Below, in pieces: positions 1 to 64,000 of a stretch of DNA of 64,000 nt. A program made the position numbers and the translations under genes. This stretch comes from Bolinopsis microptera (taxonomy: Eukaryota > Ctenophora > Tentaculata > Lobata > Bolinopsidae). A model generated the notes under the pieces. That model did not search any database, was not told the DNA's origin, and worked only from the letters and a program-made list of their open reading frames with translations. The number at the start of each line of letters is the position of its first letter. Positions within the stretch are counted from its first letter, which is position 1. Location: positions 7,290,169-7,354,168 of the forward strand of contig NC_087079.1 in NCBI RefSeq assembly GCF_026151205.1, read 5' to 3'.

Positions 1-690
1 AGCTGTACACATTCGCAGAGGAAATGTTGTGATGTTTCTGCTTCCCCTGGGCAGTGTTCGCAGTCTTGTGTCTCAAAGTTGACGTTGTTGGCCGTAGTCT
101 GAAAGTAAGCTAGTGGGCTGTGCCCTGATAGTAGCCATGTAAGCCATCTGAGGTGAGTTCCTGTGATATTAATATTCCTGTATTTGTATTTGTTAAGGAA
201 TAGTCCAAGAGGGATTTTCCCTTTATCACTGAGGTCGACCTGTTGGTATGCGTTGAGGTGTAGTTTGAATAGGTACTCATCGATTGTGTTGTTGATGATT
301 CCTTCAGGTAGTGGGAGGAATGGTTCAGGTCCTATGGGGATACTGCTGGATCCCCCTCTTGCGAGTTCGTCGGCAATTTCGTTACCGTGTACTCCTTCGT
401 GTCCTGGGACCCACCTAAGTTCTACTCGGTGGGAGGTACCTAATATATTAAGTTGGTCTACGATGTCCAGTACTATTCTGGAGCTAATGCTAGTGCTGGT
501 AAGCGCTTTAAGCGAGGCCTGGGAATCTGAGAAAAAGTTAATGGTAGCTGGTAACCCTATGTTATCATTGATCCAGATACTTGCCATGTGGATCGCAAAG
601 AGCTCGCATTGGTAGACTGTTGCCAGCGTGCCAAGTTGGTCCGGACTCTACGGCGTAAGTCTTGAGCCCGTAAAGGACATTCATTACATA
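1..690 (-). pseudogene. LINE pol 3' fragment: RNase H domain plus zinc-knuckle tail
   Basis: Read on the minus strand from about 650 down to 1, one long frame gives an RNase H-like region with FSDSQASLKAL, then LRWVPGHEGVHGNEIADELA, the usual DSQ...WVPGHxGxxGNExAD pattern of LINE RNase H. It continues into a CEHC...HFLCEC cysteine/histidine knuckle that commonly closes such polyproteins. Upstream (about 650-690) the matching LKTYAVESG stretch lies in another frame, so there is a frameshift and this copy looks dead at that end. The element runs off the left edge. The RNase H and knuckle motifs are seen directly; placement in an RNase H-bearing LINE clade is family knowledge, and the exact clade is unknown. 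Confidence 0.8.
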
Positions 691-1740
691 CCAGCATAAA
701 TAACTCTCTGTACTTTTACGAGAATTGAAGCCGTTTTACGTAATCTTTCTTCTTAAACTTTTTAACTACTTTTTATACTTTTCTCCGACTAATTGGTTAA
801 AAGTAAATACGAGTTAGTTTTGTGGAGTGGCCACAAGTAACAAATAAGTGACTATGGTAACTAGTAGTGTAACCATGGTAACAAGTAAGTGAACTACACG
901 AGTTCGCAACTGGTACGACAGAATAATAAATCTTAAACTTAAAGCAGCATTTGAACTAATTGATGAGTTGTTACTCACATGACACATAAAACACCTTCGT
1001 TAGACAAAGTAGGTTGTAAAGAAGAAACAAGAGGGAAATATCGCGTCAAGAGGCCAGGGAGGAGGAAATAGTTTAGTCGACTTAGTGCCTGTTAGATTTT
1101 GTTTACGATATGGTTACTGGTTGTTAACATTTCTCAATAGTCACTACTCAAGATAAAAAAGATAAAAACATTTCAGCTTCAACGATCACGTTGGTCCAGT
1201 AATAGGTTGATAGGAGCTTAGTGTTTATTATTTTATTTGGGTTGAGCATCAAATAAGTTATTTAACTTAATTATGTTCCCTAACGAATAGTAATGCTGAG
1301 AATTCATACGATTTGATTTGAAACTTTTACAAATAGTACATTATACAATACAGCAAAGAGAATTAAAAATATACGACATTATTATCATGAGGCATTTGTA
1401 GGGTAAAAGTTGTAGTCCATATTGTATAAATACTAAAAGCATGGTTAAGTGGTACAAGTTCTGGGGGTATATGTATTACAAGTAATAGTTCTACTCCCAG
1501 ACTCACTAACACCACCTCCATCTAAATACACAAAATGTATCTAAAACACGCAAATTTAGAATTATCAAAATAAATACATAATGTATCCATGACCTGACCC
1601 ATAATGCGCCAAAAATTGCGCGCGTAACATCACACAGCGCTTAGAAGCAAGATTACAGTCGGATATAAAGTTCGCGTAATCCAGTTAAGTATATTAACTG
1701 AGGACTGCACCAGGGTCAAATCATGGTGACAGAACGTAAA
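691..1740. other. AT-rich spacer, no gene recognised
   Basis: No open frame with family resemblance, RNA gene or clear terminal repeat was recognised. The stretch lies between the RNase H LINE fragment and the 3' end of the CR1-type LINE. Confidence 0.5.
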
Positions 1741-1856
1741 TGTTATTTAATATTATTTAATAGATTTATTTTTATATTATAGTTGTTATATTCAGTATCG
1801 TGACCGATCTATCAGTGGCGGGGGCCCACATATAAATATCATTTGCACTCATTAAC

Positions 1857-4800
1857 TTAGTCAGGGTCTGTCAATTTGTCCCAAAAGTGTTTTGCCAGGT
1901 TTGCCTTAAAAGTTCCGGCATCACTTATCTCTTTAAGGTCAGTTGGTAGGTCATTCCAGACACTGTGTGTTCTGAAGAAGAAGCTTCTCTTAAAGGAGTG
2001 AGCTTTTGCTTCCACAGTACACTTCAGGGAAAGGTGGTCGTGTCTGTTCTGTCGCCTCTGGTTGATATCAGGCATTTGAGATGTATCAACTTCATTATAT
2101 CTCGAGGGTTGCCTTATGTTTGAACGCAACCTACCCTGTTCACTGGTTGTTATCGGGGTTAAATAAGGTGGGAGCTTCAGAACAGATTGACCATTGTATA
2201 TCTGATGGAATAATAGTAAGTCTGTGTATTCAAACTTCAGCTCCATTGGCAACATGTCTAGCTCTCTTAATCGAGCCAAGTATTCTAAGTCATTATAGTG
2301 ATGATCCTGTTCGCCAAGGATCCACATAACTGCTCTGCGCTGAATGTTTTCAACTTTGTTATTCAAGACAACACTTGTTGGTCTCCAGACAACACTGCAA
2401 TTTTCGAAAAGGCTCCTAACCAGCGCTAGATAGAATGCCCGTTTTTGTTTACGGTCGTTAATAAACCGTAGAGTTCTTTTCATTAGACCTAGACGAGAAC
2501 TAGCTTTCGTACAAAGGTTGACTATGTTCTCCTCCCACTTAAGGTCTGTTCTAACAAAGACCCCAAGGTCTTTTTCACTCTGGACGAAGTCTAGTGCCGT
2601 TCCATCTAGGGTGTAGACAAAGAGCTGAAAGGGGAAAAAACTCAAAATTCCTTTTTCGCTCAATTTGCTTGATATAGAGAGTACCTTACATTTATTGGGG
2701 TGAAACTTCATTTTGTTTCTTACTGCCCAGCAATGCAGGGCATCTATATCTGCTTGTAGGATCTCATGGTCCCTCCAGCCCACAATTTTACGCCATATTT
2801 TGGTGTCATCAGCGTACAGGGCAATTTTTGTACCTTCACTTACGCATTCTGACATGTCATTAATAAAGAGTACAAAAAACAGAGGTCCTAAAATGGAGCC
2901 TTGGGGAACTCCTGATTGGACATTCTTTTGTTCTGATTGGGATCCCCCAATAATAACACACTGTTTGCGGTCTTTGAGATAGTTCATAATAAACTTCAAC
3001 AGTGTACCATCAATTTCAAATTCCGATTTTAATTTCTTTAGGATGACATCATGGTTAACTGAGTCAAAGGCCTTGGCAAAGTCAAAGTATACCACATCAG
3101 TTCTGATATTATCGTTAATAGACAGTGAAAGACAGTCTATATACCCGACCATTTGTGTAGTACAAGACCTCTGAGGAAGAAAACCATGCTGGTTGTCATG
3201 TATTTTATGCTGGCATTTTGCCAACAGTTCATCTCTCACTATTTTTTCAAAAATTTTCATTGTAAGGCTTGTGAGAGAGATTGGCCGATAATTTTCAACT
3301 AACGTTTTGGGGCCTTTCTTATGCACAGGTACTACGTTAGCAAATTTCCATTCAGATGGTATCTGACCTATATTATAAGAGATTTTAAAAAGGCTCGAGA
3401 GTGGGTATGCAATACTATCTCTACAGTTCTTTAAAATTTTGCCATGGATACCATCTGGACCAGCAGCTTTATTAACATTGACATCTTTTAGAATTTTTCG
3501 GATTCTGCTGGTACTGAACTCAATGTCGTTTACTGAGTCATTACTATAATCAATATCAACATCATAATTACTCGCTTCGGAAAACTGTGCAGCAAAATAT
3601 TCATTGAACATTTCAGCTTGGTCTAAGTGATTGTTTCTAAATCTGCCGTTATAGTTTACTGTTCCTGGTATGCGAGTAGATTTTGATGTCGATTTGACAT
3701 GTTTCCAGAATTTCTTTGATATAAGAGCTGGATCATCATCATCATTCAGATTTGATATCATTTTTTGGTCGACCAAATTTTGAAAATCTTTTCTACATTG
3801 TGAGAACTTTTCATAGTCCTCAGCTAGGCATGATCTTTTAGATTTGACTCGTAGTTTTTCTTTTTTGAGACACAGCTGATAAGTGTCAGAGTCAAACCAG
3901 GGTGGCTGATCCTTATCTGATATCGTAATAGTTGGGATTCGGTTCTGTATGTGATGGAACAGGATTTTCTTAAAACGGAACCATCCTGTTTCTGCATCAC
4001 AGTTAAGGTGATCATCCCATCTAACTGATTTCAGATCATTGTTCAGGCCGATCCAGTCTGCTTTTTTGTAATTTAAGATTTTTCGTTTGGTGACCTTCTT
4101 TCTAAACTTCATTTTAGCACTAAAAGTTATTCCAAAGTGATCTGAGGAGCATATCTCATTTTTCCCCAGGACCGCCAAATTTTCAACAACACTTATCATA
4201 TTACAGAAGAGAAGATCGAGGACCTTCCCTTTATCATGAGTGGGTTGGTTTATCATTTGTGTTAAGCCTAGGTCATTAAACAGATCTATAAAACGGCCAC
4301 CAAGAAGTGTGGGGGACACACCGTCTAACCAGTTAACTTCAGGTAGATTGAAGTCCCCAACTACAAAGTGGGCCTTAAACTTTCTCCGTCCTACCACATT
4401 TCTGAGGTGTTTCTCAATTTCATTAAAATTATTTTCACCAAGGGTGCCAACTCTATAGCAGGCAGTTATGCAGTAGCATGTGTTGTTTGATTTTAGGCTG
4501 ACTGAGATCATTTCAGCCCTAGAGCTGACATCAATCTTGTCATTTTCAATACTGATGCCAGTCTTGACTGCAATAAGGACTCCACCCCCCTTCCTTCGAA
4601 ACTTATTTGGGTTATCAGGATCCGGGGGGTGGGATCTTTTGGATCTATCCTTCCGATATATCTTGTAGATGCTATCAGGGAGGATCTCATTTTCCAGGTG
4701 CTCTTTTGAAAGCCAAGTCTCAGTCAGAACAATAACATCAGGCTTGTCTTCATAGATCTTAGATTGGAGCTCTAGTAGTTTACCAGCATCAAGCGGCATG

Positions 4801-5378
4801 TTTTTAGATGCTAGGCCACTAAAGGGGACAAGCCCTCTCAAATTTTGGTACATTACCTTTAGATGACTGAGGTTATTGTTATCAACTGGACCTGGGTTAA
4901 GTATGCTTGTATTGCAGATAACAAGCAAAACTAAGTTCAGAATGGTCGTCCAGATGGTGAACATGTTACTTAGGAACTGATGTCCACTACACTTAGCGGA
5001 GGAGTAACGTCTGGGACAACCATACTTCACTATCCATAGGGCTATTCCATTTTGTTTCTTTGAATAGATGATCATTAGGACTACAAGATTTGCACTGTTC
5101 ATAAGGCAGTCCCAGTCATTGGTCAGGTGTAGTCCGATCTTGTACGAGCGATGCATACGAAATGTTTGGTCTGAGTATTCACTTGCTGTTTCAATGGCCC
5201 CCGCCAATAACAGACAGATCATATACACATATACAACAATCACTACTCCATAAATCATCTTTAAAATAGCACTTTTCTCTATAGTGGTAATTGAATCTAT
5301 ATTTAATTTAGCATTGCATTTGACTTTGGGAGAGTATAGACCAATCACTGTTCTGTGTTGTAAAAACGTGACTCCCAT
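1857..5378 (-). CDS. LINE ORF2: APE endonuclease-reverse transcriptase
   Basis: A 1173-residue polyprotein that would nick target DNA and copy the element RNA into it. Residues 40-60 and 141-155 are hydrophobic, the second just before an NPGP motif (161-164) resembling the end of a 2A-like signal. The endonuclease spans about 173-416: YQNLRG (N179), LTETWLS (E220), GDFNLP (D342, N344) and SSDHFGI (D413, H414). The reverse transcriptase spans about 620-905: KAAGPDGI, the FDFAKAFD block (D766 region), SGVPQGSILGP and YADD (855-858). The C-terminal third has the LINE thumb and connection region and ends with a WNDLP block. All catalytic residues I can recognise are present. The true start is uncertain: the first Met may lie upstream of the natural initiation site. 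Confidence 0.92.
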   Translation of the reverse strand: MGVTFLQHRTVIGLYSPKVKCNAKLNIDSITTIEKSAILKMIYGVVIVVYVYMICLLLAGAIETASEYSDQTFRMHRSYKIGLHLTNDWDCLMNSANLVVLMIIYSKKQNGIALWIVKYGCPRRYSSAKCSGHQFLSNMFTIWTTILNLVLLVICNTSILNPGPVDNNNLSHLKVMYQNLRGLVPFSGLASKNMPLDAGKLLELQSKIYEDKPDVIVLTETWLSKEHLENEILPDSIYKIYRKDRSKRSHPPDPDNPNKFRRKGGGVLIAVKTGISIENDKIDVSSRAEMISVSLKSNNTCYCITACYRVGTLGENNFNEIEKHLRNVVGRRKFKAHFVVGDFNLPEVNWLDGVSPTLLGGRFIDLFNDLGLTQMINQPTHDKGKVLDLLFCNMISVVENLAVLGKNEICSSDHFGITFSAKMKFRKKVTKRKILNYKKADWIGLNNDLKSVRWDDHLNCDAETGWFRFKKILFHHIQNRIPTITISDKDQPPWFDSDTYQLCLKKEKLRVKSKRSCLAEDYEKFSQCRKDFQNLVDQKMISNLNDDDDPALISKKFWKHVKSTSKSTRIPGTVNYNGRFRNNHLDQAEMFNEYFAAQFSEASNYDVDIDYSNDSVNDIEFSTSRIRKILKDVNVNKAAGPDGIHGKILKNCRDSIAYPLSSLFKISYNIGQIPSEWKFANVVPVHKKGPKTLVENYRPISLTSLTMKIFEKIVRDELLAKCQHKIHDNQHGFLPQRSCTTQMVGYIDCLSLSINDNIRTDVVYFDFAKAFDSVNHDVILKKLKSEFEIDGTLLKFIMNYLKDRKQCVIIGGSQSEQKNVQSGVPQGSILGPLFFVLFINDMSECVSEGTKIALYADDTKIWRKIVGWRDHEILQADIDALHCWAVRNKMKFHPNKCKVLSISSKLSEKGILSFFPFQLFVYTLDGTALDFVQSEKDLGVFVRTDLKWEENIVNLCTKASSRLGLMKRTLRFINDRKQKRAFYLALVRSLFENCSVVWRPTSVVLNNKVENIQRRAVMWILGEQDHHYNDLEYLARLRELDMLPMELKFEYTDLLLFHQIYNGQSVLKLPPYLTPITTSEQGRLRSNIRQPSRYNEVDTSQMPDINQRRQNRHDHLSLKCTVEAKAHSFKRSFFFRTHSVWNDLPTDLKEISDAGTFKANLAKHFWDKLTDPD

Positions 5379-5581
5379 AAATTAGTTTAAAACTCAAAGT
5401 TAGGTGGAGACTGGAAAATATGTACTGATTATACTCTGTTAAAGAAGCAAGAAGTTAATGAATTAAAATATTGTCAATTAATAAATATGGGAACAAATTA
5501 TGAGAGCATTGTTAAGCTATAATGTTCGTTAAAAATGAAAGAGTTCTCTGAATTCTATAAGTTGAACATGTTACAAGGTGA

Positions 5582-7189
5582 CTACCTAGGTTGGTTAGCA
5601 ACGCCAATAAGAACTTTGGCTAACACACTGGTTCCAACAGGATTAAGATGGATACCATCCCTGTTAAACATATTAAAATCTAAAAGCCACATAGTAGGTG
5701 TCTTCTTTAGGAAAAAAGAGAAAAAGTCAACAAATCTTATACTTTCTTTCTTACACATCTCACTTAATAGATCATTAAACTTATGCATATTTCTAATATG
5801 TGTAAGATAACTTGCCTTCCTAGGGACAAGTGAAAAGAAATTAATCTTAGCTGCAGGAAATACCTGTTTTGTTAGGATTATAAGGTCATTAATGTCTTCA
5901 AATATGCGTTTTATGTCAGAGTCTACAATCAAATTTTCAACATCATTTCCCCCGACTTGAAGGAACACAGTGGAAACATTAGATGTATTAAATTGCTTGG
6001 CACACTTTTCAACTTCGTTATAAATGTCACAAGCGTGTGCTCCAGACCGGGAGATAACTTTAAAAATTTTTCCACGCCTGGAAAGTGTTTCAGTTTTCAA
6101 GCTCTTGAGGAGGGAGCTGCCAAACACAAAGGTGTCAGGGTATGTGGCATCTTTGGAGGTGCTGGTTGCAGGGAAGGTATTCGGTTCTGCAGAAGGTTGT
6201 GGGGGAGGAGGGGAGGAGGATGGGGGAGGAGAATGGATAGGAGGGGCTTCTTTAGGTGGGAGCAGACGTCGGAAGGTGACACTGTAACGGACTCCCCTTT
6301 CTTTCTGTACATCTTTGTCTCCAGCAAGTATTTCATGGTAAAAAGATTGCTGGAAACCAGGCAACATCGTGAATATGCTCCCGGGAGTAAGAGTAAGGTA
6401 CTTGACGGATTTCTTTTTGTCAAGGGAAATGTTCATTTTCCGAGTTGCACCAATCGAGAGTGTTGATATTGGTGCACCTGGATCGAGGCCTGATTCATCA
6501 TCCTTGTGGGGAGGAAGGCAACACACATATGAGCTGTACTTGTTAACTAACATAGAGTTATACTCTGTTCCTAGTGTTAAGTTAACAGTCTTCAGCAGTT
6601 TATCCATGATGGTGTTGGGTTGGATAGAGACTGGTGAGAGGGCAGCAGATCTTCGATTGTATGCGTATCGTTGGCTGCCGTACAGGAAGGTATCTGGGCT
6701 TAAGTTTGTTCCAGACCTGCTGTAATTGATCTTCTTGACGTGTTCAAGGACTTCCTCAACCAGAGGCTCACTAAGGGGGTCATGTCGAAGATTATAGTGA
6801 AGGAGCAGCGGAGATGGAGAAGGTGGGGAAGAGGATGATGGACTCGATGATTCCTGTATTTTGGGTACTGGAGAGGGTGCAGAATCAAGTAGCGTGTTGG
6901 TATATTGGAGAAGGTTCTCCAATGTATTCTGCACTTTTCTAAGTTCTTCGTTAGCGAGATTTCCCAGTTGGGGAACTATAAGGTCTTTCAGTTTATCAAG
7001 TTCCATTGTAGAAGGAGAACATCTCCAGGGGTCGACAGTCAGCACAAGCACAGCAGCCCAAGGGGTCAGACGGTACACACAGCGGCATGATGTGCCTATC
7101 TGAAACGAGAATAAACGGCAGAAAAGGAATGGTAATGAGATATTGAAAAGTTTAGTTTTAAATAAATCATTGCAATTAAGAAGACTCAC
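5582..7189 (-). CDS. LINE ORF1: AlkB-like 2OG-Fe(II) dioxygenase fused to SGNH/GDSL-type esterase
   Basis: 535 residues; Met62 (codon at 7004-7006) is a likelier start because what follows is charged and helical. Order: short coiled coil (62-105), Ser/Pro linker, AlkB-like domain (about 130-310), Pro/Ser linker (312-345), SGNH domain (350-530). The AlkB-like part has YGSQRYAYN (170-178), N211, the iron triad HKD (H228, D230) and H285, and the 2-oxoglutarate signature RYSVTFR (R301, R307). The SGNH part has a GSS block in place of GDS (S359 as candidate nucleophile), GGND (413-416) and DGIHLN (D511, H514). Esterase-bearing ORF1 proteins are known in CR1 elements; the AlkB domain is the surprise. 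Expected role: an RNA-binding ORF1 protein with oxidative demethylase and hydrolase activities. Function is inferred. Confidence 0.88.
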   Translation of the reverse strand: MSLLNCNDLFKTKLFNISLPFLFCRLFSFQIGTSCRCVYRLTPWAAVLVLTVDPWRCSPSTMELDKLKDLIVPQLGNLANEELRKVQNTLENLLQYTNTLLDSAPSPVPKIQESSSPSSSSPPSPSPLLLHYNLRHDPLSEPLVEEVLEHVKKINYSRSGTNLSPDTFLYGSQRYAYNRRSAALSPVSIQPNTIMDKLLKTVNLTLGTEYNSMLVNKYSSYVCCLPPHKDDESGLDPGAPISTLSIGATRKMNISLDKKKSVKYLTLTPGSIFTMLPGFQQSFYHEILAGDKDVQKERGVRYSVTFRRLLPPKEAPPIHSPPPSSSPPPPQPSAEPNTFPATSTSKDATYPDTFVFGSSLLKSLKTETLSRRGKIFKVISRSGAHACDIYNEVEKCAKQFNTSNVSTVFLQVGGNDVENLIVDSDIKRIFEDINDLIILTKQVFPAAKINFFSLVPRKASYLTHIRNMHKFNDLLSEMCKKESIRFVDFFSFFLKKTPTMWLLDFNMFNRDGIHLNPVGTSVLAKVLIGVANQPR

Positions 7190-7474
7190 GATGTAATTGA
7201 GTCATTTGGAAAACAATTTCAATAATAACAACATCCGAAAGACTACCATTAGGGCTCAATACAGACAGACACACTCTTACCTAGTCCCAAAGGTTTGGGC
7301 CGACACTTCGCAAGAAGTGCCGGATGCATTCCATCCAACTCCCAGACCCACTGAGCAGGTACATCATGTCTCGCCCCAGAGATGAGAGGTTATCAGTACA
7401 TACTCCCCATACGGGGTGTTACTTAGCACATCCCCTAAACTCAAATTATTTGTTATATAGTAGTGTTGAAAGTA

Positions 7475-7519
7475 TTAATCTGGTTTTCGTTTCCTACTTT
7501 AGGAACGAAAACCAGATTA
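7475..7519. repeat. Short hairpin
   Basis: The arms TAATCTGGTTTTCGTTTCCT and AGGAACGAAAACCAGATTA are complementary apart from one extra T, with a loop of about 6 bases. It is the strongest short palindrome upstream of the LINE; function unknown. Confidence 0.6.
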
Positions 7520-7848
7520 TTACTGGCGCCTAACAATGCAAATGCACAAAACTATTACGCATAAAAATGATAATACTAACTCGAAATAAAGTGCAAAATA
7601 TTTACATATCCGCCATAAGCTGAAATATTCCATAAATATGTGGCATCCGTGCACGATTGACAATTTGCTTGTGAGGGTATTATTCTTAAAATTGTAATGG
7701 TATCAGACTCTAACTACGAGCCAAGCGGGGCGGGATTACAGAAACTGTGCCGGGGTTATTTATTAAGTGGGAAAAAACTAACAGCGAGAGCCGGGATTAT
7801 CAGAATCCATCCCGCCCGCCCGGCTGATTATTCTAAGCCGGAGGTGTT

Positions 7849-7886
7849 AATAATAAAATAATACTAAGCCAAGGTATTATTTTATT
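7849..7886. repeat. AT-rich palindrome
   Basis: TAATAAAATAATAC and its complement flank a short centre (AAGCCAAG). It follows a GC-rich CCCGCCCGCCCGG stretch; it may be the end of a small inverted-repeat element, but no second terminus was found. Confidence 0.4.
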
Positions 7887-8104
7887 ATGACGATTCTGCT
7901 ACTTCATTCATTCAATGAATAATTTTGAGTTGTGAGTCTCATGACACTAGTAAATTGAGTATTCGTAATCTCTCATCGATTGAACAATCGAAAATTATCA
8001 TACAATAAATATCGGATTTAATCGAACAATAGCAATATAATTTATGTGATATGATATATATCTCAGCACGTTAGTTTCACTGCCTTCTACTATATACTTA
8101 CTTG

Positions 8105-8320
8105 TACTTGATTAGGTCTCCTCAATCATTCGAGTGGCCTGCACCAATGAACTCCCGTTTGTGACTATCATCTCCCTCCAAAGTTTGCGGTCACTAGCCA
8201 TCTCCCTCGCTCCTTCTAGGTTCACCTACACACTGGGGTCCTTGCGGCTTTGCCCAGAGCACTTCATCCTGGCTACACCCCGCCTTGAACTCCGAGAGTC
8301 ACTCCACTTTTGGTTATTCA
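8105..8320 (-). pseudogene. 3' end of a truncated LINE ORF2
   Basis: On the minus strand this reads DPSV, a stop, VNLEGAREMASDRKLWREM and then a short tail to a stop. The ASDRxxWRxM block is the usual last segment of RTE/CR1-type LINE proteins. An internal stop and the lack of anything upstream show a dead, 5'-truncated copy. Confidence 0.55.
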
Positions 8321-8569
8321 TTGATGTTTCAGTAGCTATTTTAAGGTTGAAGGGTAGCTGGCCCCTCGAACCTGGTAGTTTTTTATCGACCTTTACTGGT
8401 CTAGATCCATAGTTTTTTGTTGCACCTCATCTGTTTAAACTGGAATCACCCAGAACAGATTACTGTACTTAATAATGGCACCTCGTAAAGGGTGTACTAT
8501 GGTCATTGAAATAGGAGAGGTTATAATAAGTTACACGATCACTATTTCCTGAGATTATAAAAATCTCTT

Positions 8570-8626
8570 GCCTCTACTATATAATACAATAAATTCACTG
8601 CCTTCTACTATATAATACAATAAATT
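8570..8626. repeat. Two tandem copies of a 26-27 bp AT-rich unit
   Basis: The unit GCCT(T)CTACTATATAATAC plus AATAAATT occurs at 8570 and 8600; a related fragment lies near 8083. It is in the presumed intron before the CDCA7-like exon. Confidence 0.7.
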
Positions 8627-8658
8627 ATACAACAAATGAAACATATTCTCCGTTTATG

Positions 8659-8713
8659 ATTTATATTATCTATTTCAGACGTGGTCATGTACTCCCTGTA
8701 AAGGGTACTGAAC
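8659..8713 (+). pseudogene. Decoy copy of the CDCA7-like exon acceptor and first codons
   Basis: TTATCTATTTCAG|ACGTGG is followed by codons for SCTPCKGY and then TGA. The same acceptor and codons recur 206 bp downstream at the intact exon (8885). The copy is diverged and carries an in-frame stop, so use of this acceptor would truncate the protein. Confidence 0.75.
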
Positions 8714-8884
8714 CATAATTTGTTGTTTAATAAGTTATAGACTCTAACTAATTTTTATTAAAATAGGAATATTATATTTAATGATATTATTATTAATGAT
8801 GATATTATTATTAATGATATATCTGACTGGCCGAAAAATTGAATTTTTATTTTATTAACTTAGTTTCATAATTATCTATTTCAG

Positions 8885-9021
8885 ACGTGGGTGTGTCCAC
8901 CTTGTAAAGGATACTGTAACTGTTCAGTGTGCTTGTCTAAGAAAGGCAAGGCCCCCACTGGTGTATTGCATCCTTTTGCGCGTGAACGGGGGTTCAACAG
9001 CGTCAAGGATTATCTTGCCAG
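8885..9021 (+). CDS. CDCA7-like exon: second half of the 4CXXC zinc finger
   Basis: Acceptor TATTTCAG, donor AG|GTGAGT. It encodes 45 codons plus two bases, beginning T-W-V-C-P-P-C; the CPPC and CNCSVC cysteine pairs are intact. Confidence 0.88.
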
Positions 9022-10991
9022 GTGAGTCGTATTTGCTATTACTGGTGATACGGTTTAAAATGTTGATAATTCTTGAGTAGTAATCCCAGTAATAATAACG
9101 ATTCGGCGGTATATTATATTTACGGACACGATAAAACATCAAACGAGCACGGCTGTGAAGCTGGATCTAGTTTTTCAGAAAAACAGGCATGAAATTATAA
9201 GATATTTTTATTGGATCGTTAATATCTAGCTACACATTATGAGCTAGCAACCGTTTTTAAACGGTTATTTAAAAATAACTTCTGTTTTGACAAAAATGCA
9301 ATACTGAATGTTGGTTATCAAAAAATGAGCAACACTTTTTAGAAATAAATACTGACCTGGTGTATCGAATGCCTGAAGTAGAGACAGAAACACAATTTAA
9401 ACATCATTAACATCCTGTTGACAACCCGAACTTGTTTTGGGCATTTTCCAATAGGCGATAATTTAGGTGTGAATTAATCGGTATTAGTAAAGACAAGAAA
9501 TGTTACCATAACTTTGTCTTGATGCAATTTTGGCTTTCAACAGCCCTCTTCCTTCAAGTTCAATTTAGCCAGAGGTTGTCGACACATAGCCATTTATCCT
9601 AGAGTCCTACTATTGGCTTTTTATATAGCCAATGTTTCCACAGGCAATTACTATTAAATTTCTGCGTTGACCATGTGACCAACTAAAACAAATATAATAA
9701 TAGTGATAACAAAATCTGATTATAACAGAATATAATAATAACAAAATACGATAATAACAAAATACAATGATAAAGATGACAGGACTTTATGAATGAAAGA
9801 ACGATGTTAATATCAATGGAGCACAACCTTTTGATTTGTTTATCTAAAGTCGGTGATCATAATTTGTTTAAACTTTAAACAATATTACAGTTGTTTGAAT
9901 CTATCGATACAGGTTCCCTTAATTGTTACGTTACAAGTCAGTATCTCTAAAAAATCTAAGAAGTTAGACTTAATCTCAATGCATGATCTTTTTCAGCTGC
10001 AAAAAACACAGACAATTTGTTATGGCTCAAACCCTTAAAACAACTTAAAACTCTTAAAATGTTATTGAAGCAAACATAATTCAGGTGTTATTGCAAAGAA
10101 AAAAACGTTATTCATGTCCTACAAGAAACCCCAATTGCAAAAGGCTATAAACTAAAAAATTATCTTTCAGTTTCAAAAAAGAGGAAAAATCCGAGGAAGA
10201 GCCAAACATCGACCTAATAACCACTGAAACCCTCCCTTCCACTGGAGAATCACGTGACCCACCACCCAGTGACCCTCCAAGTGAGATGGACTATGATGAC
10301 GAGAACAAAGAGAACATAGATCCTGAACTAAGACACGAGAAGGAAAACCTCCCAGTAAAAATGAGGAACAGAGAAATTATTCCTCTATCAGCAAGGATTG
10401 TGTTGCATGATGCAAGAGCTAGTTACCGTGACGACCACGCTAATGATGCTAGTTACCGTGACGACCACGCTAATGATACTGACGGGGATGTTGACAAGAT
10501 CAGGCGATCAACCGAACGAATGAACATTTCCAACCCTGAAGACGAAAAAATGGAGTCGCCTGTCACCTCTCCTAGTACCCGACCTAAAAGACCCTCCCGA
10601 ATAATCTCAAGATGCCTGATAACTTGGCAAACCTCCAAGTATGCAGGAGGGCACCAGTGGGTCGACCCAGAGAGAATACCAAAATTGGAGAGAGACAAAG
10701 CGCCCCCTCTGAGGGAAACGGTACAAGTTCGGTGGGGTAAGAACAAGATTAACAAGCTTTACCCGGCTATTCTCAACAAGGTTAGTACATGTGGCTTCCG
10801 AACAAAGCTTCATTTAAAGTTTTAATGCACCGTAAAAATTGATTAATTGAATTGCTTCAACATGCGAACCTTATATATATATATATATAAATACTTTTCT
10901 GATGACAACTGATTTAGAAGAGCGTGGCCTGATTAATCAACCCTTTCAGGTGGAGTACAGTCTGAGGCGACGTAAAAGCTGCAAGTTTTAG
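8885..10991 (+). CDS. CDCA7-like 4CXXC zinc-finger protein, 3' part of gene
   Basis: Three exons join in phase: 8885-9021, 10171-10780 and 10950-10991 (stop TAG). The first encodes WVCPPCKGYCNCSVC, then TGVLHP and GFNSVKDYL, the second half of the zf-4CXXC_R1 domain of CDCA7/CDCA7L. Vertebrate CDCA7 family members bind chromatin and act with the HELLS remodeller in DNA methylation maintenance. The upstream CHQCRQ-type half of the domain was not found; it may lie before the LINE at 1.8-7.2 kb or off the window. The remaining 218 residues are an acidic then basic tail with DENKEN, two perfect 10-residue repeats and an RRRKSCKF end that I do not recognise. Identity of the zinc finger is strong; the gene's full extent is not. 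Confidence 0.82.
10171..10780 (+). CDS. CDCA7-like exon: acidic/basic linker
   Basis: Acceptor TATCTTTCAG; the first base completes the Ser codon begun in the previous exon. Donor AACAAG|GTTAGT, phase 0. It encodes an acidic DDENKENIDPE stretch, the duplicated YRDDHAND repeat, then a basic proline/arginine segment and a Trp-rich part (ITWQTSKYAGGHQWVDPER). Confidence 0.82.
10418..10477 (+). repeat. 30-bp in-frame coding duplication
   Basis: Two identical 30-bp units (10418-10447, 10448-10477) each encode ASYRDDHAND. Identity at every base means a recent duplication that keeps frame. Confidence 0.95.
10950..10991 (+). CDS. CDCA7-like last exon
   Basis: Acceptor CCCTTTCAG; 14 codons, VEYSLRRRKSCKF then TAG. 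Phase 0 joins the previous donor exactly. Confidence 0.75.
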   Translation: MEYSLRRRKSCKF

Positions 10992-13900
10992 TTCTCGAGC
11001 AGATGACGATAACGAAGAAGGTGCGTAGTGCGTACAACTGTATTATTAAGTTCTGCAGTTCCTAGTGTCGAGTTGTTGGAACATCTAACACTTGAAAACT
11101 ATCTAACTATAACCAATTTAATTGAAAAGATGAATAATTTTAGCATGGACATTGTTCGGTGAGGCCCAGAACAATATGTTATAACAGAACCTTAACTAGC
11201 CGTCTTGAAAATTAAGATCGTTGGTGTTACTAAAATCTCATTGGTATGCGAGCAGAAACACGCAGACCCTGGCGCCAGGAAGAGTGACCACCTGTAAAAA
11301 CCGCGATGACAGACACAATATTTAACATAACTGTACTGGTACGATTGGAAGGGGTATAAGTTATAACCCATAGTAATGGTCATAAAGTTTGGGCTCATAA
11401 GTTTGCTTTGTCAAATTTTGATTAAAATGTATGTATGAACTCAAGAGACCATCAGCCACAAGTAGAGCAACCGAAAACTATGCTTTTGGGTAAGTTAAAG
11501 GAACATTTTGGTCAGAAATGGGTAGGGATAATTCTCAAAGTAGGATTTGACAATAGCATATTTGAAGAGCCTTGCAGCAAAATATACGAAATTTCGAGAG
11601 CTATGTAAAATATTTTAATCTGGACAGGTTGTTGCTCGTAACAAAATTGTAACCGATTTACAAAGAAAGTAAGAGGTAAATAAAGCTGGTTACTCTTTCA
11701 TAAATTAATCTACAGACCGTACCAATGTTTGTGAACACTCTATACAAGGATAATGTATTACGCCGAGTTTCCTGACAATTCAAGATGCAACCTTCTAGAA
11801 TTACCCTTATAGAAGGTTTTACAATTAGGCGGGCAGGATGACTACGGACTGGGACTAGTTGAGCTGGAAATAAGCATAATTAAAACAGGGCATTCAATAT
11901 TGTAATTTTACAACATTAGGTTCCAACATTATCTGTAGTGAATAACTAGACAGGGTTATTGTAATTAAAATGAAATAATGGCGTTTAGATTTGAGAGCAG
12001 CTCGGAGTACATTACATTAATGCTCTCTGAATACCATGAGGCTAGCTATAGAAAAGAATGTGTTTGAGCTAAAATGGCTGCAAATTATTAATTGTTATTA
12101 TGGAAATTCTGGTTTGTCGCAGAAGGCCAAATTTAAGTATGTAAATTGTTTGTATTCGCATCATAAATTACCAGTTCATGTTAACCAAAGCATGGTATTA
12201 GCATTTATTTTTATAGTTAAAGTTAATGTAACCAACCCTATATAAATATAGATGGCGTAATATCTTTTTACGACGAATCTCAACAGATGTGGTCCCGTTT
12301 TTTAGTTTTTAAAATATCATTTATAGGATTAGGACTTTTTAATAATGTACTAAATCTATTAACGTTATTAAATGAATATTTTTTAGTTTTTGAAAAAGTT
12401 TCTCAGAATACTTTTTTACGGTAATTTGAATATTTTGATGTTTTTACCACAGTATATTTTAACCTTCTAAATTATTAATCTCAATTATGTATTTCAAAAT
12501 TAAATCACCTATTAAATCAAATGAAAACTAGTTTCCTTTTTACTCGTTACATATTTTGCTATTGACAATCTTTTAGAGTCAATTTGTTCCGATTTAAATT
12601 TAACATACGCAATATTTTAATTATATGATACTCTATTGTCACGTGACAATATTATATGCCACCATATCAACGATACCGATAAAATCTTCTTTGAAAGATA
12701 ATATTTTGGTGACAGACATAATTTAATCTATTTTACTTATTAGTTAGCAATGGGACGGTTTAACCCGGACGCTCAAACTCCCAGCTCTGACATGGAAACA
12801 AAGTGAGGATCCAAATATCGCTTCCAATGTAAACCAAGCTCTCGGAGAATAAGAAACAGTGAAGTCGAACAAAGGTTGAATATTATAGTTTTATTACTTA
12901 AATAGTATCTATTTAATTTTTTCCATCGCCTTAAAAAGGCAATAGATGGTTAGAAGTGGTAGGATTTGAGAATGGGTATAGTGGGTTTAGGTTTTTTCGT
13001 GGTGTCACAAAGCAAAACATGCATAACCCTCCGCAAACACGTGCTCCTTCACAAATTATCACGTGATAGTCGCGCGCGCGCATTTTACAATGCTTTTATG
13101 TCAAGGTCGTGTACTCTTTATTATACCACAAATCGATCGAGCAATTATTTGCGTCGCGCTTGTAATGTACTTCTTTCCACTGTTATACATTTTACTGCGT
13201 ATTGATAATGTTGTTTAAGCTTTTGTTTACTTCATACGATACAAACTTCTTATTATGTTTTGGGTGCTTGGTGCTACCACAGACTTGGCTCCCGATCGCG
13301 ATCATCGCGATATTAGTAATCCGTTATGTTGTTGTATAAATTATGATGTTATGTTGAACATGATCGCGAATAGATTGATTCATTATACGAAATGAACGAT
13401 ACATTTTATTATGATTCACATTGTATTACCTACCACAGATTTGATTGGGCGACATCTGTCCGACAGTCGAATTACCGGTTTCGGACAAGAGTCGCTGTCA
13501 GATGGGAGTCGTTTTTGGCGACATCTGTCCAACTTTCGGATCACATTTGTAATTTCGGATCACGTTCGTATTTCACAAGCTCACGGGTAATCTTGTGACG
13601 TTGCTCCCACAGTCCTAATATAATGCTGATTTGATCCATAATTGAGATCTGATCCATCGATACGTGATTGACTATTTGAGGACAGGATCATGCTAGCCGT
13701 ATACACTAACAAGCTGCCAAAGTGCCAAGTGCCAATCACATCACAGCCTACATTACACACAGGAGAGCGGTATGGAGAGTTATTTATATAAAATTTAAAC
13801 TATTGTCCAATTTTTGACATCAAATGAAAATAAACTATGGTAGAGTTCAGCTCAGGTCATATCTCAGTTCAGATCATGTCTCCAATTGGAAAATGGAAAT

Positions 13901-15000
13901 GTGTCGTATTGCAATTAGATCAAAATTTCGGACAGATGTCTTTTTTTCTGGTAACATATTGATTTGGACAAGAGTCGCTGTCGGACAGATGTCCTTTTAA
14001 CTGCATCATGCATATCACCGCACAGGCTGCGCTACGGTGTCCGGTCGTTTAAATTTCGATTCAAATAATTGACAACAGCAACCATTCCATTTTGTTCTCT
14101 GTAACGCCCCAAAGAAATTTGGTAATTTAACCAATATGAAACAATCGTTAATTGTAATTAATTACGGTCGATGGAAATCTAGCGTCCGCTAACCGGCGCA
14201 ATTCTTGTTATAGTAGAGGCTGTTACGGGCAAATATCACGCTTTTCTGCTCGAGCCCTGGGACTTCTTTTAGGGTTCTTATATGATAGAATGGAGTGTAC
14301 TGAACACTCTGACGGTATCGGGAACATTCTAGAGGCTTCAGAAGCTGTGTTGTGAGCACTTTACTGCCAAAACTTCGGACATCTACAGACACCGGAATAT
14401 CGACTAAAAATTTTTTCTGAGTTGTTCCCCTAATTTCTCTTAGGTTGCTTAAGCCCTAGAAAGTGTCAGATCGTCTAAATATTGCTCCACTCCGGTGTTA
14501 GAGACCTCGAAAATTTCGACCTCGTAGAACGTGTTGCGCGTCGTATGTAGTGTTTACAATGAAAAAAGTGCACTTAAATCTGATTCGGTTGCGGCGCGTG
14601 ACGTATCTAGCACGATATTTGCTCAAAAGCGCGTCACTGCGCCAGAAACCTCGTGGTACCGTAACACTGTAGAAATAGATAATCACAAGAGACACAATAA
14701 AAGTATCATCACTATGCAAAGTTAATGTTAAAATGATACAATAGCCCTGCTTTAACAGATTAATCCACATAAACACTATATTTCTACAGATGCCACCGAT
14801 CAGTAAATCGAACATAGCTGATAGAATTCGTTTCTACATTGAAAGATTTCTTTTCTAATCTCCTTTATGAGTGCTGTCTTTGTTAAAGTGTTATCATCTC
14901 TATCCGCATATACTGTTGCGGCAAGATTAGATACGATCCTGCTGTAGAAACAAACTCGTCTTACCGACATTGTCTTTCTGAAAACTGATGTGATCAGATT
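10992..15000. other. Long AT-rich intergenic stretch, no gene recognised
   Basis: No protein family was recognised. A segment at 11950-12000 (GGGTTATTGTAATTAAAATG...ATGGCGT) recurs at 23073-23118, so it is a dispersed repeat. Between 13450 and 14000 the words GCGACATCTGTCCGAC and GGACAAGAGTCGCTGTC recur several times in both orientations, suggesting fragments of an old inverted-repeat element. Confidence 0.5.
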
Positions 15001-15192
15001 AAACATTGCTGGAGTTTGCAGCGTTCTCAGATAAATTAGACGTCACATAGTCATTGTACTTAAGCTTCGGGTCAGACACGAGGTACAGTTCTGGTAAAAC
15101 ATTCTCCTGCTCCAGTTAAAAGGTCCGTACAGCGTCAATACCTGCACTCATTAATGCAGCATTGGTGTTGTCGTGCGTGGACACGTGTCTTT

Positions 15193-15224
15193 CCATTTTA
15201 AAACCTGCCTTAGAGACAGGTTTT
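15193..15224. repeat. Short inverted repeat
   Basis: TTTAAAACCTGCCTTAG and CAGGTTTTAAA form a hairpin just beyond the possible donor at 15233. Confidence 0.5.
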
Positions 15225-15232
15225 AAACTTAC

Positions 15233-15433
15233 AGCTTCAGATAATTTACCCTTCAATTGTTTCACCCTCGAGTTGCTGTACCTCAAACGACATGTTTTGT
15301 GATATCTACCTAGCTTGCTATAGAGATATTTTCCGAGACTCTCAGGGTTAAGAACAGGGCACTTGTTCATCATGTGCGAATCAGGATTAACATCGATGTT
15401 GCACAGATCCTGACGATTTCTGTAGATGTCCAC
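15233..15433 (-). CDS. Unassigned exon-like segment with Cys/His pattern
   Basis: Open on the minus strand, with a possible donor GAAGCT|GTAAGT at 15233. It encodes CPVLNPESLGKYLYSKLGRY, followed directly by HKTCRLRYSN. The C...YHKxCRxxY pattern resembles poorly characterised zinc-binding segments of multi-copy, transposon-associated invertebrate genes. The 5' boundary is uncertain. It may belong with the segments at 16024 and 16986, but the phases do not join directly. Confidence 0.35.
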
Positions 15434-16023
15434 AGATAGTAAGTTGCGAAATCGACGAAGAAACTTTTATCTTTTCCTTGAATCAGACTATTCTTTTTCG
15501 TTTCTAACGTCTAGGGAAATTCGTATTGTTAAAGAAGAATAACCTCTCATACTCTTAAAATTAAATCGAGATAATATGTATAATAATTATATTTGTGAGC
15601 AAAAGTTCCACACAAACCTGTTCAACCTGGCATATGAAACACAAGTCTCAGCCCATTTCAAACAAATCAACATCTGGTCCACTTGATTGGGAACTAAATG
15701 AAGAAAGTCTCTACATTTTCTTAGTTCTATTCGAGGAGGGTGACAAAGGCGGGACTTTTTCCACTTGGATGGCAATAGCTTCTTCAATCTTCATCACAAG
15801 AGGATTCGTCAATTTCAGAAACAGCACTGTACACCTGCAAATACTTTATTACTTCCCACATTTATATCAACAGTATCATATCACATAAGTTTGAGATCGT
15901 ACAAGTGTCATTTTAAAAGTTTGCAAATCCGATAGAAATGGATTAAAAATTACTACTCGCTGTCTATTTACCTTTGAATAATAATGTTTTTAAATGTTAG
16001 TAAAACAGGAAGAAACCACTCAC

Positions 16024-16223
16024 CCTGTTATAGTTGTCTTTTACATAGTTAAGACACTGAATACACAAAAAAGAGGTTTGCTTTGGTGAGCACAACCCAG
16101 GATTGATCTTCTGCAGCAGGGCGAGGAATTCTCTAGACTGTTTTGTCATTCGTTCACTTTCAGAGCGGAAGAAAACTGTTTCATTAAAATCCTTTATTTC
16201 TATTCGGGTACAGATACAGCACT
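16024..16223 (-). CDS. Unassigned exon-like segment, CxxC...LCxxC zinc-binding pattern
   Basis: Acceptor CAATTTTCAG on the minus strand and a strong donor AACAGG|GTGAGT bound a 200-nt open segment. It begins CCICTRIEIKDFNE and ends with a PGLCSPKQTSFLCIQCLNYV block. The spacing of two cysteine pairs with a hydrophobic middle resembles N-terminal treble-clef domains that precede zinc-finger arrays, but I cannot name the family. Confidence 0.45.
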
Positions 16224-16568
16224 CTGAAAATTGATGAATGGTCACATTTTTGTATACCCTACGGCAAAGTCTTATGTCTGTGGTAAAAGAATGATATTCT
16301 TTAAATAGTTTTTCATTAAAGCCTAAACTTAACTTCTACCAATTCAAAATTGTTTACGTCGGTCTCCCCTCCTTGAGCCACTTTTCACATAGCTATTGAG
16401 TATAAATCACTCTAGCACAAGCGATTTCAAACCCCCTCCCCTAGGCTGGATTAGGTTATATGTGAACTGTGCTCTAGTGCATGACTGACTTTACATAATG
16501 CAGAGCATGCAAAGTTTTGATGTTTCATAAACTTATGAATAAAGTTTTAAAAATCGTGACATAAAAAG

Positions 16569-16689
16569 CAGTGGTCGCCCGGTGCCCCGGCCAAAAATTG
16601 GCAATTCGCCGGGGGTAAACCCCGGCCCCGGCCAATTCTCAGTGGTCAGCCCCGGCCCCGGTCAGAATCCTGCCCCCGGTCGACCACTG
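16569..16689. mobile_element. 121-bp hAT-type miniature element
   Basis: Terminal inverted repeats CAGTGGTCGCCCGG / CAGTGGTCGACCGG (13 of 14 bases), flanked by a perfect 8-bp target duplication ATAAAAAG (16561-16568 and 16690-16697). CAG ends with an 8-bp duplication are the hAT hallmark. The inside is unusually GC-rich (CCCCGGCCCCGGCC) and has no coding capacity. Confidence 0.92.
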
Positions 16690-16985
16690 ATAAAAAGTTA
16701 ACTCACTGGATTTGTCCAAAAGCGAGAGAAAGTACTGAGAAAGCACTTATACTTTTATACGTCACCACCAGAGGGCCTAGAGAGGTTATCTTTGTCTGTT
16801 TAATTGAATATTGAGTATATAATATGAGATTTAAGATGAACATGATAGATATAACGTCCAAATTCTAAAGTTCCACCAAAATTGAGTCACATTAAACTTG
16901 GTTAACACAACAATGTTAGTTCTTCATTATAGTAGGTGATTTGACATAATGAAGTGTAGACTAAATTATTATTTATAATAATTAC

Positions 16986-17129
16986 CTGTCGGAGGGATTT
17001 AAGTGTTCCTTTGAACAGTCCTTTTCTGGAAGGTTGAGAACTTTCCATACATCCAGAGAGCCAAATTGGATTTGTCCTTCTTTCGGGCATATGCAATCTT
17101 TGATATGATGCCTTGTACATTTTGAAACC
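16986..17129 (-). CDS. Unassigned exon-like segment
   Basis: Acceptor AACTGCAG, donor CGACAG|GTAATT, 48 codons open, including MPERRTNPIWLSGCMESSQ and a basic C-terminal half. No family recognised. Same strand as the Cys-rich segments at 16.0 and 15.2 kb, so they may share a gene. Confidence 0.35.
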
Positions 17130-17165
17130 CTGCAGTTATCATTATTCAATACTTATAGAGCCTAT

Positions 17166-17210
17166 AAGGGGTTAGGGGTCGTTCACATAATATTGTGTAA
17201 TTGCAATATA
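17166..17210. repeat. Dispersed GGGGTCGTTCACATA repeat end
   Basis: TTAGGGGTCGTTCACATA here is shared with 26083-26100. It looks like a terminus of a miniature DNA element, degenerate at this site. Confidence 0.5.
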
Positions 17211-17288
17211 GTAAGGTTACTGTACATTTCCAACCCTTTGTCATGTATATCACAACAGATGATGTTAACAGCATAATAATATTACTTC

Positions 17289-18050
17289 GTGGCTAGGATC
17301 CGAATGAGTGGACATAAGCTTAACGTAGAAACAGGAAGATATGGGAGACGAACTGGTAGTCGTCATTATAGAATCTGTGAATTCTGCAGCGAGAAGCCCG
17401 TGATGGAGCTCCTCCTTAACCTTCCAGGTGTCGACCCGATCATAGAAGATGAAGAACACTTCCTTAGAACATGTCCCAGGTACCATTCCAGTAGGACTAA
17501 CATGAAGGAGCCCACAAAGTCCTTGCTATTTCATGACATGAAGAGCCTCTTTCTCCCGGAACACATAGTGGAATTCACCAAGTTCGTCGCTCAGCTATGC
17601 AGAACACGATTTCCTGTGAAGAAGAAACACAAACACTAGTATCACAGTACGAGACATCACCTTTCCACCGCATCACCTTCATCTGCACTCTACATTTGCA
17701 CTCCACTCCAACACAATCACATCGTCGACTACACAATCACACATCAAGCATCTTCATTTTTCACATTTCACTTTGATGTTGTTTTTCTGCTAGGGTTTGC
17801 GTGCTTTTCTCGCTCTTTTTGGTAGCTTCTATCTTGATCGATTTGCACTCGCCTCTGGCTTTAGAGTGACACCACGACATTTTGGTAATGGTTTTCTCTC
17901 CCATTTGGATTACGGAATTTGGATTTATTTTAGCAACGCCGATCTAACGTTATTATACTGTAATATATAGATCTATATTTGTAAATCTTGTAAACCTTGT
18001 AAACCTTGTAAACCTTGTAAACCTTGTAAACCTTGTAAACCTTATGATAC
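17289..18050 (+). pseudogene. 3' end of a LINE: C-terminal protein fragment, 3' UTR and 9-bp tail repeats
   Basis: The frame 17289-17639 encodes RIRMSGHKLNVETGRYGRR, then RICEFC, EDEEHFLRTCPRYHSSR and a basic end. This G-H-x-L-x-x-E-x-GRY...CxxC...DExHFxxxC block closes many LINE ORF2 proteins and is also seen in the LINE at 61.6 kb. The following 340 bp act as 3' UTR and end in about seven copies of the 9-mer AACCTTGTA (17984-18046), as CR1/L2-type LINEs often end in short tandem repeats. Reverse transcriptase is missing, so the copy is 5'-truncated. Confidence 0.75.
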
Positions 18051-18168
18051 AGTTTTACAGTTTTTGTTACGTGTTGATAATCTAGCTCTTATCTCTATTT
18101 TATCGCTACATTACAACTGCCATTTTGCTGGTACTGTGTTTTTACTTTATACAAGTACAAGTAAACGA

Positions 18169-19345
18169 TGGAGGAAATGGATACTCTTCAAAGATTGTCA
18201 GTTTATTCTACCTACATTACTGAAGAGTATGAGGTCTATAACGGTTGGATCACTGAACTCGCGGAAGCTACGAACTGTTAGTGACAATAAATCTGAGTTT
18301 TCAGTTGAAACGTTCAAAAAGCCAGTGAAGTCAGTTTCAGTAAAACATTTGTAATTTGTATTCTGCGTATCAGACTACCGATAATCATGTAAGTACGTTT
18401 CTGGATAACAAGAAAGATATGGAGGAGTTGAAGAGCGATCTTATCCGATCGCAAAGTACTGTTATCAAGCTGCAGGCTGAACTTCTGGAAACTAAATCGA
18501 AGCAGTTGGAATCCGTGCACTCCACCGTCAAGACCGCCGTTCAAGACACTGTCCAAGCTGAGATGAAGTCATACAGTCAAGCTGTGACTAAAAATGCACC
18601 TGTGCTTGCAGAAGAGAGTTTTAAAAAGGTTGTACAGAATGCTGTATCGGAAGAGGATCGCAGTAGGAATGTGCTCATCTTTGGTTTGAAGGAGACTGAT
18701 GAAGAGGAACTGTGCAATAAAGTTACCGTGATTTTTCAGCAGATTGAAGAAAAACCACGTTTTGAAGCTATCTGGGTTGGAAGAAAATCAGCCAACAAGA
18801 CGAGACCAGTCAAAGTTTCGCTAGGTAATTCTAACTTACCGTTCATCAGATATTAGTAAATGCCAAAAAGCTGAGACTGTGTGAAGATCATAAGACTGTT
18901 ATCATCTCTCCAGATCGATCACCTGAAGATCGAGCTATCCATCAGCGGTTGATCTTGGAAATGAAACAGATAGCCAAAGCAGGCATGGCTCCACCGTGTA
19001 GGTTCGGGTGGGTGCGCACCCACCCAAAGGATGTTGCACCAACCCAAACGATTTGAAAATGTTCACACAAAAATTGTCAAATTTTGTATAAACTAAGGGT
19101 CAATTGACTTCTGTAATCAATTGAGACTGTTTTGGAGATATTAAAATACGTTTAGGAGAGTAAAATTCCAAAATTTCCCAGGGGGCTTCACCCCCCCCCC
19201 CCCCCCCCCCCCCGCCGTGCGCCAAGCTGCACCCACCCAAAGATTTTGAGCTGGAGCCATGCCTGAGCCAAAGAAGACACAAAAAAAAACATTATTATAT
19301 CAGAAGTGGTAATATTTGTAGTGAGGACAAGATGTTAGAGAGTGA
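18169..19345 (+). pseudogene. Broken solo LINE ORF1 (coiled coil + RRM-like), split by a hAT element
   Basis: The longest open part (18356-18856) encodes a coiled coil (MEELKSDLIRSQSTVIKLQA) and the start of an RRM-like domain, EEDRSRNVLIFGLKE, as in L1-type ORF1 proteins. Near 18835 the frame shifts, and the alignment to the intact paralogue at 29.2-30.1 kb continues with ISPDRSPEDRA. At 18980 a 286-bp hAT element interrupts it; across the element the codons resume as AKEDTKK, matching VKEDPNE of the paralogue. The upstream part (MEEMDTLQRLSVYSTYITEE) is cut by stops. No reverse transcriptase is attached. Confidence 0.82.
18980..19265. mobile_element. 286-bp hAT-type miniature element
   Basis: Perfect 14-bp terminal inverted repeats CAGGCATGGCTCCA, flanked by perfect 8-bp target duplications AGCCAAAG (18972-18979, 19266-19273). 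It sits inside the broken LINE ORF1, whose reading resumes after removal of the insert and one duplication copy. It contains a poly-C run of about 25 bases and no gene. Confidence 0.95.
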
Positions 19346-19399
19346 TACATAATAATGAGTGATATACGTCCATAAGTTTTTAATTTTGATTGTTGATAT

Positions 19400-19818
19400 A
19401 AGCGGGATAAAAATAATTTATTTCATTTGTATTGGACGGGACATACACAAAGATGCTACGCATGGTGCTGGGTAGTGGGTATCTCATGGAAGGACAAGGT
19501 CAGCAATATAACTTTGTATGGTAGTCTACCAAGGCTGTCAAACAAGTTACGAAGCAGGAGACTAAAAATGGCGGGACACTGCATCAGACATCCTGAGCTA
19601 CTTGCCAGTGATTTAGTCTTATGGAAACCTATGCATGGTAGAGCACAGCAAGGCCGACCAAGACAAAGCTACTTGTCTATGTTACTGAAGGAAATTGGGA
19701 CAAACTCAAAAGAGGAACTGTGAACCCTGATGCGGGACAGGGATATATGGAGGGGGTTATCTGGCGTAGATCAGACTTAGTTCCGACAAAGTAGTAGTAT
19801 TTCATTTCATTTCATTAA
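19400..19818 (+). pseudogene. 3' fragment of an RTE-like LINE
   Basis: The frame reads SWKDKVSNITLYGSLPRLS, RRLKMAGHCIRH, LVLWKPMHGRAQQGRPRQSY, then a stop and MRDRDIWRGL. RRLxxAGHCxR...LxLWxPxxGxxxxGRPxxxY...DRxxWR is the standard C-terminal block of RTE-type LINE proteins. The copy ends in a TTTCA repeat (19801-19818), as expected for an RTE 3' tail. It has an internal stop and is 5'-truncated. Confidence 0.82.
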
Positions 19819-20546
19819 TAACCTGCATAGTTGAAAAGTTGATTGATGTAGTTTCGATAAACAGGGCGTCGTTCAACTCCACTCATTTCGTTCCAAGCTG
19901 GAATGTAGTATTGTTTAGTGTAGGTTTGTTCATGTACCTCTCATCATCAAAAGGTTTCAACTTATACAGCATCGATAACATCATCTAAAAAAGCTGTTTG
20001 AACAGCTTAAGATTCAGTTAAAATTACATTATTCAGATACAGTTTGCGAAATGAAACATTGTCAGCCTGTATTTAATTAATTATAAAAATTATGGTAATT
20101 TAGCTAAAAATCAAACCATTTGAGTTTTCATTGTTATCAAAATAATGTCGATCTAAATTCTTCTTAATCTGCATGGCTGTGAGCAGATCGAAGTCTTTTA
20201 ACAAACCACACAAGCTTCTTTCATCAAGAAGATTCTTGAAGTGATCCGCATGTACACAGAGAACTGTCTTAGCTAGTTCTGGGTCCATAAACATGTCACC
20301 TTCTTTCTAATGGTGATTGTCAAGTTTGTTCAGCAACATAATTCAGAATTACAGAAATTATTTGAATCTACTAGAGATGAAATGGCTTAAATAACTTGGC
20401 AATAGATGTAACTAAACAATACATATATTGTAGTTTGACTACTTCTTTGAAACAATCAAAGAACGGGGGAGCTAAGGGAATGATTGCTCAAAACGAATGA
20501 TATCTTCATGAATTCAATGCAGCATCTATACATTTATTCGAAATTA
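19819..20546. other. Spacer with one weak minus-strand frame
   Basis: A 64-codon minus-strand frame (20294-20100) is leucine-rich (LAKTVLCVHADHFKNLL), loosely like a helical adaptor fold, but has no firm splice signals or partner exons. Nothing else recognised. Confidence 0.3.
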
Positions 20547-20962
20547 GTGATGGATGAGGGGGTTTAAGTCAGGCATTCCTGACATTTACTCTACTACTAT
20601 TTATAAATTCAAAATCATGTTAAGAAGATAGCAGCAACTAATCTATATTATTTACCGTGCTCTATTTTATGTGTACTAAAGAGTGCCTTTACAATATTCC
20701 ACTTTGTGGTGTAGATTTCCTCCATATCCAACAGGCAACACTGAATGAGTGATGGATGAGGGGGTTTAAGTCAGGTGTTCCTGACATGTATTCAAAATTG
20801 CATTGAGAAGATAGCAGTAACTAATCTATATTATTTACAGTGCTCTATTTATGTACTGAAGGGTACCTTTACAATATTTCAGTTTGTGGTAGGGTTCCTC
20901 CACATCCAACAGGTAACACGGAATGAGTGATGGATGAGGGGGTTTAAGTCAGGCATTCCTGT
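20547..20962. repeat. Tandem repeat, about 180-200 bp period
   Basis: GTGATGGATGAGGGGGTTTA followed by AGTCAGG begins at 20547, 20749 and 20927; the intervening sequence (ATAGCAG(C/T)AACTAATCTATA...) also repeats. About 2.2 copies. Confidence 0.85.
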
Positions 20963-21959
20963 CAAAAGATCTATAATTTATCTTGTAAGGGTACCACACA
21001 GTAGACATTATATTGTTGATTGTGAACCAAAAGTTTATTCATACCCACAATCGATAAATTATAAATCCAAATAGTCATATAAGCAATGCAATACTAAATT
21101 GGTGAAATTGTATTTACAAAAGGTAATCTGCCAAGTAAAGGTATCTCAACAATGTAACATTGAAGTATTAGAAATGGCACTCTACTATTATAAAACACTT
21201 TACTGTACTGTATTAAACAATATTAAATGAAATTAAGCCAGAGAAGGCATGAACTTCAGAAAAGGACAAAACACTAACGGTACAAAAACTTAAATGAGTT
21301 TCAGGGAAGGGTTACTAAAATTTTACGGTAGCGCTCGATTTTATTCAACAATTTTCAAAGTGCTCAGCACCACGAAAAATATAATTTTTTCTTCCGCTTT
21401 CAAAACTTGTTTTGACGCTGAAAAACTATCAATAGTATTATTGAACAGTATTAAAACACTTTGTGGGCAAAAATATTTCATTGTGGATGTATAAAGAGCC
21501 GAAAAAATTTAGCGCGCAAAAAAACATTTTTTTGGAGGTTTTTTATTTTGACCGGGTTAACTCTTGTGCGTGCTTATTATATTGATATTAGCTAGTGCGG
21601 CAAATGAAAATGTACAAGAAACCAAAATATGCAAGCTTTTCTATTGAATTAACCTGTCGAAATTTCTAAAAAACCTCAAAAAATGGCCATTTTTGGGGCA
21701 AAAAATCGGTTTTTTCAAAATAAAACCGGGTTAACCCCATTTTTAACACTTCCCACTATCCCCAATCGATTCAGGGGCCAAAAATACGTCTTTTGAGACA
21801 TGTCTGATGACTCTGGTGTATCGAGCAGAAAATCCCCGTAACAGCTTCTACTATTAATTACTTTTTTCTCAACTTGTATCAAATTATAACAGTGTCTCCC
21901 GGCTGACTCTAACTTGACAGGTCCGGTCGGGTGCTACTCATTTTCGAAATATTACTGGA

Positions 21960-22800
21960 CCAGCTCGTATTAACTCCCCCCCCCCCCCCCCCCCCCCAGC
22001 TCGTGTAAACGTCCCCCCCCCCCCCCCAGCTTGTATTAAAGTCCGCCCCAGCTCTTGTTAAGGTCCTCCCCTAGCTCGTGTTAACGCCCCCCCCCCCCAG
22101 CTCGTATTAAAGTCCGCCCCAGCTCTTATTAAAGTCCGTCCCCCCCCCCCAGCTCGTATTAACGTTCCCCCCAGCTCGTGTAAACGTCTCCCCCCCCCCC
22201 CCCCCCCCCCAGCTCGTATTAAAGTCCGCCCCAGCTCGTATTAAAGTCCGTCCCCCCGGCTCGCATTAACGTTCCCCCCAGCTCGTGTTAACGTCCCCCC
22301 CCCCCCCCCCCGGGTCCGGTCGGGTGCTACTCATTTTCGAAATATTACTGGACCAGCTCGTATTAACTCCCCCCCCCCCCCCAGCTCTTGTAAACGTCCC
22401 CCTCCCCCCCCCCCCCCCCAGCTTGTATTAAAGTCCGCCCCAGCTCTTGTTAAGGTCCTTCCCTAGCTCGTTTTAACGTCCCCCCCCCCCAGCTCGTATT
22501 AAAGTCCGCCCCAGCTCGTATTAAAGTCCGTCCCCCCCAGCTCGTATTAACGTTCCCCCCAGCTCGTGTAAACGTCTCCCCCCCCCCCAGCTCGTATTAA
22601 AGTCCGCCCCAGCTCGTATTAAAGTCCGTCCCCCCCCCCGGCTCGCATTAACGTGCCCCCCAGCTCGTGTTAACGTCCCCCCCCCCCAGCTCGTATTAAA
22701 GTCCACCCCAGCTCGTATTAAAGTCCGCCCCCCCCCCCCCCCCCCAGCTCGTATTAAGGTCCTCCCCCAGCTCGTGTTAACGTCTCCCCCCCCCCCCCTC
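21960..22800. repeat. Poly-C minisatellite with AGCTCGTATTAA spacers
   Basis: Some twenty runs of C alternate with AGCTCGTATTAA(AGTCCG) or AGCTCGTGTTAACGT. A longer segment beginning GGTCCGGTCGGGTGCTACTC occurs at 21920 and again at 22313, so a block of about 393 bp was duplicated within the array. It ends some 60 bp before the first SH3YL1-like exon. Confidence 0.9.
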
Positions 22801-22860
22801 TGGTGGCTCATTAATCTATTCACTCGCATGGTATCATGTTTAAGACCCCTATTTTAACAG

Positions 22861-22954
22861 GAAATGCATTTCCTCGGGGTGCCCCAGTCCATGAAGGAGG
22901 AGATCCACAAATCTGCTTATCTACTGAAAGAATACACTGCTGATTCAAGCAAAG
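22861..22954 (+). CDS. SH3YL1: SH3YL1-like exon 1 (start codon 22864)
   Basis: Acceptor TTTTAACAG, donor CAAAG|GTTTGT, phase 1. MHFLGVPQSMKEEIHKSAYL aligns with the start of vertebrate SH3YL1. Confidence 0.85.
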
Positions 22955-25900
22955 GTTTGTCAACGCAACACAGCAATACAATTTTATTTAATGTTATGTA
23001 TATAATTATATTTGATATATAAATATATACATATGTATTTAATCAGTAGTCAATACTCAATAACTACACAGGGTTATTGTAATGAAAATGAAATGATGGC
23101 GTCTGGACTTGAGACCATAATATATAATTATATTTAATGTAATAATATAGAACATATAACATAGTATGATATGTATATATTATGTGTATATTGTCAAAGT
23201 ATCAATTGTACTTAATTATTAATATCAAAGTAACGGCACAAGAGTCATGGATCGGGAAAAATTTAAGACAGTCTCAAAAAGTGTCTACATTATTTGAGTG
23301 CAATGAAAATCTTGTTTTTGTACATTATCATTACAATATTATGATAAAGATACATTTAAAAGGATTCAAAATGAAGCGATTGCTAGTTTTTGTATCGATT
23401 GTTCATTTAGTCCCTTATTTGAAAGATAACATTAACACTAATAATTAATGTAATGGTCGTTATTCTAAGAACGTAACTCCAGGTGCTAATAATTCAATTC
23501 TCCCGTATTAAGAAAGATTACTAGGGATATTATTGAAGACATGCTAACCTGCTTGCTGACTTTATCGGGCACAAAATAGATAGCAACCTCATAAACCACT
23601 TGAAGAAACATCGCGATAAAATAAGTTCAGAAAACCAAATCTGCCAATTCTCGAAGATTTTATAATTGATACATAGGAATACGAACCTTATTGTCTTTTT
23701 TGATAATATCAGAATTCGACTTATTTTATATGATCTGAGATAATCAATAATTATAACATTTTAACAGTAACACAATAAATGTCATTCATACACATAATAT
23801 GTGTTAATTTGTCCACAGTATTAAATATGCTAGTATTATTCACGAAACTGAAAATAGTGAAAATATGTCACAATACTGTCTTGACATCATTGAATATTTT
23901 GAATCATGCAACTAAAATAGCATAATTATTGGCACGGATACCAAATATTGTGCATTCAAAATGTTCTGTACAAGAGTAAAATACAAGAAAATTACGTGCA
24001 ATTTTCAAGTATTTGAACTAAACTACTAAACATGAACTATAAAAGAAACTAAATAAATATTGATAACTGATACTCTGATATTACGTAATCAAGCTGAATT
24101 GTACATCTTGCTAATAGCTAATATACTAATTCTCTTTTAAAATCGAACTTGTTATCTTTTAGTAACAACGTAATCAGATATGTCATACTTAACACAGAGC
24201 TGTTTAAACACCCAGTTAGTTACATCTGGTAACCACCACTCCCACCCCCACCGTCCTGCTACTTGAACAATGTTATCAGGAGCTGTGTTACCTGAGCATA
24301 TACTATACCTGTACATGTCACTACTAGACACGACATCGTGTAGATGTAGTCCTGTACCCTCATAGTCTTTACTGTTAGTAGATAGTTCTTCTATACCACT
24401 ATCCTCGTCTAGTTTACTGTATCTTAATATAAAACCACATTTACCAGCTTCTGTACAGTGTACACTGCACTCCACTGTGCTGGGATGTCGGAATGTAAAG
24501 AGAGACTTGAATACAGTACCTACTGGTAAACTCGTATCTCCTGTCATGGCATGTTTCACAGTACTGACTAATCTTTGTCCTGTTATTGGTGACACGTTGA
24601 TTTCCTTATTACATTTAATGAGTATGTTCTCATGGTGGGTTGAGAGATTATCATTGTTCGTTATCTCATTCAAAATTGCGATAAGTTCAACCTTTTGTAA
24701 TTTTGGAGAATAGTTTAAAGCATTAATTACTATTCCCAAAAATCCTTTCGAAACTTTCTGCATTTTTTTCTCCTTACAACATTCCTCTAGTGTTGTCAGG
24801 AATACTCGTGTCTCCTCTGTACTGGGTGTTTTGTAGTAGTAAACCCAAAGCAGCAGTTCAACAACTACAAACACAGACGTCACCTTGTTACCCAGAACTG
24901 TGTCTGTGATATCTGTTATCTTTTTACAACTGATCACTAAGTCTTTATATTTCTTCCCATCAATCACCTCAGTAGTTCTCAGCCTTCTTTCTTCACTACG
25001 GGAACTGACTAATGAAATTGTTTCTGTTGAGAGACGGAACATTAACTTCAAATCATCTACCGATATGTCTGGTAGGGCTAGCATTTTTTCACAGATTTCA
25101 AGATAAAGTTCCTTGTTTTGTTCAAAACTCAGGGCTAGATTCATCTGCTGGAAGAGATACTTCAAATTCTCGTCCAGTTTCACCTTTCCTTCCAAGTTCA
25201 CCAGAATAGTACGGAGGAACGGCTCAGTATTGCTCCCTCCGAGAACTATCATATTGTCTATTTGAACGGTGTCCTGTTCATCTAAACCCGTCATATATTC
25301 CAACACAAAAGACGAGTTGTCTTGATGCGTTAATTCTGACAATAAAACGTTCATCAAAGTTTTATTATCCCATTTCCTGAGAGTGTAAATACATTCTTCA
25401 AACACAAACTGTTTCTCTTCATCCGTCCTTGCACATTCCACCTTCTTCTTTAACCACTGCTTGCACTCCTCCTTCATCCAATTTATTACAAATACTTCCG
25501 CAAGTTTATTGAGTTCCATGAAGTTTCCGTTATGTACATTGCCCAGCTCCCTATCATCCAACAGAGTGATAAACAACGTTACATTTTCCGCCAAGAAATC
25601 ATCAAATTCAAGTTCCACTTGATGCATCTCCTCTATTAGATAGCGAAACGTTTCGCTATCAGCAACAAGTAACTGCTTCGAAACATTTAGGGGATCTTCA
25701 TCCTTCAGCATTAGGAGAATTGTTTCTTCCATAACTAGAAGTGGGAGTAATATACGTTTCAATAATTTGTATAATGTATATTACGTCTTGATAGTACAAA
25801 AGTAGGGAGCGACTATTTGGTTATATTAAGAAAATCGGACAATATAATTAGGCAGCAATTATCAAAAACTGGCACAGATCGCACCTCACGTTCGGCGACC

Positions 25901-28900
25901 GAAAATGAAAAAGTAAGTTAAATTTAAGATCCAATGCTACAACAAAGCACAGAGAAAGGAACAACACAGAATGATGATCTCACACAGTCGAGAGTAGCAG
26001 AGTCACGCGATGTTTGTAATATAACACTCAAAGAGCCCAGCATTATGTGATCATGTGCTACACTCACAATTAGATTTCAGATTAGGGGTCGTTCACATAT
26101 TACGTAATCAGCCGAGGGGGGGTTCTAAATGCTTACGGTTGATTACGGGGGGGGGGGGGGGGGGGGGGGTTTGGTCGTTGATTACGTAATCAAAATTTTC
26201 TTTTTACCCTCTAAAATAATAACAATTTGACAATATTTTAATTCAAACTCCACTCAATTTTACTTTGGTAGTGATAAAATTTAGAAATTGATCGAATATC
26301 CGGCTGTAATATTTAGTAGTTTAGAAGGTGCTTGGCCGGATATCATAACAATGACGGGGGGGTTGGGGGGAGAGGGTTGTGTTGGGTCTTGAATAACTTG
26401 ATTACGGTTGATTACGGAGGGGAGGAGGGTAAAAATTGCTAAAATATTGATTACGTTAAATGTACCATCATTATGGTAAATGTACCATCGTGATAAATTT
26501 ACCATCATGATAAACTGACGAATCCTCTTTTCAGGACCTGATAAATCGATCCCGGCGGCCATATTTGCCAAAGCTAAAGGAGTAGCCATGATAAGCTACT
26601 GTGGGTTGGGCTGCTTTATCTCTGCTCGTGGTGGATCAGGGATAGTGGTTGCTAAGACACCCTCTGGTGGTAAGTTTGGTGAGCAACTTATTTAGCTGAT
26701 CTGATGCTGAATCACAGATTTCAAAATCATACTTTGATTGGAAGCATCGTTTTAACTTTGATCTTCAGGATATCACAAGTTTGCCATCCTAATATTTGTC
26801 CAAGTACCTTATAATTTGTATGTTCCTCATAATTCTGGTTATTTAAATTTCAACTAACTGAAATGAATATATTAACATTGTTGATATTCCAGGTTGGTCC
26901 GCCCCCTCCGCAGTGGGTATTGTAGGAATTAGTGGTGGGTTCGACTTCGGCATTGAGGTGAGAGTGGGGAGGGGAACCTCATTTGTTGAAACGTGTCAGT
27001 AATTTTGAACGAAATTAGTTTCGTGAATGTCCCGAACTGGGATATAGGCGATTTTGTTCATTTTTGGCAACAAATAATCCAAAGTTAAATAGATATTGAA
27101 CTGTTATGTGTAGTTTAGGCTTACCTTCATAATATAAAGATAAAACTCTGTCTCATCCAAAAATGGGGAGTATATCCCCTGTAATCCCCAGGGTCAAATC
27201 TCCAAAATATATTTTATTAAACGTTATTAATGATATACCCAAATATGTCTCTTCTCTTATTTCTTGTCTTATCTCCTGTAACTGTCTTATCTCCTGTCTT
27301 ATCTACTCCATTGTAGTATTTTACCAAAAATCGATTCCCAATCAGTTGCAGTAACCATCCAAATGTTAAATCCTCCTCCTCAGATGACAGCGATTATAAT
27401 GATGCTCATGACATCTAACGCCGTCAAAGCGTTCATGAAAGGAAAAAATGTCATGCTTGGTGGAAACATTTCAGTTGCAGTGGGGCCTCTAGGCAGGTAA
27501 ATTGTATTATGTGCCTCTAGGCAGGTAAATTATATTATGTGCCTCTAGGCAGGTTAATTATATTATGTGTAATTTTCTATCGGAAACCCTTTGTTGAATG
27601 TGTTTCTAGTACGATATAGCTACATGATATTTATGGCATCAAAATATGTGATTTGCTGTGACACATGTCTCACTCTTACCTTATTATTCAAGTTGAAAAC
27701 AATACTGTGTATAATTGTATCAAATTTTCAGTGACACATAAAGTAAAATTAGATGTACAATATGTGGACTTGTATACGATTAAAAATGAACAGTTGTAAT
27801 TAACATTTTCAGTTCCGGTCAGAATCGGCCACTCCCTCCCAGCAAATTTCAAACTTGAAATCCTGTTTATAACGGTTATTACGGTTATTACGGTTATTAC
27901 GGTTATTACGGTTATTACGGTTATTACGGTTATTACGGTTATTGCGGTTATTACGGTTATTACGGTTATTACGGCTCAAATCAGACAATCTTGTTCCCGG
28001 TCCCTGCCCACCGAAAATTTCCATTACGGTCGTTGCTGAGTTTACGAAAGTCAAACAACGTTTCCATTGACTTTAGACTTTACATAGTAGGTGGTGGAGA
28101 CCCCTGCCCTTTTTTGGACATGTGCCAAGTTTCCACAAATATCGGCCGTATTAGTAACTACCATACGATAATCATGATCAATCAGCATGATAACCATAAT
28201 AATTCAGAGATAATTCATAATTAATTCAGTGAATTAATCACGTGACAATTCATAATTAACACATAATTAACACAGGGATTTAGAAGTAGACATGACGGTG
28301 AGGGCTCCAGCGGCGATGTACACCTACGCTAAGGCTAAAGGTCTGTACCTGGGTATCAACCTGGGTGGAACCCTCGTGTTGGAGAGACGGAAAGCGAACG
28401 AGAAGTAGGTTTAGTCTGTAACAATACCTAGTAACCATGGTAACACATACCTAGTAACCATGGTAACACATAACTAACTACGCTAAGGCTAAAGGTCTGT
28501 ACCTAGGTATCAACCTGGGTGGAACCCTCGTGTTGGAGAGACGGAAAGCGAACGAGAAGTAGGTTTAGTCTGTAACAATACCTAGTAACCATGGTAACAC
28601 ATACCTAGTAACCATGGTAACACATAACTAACTACGCTAAGGCTAAAGGTCTGTACCTAGGTATCAACCTGGGTGGAACCCTCGTGTTGGAGAGACGGAA
28701 AGCGAACGAGAAGTAGGTTTAGTCTGTAACAATACCTAGTAACCATGGTAACACATACCTAGTAACCATGGTAACACATAACTAACTACGCTAAGGCTAA
28801 AGGTCTGTACCTAGGTATCAACCTGGGTGGAACCCTCGTGTTACCATGACAACCCTCGTGTTGGAGAGACGGAAAGCGAACGAGAAGTAGGTTTAGTCTG

Positions 28901-31900
28901 TAAATCAGAGGCGGGATCTCATAGTTCCCAGCTTCTGTAACTGTTAATCACCATTTGTTTGGTGTTACGATTGGTGTAAAACATCGTTTATGCCTTAATC
29001 AAGTTAATGTGCCAAACTTCAGTGAAATTTTATGCAAATTTGCCCGTTTAAAAGTTGGTTGGTGAATGTAGTTGGTTTGAGGTGGTCCTGCACTGTTGTT
29101 GTTGTGTGCTTGGTGATATCGAGCTGTCTTTTACTTGTTGTGTTGTGTTGCCGCTGTAAACTTGGCTGCTGTGTTGGGTGTTTGGTGCTGTTCAAGTAAC
29201 TGCACACATTGTATGATGGGTAATGAAGACTCCACCATGTGGTCTGGATATGATCTAGCTAAGTTCGCTTGTGCTGCTGTTGATTTTGGTCATTTGGTCA
29301 AGGAAATGAAGAACACAATAAATTGTGATCATGATAGTGATGTTACGATGGAGATGTTTGAAGAGCCAAACAAGGAAGTATTGGTGAAGCATCTGTTTGA
29401 CGTTTTTCAGTGTATTAAAAATTACAGTGATGTTTTCCCAACAGCGAGAATTGAGATTGAAAACATGAAAAGTGAACTCATCAAATCTCAAAAATCGGTT
29501 ATTCAGCTGCAAGGGGAACTTTTGAGCTTGAAGGATAAAGAGCCAACTCAGATGACAGTAAAAGTGGCACAAGTAAACCCCGTGAAGGCTGAAAGTAAGT
29601 TCAACAATAGCGCTGTGTCTAAACGGAGGCGCAAACTTTCACGATCACAGTCAGTCATGACAATTCCGACAGAGAACTTTAGAAAGATGGTTACCTTTGC
29701 TGAAGAAGATCGCAGTCAAAATATCGTCATTTTTGGTCTGCAGGAAGATGCGGAAGAGAAACTGAAAGAGAAAATAGGTTATATGTTTGACCACATGGAA
29801 GAAAAACTACGCTTTGTAGCTGCTCGAGTTGGTGACAAATCAACTGATAAAGGTAGGCCTGTAAAAGTGGTGCTAGGAAGCACTGGATCCACTAACCGAA
29901 TACTGGTCAAAGCCAGGGATCTCAGACTGACGGAGCAGTATAAAACCGTGTTTATTTCACCTGATAGGTCGCCCGAGGAGCGTGCTGAACACAATGCAAT
30001 GGTTCTCAACTTGAAGAAGAAGGTCAAGGAGGACCCCAATGAACGTTATTTTATGAGAATTAATAACGGCGAATTATTGTTTTACAGTAAATGTTGAGAA
30101 AGTTTTAACGATTTTTAAGACCTCTGAAATCGTGTGATGAAAAGCGTGAATTTGGAGTTTCAACTTCATACCATTTTCTCACTAGACCAGCCGCTTTGTA
30201 AATTTCTATGTCCATATTTAATATTTATTGTTGATGAAATGCTATGTTTCATTTCATTTCGAGTAAAAAAACGTGCCAATATCATAGCAACGACAGAAAT
30301 AAATTTTGTCTTGAATTAATAAGATAAAAAAGAGATCACAGCTAAGAACTACAATATCTCAAATTAAAGTTTGACTTTCAAAGTTTTCACAGAGTATACT
30401 CAGTACTGATCCCCAGGTCTTATGGTGCCGGTGTTAGAGCTGAAGACATCTTATCAGGGAGAGTTGATCCTCCTCCCGAGTGTTATGTACTACATGATGT
30501 GAGTTTTCTACACATTTTAACATACTTTATGTGAACCATTAGTAGGTTTATAGCCAACTGAACCCCGCGCTGCTCATCACTAAGTTTACCTATTCAATAT
30601 TTCTAAGAAATGTTGTGCGGGTATCATCTGTTAAGGAATCATTAACCCTAATAGGCCATTTTATGTGGCTGGACCTTGCTCACACGGCACAAATAGTTAT
30701 TTTTCATGATACTTAGTCAATTAGTCAACTTCGTTTATGCCCGCCATGAATGATGGACTGGCATCTTTTTCAACCGTAGTTTCTACAGGTATATACTCAA
30801 CTGATCCTTTCGAGGTTTGAAATCTGTTTCTTTTTCTTTAGGTATTGAGAGAATTGACACGGAACTCTAAAAGAAAAGCCTTCCAACAAGCGGTCGATGT
30901 GGGTAGTAAAGCTGCGGAGAAGAAATACGGAATTAAAGGTGACCTTATTAATTATTAGATAAGCAATTAGCGCTCACTTACTTCACGAATTATTGCCGTC
31001 ATTTTCCTCTTATTTCGGACTGTCATCATCATTAAACATGTAAACAACTCAATTCCTTTTGCTCTGGTGCTCAAGAAATATAATATACGTCTTCCATATA
31101 AGCTTAACATTCATGAACCTGTGCTCTGATATTAATAAAATCCAGTTTGACTAACAGATCTTACCCTCTAACTTCCCCTTTACCATAAGGTCTAAACAAG
31201 CACGCAAATAAGAACGCAGAGAAAGGACTAGCTGCTGAAGACAAATACCACAACAAGACAAGCTCCTCATCTTCTAGAGACCAGAAAACTAACTCCTCCT
31301 CACATTCCATCAGCTTCATAGGTATTTGGACAATGAACACGTTTATTGAAGTTTGAGGATATTGGTAAATATTAGTGGCCCTATTAAATGGCACGATGAG
31401 GTAAAACTTGTCACACTATAAAATTATTTAAACCCTCCATGTGCATGGTTAGGATAATCGTATCACCCTCTAGGTAAACATAACGATATCCTTATCAGAT
31501 GATAAGATATCGCTTAAATTCGGCCGGCAGTGAAATGTAAACATTGTCACACTATAAATTATTCCTCATTGCTTTTTAAAGGAAAATAATGATAACCAAA
31601 TACCGATGATGTATAGTAGCTGTTTATATTGCTGATTTTCATGCTGTCTGATAACTTTATCGTGATGCTCAAGTTTCTGATCATTTAACAATTAACTGCT
31701 ATGCTTTATTATGTTCTTCCGTTTACTTTAGATAACGCCAATGGTTTTAGACGGAAGAAGGCGTAAGTGCAGTGCATGTAAGGTGTATGTTTGTATGTTG
31801 TTAATATATGTGCATGTTTGTTGTTGTTAATATATGTGCATTGTGCATGTTTCTATGTTGTTAATATATGTGCATGTTTCTATGTTGTTAATATATGTGC

Positions 31901-34900
31901 ATGTTTGTTGTTCTAATGATACTCATAGGCAATGTATTTTCGCCTAAAACCACAACATTTGAATAAAAAATGTCGAACCCAGCACCTTCCCCCAAGGTTT
32001 ATATACATTCTTCTTCTGTTACAATTTAAGTTGGATATTTAATATTTATAGCTCTATTACACGCAGAACAGCAATACTGTATTCTTTTATTGCACACTGC
32101 ACACTGCACATTGCAGACTGCACACTGCACACTGCAAATTGCACATTGCACATTGCACAATGCACATTACACATTAATATTAATCTTTAGCTATACATTT
32201 ATTGTTACGCATGAGGGGCGAGGGCCAATCTCCGGTCATCCCTGGACCCTGACTGCTACTCATCGATACTTACAAACTTCAAACGAGATTGTACCGCTGA
32301 CTGGCCCTTGGACGTGATCGACGTAGTTCCTCCCGTACCTTCATCTAGCTTATCTAGATTTATTCCTCGCATCGTCTAGTTACCCAGAGAGCAGTAACTA
32401 GACTGTATACTAGAGAGTACTACAGAATTATACAAATCCGAGTAAAGTTATTTCCAATCTAGAGGAAAAGTGATGAGCTAACCGCTAGGAGACAACTCTC
32501 AAGACTGTTCCAATCAAGCTGAGTAAATCAGTACTGCTAATGTGGACTCATGGGACCCTGCCAACGTTTAAATTATACTATTTGTCTTATACAATATACA
32601 CGACATATTTTTGAATTGTTATGGACACGTTCATTTGAGTTTGAGGATATTGGTAAATAAAAATAATAGCGTTTTTGACGATAGTGGCTTAATTTTGACA
32701 TCTATCAACCTAGCACGTTCAGAAGTTCTGAACATTAGCCACATAACCCATACTCCCATATGCACTGCTCAGAAAGAAAATCTATTGTTGTTAGGCACTA
32801 AAATGTATCAAATGTCACATTTTGTGTGACTTAATTAACTGCAGTTGTCTAATTACCATTCCTTGGCCTAAAACATAGTAGATTAGGTCAATCTAACAAT
32901 TATGATACAACATTGGTTAAAGGGCACGGATTGAACGGTTACAAGGCAATATTTAGGTAACTTTGTCACACTCAGAATACCATACCTCTATTCTACTGTG
33001 ATGTGTCCTCAAAACCCTTTTTACTCATTATTTGATGGTTGATCTACCAAGTATGGAGTACCAATCATAGCCCTTAAATATGTTGCTTTGAAAAGTTAGC
33101 TAATACAGGCACTTGGTTATTGGGAAATGAGGTTAATTCTGTCACAATATATGTGGAATTTTTAACATTTTGGGCGAATTATTTATATCTGATTTTGGTT
33201 TGAAAGGCGGGAAAACTTTACATGATGACAATGTAGTTGATGCAAGTTAAGATCAATTGATGTTTACATTGTCACAAAAAATTATACGAAATCGCAAATA
33301 GGTTAAAAACAATGATTATATAATGAAATAGTCTCCTTTAATAACTCTTATAATAACTGATGTGACAAAGTAAACATGTCTTGCCCCTATTTTGAAAATC
33401 TATATATTCTATAACTTTATTAGAATTCAACATTCTTTCAGAAACGATTGGTAGAATATTGTCCAGAACATCAGAGCTCAAGTTTAACAATTTTAGGTTA
33501 AATTTGTCAAAGTCACTAAAAATGTGACAAAATTAACTTTTCCTGCCCAAAAATTTCAAGATAGTGTGTAAAAATTAGCATAGGCTGCTTTATTACCTAA
33601 ATAAATCAATCCAAACTACAAAAGAATATATGTTAATGCGATGACGATTACCTAACTCTAATAATAACTGATGTGACAAAGTAAACATGTCTTGCCCCTA
33701 TTTTGAAGATCTATTTATCTATAACTGTATTAGAATTCAACATTCTTTCAGAAACGATTGGTAGAATATTGTCCAGAACATCAGAGTTTAAGTTTAACAA
33801 TTTCAGGTTAAATTTGTCTAAGTCACTAAAAATGTGACAAAATTAACTTTTCCTGCCCCAACAATATCAAGATAGTGTGTTAAAATTAGCATAGGAATTA
33901 GGATGCTTTATTGCCTATATTAATCGATCCATACTACGAAAAAGATCGGTTAATCTGATGACGATTACCTAACTCTTATAATAACTGATGTGACAAAGTA
34001 AACATGTCTTGCCCCTATTTTGAAGAACTATACCTCTATTAGAATACTATGTAACTTTATCATCAAACAAATTTCGATAAACTAGTTATTTTGCCAGCAA
34101 GGAGCTGACAGAGTTATAATAATTTTTTTGTGACGAAATTACCCTATTTTTGACCATGTTGCGGTAGTTTAATTGTGACACTGTTAACATATTACCACCC
34201 GATAATGATTTATGTGACTGGTGCATGGTACTAGCAGTGTTGTTTGATCCATAGTACGTAATACAAAGGGTTTAAGCTGGTATATCATTATTTGTTCAAT
34301 TTCACACATGTTCAGATATCATCAAGATTATGTGACAAAGTAAACTTGTTTGTGCCTTCTGTGTTTTAATTCCTTGCGACTATATGATATAATAACAATT
34401 CCTAGCACTTCCAGGCCATTAAATAAACCTACACTACTCAGCATTTCTTATCAGGGTTCCCTAAACATTCTTCACATATTTTCTTAAATGTGTGACACAG
34501 TAAACCTGAGTGCACCATCTAACGAAAAAAGTCGTCAAATATGTACAGGGTGGGCCAAAAGTCAGTACCCATACGTTGGCCTTTATAGCTCAGTCACTGA
34601 GTGCCCAATTTAAATACTTCTTTCTGGTATGACTTAGTACCACCACTGGTTCGAGGAATTTGTCAACTCGAAAAATATTCGCGTTCATTTTTTTCAAATG
34701 GAGGTTCATTTTCAAATTTATTTGATAGTTTGGATAGTCAGATCAAGCTAAATGTTATTGAATTGTGTTTGGCCATTCGAATTACGTTTGTCCTGAAAGA
34801 ATTAGAACTGTAGCTTCTCAGATGACCGAGATATGAAGCATAACGAGTTTATTCATTACGTGTGATCAGGTGATTGGTTTACCTAATCACGTGATAAGGT

Positions 34901-37900
34901 GCCCCCGTTAACTACCCCGTTAAACAATATGGGAATTGGTAAGGGTGCCCAATTAAGGTGTCGTGTCACGGTGTCACATAATCACCCAGTCAATATTGTT
35001 AACGAGATACAGAAAATGCTTGATAACTTCGTCATTTCTAATTCGTTTTGCCTCATGTTTTCAGATCATATGCAACATTTGATAATCTACCGTCTCTGAA
35101 AAAATTAGGCGTTCAGCATGTTCAGAGAAAACAATATAGGTGTTTTAATATTGAATGGGCGTGGTCTAAAATATTCGAATTTTCAAATTTTGACGACGGA
35201 ATCCTCGAACCAGTAAGTACAGTATGCCATCTGCAAAGCAACAGCTGTCAAATATAAAAGACGGCGGAGCTATTAAGGCCAACGTATGGGTACTGACTTT
35301 TGGCCCACCCGGTAGGTAATGGTCATATGTACCCATCCAATCAACTGGACACTCAAAATTTTGGTCAAAAACGGCAGCAAGGGGTCCATATTTACTCTGT
35401 CACATGTTTATAGTGTGACAATGTAACCATGTATTGGTTTTGTATATTAGAGCTTTAGCCACAGGTAGGTTGGTCTGCACGGAGCCCCACAGTTTCAATT
35501 CCTTGTTTAACTAGCCGTACAGCAAGGATATCCACTGTGCTCACCAGGTTAGGCACATAACCAACACTACCCTGCTAAAGTTAGCTATATACTATGGTTT
35601 TCTCGAAAGTATTTCCTTGTATTTGACTTTCGTCAAGAAAGTACTCTTACTTTCGGTTAAGATGTTATATAAGCTAGCCTTTATGTGGTCCGCAGGGCGG
35701 AGGAACCGCCACACACATTTCCGTGCCGGCCGTATTTAAGCGATATCTTATCACCTGATTAAGATATCGTTATGTGACAAAGTTAGCCTAGAGGATGAGA
35801 CGATTATCCTAACCATCAAGGGTTTGTGTAATTTCATAGTGTGACAAAGTCAACTACACTGTACCTTTTAATAGGGTCACTTATATTTACCAATATCCTC
35901 AAACTCAAATGAACGTGTCCTTATATATTATATATCGTTTCTACATGTTGCTAACAGCACACAGCACATGCACTGTTTTTAATCATTTTGAAGGATGCCA
36001 ACTATTTATAAAGATGTTGTCTAAGCGCTCTGTACCTCTCTGTTCCGTTCTGTACCGCTCTGTACCTCGGGTGTCGGCTTATTTTATATATGAGGTAAAA
36101 CATCGAATAACATTTAAAACGTAATTTCCGTCGTGACAACTATTTTATCTTTATCGCTAGTTGGAATTAGCCTACTATTTTACACACCGCTGAGGTCAAC
36201 CAACATTTCAGCAGCGATCAAATAACACATTTTACTCATTTTACTAATAACACATTTTTCTACATTTCAATATATTTTACTGAATATTCTCTAGTAGAGA
36301 AGAACTACCACTAGGTACGTGTTATTTGTCCTTTTACCTTATAAATGTCCAGTGGAACAGCGCTGGTACATTACACCGCTGTAATTAGGGTTACTGGCCC
36401 AGGACTGTAATCAGCTAATGAGTTAATTATGAACATTACCCGGTGTAGAAACACAAGTACCGTGGAACTGCCGTATTTACATGTTTTATTCAGATTGTAT
36501 TACTACTGTCATATATATACGGATGGGATTACCACATCACCATATATGGAATAATTGGCTTTTTGTGTGTTCCATCACAGCACGCTAGGTTTGTATGTTG
36601 TGTTCTACAGCTGCGGTGTGTTTAAACTTTGTTCTAGTACGTGCTCACTGCTCCTGTACTCTGAGAGTCTCATTTTATCGTTCCTGAAAGTTTTAGTTTT
36701 GTTTTGTCGGTTTTTTATTCCTTAATACAAGACTTTTTTCGGCATCTGTCTAGACTGCATTATGGCGATTAAATTACTTGGCGAATTTTCAATTTTGGCA
36801 TAATATGTAAGATCATGAATAGATATTCGGCAGAATTTGCGGTTACGTTTACTGCGTGCAATGTATACTTGGTACGTTTATTGTATGTGTTGTTAATTAC
36901 ATATTACTTATTACATTCGTTAAGAATATCACATATCCTGGCCGGCCGTTCTTGCAAGCGGCTAGTTGTATATTGAATTGTACAGTTTTAACAGTTGCAT
37001 CTTTAACCTACTACTTTGCCTGATTTATATAATAACCGATACATTGAATACAATTCCTGAGTTTTATATAATAATAATCTGACAAGTTGTTAATAGCAAA
37101 TTAACAGTACACATTCTATACACACACTGTTATCACCGGTTATTATATACCCCGCTTATTGATGCCTAATTACATAGCCTCCAACTTGGTATAATACAGC
37201 GACAAGATGCCCTTGGGTAAGTGTTCCCACCCTTGTAGGTGGTCGTTAAACTGTATTCTGTCATATGTTACTACTTGTTAAGTGTCTCCCTAGTGTACGT
37301 TACCTGTTACTTTGTGATGCATGTGTGTGTGTGTACTGAGCATGTATATTCAGCAGATACAAGACATGCTTACTCTTGGTATGTTATCATGATATCTCTC
37401 CTGATGATAATAAGATAATTTCTCTCATTTCATTCTCACTTGTTATGCTAACAGTTTAGGAACTGATTGCAGCTATAAGCTCTTTTAGGAAGGTTGTTAG
37501 AAACAATCGGAAAAGTCCAAAAAAACTAAGTTCTTCTTTTAAGAAAGACTTTTTTCATTTAAATCTCTAAGATGTCACGTCTTCAGGTAAGTCCAAATTC
37601 CTCTCGAAGAGTAAGCCAAAGAGTAAGCCCTCAGTGAAGACTCACGGTAGTAAAGGTCCGCCTAGAGCGGCTCCCTCCCGCCCTACCACATCTAATAAGA
37701 AAGGTTAGTTATAACGTGTGATAGATTTAAACTTACACCGATTGAAAATGTTAAATAGTAACTGTAGCACACTTCAGTAACTAACGTAACTAGTAACTAA
37801 CGTAACTGTAACCATAGCAACAATAGACATTAGTCACGTGACGCGTAATGCACCGTCTCCCCAGGTCCAGCCCCCCAACCTAAGAGGACCCCGGCTCCCC

Positions 37901-38261
37901 CTCCTCCTGTACAAAGGTCCTACAACGCTCAGACCGTTACAGACTCGGGTGCCTCACCCCAGCAACAGCCCCCCAGAATATGGGGCGAGGCTATCTTTCC
38001 CTTCAGTGGGGAGATGACTTGTGATATTTCCTTTCAGGTGAGATAAGGTGTTCGTTATATTTATAAAATGTAGAAATTACAAACCGGTCTCGTTTCTCTC
38101 AAAACTCCAGTTGCCACTTTTTAACTTCCCGTTTCTCTGCTCAGAAGAGTGATCGAATTGAGATTCTGACAAGGACACCGCTAGAGTTTGACTGGTGGGA
38201 AGGGCGGCTTCACGGGAAAGTGGGAATATTTCCCGCTAACTACGTTAGGGTTGTATCTTGA
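22861..38261 (+). CDS. SH3YL1: SH3YL1-like protein: SYLF lipid-binding domain plus C-terminal SH3
   Basis: Eleven exons join in phase to 416 residues: 22861-22954 (ATG 22864), 26535-26669, 26893-26957, 27384-27496, 28276-28404, 30417-30498, 30842-30938, 31190-31321, 37587-37703, 37865-38037, 38145-38261. The N-terminal half is a SYLF domain with AKAKGVAMISYCGLGCFISA, RGGSGIVVA, WSAPSAVGIVGISGGFDFGI, LGGNISVAVGPLGR and YTYAKAKGLYLGINLGG. A basic, Ser/Pro-rich linker leads to an SH3 domain (about 361-416) with IFPFSG, FDWWEGRL and GIFPANYV. Vertebrate SH3YL1 binds phosphoinositides through SYLF and acts in membrane ruffling and receptor trafficking. The first exon has an acceptor, so a 5' UTR exon lies upstream. 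Introns carry a nested gene and several transposons. Confidence 0.92.
24152..25762 (-). CDS. Intronless BTB/POZ-like protein nested in SH3YL1 intron 1
   Basis: 536 residues in one frame (Met11 at 25732 is an alternative start). Residues about 20-115 have a BTB-like pattern: LNVSKQLLVADSETFRYLIEE, a hydrophobic F-x-x-F-L region, then FMELNKLAEVFVINWMKEECKQWL. The middle is helical and Leu-rich with no named domain. The last 130 residues contain CSVHCTEAGKCGFILRYSKL and a Trp-rich GRWGWEWWLPDVTNWVFKQL segment that I do not recognise. BTB domains usually mediate dimerisation or Cullin-3 adaptor binding. The gene lies wholly inside an intron of the oppositely transcribed SH3YL1-like gene and has no introns, suggesting retroposition or a lineage-specific intronless family. 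BTB assignment is by pattern and moderately sure; that it is a real protein-coding gene is likely from its length. Confidence 0.72.
   Translation of the reverse strand: MKRILLPLLVMEETILLMLKDEDPLNVSKQLLVADSETFRYLIEEMHQVELEFDDFLAENVTLFITLLDDRELGNVHNGNFMELNKLAEVFVINWMKEECKQWLKKKVECARTDEEKQFVFEECIYTLRKWDNKTLMNVLLSELTHQDNSSFVLEYMTGLDEQDTVQIDNMIVLGGSNTEPFLRTILVNLEGKVKLDENLKYLFQQMNLALSFEQNKELYLEICEKMLALPDISVDDLKLMFRLSTETISLVSSRSEERRLRTTEVIDGKKYKDLVISCKKITDITDTVLGNKVTSVFVVVELLLWVYYYKTPSTEETRVFLTTLEECCKEKKMQKVSKGFLGIVINALNYSPKLQKVELIAILNEITNNDNLSTHHENILIKCNKEINVSPITGQRLVSTVKHAMTGDTSLPVGTVFKSLFTFRHPSTVECSVHCTEAGKCGFILRYSKLDEDSGIEELSTNSKDYEGTGLHLHDVVSSSDMYRYSICSGNTAPDNIVQVAGRWGWEWWLPDVTNWVFKQLCVKYDISDYVVTKR
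26083..26475. mobile_element. Possible miniature element with GGGGTCGTTCACATATTACGTAATC terminus
   Basis: The left end starts TTAGGGGTCGTTCACATATT and runs into ACGTAATCAG. Repeated TTGATTACG words and a poly-G run fill the body, and the right end ATTGATTACGTTAAATGTACC is an approximate inverse. The right terminus is degenerate. Confidence 0.4.
26535..26669 (+). CDS. SH3YL1: SH3YL1-like exon 2, SYLF core
   Basis: Acceptor CTTTTCAG, donor GGTG|GTAAGT. Encodes PDKSIPAAIFAKAKGVAM and ARGGSGIVVAKTPSG, the most conserved SYLF blocks. Confidence 0.93.
26893..26957 (+). CDS. SH3YL1: SH3YL1-like exon 3, SYLF core
   Basis: Acceptor ATATTCCAG, donor ATTGAG|GTGAGA, phase 0. Encodes GWSAPSAVGIVGISGGFDFG then IE. 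Confidence 0.93.
27384..27496 (+). CDS. SH3YL1: SH3YL1-like exon 4, SYLF
   Basis: Acceptor CCTCCTCAG, donor AGGCAG|GTAAAT, phase 2. Encodes MTSNAVKAFMKGKNVMLGGN and AVGPLG. The donor junction is repeated twice more just downstream. Confidence 0.93.
27485..27568 (+). repeat. 28-bp x 3 tandem copy of the exon 4 donor junction
   Basis: GCCTCTAGGCAG|GTAAATT starts at 27485 (true exon end), 27513 and 27541. Copy 2 keeps GTAAAT; copy 3 has GTTAAT. A 28-bp period cannot preserve frame. Confidence 0.93.
27871..27973. repeat. 9-bp microsatellite (GTTATTACG)n
   Basis: About 11 copies of ACGGTTATT. The open minus-strand frame here (Asn-Asn-Arg repeats) is a by-product of the 9-bp period. Confidence 0.95.
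28276..28404 (+). CDS. SH3YL1: SH3YL1-like exon 5, SYLF
   Basis: Acceptor AACACAG, donor GAGAA|GTAGGT, phase 2. Encodes VDMTVRAPAAMYTYAKAKGL and YLGINLGGTLVLERRKAN. Its 3' half and donor are copied in the following intron. Confidence 0.92.
28324..28903 (+). repeat. 154-bp x 4 tandem copy of the exon 5 3' half with donor
   Basis: CTACGCTAAGGCTAAAGG starts at 28324 (exon), 28478, 28632 and 28786. Each unit includes about 80 bp of coding sequence, the donor GAA|GTAGGT and about 73 bp of intron with CCATGGTAACACATA words. The fourth copy carries a 20-bp insertion. The copies are almost identical, so the array is recent. Confidence 0.95.
29213..30097 (+). CDS. Intact solo LINE ORF1-like protein in SH3YL1 intron 5
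   Basis: About 294 residues from Met at 29213 or 29216; an upstream Met at 29135 precedes a poor Cys-rich leader. Order: N-terminal helical part, coiled coil (ENMKSELIKSQKSVIQLQGE), a basic SKRRRKLSRSQS stretch, RRM-like domain opening EEDRSQNIVIFGLQE, then ISPDRSPEERAEHN and a C-terminal domain ending RINNGELLFYSKC. This is the coiled coil-RRM-CTD architecture of L1-type ORF1 proteins, which bind element RNA. No endonuclease or reverse transcriptase follows. A broken relative lies at 18.2-19.3 kb. It is therefore a half-LINE (HAL1-like) copy, or less likely a domesticated ORF1. Confidence 0.82.
   Translation: MMGNEDSTMWSGYDLAKFACAAVDFGHLVKEMKNTINCDHDSDVTMEMFEEPNKEVLVKHLFDVFQCIKNYSDVFPTARIEIENMKSELIKSQKSVIQLQGELLSLKDKEPTQMTVKVAQVNPVKAESKFNNSAVSKRRRKLSRSQSVMTIPTENFRKMVTFAEEDRSQNIVIFGLQEDAEEKLKEKIGYMFDHMEEKLRFVAARVGDKSTDKGRPVKVVLGSTGSTNRILVKARDLRLTEQYKTVFISPDRSPEERAEHNAMVLNLKKKVKEDPNERYFMRINNGELLFYSKC
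30417..30498 (+). CDS. SH3YL1: SH3YL1-like exon 6
   Basis: Acceptor GATCCCCAG, donor CATGAT|GTGAGT, phase 0. Encodes SYGAGVRAEDILSGRVDPPP, matching the DIRAYDILFG region of SH3YL1. Confidence 0.9.
30842..30938 (+). CDS. SH3YL1: SH3YL1-like exon 7
   Basis: Acceptor TTCTTTAG, donor TTAAAG|GTGACC, phase 1. Encodes a helical segment after the SYLF domain (VLRELTRNSKRKAFQQA). Confidence 0.85.
31190..31321 (+). CDS. SH3YL1: SH3YL1-like exon 8, linker
   Basis: Acceptor ACCATAAG, donor CATAG|GTATTT, phase 1 at both ends. Encodes a Lys/Ser-rich linker (NKTSSSSSRDQKTNSSSH). Confidence 0.72.
31322..31550. repeat. Diverged terminal-repeat fragment of the 32.6-35.9 kb element
   Basis: From AAGTTTGAGGATATTGGTAA through GGTTAGGATAATCGT and GATAAGATATCGCTTAAAT to CGGCCGGCA, this segment matches the reverse complement of 35700-35920. 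It is either a second copy or an outlying arm of the same element. Confidence 0.8.
31732..31766 (+). CDS. Possible alternative last exon of the SH3YL1-like gene (SH3-less isoform)
   Basis: After acceptor TTTACTTTAG, phase 1 joins exon 8 and reads DNANGFRRKKA followed directly by TAA. The bases GCG|TAAGT also form a donor (31 nt, phase 2), but splicing from it to the next exon gives an immediate stop, so a terminal exon is the simpler reading. A poly(A) signal AATAAA lies at 31962. Use would give a SYLF protein without SH3. Confidence 0.4.
31795..31912. repeat. Tandem GTTAATATATGTGCATGTTT units
   Basis: Four to five copies of about 24-32 bp of GTTGTTAATATATGTGCATG with TTTCTAT or TTTGTTGTT variants. 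Confidence 0.85.
32090..32176. repeat. Short tandem repeat (TGCACACTGCACATTGCAC)
   Basis: About nine imperfect copies of a 7-10 bp TGCACA(C/T)T word. Confidence 0.85.
33345..34010. repeat. About 310-bp direct repeat, two copies plus a partial third
   Basis: TAATAACTGATGTGACAAAG begins near 33351, 33661 and 33980; the following ATTCAACATTCTTTCAGAAA block is present in the first two. Confidence 0.88.
34546..35312. mobile_element. 767-bp Tc1/mariner-type miniature element nested in the 3.3-kb element
   Basis: Terminal inverted repeats of nearly 50 bp: C(A/C)GGGTGGGCCAAAAGTCAG..., then TACCCATACGTTGGCCTT, with about four mismatches, flanked by TA on both sides (34544-34545, 35313-35314). No transposase frame. 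The TA duplication and GGGTGGGCCAAAAGT ends fit Tc1/mariner. Confidence 0.9.
35925..37200. other. SH3YL1 intron 8, no further feature recognised
   Basis: AT-rich intron sequence between the 3.3-kb element and the possible alternative first exon at 37207. A CTCTGTACC/CTCTGTTCC/CTGTACCGC run (36027-36066) is a small imperfect repeat. Confidence 0.4.
37207..37216 (+). CDS. Possible alternative first coding exon (SH3-only isoform)
   Basis: ATGCCCTTGG|GTAAGT: Met-Pro-Leu-Gly with a consensus donor, phase 1, joining exon 37587 exactly (MPLGKSKFLSKSKPK). A TATA-like stretch (TATTATATACC) lies about 70 bp upstream. Inference only. Confidence 0.35.
37587..37703 (+). CDS. SH3YL1: SH3YL1-like exon 9, basic linker
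   Basis: Acceptor CGTCTTCAG, donor AGAAAG|GTTAGT, phase 1 at both ends. Encodes a Lys/Ser-rich linker (KFLSKSKPKSKPSVKTHGSK). Confidence 0.85.
37865..38037 (+). CDS. SH3YL1: SH3YL1-like exon 10, proline-rich linker and SH3 start
   Basis: Acceptor CTCCCCAG, donor TTTCAG|GTGAGA, phase 0. Proline-rich (KRTPAPPPPVQRS), then IWGEAIFPFSGEMTCDISFQ, the ALYxF-type opening of SH3. Confidence 0.92.
38145..38261 (+). CDS. SH3YL1: SH3YL1-like exon 11, SH3 end and stop
   Basis: Acceptor CTGCTCAG. Encodes SDRIEIL, FDWWEGRLHG and VGIFPANYVRVVS, then TGA. FDWWEG and GIFPANYV are the canonical SH3 core and closing motifs. Confidence 0.95.
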   Translation, partial: KSDRIEILTRTPLEFDWWEGRLHGKVGIFPANYVRVVS

Positions 38262-39127
38262 AGTTTGGACTGTTTTGAAAACTGACGTGGAGTTATGTAA
38301 TTTGTTATTTTGCTAATTAAGTTCTTGTTTATTTCTGTTTTTAGGCGACCATTATTGAATATGATGTATTTTATGTCCTCTTGAATAACTCTAAGATATC
38401 AAAGATTTATATCTTGTTTAAACATAATATGTTCTAAATAATTTCCATTAATTAATTAGTATCGACTTCAAAATAATAAATTCGGATTTTTTGACTATCC
38501 ATTTTTCAAAGTTTGGAATACTTAAATGTATGCAACGAATGATGATTATATATTAATGATTTCAGACAATATTTATAAAACAAACCTTGTTAATACCAAT
38601 CATTTATCAATAATTTTATCAAAAAGTTGAGTATCATTAATTTTAATTAACATTCTGAAATGAAAGCTGAATTAACATATTATGGCAAAATCAACAAAGA
38701 AACCACAAAAATCATTTCACGCTATATTTAAGTTTAGTAACGTATAGTTATAATCGCAATTCTATTGGTCCATAGAATATAGAAGCAGTCCCTCCTCATC
38801 GACATTATTTTGAAGTACGGTTGAAATACGGTTGAAACCGACTACTTTTGTCTACATTTCTAAAGGATCAGAAGCGTGTCATGGCTGTAACATCAAAGTT
38901 TTAATTTGTAACTTTAAATGTTAATTTAGTAAAGCAAATAAACTCAATATCTTCCACCGGCTTTAAGAAAGAATCACATCAAACTTCACCTGTTTTAGAG
39001 GCGAAGTTACGCACTTTAATACTAATAGTCATATCAATGAATTTGTGATGGATATGAACTGCACTGCAAGTCTGTTGTAAAATCCGTCCGGTCCTTGATT
39101 CTTCTTCTTTGGCACTTTTCCAGAGTG
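38262..39127. other. Tail-to-tail 3' region between SH3YL1 and the GPCR gene
   Basis: The two stop codons face each other 866 bp apart. AT-rich; AATAAA at 38937 on the plus strand could end SH3YL1 transcripts. Confidence 0.5.
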
Positions 39128-39352
39128 TTATACAAAAGTGTCCCCGACATATAACACATCCTTACATTCATTTTCCAAGACAAGCCCATTATCTAGTGCA
39201 TTTATCGGCTTTAAATTCTGCAGTGTTTTCGGAGGAAGTTTCGGTTCTATGTCACGTGATTTATTAGAAATCCTGGGAGCTGCTCTTGATTGGTAGGATG
39301 TAGTTGAAGATCCTGACTTGTGCCTTTTGTACCGCTTTATGTACGACTCTTT
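39128..39352 (-). CDS. GPCR exon 8, cytoplasmic tail
   Basis: Acceptor CATGTTACAG, phase 0, 74 codons to TGA-type stop at 39128. Lys/Arg-rich start (KESYIKRYKRHKSGSSTTSY) with candidate phosphorylation serines and threonines. Confidence 0.75.
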   Translation of the reverse strand, partial: KESYIKRYKRHKSGSSTTSYQSRAAPRISNKSRDIEPKLPPKTLQNLKPINALDNGLVLENECKDVLYVGDTFV

Positions 39353-42300
39353 CTGTAACATGAAGATTTGACTTTTTGATGTCAGTTTTTTATCTATAGC
39401 ACTTGAATTATTGTAATACTAACAAATTGATCGTTTAGATTCGATAAAAACTGTATTTATTTAAACAGTTCAGTGATAATCTGGTGGATTCGTGTAGTGT
39501 TTTTGAGTCTCATGATTTGATAGTTCTTTTATTCACATTTCTGATTGTTTCTGAATAGACTCAGTGAAGACAGATTCTAATGGAAATAAGAATTTATTTA
39601 TTTATCTGTCTTCACTGAGTCTATTCAGAAACAATCAGAAATTTGAATAAAAGTTCAGTAATAAGAAACTCTCACCCTTTTAGACTTTGATCTTATGACC
39701 CGGTCCCAGAAGACATGGTGAAATGTTTTACTCCTTGTTGAGAATATAATCGGGTTCACTATCGGTGAAACGTAGAAGAATATGTAGCTGACTATCATAA
39801 CTGAAATAATAGCAGACTGAGCAGACCTCTCGGGTAGATCCTCTCTCAAACATCACCTTAATAACACCAGAATGTGTGTGTGTGTGTGTGTGTGTCTGTC
39901 TGTCTGTCTGTCCGTGTGTAATTTCCGGTCGGTTATACAAAAAAAACGGTAAGAGTTACGGGACTGATTTTTTCGGTATAGTGTCGACAAAACTCTGATG
40001 AAGCCCATAGGAAATTTTTTTAAAAATCGGCCAATGGTAAGTGGTTTAATTGATGGTTTTGTACCACAAATGTTACATAAAATTGCGTGCCCAGAAACCC
40101 TGACCGGATGGGGCTTAACTTTGAAAGTAAATGAGTTAGAGACTTCCGGTTTTTTGTAACATGTTCCCCTTTTAAAAGTAACGTTACCTCTCCAGGAGGA
40201 AAATTCAAGACAACGTAATTGCTGAGTTATCTCAAAATCTCAAGAAAAGTCCCATTTCGGGCCACTCAAAAGTTTGCAACTTTAACTTTGCGGATTCCTG
40301 TACTCTGGTTGGCTGAATTGTGTCACGTGGTAGCTACTTGAACATTGGAATACGCCACGCGTGCAAATCATGCTTGTTGTTGCGCGCGAGGTCGAGCCGT
40401 CTGTTTAAATTAAACCAACTAGCTAGTACCACCACCAACCGGTAACTTTTCCTGGGTAAGAAGTAACCAATTTATAGGGCTAATAAATGCCGAACACAAG
40501 GATATTTCGTATTCGGATCATATGCCTGCAGGCTGTCTGTCGCAAGACCTTGGTCGCTCTTAACTGAGCGATAAGTGACGTTCGGTTAAGTGAGACCGTG
40601 AGCACCACTTCTTGCCAAATTTGCTTTTGAATTACGGCCCCAATCATGAAGTAAAACAGTACAAGTTGTGTTTTAACTTTTTAACAGCAAAATACAGCGG
40701 ATTCTAGCCCTTGAAAGTTGTAGGTTTGGAAGATCAATACGGCTGCTTTAATTCTTAAAAGTCTTAAGTTAGAACGGCCAAAACACCCTAATCGGCGTCA
40801 GTCAACTGCACCCAGAAACCCTGACCGGATGGGGCTTAACTTTGAAAGTAAATGAGTTAGAGACTTCCGGTTTTTTGTAACATGTTCCCCTTTTAAAAGT
40901 AACGTTACCTCTCCAGGAGGAAAATTCAAGACAACGTAATTGCTGAGTTATCTCAAAATCTCAAGAAAAGTCCCATTTCGGGCCACTCAAAAGTTTGCAA
41001 CTTTAACTTTGCGGATTCCTGTACTCTGGTTGGCTGAATTGTGTCACGTGGTAGCTACTTGAACATTGGAATACGCCACGCGTGCAAATCATGCTTGTTG
41101 TTGCGCGCGAGGTCGAGCCGTCTGTTTAAATTAAACCAACTCTAGTACCACCACCAACCGGTAACTTTTCCTGGGTGAGCAGAACGGCAAGAGTTACGGG
41201 GCTTGCTCTCTCTCTCTCATTACTGTGTAATATGTTATAGCTGCATTTAAGTAGCGTCATAATTGGATTAGCCTGGAAGATTCGCTGTAATGTTATACCT
41301 TAAGCTTATTAGGGGAGGGGGGACTGTTAGTGTTTGGGGTCTGTTTGGACTGCAGAGAGAGAGAGAGAGAGAGAGTTCATACGACAATGTTATGCGTGTT
41401 TTCAAATATAATATGCGGGTGTGGTGCGGAGTTAACAAGGGTTAATTTCTATAACGATTTAAATAAAAATAGAAAGCGGTTCAAGACGGGAGTGATGAGG
41501 TGTAATACTCGGTGTTCAGACCTTATGATCATGGAGTGTGGTGCCTCATGGCTAATAATGACTTAATTATCCACAAGAAATAACTGATTATGAGATTATT
41601 GTTTAAGAAACTATTGGGTCACCTAATGCGGGTTTTGACTCAGCGGGTAATTACTCCTACCCTTTTTAACTGCGGCAGTGAAATCCCGGCCGTAGGCCGG
41701 GTTACACTAGTTTTGATATAAAGGAGAAACTTCATAGTGATAGAACTAAAAATTAGTTTAAATGTGGCTCAAATTGTACTCTAGTATATAATTATGTTAC
41801 TAGTATATAATTATAATATGCTAAGTGGTGCAAATTATAAACCATTGATATGATGAACTCTGTACTGCATGTAGTTTGAGATGAAGTACAGTATCCAAGG
41901 TACACAGCTCGATACCACTATACAAAACGTTAAACACAAGGGTTTTGTCTGGACCGCCACCAGCTCCTCTTTTTGATGCCGTGATTTTATCACCTGAAGT
42001 GGAACCACTTTAGTATGTTATAGGTCGAACCTGCAAATTGATGGAATTTGTTAGGGAATAAATGGGAATCGATTAAAATAAGAGATCTGCGGCTGGCTGG
42101 AGTTAATGATCAAAAGTTAGTGGCACAGTTTGGAGGTTCTTATTACACATAATGACCCTTAATTTTAGTGGTATTACTTTAGTAGTATATCCTCTATTTA
42201 ATGACAATTGACATATTATGTAACCATGGCATTGGCTGACAATCAGCTAAACACTATCTACATGACTACATACCTTAGCTAGTATAAACAAGTAGCAAAC

Positions 42301-44617
42301 CACAGTGACCACCAGCGGGAAAATGAAAAAGATTGAGTCTTCAAATATTTTAAATCTCCACTCCGAGTCTATGTCTTGGGAATCTGACTGTACCCTGTAC
42401 ATGCACCTACCGTCAGCTGGCACCCACCTGTACAAACATATTTAGTACCTAAATTACATATTTGTTTGTCAGATATCCATATCCAAACGAAGAGATTCGG
42501 TTAAGAATAAGCCAGGTAATAAGATCGTGTGGATTGGACGAATGTAGGTTACATGCTCAGACATAAATAAATCTGTAGCTCTTAGTCTTAGGTTAATTCA
42601 ATCTGGGCTAAAATCAAAATTCTTGTTCAACAATTATCACAAGTTTATTACTAACACTGCTACGTTAACTATACTTTGTAGTTGGATTGCCCATTGCTTC
42701 GCCATGTCAGTAGTGTAACCAGTATGAAGGAGTATGGCATGTAAAGCAAAAGAGAAAGAGAAAGTATATTTCTTACACGACTGTAGTATAACCAATATGA
42801 AGGAGTATGACATGTAAAGCAAAAGAGAAAGAGAAAGTGTATTTCTTACACGACTGTAGTATAACCAATATGAAGGAGTATGGCAAGTAAAGCAAAAGAG
42901 AAAGAGAAAGTGTATTTCTTACACGACTGTAGTATAACCAATATGAAGGAGTATTGCATGTAAAGCAAAAGAGAAAGAGAATGTATATTTCTTACACGAC
43001 AGTAGTATAACCAATATGAAGGAGTATGGCATGTAAAGCAAAAGAGAAAGAGAAAGTATATTTCTTACACGACAGTAGTGTAACCAATATGAAGGAGTAT
43101 GACATGTAAAGCAAAAGAGAAAGAGAATGTATATTTCTTACACGACAGTAGTATAACCAATATGAAGGAGTATGGCATGTAAAGCAAAAGAGAAAGAGAA
43201 AGTATATTTCTTACACGACAGTAGTATAACCAATATGAAGGAGTATGGCAAGTAAAGCAAAAGAGAAAGAGAAAGTGTATTTCTTACAGGACAGTAGTGT
43301 AACCAATATGAAGGAGTATGGCATGTAAAGCAAAAGAGAAAGAGAAAGTTTATTTCTTACACGACAGTAGTGTAACCAATATGAAGGAGTATTGCATGTA
43401 AAGCAAGATATGAGATGATAGATCCCCAAGTGATGTAAGTTATCCTTCGTGCACGTGTCTTCGTTATCATCACTTTGTACCTGCAAGTTACAATGGGTTC
43501 ATGTCTTATCAGTAAACATTACGAGGTGATGTTAGTATGGTTAGTTGGTGGTTAATTAGACGATTTTGATACTAAGAGTATCACTTATCAGAGTAGGGAA
43601 TTCAAAAACTCAATTTGCAAAATAAGCTAATAGATAATAATAATAATAATTTACGAAATAAGCTAATAACACAATTCATTAGATCAGTATCACATGAATA
43701 GTTATAACTATTCATGTAATTATATAAATATACTCATTAATTGCAAATTAAAATAAAACTTACCAGAATGGAAAGCTGATAGCAATGAACCTATCGAGTG
43801 AGAGAATAGCGATAGCACAAGCGTTCTGATAAGCAAATGCCCATGCTATGTAAGGTGACCAGAAGCAGAATGTAGAGACGGAGTCAGACGCAGTTGTTTC
43901 ATCAGGACAGGCTGATCCGCCGTAGAAGAGGCTGAGGTTGTTATTGTTATTAAATTCCCCATTATTTAGACACCATTAGATCTGATTATTAATTTCCATA
44001 GGATTAATCTAAAGTAGGTAACGTATTTGTGCACCTGTACAGTTGCAGCTGCTTCATATTTATGATTGCATTCTTATTTCCTAATCTACGCTAAATATTC
44101 AACAAACGGAGAGAAACATAATATGAAATTAACCATGCTGGCAGTGGAAGTGCCACTTCTAATCTGTACTAATTACTAACTTCTTAAACTTCTAGGCACT
44201 TACCTAGGGTGCACCATTCCTGGACCTCTGAACGTGACTCCAACAATTGCACTGCACAAGTCGGATACCTGAATTAAACTAGTAGTTGATGGCAACGTCA
44301 ATATATTCGGCTACATCTTTAGAGAAATACTATTAGTATTGAGTATCGTCGCTTAATTGAAATTCTGGTGATTAAGAATACTTGATCCAAATACAAACCA
44401 CAACATTGATGATAGCCAAGTACTGAGGAGTAAGAAGTCTCCTTGCTTTCCAGTACACGATCAGAATACCCAGGTTGAGGAATAGGGCTACACATGACAG
44501 CACTGTTATAGCTACACCAGAGTTGAACAGCACTCTGGTCAGAGTCTGGCAGTACTGGTCGGAGGGCTTCTCTTGAACTGCCAACATATGCATTGTTGGA
44601 CCTTGCTATAGGACCTT
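39128..44617 (-). CDS. Rhodopsin-class (class A) G protein-coupled receptor, complete
   Basis: Eight exons in phase give 414 residues: 44399-44617 (ATG at 44593; an in-frame TAG lies upstream), 44204-44268, 43764-43931, 43361-43480, 42274-42427, 41843-41993, 39676-39842, 39128-39352. All seven membrane segments are visible. N40 in LFLNLGILIVY is the TM1 Asn, D68 in VVSDLCSAIVG the TM2 Asp, C109 opens TM3 and pairs with C191 before TM5, DRF (133-135) stands for DRY, W161 marks TM4, P220 TM5, CVP (264-266) TM6, and NPIIF (314-318) TM7. The C-tail is basic, then Ser- and Pro-rich. The receptor couples an extracellular ligand to G proteins at the plasma membrane; the ligand cannot be told. The least certain join is the exon 7 acceptor (GTTTGAGAG), which is weak but restores frame. 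Confidence 0.9.
39531..39648. repeat. 45-bp-arm hairpin in the last GPCR intron
   Basis: ATTCACATTTCTGATTGTTT...GACAGAT (39531-39575) pairs with 39604-39648 with one mismatch; the loop is 28 bases. It may be a tiny foldback element. Confidence 0.9.
39676..39842 (-). CDS. GPCR exon 7, TM7 and helix 8
   Basis: Encodes SAIISVMIVSYIFFYVSPIV, NPIIF and a basic helix-8 region. Donor AAAAGG|GTGAGA, phase 0. The acceptor (GTTTGAGAG) is weak but gives the right phase. Confidence 0.87.
39872..39913. repeat. (GT)n(CTGT)n microsatellite
   Basis: Eleven or so GT units followed by four CTGT units, immediately upstream (on the minus strand) of GPCR exon 7. Confidence 0.95.
40090..41177. repeat. 367-bp direct repeat, near identical (40090-40457 and 40811-41177)
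   Basis: Starts CCCAGAAACCCTGACCGGAT and ends CGGTAACTTTTCCTGGGT in both copies; the only clear difference is a 4-base deletion (ACTAGCTAGTA to ACTCTAGTA). Recent duplication inside GPCR intron 6. Confidence 0.95.
41685..41710 (+). mobile_element. Helitron-like 3' terminus
   Basis: CCCGGCC-GTA-GGCCGGG hairpin (41685-41701), then TTACA and CTAG followed by T. A GC-rich hairpin a few bases before CTRR-T is the Helitron end signature. The 5' end is not certain; the body may reach back past the 367-bp duplication toward 39.9 kb. No Rep/helicase frame, so non-autonomous. Confidence 0.6.
41843..41993 (-). CDS. GPCR exon 6, intracellular loop 3 and TM6
   Basis: Acceptor TCCACTTCAG, donor CAATG|GTTTAT, phase 1. 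Encodes a basic loop (VIKSRHQKEEL) and CLTFCIVVSSCVPWILYFIS. Confidence 0.87.
42274..42427 (-). CDS. GPCR exon 5, extracellular loop 2 and TM5
   Basis: Acceptor TTTGTACAG, donor GCTAAG|GTATGT, phase 0. Encodes WVPADGRCMYRV and IFFIFPLVVTVVCYLFILAK. Confidence 0.93.
42704..43406 (-). repeat. 73-bp x 10 tandem copies of the TM4 exon end and donor
   Basis: Units start at 42704, 42777, 42850, 42923, 42996, 43069, 43142, 43215, 43288 and 43361; the last is the exon itself. Each contains about 45 bp of exon 4 and 28 bp of intron, with the donor CGT|GTAAGA kept in nearly every copy. Confidence 0.95.
43361..43480 (-). CDS. GPCR exon 4, TM4
   Basis: Acceptor AACTTGCAG, donor GTCGT|GTAAGA. Encodes YKVMITKTRARRITYITWGS then IISYLALHAILLHIGYTT. 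The frame joins exons 3 and 5 exactly, restoring the TM4 segment. Confidence 0.85.
43640..43700. repeat. Small ATA/ATAAGCTAATA repeat
   Basis: AATAAGCTAATA occurs twice around an (ATA)n run. Confidence 0.6.
43764..43931 (-). CDS. GPCR exon 3, extracellular loop 1 and TM3
   Basis: Acceptor AACCTCAG, donor TTCTG|GTAAGT. Encodes STFCFWSPYIAWAFAYQNAC and AIAILSLDRFIAISFPF. Confidence 0.93.
44204..44268 (-). CDS. GPCR exon 2, TM2
   Basis: Acceptor TTTAATTCAG, donor CCTAG|GTAAGT, phase 2. Encodes VSDLCSAIVGVTFRGPGM with the TM2 Asp. Confidence 0.88.
44399..44617 (-). CDS. GPCR exon 1 (start codon 44593), TM1 and start of TM2
   Basis: Acceptor ACTTACAG, donor GTTGTG|GTTTGT, phase 0; 65 codons. 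The 24 bases before ATG contain an in-frame TAG, which fixes the start. A 5' UTR exon should lie upstream. Its acceptor is copied four more times upstream. Confidence 0.88.
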
Positions 44618-44850
44618 CTGTAAGTTAGAAATTAAGACATATGCATTGTTGGGCCTTGCTATAGGACCTTCTGTAAGTTAGAATTTAAGACATATGCATT
44701 GTTGGACCTTGCTATAGGACCTTCTGTAAGTTAGAAATTAAGACATATGCATTGTTGGAACTTGCTATAGTACCTTCTGTAAGTTAGAAATTAAGACATA
44801 TGCATTGTTGGACCTTGCTATAGGACCTTCGGCTTCTGTAAGTTAGAAAT
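44585..44850 (-). repeat. 53-bp x 5 tandem copies of the GPCR exon 1 acceptor junction
   Basis: CATATGCATTGTTGGACCTT begins at 44585 (exon), 44638, 44691, 44744 and 44797. On the minus strand every unit reads ACTTACAG|AAGGTCC or close to it, then the ATG-containing start of exon 1. Confidence 0.95.
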
Positions 44851-44869
44851 TAAGACCTGAGGCTTTTCC

Positions 44870-46460
44870 ATTATATTAGTTTGGAATGATACACTTTTTT
44901 CACAATTATCAAAGCTTCTACCAACTTTTTGAAAGTTCAATTTGCGAGTGAAAATTGCTTCTTCAGATAATATCGAGTGACCGTAGTCGTATCAAAAGTT
45001 ATTTAAGGCCATGGACACAAGTAGAAAGTTGTTACCATGGACACAAGTAGAAAGTTGTTACCATGGTACAAGAAGAAAGCTGTTACCATATTCTATAACT
45101 ATAAGTATAAATTGTAAAAACAAGACAGGTATTGAGAAATAAGCCGATCATCTGCTCAATAATCAATATGTATATCTGGTCAGACGTACGTGACGATTAT
45201 TTATTTTATCAGCTGGATGGTATGATTTCTTTTAAAATTTGTTAATCGCTAAATCACGCCACTATAAATATCAGAATCATCCATTTTGAGTCTTGACTTT
45301 GAGTAACTGAAATCGAGGCCGAAACCTTATCCAGCATCTGCCATTTAGTTGAATCAGCTCTAATCTACAAATGATTATCATTTCATGTGGCTGTCCCTGT
45401 AGTGAAATAAGATAATGTTTAAGAAAAGATTACTGATCAGTAGCTTCTATCAATAGGAATATACAAATTAATATGCCTGTCATACTTATAATCCTGGGAC
45501 AAAGCTTTCAGTAAAATATTAATATCGAATCTGACGAAACAGATATATATATTATTATTAACTCTGAGAAATAAGGGCAAGGGGGTGCAGCTGTTCATCC
45601 TTCTAGACGTTGCTTAGCCTGACACACGCGTAGCGCGTGTCTCGCTACTGAAAAATAGTTGAGGTCGCAACGTGAAACAAGTACAACCGGCCGTCCACAT
45701 GAATCTATGAATAATGTGATATCAAATGAATATATGAACAAGCTTGATTTCATTTTCATTGCTGAAGGTTTCGTCCGGCCCAGGCCTGATATAATAATCA
45801 GTCAATTGACTGTTAATACTATTATAATAATGTAGTTTGACGGATGATGCGGTTTGAATTTCTCCGAAAAGTTTGAAATGTTCGAAATATTCGACATTAA
45901 AAAGAGTTTCTGGGGTCTGATAGATTTTAAGTTTAACAACTAAATGACATGATGTGGTCGCCACCAAACTTTTAACCACCGGTGACCGGTACATAATGAA
46001 GAATTAATCTGCTGCTTGACGGTGACCTCAATGACAAAATGTTTTATATAATTGATAATATATCAGTGAGGAGCAGCGAGTAGGTAAAATTTGTTTAATT
46101 TTTAAATAGATAGCAATAGCATTAAGCATTTGAATATGTTGATACTTTTGCTTTTCGATAAAAAGCAAAAGTCCTAGATTTAAATATCGGTACGTATGCA
46201 GAAGTATAATCCAAGTCGCATTAAGATCAAACTCAAAGACATGATAATAACCAAAACACATGTATATACAGAAGAATTAAATATTAAAGCACCTGCCATT
46301 TTCTGCTAAATTGTGATTTGAGATAAAAGAAGATAAACTGCTCGAGTCACAAATGAAATTGAATGATAATGCAGCTAAAAACCCGCGTCAAAGCCGCAAG
46401 AGTAAGCTCAGAGTAACAAATGATTACATAACTATTAACTGGCATGTGATAAGAGTAACA
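44870..46460. other. Intergenic stretch, no gene recognised
   Basis: A duplicated GTTACCATGGACACAAGTAG word lies at 45000-45070 and a palindrome ACACGCGTAGCGCGTGT at 45623. No coding resemblance found; a GPCR 5' UTR exon and promoter may be here but cannot be picked out. Confidence 0.4.
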
Positions 46461-46479
46461 AGGACGTCGAGTGTCGACC

Positions 46480-47030
46480 AGATGCTCCATGAATTGGAAA
46501 TTACATTTAGAGGACTAGAAGTAAAGGGTGGAGTAAAGGGTGGAGAAGTAAAGGGTGGAGTACCTTGAAATTTACGAAATTAGACGACAACTTGAGAAGA
46601 TAATCTAAATCATAACAAATTATATTTATACCAAAACATTAAGAATGTTATATTTAATGTTGAATGTTATGCACAGCTTTCTTGAATATTAGGCATAGGC
46701 AGACCGTCAAGTGTCGACGGTCGACGCAGAGTTGACCAGATGCTCCATATGAATTGGAAATTATATATTAGAGGACTAGATCAGAAGGGTGGAGTTATAC
46801 CGCGACAACTTGAGAAGATAATCATAACAAATTATATTTATACCAAAACATTAAGAATGTGATATTTAATGTTGAATGTTATGCACAGCTTTCTTGAATA
46901 TTAGGCATAGGCAGACCGTCAAGTGTCGACGGTCGACCAGATGCTCCATATGAATTGGAAATTATATATCAGAGGACTAGAAGGGTGGAGTTATACCGCG
47001 ACAACTTGAGAAGATAATCATAACAAAATT
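46480..47030. repeat. Tandem repeat of about 200-260 bp, three copies, last interrupted by a hAT element
   Basis: GATGCTCCAT(AT)GAATTGGAAA starts at about 46480, 46739 and 46940; AGGCAGACCGTCAAGTGTCG and ACCAAAACATTAAGAATG recur in each. The third copy resumes at 48103 after the inserted element. Confidence 0.88.
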
Positions 47031-48102
47031 CAGGGGTGTAGGAAGCGGGGGGGCAGGGGGGGCCATCGCCCCCCCCCCATGAAATCTGGGCAAGGGGCCA
47101 AAAAGGGCCAACTTTTTAATTTAGGCTTCTAAAAATTTTTGGGAAAAATTTTTTTCCCCGAAAATTTTTCTAAGTCAAAAATTTTCAAAGTTTTCTTGAA
47201 AATCACTTTTGTTCATGTTTCATGCTACCCTGATCATTATGAGCCAAAAATATTTTTTCGGTTTTCGAAGTTCGATACACGATTTTGGACTCGAGGGTTC
47301 CCCTTTGTAATGCGATCTCGGAAGGCAGGCCTCCCCTTCGCAATACGAGCTCGGAAGCGGGAGCTCTGCTTTCAGAGGTACGTATCGAGAATGACTCGGA
47401 CCGAAAATTTTCTAAGTCAAAATTTTTCAAAGTTTTTCTGGAAACTACTTTTGTTCATGTTTCATGCTACCTTGATCATTCTGAGCCGAAAAATATTTTT
47501 TCGGTTTTCGAAGTCCGCACCTACCCTTCGATATACGATTTTGGACTCGAGGGTTCCCCTTTGTGATGCGATCTCGGAAGGCAGGCCTCCCCTTCGCAAT
47601 ACGAGCTCGTAAGCGGGAGCTCTGCTTTCAGAGGTACGTATCGAGAATGACTCGTACCGAACATTTTCTAAGTCAAAATTTTTCAAAGTTTTTCTGGAAA
47701 TTACTTTTGTTTATGTTTCATGCTACCCTGATCATTCTGAGCCGAAAATATATTTTTCGGTTTTTTGAAGTCCGTACCTTCATTCGGAAGGTTTTGGATC
47801 TAATACTAATTATAGAAAACGTGATATTTGGCCCACAGATTTGAAGGAAAATATGCGAATTTGGTCCTCAGATTTAAAGGAAAATGCGCAATTTGACACG
47901 GAGAACTGAAAAAATCGCGATTCGTCGTAAGGCCAGGATCTGAAAAATCGCGACTTGTCGCGGCAAGCGTGAAAACTCGCGATACCGCACATGCTGCAAT
48001 TTCCTTTTGTCCTTACCCTCGAAATTCAGGCTTTGGCGCGAAGCGCCAAAAAATATTTAGGATTTGGCCCCCCCCATGAAGAAAATCATTCCTACACCCC
48101 TG
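47031..48102. mobile_element. 1.07-kb non-autonomous hAT-like element
   Basis: Perfect 14-bp inverted ends CAGGGGTGTAGGAA. The right flank TAACAAAT and left flank TAACAAAATT look like an 8-bp duplication with one copy altered, and sequence of the surrounding tandem repeat supports the original site ATAACAAATTATA. The inside holds about 2.5 copies of a 240-257 bp unit (TTTCATGCTACC at 47218, 47460, 47717). No transposase. Confidence 0.85.
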
Positions 48103-50336
48103 TAACAAATTATACCAAAACATCAAGAATGCGATATTTATTCACATAGCCATGTGCCTACGCGTACTACGGCGGTCGCGCGCTACTGCAAGCGAGAGGG
48201 CTCTGGTTTAGTTAGAGCAACGATATTTAATGTTGGATGTTGCACAGCTTTCTTCATTCTTGATCCAATGATTATTATCGACCTCCGCGGGACGAATATT
48301 TGGCAAAGGCTAGTACATAGTACGGGTGTGGCTATGTCTTTAAATATTTGACCATCAGGATAATTATTATTATTAGTTATTATTAATATAATTATTAGCT
48401 CACTGGCAATTCTTATTAAACCTAGGCAGCTGACTTCTGAGTTTTGACTGCTGCATAAAGTTTAGGTTATTTATATCGGCATATGTCATCGTATTAGTAA
48501 TAATACGCAAGACTGACACGGGGGTCGGGGCAACTCGTTGTACTTGTATGTTGTAAAAATAGCTCGAACGCAAAACTGCACCTTTAATTTATATAATTAT
48601 AATGATTAATTGGAAATCCCAAATCCCAAAGGGAAAGCAAAACGAAAACAGGTGATAAATATTTTAATTAAATTCTATAATCTGGGAGAACGTCTGTAGC
48701 AATGATAAAAAAGCCATGTCGGCCCTCATATCGGGGGGTCTGTAAACGCGATGCCGTGTAACCACGACGACACACGCAAGATGCCGTGTAACCACGACGA
48801 CACACGCAAGATCACGTTACTGATAGTACTATCAGTATCGGAAGTGTTCGGGGCGATAAAACAGTTCGTCCTCTAGTTTATACCTCTCACTCCCACAGTC
48901 TCAACTAAAATCTTCTTTTTAGCAGCATGTAGTGGTGGGAAATCATTCCAACTACCGGCCAGTATAACACTAGACGCTAGACGCATACTATATTGAGTGG
49001 TTGGGGAAGGCGTATTTTTTCCTGCACAATGATGTAATGCTGAGAGTGGTTTTCAGTTTCCGTGAGTTTTATTTAGAAATAGAGGTATTGTGTCATCGAA
49101 TATCGTAATTAAAACATTCGGCAATTGGTAAACTAAAGTTATTCAAACAATTGTAAAGTGCTTATATCATGGCCGGTAAGAATAAGATTAACCCACCAGT
49201 TCAGAATGTAGAATTAAAATTATTAAGACTAAGAGTTAACAAAGCATCAGCTTCAGAAGGATATCTCGCATACCAAGAGTGACATTAACACAAAGCCTAC
49301 AATTTTGAATGTTGAAGACAAAGTAAACGCCGCCTCTCACGTTCTGATAAAGAAAAACCTAAAAATTTAGACAAAGAAATTATATAATTTACTACCTCAA
49401 ACTCAAAGGAGACACTAAAGCTAAACAAGTATCCAATATCCAGATCAAGTCGAGTACAACATGGACTCAGACTAAGTCTAATACTAGGACCACAGACAAG
49501 AAACTACCTTTTCGGAGATACAAGAACAGATGTCCCCGCTTCAAGAACACGACATCTGGAACGGTTTGTGACTTTGTGACCACTCCACACGGCTATAAGA
49601 GTGAATCACAGTATGGTAATGAAGTACAGGTTCTAATGTGCTTAATTTTATTACCTGCTCCATAGGTGGATTCGGACATCACATCTGTTCATTTGCAGAA
49701 TCTGATTCTGGGTTCCGGTTGATAGCTTTCAATTTGCAATGTTCAAAATCGATAATTTGACTACCACAAAGCACGGAGGAGCATAAAAAGATCAGTCGCA
49801 GTTGGCGCACTTATCGTATGGTATTATATCAACTGAGGCCATGGGTCCATTTGTGGTGAAGATATCCAATTCCATCACCACAGAAAATAAGAAACTGCCC
49901 TTCAACCAATTACGACTACTGATTTGTGCCATTAGAATTTAAAGTCAATGTAGTTCAGCAACAAAAAATTTCAGCGCCAGTCAACAGGGTGGATATCAAT
50001 GTGTAGATATGTGTACTGATCGGGGGAAGGAAAAGTGGTAGAATGAGACGTCGAACAGGAGTAAAATGTGAAAATCACAGCAGACAGTTTCAGCTGGTAG
50101 TAACAGACTGTGCTACTCAGTAACTGAGAGTTACAGAGAGTAACAGCTGAGTGTTACAGCTGAGTGTTACAGCTGACTGTTACTGAGTCGAGGGGCTCCG
50201 GTGAGGAAAGAGAAGGTAAGAAACGTGACGTGTCTACGCAAAATGTAAGTGTCTCACCCGAAGACTAAACTATACGAAAGAAACAACTTTGTTAAACAAT
50301 CCAGACAGCACTAGTCTGTTGTTTGTTGCACCCTGT
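48103..50336. other. Spacer with a perfect 30-bp duplication; possible decayed coding
   Basis: GATGCCGTGTAACC-type 30-mers repeat exactly at 48751-48780 and 48781-48810. A short frame at 49169 (MAGKNKINPPVQNVELKLL) stops after 38 codons; the following kilobase has codon-like texture but many stops and no recognised family. GAGTGTTACAGCT repeats lie near 50140. Confidence 0.45.
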
Positions 50337-50342
50337 TGGATC

Positions 50343-50828
50343 GGGGGGGGGGGGGGGGGGGGGGGGGTCCAAGGGGAACTTTGGGGTGTTTTGGGGAACT
50401 TTTTTTTGGGGAACTTCAGGAAACCTGGGGGACTTTCCCAAAGTTCCCCAAAAAATCATCAATGAAACAAATAATTTTGGGGAATTTTGGGGAACTTTTT
50501 TTTGGGGAACTTCAGAAAGTTCCCCAAAATTCCCCAAAGTTCCCCAAAAAAATTATCATGCCAAAAAAATTATCATGCTGCAAGTATCAACAAGTAAGTT
50601 AAGATTATACCTTATAATAACATACATGTTAACATTAACGGGTATTAATGTATATTAGAGAAATTTTGAATAATTTTGAATAATTTTGAATAATTTTGAA
50701 TAATTTTGAATGATTTTGGGGAATTTTGGGGAACTTTGGGGAGTTTTGGGGAACTTTTTTTGGGGAACTTCAGAAATCTTGGGGGACTTTCCCAAAGTTC
50801 CCCAAAGTTCCCCTTGGACCCCCCCCCC
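50343..50828. mobile_element. 486-bp poly-G/poly-C inverted-repeat element
   Basis: Left end (G)n-TCCAAGGGGAACTTTGGGG is matched by the complement at the right end CCCCAAAGTTCCCCTTGGA-(C)n. Both sides carry TGGATC (50337-50342, 50829-50834), a likely 6-bp target duplication. The body is made of GGGGAACTTT and AAAGTTCCCC words in both orientations with AATTTTGAATA repeats. Confidence 0.72.
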
Positions 50829-50834
50829 TGGATC

Positions 50835-52017
50835 AGCACGCAGGAGCTACAGATTAACCACTTAACAACTGGTTAGAAGATAATAATGGTTAACATTTTA
50901 ACTGAAAATCCCCACAAAACTGAACGATCGGACTCACTTCAGAGCATAATTAATTTAAGGAGACCCTTGTAAATTTGTAATCTAAACTATTGTAGCATCA
51001 ATCTTTACGAGTGATTTGTGTAGGACACCTTCCCTGATAGTCAGATATTTGAACACCCTGTTAACATCATGTTAACCCTATTAACCCTGTTAACATCATT
51101 CCGGCGAAAATTATATTTATTGCAAATGCAAACCAGCTTCTAGTATTTAGTAAAACTTACAATTAATTACAGATTACATTTCTTGCATTATTAAGATAAT
51201 ATTTCCCACCAAAAATTTGCAGCAAAGACTGAGTACCAGAATAATGAATATGAATGAAACTAGAGGGAGGATTTTTATAACCCAGCCATGATACATCTGC
51301 TTTTAAACGAATAATTCATCAAAACTGCGAATAACTTAATACTTAATTTTGTAATACCAAATATTCTTGTAAAAAGAGGGTGGGTTTGTTTGCATTATTG
51401 CCTGATCTATTCAGTGTTAATTAATTCATCATTTTATAAACCCTTCAATAAAATCAACATTTATATCATGTATTAAAATATATATTATCAAAATCCTGTG
51501 CATGATTTTAAAATTGCATGTTGGAAATAACGGAATAATCACAATTAGCGATAAATTAACAAATTAGGAACAGATTATATCAATGTGAGAAGTTCCCTAT
51601 TTTCCGATTTCTAAAGATAGAAACTCTTCCGAAAAGACAACAGCTAAGTCGGTTGCAGTTCGAACAGGGGACGGGATTGCTGAGCTTGTTTGGACTTTAC
51701 GGCGACGCCTGAAAATTGGGCATTTAAATGTTTAAATTTTAGGTAAACTAAGGAATTGTTAATTTGAATTGTTAACACAAATTTTATCCCCAAAACACAG
51801 AATAACAATAATCTTTTGACACAAATCTCATGCAACTGATCATGCAACCGTGCAAAATGTTATTCATCATTCTAGGGTCATCTACATGAAATTAACCCAG
51901 CTGACATAATAGAATTTCGATTTACAAAATGTTTTGCGTTGCAATTGCCATACAACAGCCATCATCACGAGGCCACCACTACCTAGATGTAAATATTAAC
52001 TCTAGAGAGTTTCCTAG
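50835..52017. other. AT-rich stretch downstream of nucleobindin, nothing recognised
   Basis: No gene, terminal repeat or RNA structure recognised; probably includes the nucleobindin 3' UTR. Confidence 0.4.
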
Positions 52018-52599
52018 TTATTGCTGAACGTTCAGTTTCTCCTTCTCCAGTTCTAGGGACTTCAATTGAGCTTCCAGTTCTTTTTTATGCTCCTCCCGCT
52101 GCAAATCCGCCTGCTTTGCTTGTTCATCTTGCTGTTGTTGAGCATCAATTCCGGCATTTCGTTGCTGTTCTGCCTGAATGTCAGCGTTTCGTTGCTGTTC
52201 AGCATGAATCTCAGCATTTCGTTGCTGTTCTGCCTGAATCTCAGCATTTCGTTGCTGTTCTGCCTGAATCTCAGCGTTTCGTTGCTGTTCTGCCTGAATC
52301 TCAGCATTTCGTTGCTGCTCAGCCTGAATCTCAGCATTTCGTTGCTGCTCAGCCTGAATCGCAGCATTTCGTTGCTGTTCTTCTAGACGTCGCTGTTCTT
52401 CTTGGCGTTGCTGTTCAAGCTGGACTTCTGTTTGCCTTGCTTGTTCTTGTCTTTGTTGCTCGGCTTGAATTTCTGCCTCTCTCAGCCTCTGTTGATGGGC
52501 TTGCTGTTCAGCCTGTATTTGCTGGTCGTGTTGTTCTTTAATCCGTCGCTGTTCATCTGCTATTCGAATCTCATGCTCCCTGGCAATCTCTTCAGCTGA
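52018..52599 (-). CDS. NUCB: Nucleobindin last exon, Gln-rich coiled coil
   Basis: Acceptor ATAAATCCCAG, phase 0, 193 codons and stop. Begins [20 protein letters not shown]; the middle is eight copies of a 10-residue unit close to [10 protein letters not shown]; ends [12 protein letters not shown]. Confidence 0.9.
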   Translation of the reverse strand, partial: SAEEIAREHEIRIADEQRRIKEQHDQQIQAEQQAHQQRLREAEIQAEQQRQEQARQTEVQLEQQRQEEQRRLEEQQRNAAIQAEQQRNAEIQAEQQRNAEIQAEQQRNAEIQAEQQRNAEIQAEQQRNAEIHAEQQRNADIQAEQQRNAGIDAQQQQDEQAKQADLQREEHKKELEAQLKSLELEKEKLNVQQ

Positions 52600-55500
52600 C
52601 TGGGATTTATAAATTTTGTTACATTCAAAAAACAAAAGTCATTCCTGCGATTACGGTAACCCCTTCAATATCTATTTTTCGTGGCTCTGATTCACCTGAA
52701 ATTATTACGCCTCGCATGGAACCCCAGTTAAAGCTCATATGTTATACATCAATTGCTGGTCCTAAAAGTGATATAAAAAGTGATAATAATAGGGCTGATA
52801 ATGTAACGTAATTTAAAGGGAAGCCAATCTTGGTGTGCTACGTATTACATTATTCACGGTGTTGAGAACTACAATAATACAAATATAAACACGCGTGCTG
52901 CGCCCACGTCAGGGTTACGAAATGCTTGGTGACCACCGCGCGCTACAGATATTCATCTGATAGATGGTGACCGAAAATAAGGCCCATTCTGCCATCAAGG
53001 TGGATTTTAGTCGTCAAGAACGTTTTAAGACAAATCAGCACATTCACAGGACTAGACAAAGAACCAAGGTCAGCTATCGTGTCTGGATAGGACGGGAGAG
53101 CCCGCCCTATTGGCATACGTCACCGCCTGACTGGATATAAGACTGTTTTGACGACGAAGGAAAGTATGTCATGATATAGTCGCACATTTACCTAACATTT
53201 CCTGGTACTAAAGATAGACCAGTACACAGAACCTGTAAAAACGCCCATAAGACCGACCGCTCAAAACTTTAGGACAGCAAAATTCAAAAAAGTGGCCACT
53301 GCACCTGGCTAAGTGTTCTAAGAGTGTACTTAGTTCTGGGACTTGGATTCGAAGAGGAAGAAATTTGGTGCATTTGTCATTTGGTGAGATACGATAGTCA
53401 ATAAATCATATCATACGAATAACTTATACACACATGCAATCGGCTTTAATGGTGCTCCGATATTAAATCAATATGAGAATGTAATTAAGTTTGGTAGAAC
53501 TTTGTAGAGCTAGCTGATGATAAAAATGATGAGATTAAGGGCGAAATCGTCTACTTTTGAAACCTAAGACGGGCACCCTCTTCCTATCTTAATGAGCTTA
53601 CATTTTAAATTACACATATTATGAGCAGTAGGTGAGTTTGGCACCTTACCAGATGTTACTAATCCGTAAACAGTTATGGAAGTAACACTTTCAAAGAATA
53701 TGTTTAATCAACGGCCAGGTAGCGTAGTTGGTTAATCATCGGATTTGTAATCGTGAGATTGCGAGTTCGAAACCCACTGCCTGCCTAGTCGTGGGGTGAG
53801 TGTCGTCGGCATTCAGCTAAAGATCCTGAGTGGTCTATGCAGCCCCCCGGTCTACTCAGCCGAATATTCGAGAAATCGTGTGTGAGGGTTAAATGAGAAG
53901 CTGTCCATTGCAGCGAAGTCTCGGGCGAAGAAAGTATGGTACACACTACCTTAACCGTCACTGGCCTAATTAAATCCTTCGGCTTCCTGTAATTGGCTAG
54001 TTACACTTGTGTAACAATTTGGCTGTTGGAATACTCCGAAGTAAAATAAGTGTGAGATAAAAAAAAAATATAAAATATATTCTGCTCAAAACATGTCATC
54101 AACGACGATCGGTATAAAACACGTCAAACTTCAAATCAAATATCGCAAATAGAAATCATTGTGATGCTACATTTATCAAATATTGTTGGGAAGAAAAGTT
54201 TGTTCAATGCTTAAAAGTGCCCAAACAAATTATTAATATTACTGGAGTGTTTTTAAAACACTTACATTTGCAACTCCTTCTTTGACCTGAAGAAATTGTT
54301 TAAACTAAATAAATATGTCATACAAATATTCAATAAACATGAAATGCAAACATACGAAGAATTTCAAGGGAATAGTTAGACCACATACAAACCGCTTCAC
54401 TTAACAAGAGGAATTCAGTTAGTAAAATTATCAAAACACTATTAAACTTTCAACTGTTAGCTTACTTGTTATAACACTACTAAACTTTCAACTATCAGCT
54501 TATTTGTTACTAGTTTACTTACTTGAGCATCTGCTACTAATTTCTTAGCTTTTTCAAGGTCCTTAGCTTTATTAGCCGCTAAAAGAGCTTCTTTAAGTTT
54601 CTCCGAGTGATCCTTTAACATCTGCATGTTTATCTTACTCTCATCTTCGTACTTCTTTATAGTTTCCAGCCTGGTAATAATGTGAAACTAAGGAACGGTA
54701 TGTGAAACATACAGATCAATAACAGATTGAAAGAAGAATAATCACAGCTTTATTAATCATGATTAGATTAAACCAATGTGGGTTATAATTTTAAAACGTG
54801 TGCAGTGCACAAAGTGCATCAATTTCAATATCCGTGTTCACACTAAATTCACACAGTTGATTTGTAGTGTAATCACTACTATTGAATAGCAGTTACTTCA
54901 AGGTATGAGGCAGAGGAATCATGTTAAAGTGTTAAGTAATATACATGTTTCTAATTGGGCTACATTATCAAGGTTTTAGAGTGTGCACTGCAATATGGCA
55001 GCCCCTTACGTCTATGAACTGTATTAGTTATTACAACAAATTATTACCTTAATTAATTTCTTAAAAAATTGTACAACACCGGTATCAGAATTGTTCAAAT
55101 GTTATTACTTTCATGTTTTCAAATATAGTAAACAATAACTTTAAAACTTGTTAACCATGCCTTTAGCTGTCTACATAATTTTTTTAATCAATAAACTTTC
55201 AAAATGTTTACAAAAACATCATTTTATTTCAAAGAAAATTCGCCGAATAACCTTTCAAGCTTTCATGCCTTGACAAGTGACCGAACTATCTCCCTCTAGA
55301 TAACGAACTATCTCCCTCTCCCTCTCCCTCTCCCTCTCCCTCTCCCTCTCCCTCTCCCTCTCCCTCTCCCTCTCCCTCTCCCTCTCCCTCTCCCTCTCCC
55401 TCTCCCTCTCCTCTCCCTCTCCCTCTCCCTCTCCCTCTCCCTCTCCCTCTCCCTCTCCCTCTCCCTCTCCCTCTCCCTCTCCCTCTCCCTCTCCCTCTCC

Positions 55501-58500
55501 CTCTCCCTCTCCCTCTCCCTCTCCCTCTCCCTCTCCCTCTCCCTCTCCCTCTCCCTCTCCCTCTCCCTCTCCCTCTCCCTCTCCCTCTCCCTCTCCCTCT
55601 CCCTCTCCCTCTCCCTCTCCCTCTCCCTCTCCCTCTCCCTCTCCCTCTCCCTCTCCCTCTCCCTCTCCCTCTCCCTCTCCCTCTCCCTCTCCCTCTCCCT
55701 CTCCCTCTCCCTCTCCCTCTCCCTCTCCCTCTCCCTCTCCCTCTCCCTCTCCCTCTCCCTCTCCCTCTCCCTCTCCCTCTACAATTGCGAACTGTAATTT
55801 AAATGGTGAAACCTTAGTACTATTCTCATGTTTCTTAGATTACATCATTATCGTACCCTTTGTTACTCAACCTCTTGTTTAATATAATATATATATAATA
55901 TATATATAGGTATATTATAAACAAGAGGTATTATGTATAACACACTACTTTAATAATTTAATAAGTGGTGTTGCCAACCCCCATTCAATTATGTATAGCC
56001 TAATATTAGGTATGCACAATGCACATAGTTATATAAGTATGTACAATGCACATAGTTATATAGGTATGTACATAGTTATACAAATTACTGTACATTTGAG
56101 GACCCATTAACCTAACTTTAACAAGTTTAGAAGAGAGTTAAAATAAGAGAGTTAAGTAACTTTGCGTAATACAGTTAATACAGTACTGTACTACACAGTT
56201 AAGTAAAGTGCGCAAATATTTTCTTCTTCCTTTAATGAGACCACCAATTATTGCACACTATTTCCGTCAGGATAAGAAGCTATAATACATCATAAGCAAT
56301 ACCAAATAGTTATGATATATACAAAGTTACAGAGTATCACACAGTGTATCACTGATCACATAGAGTATCACACAGTGTATCACATTGAGTGTCACACAGT
56401 GTATCACACAGAGTGTCACACAGTGTATCACACACAGAGTGTCACACAGAGTATCACACAGTGTATCACACAGAGTGTCACACAGAGTGTCACACAGAGT
56501 GTCACACAGAGTGTCACACAGAGTGTCACACAGAGTGTCACACAGAGTGTCACAAAGAGTGTCACACAGAGTGTCACGTACAGAGTGTCACGTACAGAGT
56601 GTCACACAGAGTGTCACAAAGAGTGTCACACAGAGTGTCACGTACAGAGTGTCACACAGAGTGTCACACAGAGTGTCACGTACAGAGTGTCACACAGAGT
56701 GTCACACAGAGTGTCACAAAGAGTGTCACACAGAGTGTCACGTACAGAGTGTCACACAGAGTATCACACAGAGTGTCACACAGAGTATCACACAGAGTAT
56801 CACACAGTGTATCACACAGAGTGTCACACAGAGTGTCACACAGAGTGTCACACAGAGTATCACACAGAGTGTCACACAGAGTATCACACAGAGTGTCACA
56901 CAGAGTGTCACACAGAGTGTCACACAGAGTGTCACACAGAGTGTCAACAGAGTGTCACACAGAGTGTCACACCTTTATTGTATTGGAACAATTGATGGGG
57001 CTGCATTGTTGAGCTGCACTAGTATTAGATCAACATTCCATTTGTGCACAATAGCTCAATGTACCTCAATACTAGATAACTACTCTATATATTAGAACTT
57101 CATATAACTACATGCTCCAGAAGTAAGCAATGTACCTAGATTCATCAAGCAGTCTATTTTTAGAATACGAGAACATTTTTCATTGACACGTAGATGATAT
57201 CTTCTATGAAACAATTAGCGCGTCACGCAGTACGTGAAGGTCCATTGAGTGGTTAGAGTGGTTAGATATACTAGCAGGAACCCGTCAAACCTTTAAGACT
57301 GGTGTCAAGGCTCTTTGGTGGCCGGATCAGTTTCCTACCCTAAAGTCTCCCAGTAAAAATAATTATTACCTATTTAATTCGCGTTTTTGACACCACTTGG
57401 GGGTTCAAATTTTGGGTACTAAAATTCTTATTCCTTGGCCGATTTTCGATTTTTTCATGCTGATTTGAAGGCCATTAAAGCATTTGAATCAGTTAAAAAA
57501 GTTTCAGTTTTATATCTTGTACGGTTTTTGCGGAAACCCGTGTTAAAGTTGATGCCGTGGTGTCAGTAAAATGGTGCGGATAAATAAATATGTATATATC
57601 GTCTCGCTTTATATATAGTAAGATTGGTATATTATAATATATGTATGATTATGTTATTTTGTTGTTATGTTGTGTAAGTTTGTGTAGTAGTGGCAAGAAG
57701 GTATCGTATACATTTTAATTTGTTCTCTTGATTATTTATTAATGATTTTATGTACTGTAGGGTCGGCACCAATGTAATTATGGTTTTACCACCGTGTTTT
57801 GGTTCAGCCGAAATAAATTTTACTTAGATGTTTACATAATGTTTCTCACTCCAGCTGCAGTCTGGTAGTGTTGAGTCTCATGAATATTTTTCTAGCTCTC
57901 TTTTTCCATGTTTTTGCCTCACAGGAGATATTGTGGTCTTTTCTATTGAATATAACTGTAATACATTGATGTAAAGTTTATTTGAATTTTGAAATAAAAT
58001 TATAACTAGAAACTGCGTCTAACATTGCTGCATCCTATATTTTTAGCTTGATCACCCCTACTCGTCTTGTCCATATCTAAAACATTTCGGGCTCATGGAA
58101 TTGGAGAATTGGAAGCAGGAAGATCTTTTAATGTAACGGCCTCTCATAACATAGATATTTGTATCAACAAAAGATAAGTTTTTATAATTTGTGTTTTAAC
58201 TTAGAAGCCTACTTACTACTTAATGTGACATCAGACATGTTGGAGATTAGAATGTAGTTATTGTAGACTATGTACCACTATGTAACATTATGTAACATTA
58301 TGTAACATTATGTGAAAATAACTGCTGTTAACAAATCATAATTACCTCCTCTGTTTTTCAATTTCAGCTTGAGCTTTTATATCTTCTTTTTCTCTTTCAT
58401 CCATATCTCTCTCGTAATTTCCCAACTGCAGAGGAGGAAAATTAACAAATGATTAAGAAACTCCTAATAAACTTACTGAATAAAGCCTCCTGAATAAGGC

Positions 58501-60402
58501 CTCCTGAATAGAGCCTCCTGAATAAAGCCTTCTGAATAAAGCCTCCTGAATAAAGCCTCCTGAATAAAGCCTCCTGAATAAAGCCTCCTGAATAAAGCCT
58601 CCTGAATAAAGCCTCCTGAATAAAGCCTCCTGAATAAAGCCTCCTGAATAAAGCCTCCTGAATAAAGCCTCCTGAATAAAGCCTCCTGAATAAAGCCTCC
58701 TGAATAAAGCCTCCTGAATAGAGCCTCCTGAATAAAGCCTCCTGAATAAAGCCTCCTGAATAAAGCCTCCTGAATAAAGCCTCCTGAATAAAGCCTCCTG
58801 AATAAAGCCTCCTGAATAAAGCCTCCTGAATAAAGCCTCCTGAATAGAGCCTCCTGAATAAAGCCTCCTGAATAAAGCCTCCTGAATAAAGCCTCCTGAA
58901 TAAAGCCTCCTGAATAGAGCCTCCTGAATAAAGCCTCCTGAATAAAGCCTCCTGAATAAAGCCTCCTGAATAAAGCCTCCTGAATAAAGCCTCCTGAATA
59001 AAGCCTCCTGAATAAAGCCTCCTGAATAAAGCCTCATGAATAAAGCCTCCTGAATAAAGCCTCCTGAATAAAGCCCATATCCACAAAGTTGGCAAACCCA
59101 ACAGATATCTGGGAGGAAATTTGGGAAAAATGAGGAATTTTTGGCATCTGAGAGGAAATTTCTTGGTTAGCGACTGACAATTGCAGTCCGCAAAGAGCAG
59201 TTCAATCATTGGGTATCGAGAGGAAATTTTTCCTCTCTAAATGACTTAAAATTCGTGCCATCTTTAATTTTAATTTGTCCAATGTTTTGAATCCAAAATA
59301 TTACCGAGTGTCTAATAAACTACTTTGAACCTTCTGTATTGATATCCTATTGGTTTAGCATATAATGCAGTTAAAAATTTTCCGGAATAGAGCTAGTTGA
59401 ACTGTTCAGCAGGGAATGTAGAGCCCTTGTTTAAACATAAGTTCTTTTAAATATAACTTTAAAAAGTAACCTTACACTGAAACGACAAGTATAATAAATA
59501 GCCACGCTAATAGCCGTAATATAGTTTGTATGTTAACGATATCTACAGAAGCTAGGGGTAAATGCTATAATAAACCACTATTAATTAATTAATTTAATAA
59601 ATAAATAAACAAACCACTATAATAATCTTACATCTTCCTCACTGAACTCCGCACTAAACGCAGCATCCCACGGATCCTCATGATCGAAATCCTGACTGTT
59701 TGCGTAATCTATAAACTCCTTCAGCTGGATAACACCATCATCGTCCTTGTCAATGTGCTCGATCACGTGCTCCCTCATTCTGGACACTTCCTCGTCCTTC
59801 TCCTCCTCGTCAATATCATCCAAACCCTGGAATGATATCTGTTCTCATGTCAACTCGTGGACGAGATATAAGACTGTAGGGGGGGGGGGGGGGGTGACCG
59901 GGGGCAGGATGTTGGCCAGGACCTGGGGCCAGAGATTGGTTTTTACAGATACTTGAGACAAAATTTCTTATTTTATTTTTCTATTTTAAGCTATTAAGCG
60001 AACGGGGTGATATTTCATTGAATAAACTAATATAAGTTGAATCTTTACCTCGAACAGCTCATCGACCTCCTTTTCGAAAATAGCCTCAAGTTCAAAGTCA
60101 TCCCATTCACCATCATTGTTCACATCATGCATCTTGAAGAATGTTTTAGGGTTGAAGGAGCCCTTGTCAAACCCTTCAGCCTCCCAAACTTCCTCAAGCT
60201 GTTTCTTATTTCCTGGGTGTTTGATGTTCTTAGCGTGATCCACTTTCTTCTTCTTCTGCTCCTCGTCAAGTGCTTCCTGAACTTTTCTATCGTACTCGTT
60301 CATTGCTCGGAGTGCCATCCTGTGTTTCAACTCTTTTTCCATTTCGTATTTCTTAAACTGTCGCTTTCTTTCTTCGTTCATTGTTGCTAATCTGTCGTGT
60401 CT
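52018..60402 (-). CDS. NUCB: Nucleobindin-like Ca2+-binding protein, 3' part of gene
   Basis: Five exons join in phase to about 451 residues: 60049-60402, 59632-59826, 58346-58425, 54523-54670, 52018-52599. The first has the nucleobindin core [54 protein letters not shown] with EF-hand 1 (D-V-N-N-D-G), then [15 protein letters not shown]. The second has [20 protein letters not shown] with EF-hand 2. The rest is coiled coil. Nucleobindins are secretory-pathway and Golgi Ca2+ binders that also contact G-alpha subunits. The signal peptide and N-terminal exons are not in view; a LINE begins 1.2 kb upstream. The last exon is stretched by a Gln-rich repeat, making the tail longer than in vertebrate NUCB1/2. 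Confidence 0.9.
52150..52389 (-). repeat. 30-bp x 8 coding repeat in nucleobindin
   Basis: Each 30-bp unit encodes N-A-(E/A/D/G)-I-(Q/H/D)-A-E-Q-Q-R; copies differ by one or a few bases. The period keeps frame and the heptad-like helix. Confidence 0.95.
52636..53700. other. Nucleobindin intron, no gene recognised
   Basis: A short GC hairpin (ATAGGACGGGAGAGCCCGCC, near 53087) is the only structure noted. Confidence 0.4.
53712..54075 (+). mobile_element. tRNA-derived SINE (tRNA-Thr-like head)
   Basis: A box TAGCGTAGTTGG (53720-53731) and B box GTTCGAAAC (53765-53773) at tRNA spacing; the anticodon loop reads TTTGTAA (TGT, Thr-like) but its stem is decayed. A body of about 250 bp follows and ends in an A-rich tail (near 54060-54075). 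Inserted in a nucleobindin intron on the opposite strand. Confidence 0.8.
54523..54670 (-). CDS. NUCB: Nucleobindin exon, coiled coil
   Basis: Acceptor ATTACCAG, donor GCTCAA|GTAAGT, phase 0. Encodes [20 protein letters not shown] and an Ala/Lys-rich helix. Confidence 0.87.
54720..55300. other. Nucleobindin intron, nothing recognised
   Basis: AT-rich intron between the 54.5-kb exon and the hexamer array; no repeat or gene seen. Confidence 0.4.
55312..55781. repeat. (CCCTCT)n hexanucleotide array, about 78 copies
   Basis: About 470 bp of almost perfect CCCTCT with one shortened unit near 55410. One strand is pure pyrimidine and the other pure purine. Confidence 0.98.
55870..55929. repeat. 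AT-rich palindrome
   Basis: ACCTCTTGTTT (55870-55880) and AAACAAGAGGT (55919-55929) enclose an ATATAT core. Confidence 0.8.
56328..56972. repeat. 12-bp minisatellite (GAGTGTCACACA)n, about 53 copies
   Basis: Variants GAGTATCACACA, GAGTGTCACAAA and a 13-14 bp form with CGTACA alternate. Long frames in all three forward phases are an artefact of the 12-bp period without stops. Confidence 0.98.
57000..58320. other. Nucleobindin intron, no gene recognised
   Basis: AT-rich; a TATGTAACAT word repeats four times near 58275. No family resemblance seen. Confidence 0.4.
58346..58425 (-). CDS. NUCB: Nucleobindin exon, coiled coil
   Basis: Acceptor CCTCTGCAG, donor AGGAG|GTAATT, phase 2. Encodes [20 protein letters not shown] and an Arg-rich end. 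Confidence 0.87.
58474..59075. repeat. 14-bp minisatellite (GCCTCCTGAATAAA)n, about 43 copies
   Basis: Nearly perfect; rare GAGCC for AAGCC variants. Starts about 50 bp upstream (minus-strand sense) of the 58.3-kb nucleobindin exon. Minus-strand frames through it are artefacts. Confidence 0.98.
59632..59826 (-). CDS. NUCB: Nucleobindin exon with EF-hand 2
   Basis: Acceptor TCATTCCAG, donor GAAGAT|GTAAGA, phase 0, 65 codons. Ca2+ loop [12 protein letters not shown]. Begins with an acidic [11 protein letters not shown] stretch as in NUCB1/2. Confidence 0.93.
60049..60402 (-). CDS. NUCB: Nucleobindin exon with conserved core and EF-hand 1
   Basis: Acceptor TAATTTCAG, donor TTCGAG|GTAAAG, phase 0, 118 codons. 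The Ca2+ loop [12 protein letters not shown] has acidic residues at positions 1, 5 and 12 as needed. Confidence 0.93.
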
Positions 60403-61594
60403 CTGAAATTAAACCCAGTTAAGGGGAGATACACCAAAAACGTTTTTGCTCCGAACATCGATTTTATTTTATATTATGGTTAAATAGACAAAAAGAATAA
60501 GATTGCACACCTTCAAAATTTTCTAAAAATATTCCCTCATCGAGAAAAAAAATATTTTTCTTTTTCGAAAATTTTTAAAATTTGGAGAAGTCTGTCACTG
60601 TAATACCGATAGTTCGGCCATTTTAAAAGTTTTTTAGCTGATTTTTTTACTGAACATTACTTACACTCAGTACATTTTTTTTTGAACATTTGAACATTTA
60701 AAATATAATTTGAAACATTACAGTAACGTTATTCAAATCTCAAACAGAAACAGTATATAACAAAGTTTTGTGTTTTGATCATATGATCGTGGATGTATAG
60801 TGATTGATTGCATAATTTTGAATTTGATTGATGGTGATTGTGAGTGAGAAGATGTTTGGAGTGCCAGCCAGTAACTCTGTCAAATGAACAGCCCATTGAA
60901 GAGCGAATGAGCGCAATTGCGCAGGAACAGCAGAGAGGGTGGCACAAAACGGCACACACGGAAAGGACGAAACAAAAAAGAAAAAACGCCGTGCGCGGTA
61001 AGCTTGCCTATGTCTGAGAGCTGGTGTTACCTGGCAAGAGGCCTCGAAGGAGGTGCCGTGGTGGAGTGTGAAGGGAAAGTTCGAGAGCACGGCAGCTCTA
61101 ACTGATGATGATGATTGAAGAAGGAGGTCGAGCGGGAAGCTCAGAAAAAGCTAAACAGGAAGGATCCAGCTGAGGTCTGACTCATGTCAGGAAGTGATGA
61201 AAAACTCACAGACAAAATCATCAGTGGCTGTCTACCCCGTACGTAGGCAGTGTCCAAGATTTCAGGCATCAGGATACACTGGAGCAGCGCAGAGCTGATT
61301 ACGACCAGGGTCCTCACGGATACCCTGTCTTGGAGGTCGAGCCAATGCCCTGCGTTCGGTAATTGTGTCTACTGATATAGCCTTCATACTTTCCCTACTA
61401 ACAGTCACTGTAACCCTATCACTCGGAAGGCCCCACGGCTCCTACATGGACGCACGGCCGGGAGCCCATGTAGGGATAAAAGTGACCGCAAGAAATCCAT
61501 CACATCCGTCACAGATCCAAAGCTGGAAAAGAAAAAAAGGCGGAAAGAAAAAGGGAAAAAAAGAAAGGAAGAAGGGAAGGACTGAAAGAGGAAG
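60403..61594. other. Spacer and likely 3' UTR of the adjacent LINE
   Basis: Downstream (minus strand) of the LINE stop, with a pyrimidine-rich tract at 61500-61590. A plus-strand frame at 61365 opens with a signal-like hydrophobic stretch but is probably antisense to the element. Confidence 0.45.
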
Positions 61595-64000
61595 CTAGTT
61601 ATCTACATTTAGACTTTCTTTGAAGTTGAGGGTTAGTCTGTAGATTTTATTAATGGTGCTGGTCGAGAGTTTGATCAAACTTACGTCCTCATCGCTGAGT
61701 TTGTCCATGCAATCGGGTTGCGAGATAAACGTGGAGGCAAGATTGAAGCTATCATTTCCGTCAATGCTGACTAGATTTCCACTGAGGCTTTGAAATCTGT
61801 CCCTTGGAACTTTCCCTAGGGGGCAGGAATGGAGCATATGGTTCTCGTCTTCGATGATTAGCTGGTTGATGTTCAGCTCGCAATAGTTACAGGTCCTTTC
61901 ATCAAGTGGAGTTTTGTCGTACCTCCCCCTTTCAATTCTAAGGTGATGAGAACTGGACCGAATCTGTGTGGTTGCCCTTCTGTCCTGGAAAGACCTAGCG
62001 TGGTTTAGATATGGCTCCCATCCAAATTCTTTTTTGACTTCACTGTAGAATGATAGCTTTCTAGAATCTTTCACAAGAGAACCCCAGGAATCACGGAATA
62101 GTTTTCGCAGGTTCTCTGTCATCAATTCAGGGCTGCAGGAGTCCGCGAGGAAGGTTGCGTTGAGCAACGATGATGAATTCCTGTCAGGAAGGTCGATGTT
62201 GTTAAATGACTTGATAACTGATTCGATGCCTACAAACCATGACAATTTGAGGTTAATCTGCTCAGTCATTGCAGCTTTGACCAGTTGTGTTGAGGGAAGG
62301 CTCATAACTCTTTTGAAGTATTTAGTACTCAGTTTCAACATCTCAATTATAATTGGGTATGAGCCAGTTTCTCCCCAGGCTGTAGCATTGACTGCCCTTC
62401 TGTTAATACCAAGAAGGTATTTGAGGTGACGTAGGTGCACTTGCTCCAGTTTCTGTTTTGCGATGTGGGAGACTGCATGATCAAGGTTGTGAAACTTGCT
62501 GAAGCAAGAGAGGACCTTACTGACGGTGGGTAGAACTGGGGCCCAAACTTGACAACCGTATAGTAGAATAGGCTTGACAAGGGTGTCAAATAGTTTGTTA
62601 AGGCATGATGCGTCAATGTATCTCCGGTCTATGGTGCTTCTCAAGCTAAAGTAAGCTCCGAGTCCCTTACGGTAGAGAGAGTCAGTTGCCTGCCGAAATT
62701 TCCCTGTGCTGCTTATAATGATTCCAAGATAGCAGTAGCTGGAGACCATCTCTATATCTCTGTCATGAATAGAAGGACGCCAGTTTGGAATGTCAGGTCC
62801 TTTACCGTTGAAGACCATGAATTTGGTTTTGGAGATGTTGATTTCCAGACCCCATTCGATACAGTAGTCCCCAATGATCGAAAGCAACTTTTGGAGTGAT
62901 TCAGGATCTAGGGCGAGGATTACTAGATCATCAGCCCACGCTAGGTGAGTCACTGAGATACCAGCGAGAGTTGGGCAGTTCACAACGGCTTCATTGAGGA
63001 GGTCAGAAAGCTTTTTAAAGTAGACTTTGAAAAACTCGGGGCTGAGTGGATGTCCTGGTTCAGTCCCTTTGAGGATCTTGAATGCTTCACTGATTTTACC
63101 ATTCATCTTGATATGACCCTCTGATTTACTGTACATGTCTTTGATGATGTCGTAGTAGCCGCCGTTGACGCCATAGCAGGCTAGTTTGAACAGGAGGGCT
63201 TGTCTGCACACTAGATCAAACGCTTTTCGGAGATCAATGAACACTGCATATATTTTACTTTTCACTTTCTTGTATTTTTCGATTGTGGACATCAGCGTGA
63301 ATATATGGTCATTACATTGACTTCCTTTGGTAAAGCCTGCTTGATTAGGTGGATCTGGATGAGAGATTTGGCGGTGAGTGACAAGCCGAGATAGCAGCAT
63401 CGTGGAGAGCAGTTTCCCAATACAGCTACATACTGCTATTGCTCTATAGTTGTCAGGGTTCCTGATGCACCCTTTTTTGTGAATCGGTGTGATCACACTT
63501 TTGCTCCAGAGGTAGGTTCCTGTCTCAAGGCACAGATTGAAGAGTTTAAGGAGGAGGGACCTCATTTTCACGTTCAAACCCTTGAGCATTTCATTGCTTA
63601 TGTGGTCAAAAGCAGATGCTTTGCCGGATTTTAGTTTGCCTAGTGCAGCGTTCAGCTCACCCAGTGTAAATGCGCTGTTCAGCGACTCATTGGGGGCAGA
63701 TCCCTCGGCTAGGGTGTTGGCTTCTTCGAGGAGAGCTCTTTTGGTGAGTGAGTCTACAGTTGGATGAGTGTCAGAGTAGAGCTCAGCGTAGAACTGATGG
63801 AAGCTTTTAAGTTGCTCTGAGTCAGTTTGGACTTCTTCCTTCTTGTAGCTCTTAAGCTTTTTGAAGTCTCTCCAGGATATGGTTTTACCGTTTTTAATCT
63901 TTTTGTTAAGACTATTGAAGAAGTCATCCCGTTTCTTATTGACAATCTTTCGATATCCTCTGCAGTTAGCACGGTGTCGAGCTTTGATCCTTTGATTGTC
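61595..64000 (-). CDS. LINE ORF2 (reverse transcriptase), runs off the right edge
   Basis: One frame is open on the minus strand from the window edge to a stop at 61595, about 800 codons. It has a linker before the RT domain (SWRDFKKLKSYKKEE...FHQFYAELYSD), LKSGKASAFDHISNEMLKG, VITPIHKKG, NYRAIAV, FIDLRKAFD, the LSPEFFKVYF block and AWADDLVILA in place of YADD. A thumb region follows and the end carries RIERGRY...CNYC...EDENHMLHSCPL, the same closing block as the fragment at 17.3 kb. The endonuclease would lie beyond the window. The uninterrupted frame suggests a fairly young copy. Confidence 0.9.
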   Translation of the reverse strand, partial: DNQRIKARHRANCRGYRKIVNKKRDDFFNSLNKKIKNGKTISWRDFKKLKSYKKEEVQTDSEQLKSFHQFYAELYSDTHPTVDSLTKRALLEEANTLAEGSAPNESLNSAFTLGELNAALGKLKSGKASAFDHISNEMLKGLNVKMRSLLLKLFNLCLETGTYLWSKSVITPIHKKGCIRNPDNYRAIAVCSCIGKLLSTMLLSRLVTHRQISHPDPPNQAGFTKGSQCNDHIFTLMSTIEKYKKVKSKIYAVFIDLRKAFDLVCRQALLFKLACYGVNGGYYDIIKDMYSKSEGHIKMNGKISEAFKILKGTEPGHPLSPEFFKVYFKKLSDLLNEAVVNCPTLAGISVTHLAWADDLVILALDPESLQKLLSIIGDYCIEWGLEINISKTKFMVFNGKGPDIPNWRPSIHDRDIEMVSSYCYLGIIISSTGKFRQATDSLYRKGLGAYFSLRSTIDRRYIDASCLNKLFDTLVKPILLYGCQVWAPVLPTVSKVLSCFSKFHNLDHAVSHIAKQKLEQVHLRHLKYLLGINRRAVNATAWGETGSYPIIIEMLKLSTKYFKRVMSLPSTQLVKAAMTEQINLKLSWFVGIESVIKSFNNIDLPDRNSSSLLNATFLADSCSPELMTENLRKLFRDSWGSLVKDSRKLSFYSEVKKEFGWEPYLNHARSFQDRRATTQIRSSSHHLRIERGRYDKTPLDERTCNYCELNINQLIIEDENHMLHSCPLGKVPRDRFQSLSGNLVSIDGNDSFNLASTFISQPDCMDKLSDEDVSLIKLSTSTINKIYRLTLNFKESLNVDN

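Follow-up and report, generated by a model that had tools for sequence, protein, structure and literature searches.

The stretch of 64,000 nucleotides analyzed here (the window) contains a LINE whose first open reading frame (ORF1) appears to fuse an AlkB-like dioxygenase to an SGNH esterase-like domain. The locus raises three questions: whether the fusion is real, how widely it is shared among the mobile elements of this genome, and what an AlkB enzyme would do in a retrotransposon. The features of ORF1 are listed below in window positions.

5582..7189, minus strand: ORF1 open frame, 535 codons (7189 down to 5585, stop at 5582)
6269..6673, minus strand: AlkB (2OG-Fe(II) oxygenase) domain, residues 173-307, by PF13532 and by ALKBH2 in phmmer
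6494..6508, minus strand: HKDDE (228-232), iron ligands 1 and 2 together with the acidic E that is invariant at H+4
6335..6337, minus strand: H285, iron ligand 3
6269..6289, minus strand: RYSVTFR (301-307), the 2OG-binding RxxxxxR
5597..6130, minus strand: SGNH hydrolase-like domain, approximately residues 354-531, with S359, GGND (413-416), and DGIHLN (511-516), by Pfam and alignment

An earlier note, made from the sequence letters, had placed the fusion at 5582..7189. These coordinates are right and the frame is a single intact ORF, located on the minus strand. The first ATG of the frame is codon 62 (Met62, position 7006), which is probably the start of a 474-amino-acid protein. The AlkB residues named in that note (HKD at 228-230, H285, and RYSVTFR at 301-307) are all where it put them, and they give the domain a complete set of iron and 2-oxoglutarate ligands (HxD...H and RxxxxxR). 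The Pfam profile 2OG-FeII_Oxy_2 (PF13532) matches residues 173-307 with an E-value of 3e-13 and a score of 50.8 bits (cut-off 31.2), so the profile match on which the AlkB reading had been made to depend is well above its cut-off. A phmmer search of the window protein against solved structures has ALKBH2 as its best match (1.5e-7), with ALKBH3 at 0.0017. The ORF1-encoded chain 4c1b, which we take to be the ZfL2-1 esterase, matches at 0.32 only. AlphaFold with single-sequence input gives ORF1 a mean pLDDT of 36.5, which is uninformative for the double-stranded beta-helix fold.

The SGNH half is less clear-cut than had been claimed. S359, GGND, and DGIHLN are in place, but the Pfam profiles fall around or under their cut-offs: PF13472 matches at 4.2e-6, under the cut-off, and PF00657 at 5.6e-5 with 23.8 bits, barely above the cut-off of 23.6. 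The usual SGNH nucleophile consensus is GDS. The window block containing S359 reads FGSS, with GSS in that place.

The LINE that carries ORF1 has the following further features.

1310..7482, minus strand: whole LINE copy, about 6.2 kb, ends taken from comparison between copies
1857..5378, minus strand: ORF2, 1173 amino acids, with N-terminal hydrophobic segments, an APE endonuclease, and a reverse transcriptase (RT)
4887..4901, minus strand: LNPGP (2A-like) in ORF2, immediately ahead of the endonuclease domain
1310..1320, minus strand: (AAATC)n 3' tail, about two units in the window copy, the unit number differing between loci

ORF1 does adjoin an intact CR1-type ORF2, as had been proposed; the ORF2 frame is unbroken and matches PF00078 (RT) at 4.8e-29 and PF14529 (endonuclease) at 1e-7. 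The arrangement is that of a CR1-like LINE, with ORF1 followed by an ORF2 with APE endonuclease and RT, and with a short-repeat 3' tail. The label CR1-like is an assumption based on resemblance, the RT having been placed only among elements of the window's genome. The (AAATC)n tail, of variable length, is shared by the window copy and the six others compared, and in a seventh (L061) the 3' flank diverges ahead of the tail. By copy comparison, the 5' boundary is near those of two other copies (L003 and L005). No target-site duplication of the window LINE was recognized on inspection by eye.

Two observations concern the parts of the element outside ORF1. The N-terminus of ORF2 (window 4887-5258, minus strand) has hydrophobic segments, then LNPGP, then the endonuclease; LNPGP is present in all four CR1-like families examined in the window's genome. 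An inverted repeat (TAATCTGGTTTTCGTT...AACGAAAACCAGATTA, window 7476-7519) is located at the 5' junction of the LINE and extends into its first bases, and the 90 upstream bases of each of four other LINE copies show no such repeat.

Further copies of the family were sought in the window's own genome (264.65 Mb, 232 contigs). This genome is probably that of a ctenophore: one of its glutamate-receptor genes (L146) has ML032222a iGluR as closest solved relative (1.2e-61), ML names being those of the ctenophore Mnemiopsis leidyi, and a second such gene (L145) has kainate receptors as its top matches. The ORF1 search returned at least 86 matches (81 of 1870 candidates scored). Among the matches listed, the entire 535-residue ORF1 is open at four places, the window included, with 99-100% identity. 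Four other copies have DNA identities to the window ORF1 of 99.5, 99.4, 99.0, and 98.7%, the last covering 1507 of 1608 bases with a frame broken near residue 500. With ORF1 copies 98.7-99.5% identical to it, the window family is recently active, as judged from sequence. An unbroken ORF2 is found in the window and on contigs 10, 4, and 1, and in two of these copies (window and contig 10) ORF1 is unbroken as well. The contig 4 ORF1 match begins at residue 198, in agreement with 5' truncation. The contig 1 copy, with a full ORF2 and no ORF1-like frame within 2.5 kb upstream, may likewise be truncated. Some partial ORF2 matches elsewhere (L063, for example) are frame breaks.

These copies bear directly on whether the fusion could be an artefact, in which separate ORFs or nested insertions are read as a single frame by chance or through misassembly. 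Such frames do occur in this genome. A 1003-amino-acid frame joining endonuclease, AlkB, and SGNH (L050:2959-5967) was considered as a new fusion and rejected as a one-off nested insertion, because its junction is spanned once among 40 scored matches and each half occurs many times. The window ORF1, by contrast, has its full frame open at three further loci (99% identity), and the AlkB-SGNH arrangement is repeated in diverged families. Assembly error and chance fusion, the former having been raised in the earlier note, are thereby ruled out for the window frame, and the probability left to an artefact of any kind is negligible.

The extent of the arrangement was determined with the AlkB profile. 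PF13532 has at least 151 matches in the window's genome (587 first-look candidates, 150 scored). Three of the loci (L027, L028, and L029) are taken for host genes because they are ALKBH2/3-like over the whole fetched frame. The search for the same fusion in further LINEs, which the earlier note had suggested, was productive: many diverged families of this genome have AlkB with SGNH. AlkB is present in 11 complete LINE ORF1 types (window, L017, L019, L020, L022, and L047-L052) and in four partial ones (L038, L042, L043, and L044). PF13532 is above the cut-off in eight of the 11 (window, L017, and L047-L052). The other three (L019, L020, and L022) have no PF13532 match at 0.01, and their AlkB is identified by alignment and ligands only; L022 matches PF03171 at 0.0046, under the cut-off. 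An SGNH match at an E-value of 0.001 or better is found in nine of the 11 types, and is above the curated cut-off in only four (window, L019, L020, and L022). L048 and L052 have no SGNH match at 0.05 and were judged by eye. Among the 85 RT matches listed, in frames of at least 870 amino acids, at least 21 have an AlkB match within 7.5 kb on the 5' side and on the same strand.

The AlkB alignment contains 14 rows, 11 from LINEs and three from Helitrons, which are described below. The four partial types were omitted, as were a near-copy (L012), decayed copies (L008 and L023), and broken copies (L053 and L054). The invariant columns include both iron histidines, the aspartate, the acidic residue at H+4, and both arginines of RxxxxxR (14 of 14 rows), and the ligands are kept even where identity to the window falls to 25%. 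This retention argues against a domain that is only a nucleic-acid-binding scaffold, with catalysis lost or unimportant, as does the low dN/dS of AlkB. The scaffold reading draws on the SGNH partner, which looks partly non-catalytic (in several families the alignment shows SSS, GSS, or GTS where GDS is usual) and suggests that ORF1 domains can lose catalysis. A scaffold role for AlkB is considered very unlikely.

Values of dN/dS were obtained by the Nei-Gojobori method with our own script and are approximate, several dS values being near or above 1. Thirteen pairs of LINE or Helitron copies were compared over the AlkB domain: 12 of them have dN/dS of 0.06-0.30, and synonymous sites are saturated in the 13th. 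An older decayed relative of the window LINE, at 63% identity, has dN/dS of 0.33 (AlkB) and 0.29 (SGNH) against the window. Fisher tests of synonymous versus non-synonymous changes give p of 1e-16 for a Helitron pair and 3e-18 for a LINE pair. AlkB is thus under purifying selection, with dN/dS of 0.06-0.33 estimated from these comparisons. The neighboring parts of the AlkB-bearing ORFs are likewise under purifying selection, so the result speaks for a functional protein and not for AlkB in particular.

The RTs of the AlkB-bearing LINEs were sorted in a tree made without L050, for which no RT was seen. Group 1 contains the window, L019, L020, and L022; group 2 contains L017, L047, L049, and L051; and group 3 contains L048 and the window's second LINE, each with support of 100/100. 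L052 forms a long branch. By this tree, the AlkB-bearing ORF1s span at least three RT groups, and by its domain content the AlkB-bearing ORF1 would be a new LINE ORF1 type. A tree of the SGNH domains was too weak to decide relationships.

In the window's second LINE (P0004, 61.6-64 kb), ORF1 ends in an SGNH-like part (PF13472 at 0.024) and lacks AlkB. AlkB function would therefore be dispensable for some elements. This LINE is located at window 61595-64000 and also at L144 1584-3476, and its RT sister L048 does carry AlkB.

The ORF1 of a LINE can also be replaced, as comparison of two subfamilies suggests. L047 and L049 have ORF2 proteins that are 98.3% identical and ORF1 proteins that are only 54.6% identical. 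Their DNA identity rises from about 65% to 98.4% at L047 position 2769, the start of the ORF2 frame. The pattern indicates that ORF1s can be exchanged between subfamilies, which would be a route for the spread of AlkB.

The remainder of the window contains several repeats and one further frame. A 12-base unit (50 copies, 56356-56972) and a 14-base unit (44 copies, 58461-59075) form arrays that overlap open frames of 194-255 amino acids. Other tandem arrays are TCTCCC (78 copies, 55311-55780), a 73-base unit (9.6 copies, 42708-43406), and a 154-base unit (3.4 copies, 28324-28842). A 536-amino-acid open frame at 24152-25762 (minus strand) has a weak BTB match (0.1) and is possibly a host gene exon.

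AlkB is also carried by Helitrons, a class of rolling-circle DNA elements, on other contigs of the same genome, at the following places.

L009, 2383-9501: AlkB Helitron
L010, 2148-9998: AlkB Helitron
L012, 3-9899: AlkB Helitron
L014, 303-7679: AlkB Helitron

These elements have single frames of up to 3388 amino acids containing SGNH, AlkB, DUF6570, and Helitron_like_N (Pfam on L009, L010, and L012). The AlkB domains match PF13532 at 5e-21 to 2e-17, and SGNH is above the PF13472 cut-off in L010 only. A PIF1 helicase is present in L010 and L012, where the fetched piece extends far enough. Six of the 41 Helitron_like_N matches lie in the same open frame as an AlkB match, some of the 41 being pieces of one place. 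In two other cases (near 816 kb on contig 12 and near 4.306 Mb on contig 10), AlkB lies about 4 kb upstream of Helitron_like_N in another frame. Left ends are shared and flanks differ among L009, L016, and L025, and between L010 and L013, as expected of mobile copies. Between L009 and L010, identity is 76% in AlkB, 40% in SGNH, and 57% in Rep, as if AlkB had been exchanged later.

An AlkB tree of 37 rows was constructed, in which the bacterial rows come from 10 of 80 loci and ALKBH3 itself is absent. Two of its Helitron rows (L015 and L016), without a Rep match, were assigned by DNA similarity to L009. The AlkBs of the transposable elements (TEs), with the exception of L048, form one clade against the host-type and bacterial AlkBs (100/95). 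L048 groups with the TE clade in this tree (84/83) and with the host-type AlkBs in an earlier tree (99/96), and its AlkB may be a second uptake. The eight Helitron rows form a single branch within the LINE rows. A LINE-only AlkB clade with the Helitrons excluded is rejected by the AU test (p=0.0025), a result weakened by the group having been picked after the first tree was seen. Because the Helitron AlkBs branch inside the LINE AlkBs and the LINE-only clade is rejected, AlkB most likely moved between the two classes. The direction is read most simply from the branching as LINE to Helitron.

The window AlkB is sister to the Helitron AlkBs in both trees (96/82 with 37 rows, 97/88 in the earlier tree). 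This sisterhood was dropped as a claim, a grouping of the window AlkB with the CR1-like LINE AlkBs being also allowed (AU p of 0.152 and 0.123). Since this alternative placement is not rejected, the claim is limited to the position of the Helitron AlkBs inside those of the LINEs. A tblastn search returned no viral relatives of the Helitron AlkB (eight pattern matches, none confirmed), and no viral pattern match for the host-type AlkB.

The type of enzyme was assessed with a profile of the 14 TE AlkBs searched against solved proteins. ALKBH3 matches at 3.8e-33, ALKBH2 at 1e-24, and E. coli AlkB at 6e-9. Weaker matches are ALKBH8 (1.7e-6), a DNA N6-methyladenine demethylase (2e-4), ALKBH6 (0.002), and ALKBH7 (0.009), and the weakest are ALKBH5 (0.08) and ALKBH1 (0.18). 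The acidic H+4 residue of ALKBH2 and ALKBH3 (HSDDE, HRDDE) is kept in 14 of 14 TE AlkBs. By profile score, the TE AlkBs are nearer ALKBH2/3 than other ALKBH subfamilies. The specificity of ALKBH2 and ALKBH3 is for m1A and m3C, and ALKBH3 acts on RNA and single-stranded DNA. The ALKBH3 affinity favors repair-type m1A/m3C removal over m6A erasure, though subfamily affinity does not fix the substrate.

The domain might instead erase a regulatory mark (m6A in the element's RNA or N6-methyladenine in DNA), through which the element would evade host surveillance as proposed for an orchid Gypsy element. The orchid AlkB demethylates m6A in vitro (PMC9289625). Seven MT-A70 methyltransferase matches in the host genome leave room for mark erasure here, and the TE profile does match the DNA N6-methyladenine demethylase, though more weakly (2e-4). 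In the orchid, however, the domain falls in with ALKBH5 (PMC9289625), whereas the TE AlkBs match ALKBH3 far better and ALKBH5 only at 0.08, and they keep the acidic H+4 residue of ALKBH2/3. Mark erasure is considered unlikely.

ALKBH3-type enzymes work on tRNA and mRNA, and ORF1 proteins are components of ribonucleoprotein particles (RNPs). The target could accordingly be host tRNA, mRNA, or protein, or innate sensing, instead of the element, and the sequence gives no sign of a preference for action in cis. The LINEs and Helitrons that have this domain would share mainly a single-stranded intermediate, which speaks for the element as the target. Action on host molecules is considered quite unlikely.

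Repair in cis is the favored reading for the window ORF1, because the profile is ALKBH3-like, lesions of the m1A/m3C type stop polymerases, and a single-stranded intermediate that is copied is common to both classes. That the window AlkB is an m1A/m3C-type dealkylase repairing the element's own single-stranded intermediate is judged moderately probable. On this reading, the ORF1 protein joins an SGNH-like domain to an Fe(II)/2OG dioxygenase of ALKBH3 type that looks fit for catalysis, and it would function as part of the RNP. The AlkB part would take Watson-Crick-face methyl lesions (m1A, m3C, and similar) off the element's own single-stranded nucleic acid. With the lesions gone, target-primed reverse transcription could read through the LINE RNA template, and the single-stranded DNA of Helitrons would likewise stay readable. 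For the SGNH part, the probable role is in RNP assembly or in contact with membranes or lipids, by analogy with the proposal for the zebrafish ZfL2-1 ORF1 esterase.

A broader proposal is put forward tentatively, at slightly less than an even chance. An ALKBH3-type AlkB would be a tradable self-repair module that entered LINE ORF1s in one animal lineage and, through inheritance and the exchange of ORF1s, came to occupy at least three RT groups. It would then have passed from LINEs to Helitrons, which are DNA transposons of an unrelated class, and in each it would dealkylate the single-stranded intermediate that has to be copied (RNA in LINEs, rolling-circle DNA in Helitrons).

If the proposal is true, the elements represent a new type of LINE ORF1, marked by a repair enzyme of the AlkB kind, and AlkB is common to RNA-copied and DNA-copied element classes. 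A single enzyme domain would also have passed between retrotransposons and Helitrons. The AlkB-bearing elements make it testable whether template damage limits transposition, and they suggest that mobile elements are under real selection from alkylation or methylation of their single-stranded intermediates. The same argument has been made for plant RNA viruses with AlkB domains.

A literature search over titles and abstract openings, with subscription papers and Repbase reports mostly outside it, showed no AlkB in a LINE ORF1 or Helitron among the papers listed. The closest cellular enzymes are human ALKBH3 and ALKBH2. ALKBH3 is the best solved match of the TE profile, and the HxDDE and RxxxTFR motifs are common to the human and TE proteins. 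ALKBH3 is a cellular stand-alone enzyme, whereas the TE AlkBs are domains of approximately 150 residues in multidomain proteins and, with the exception of L048, form their own clade.

The closest LINEs are those with a Type IV (esterase) ORF1, such as ZfL2-1, which are likewise CR1-like with an SGNH/esterase ORF1 and an endonuclease-RT ORF2 (PMC4120745, PMC3905857). Type IV is defined by an esterase alone or with a zinc finger or leucine zipper and by the lack of another enzyme (PMC4120745), and the window ORF1 falls outside this definition because it contains AlkB. The main text of that survey of 448 elements has no AlkB type of ORF1, and the words AlkB and oxygenase are absent from it (PMC4120745). 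The survey saw the esterase ORF1 only in vertebrate CR1 and L2 groups (PMC4120745); transposon esterases have been aligned from chordates, cnidarians, and sponges (PMC3905857).

The Ty3/Gypsy element of the orchid Phalaenopsis is likewise a TE with an acquired domain of the AlkB superfamily, its ligands intact (PMC9289625). There the domain is a separate ORF of an LTR element and an ALKBH5-type m6A eraser (PMC9289625). The AlkB described here is ALKBH3-type, is fused to SGNH in a LINE ORF1, and is also present in Helitrons. The texim genes of fish Helitrons combine SGNH with a Helitron and are related to the CR1 SGNH (PMC4021074). There, texim is a captured gene, and the abstract makes no mention of AlkB (PMC4021074), whereas in the Helitrons of this genome SGNH, AlkB, Rep, and helicase are joined in one frame.
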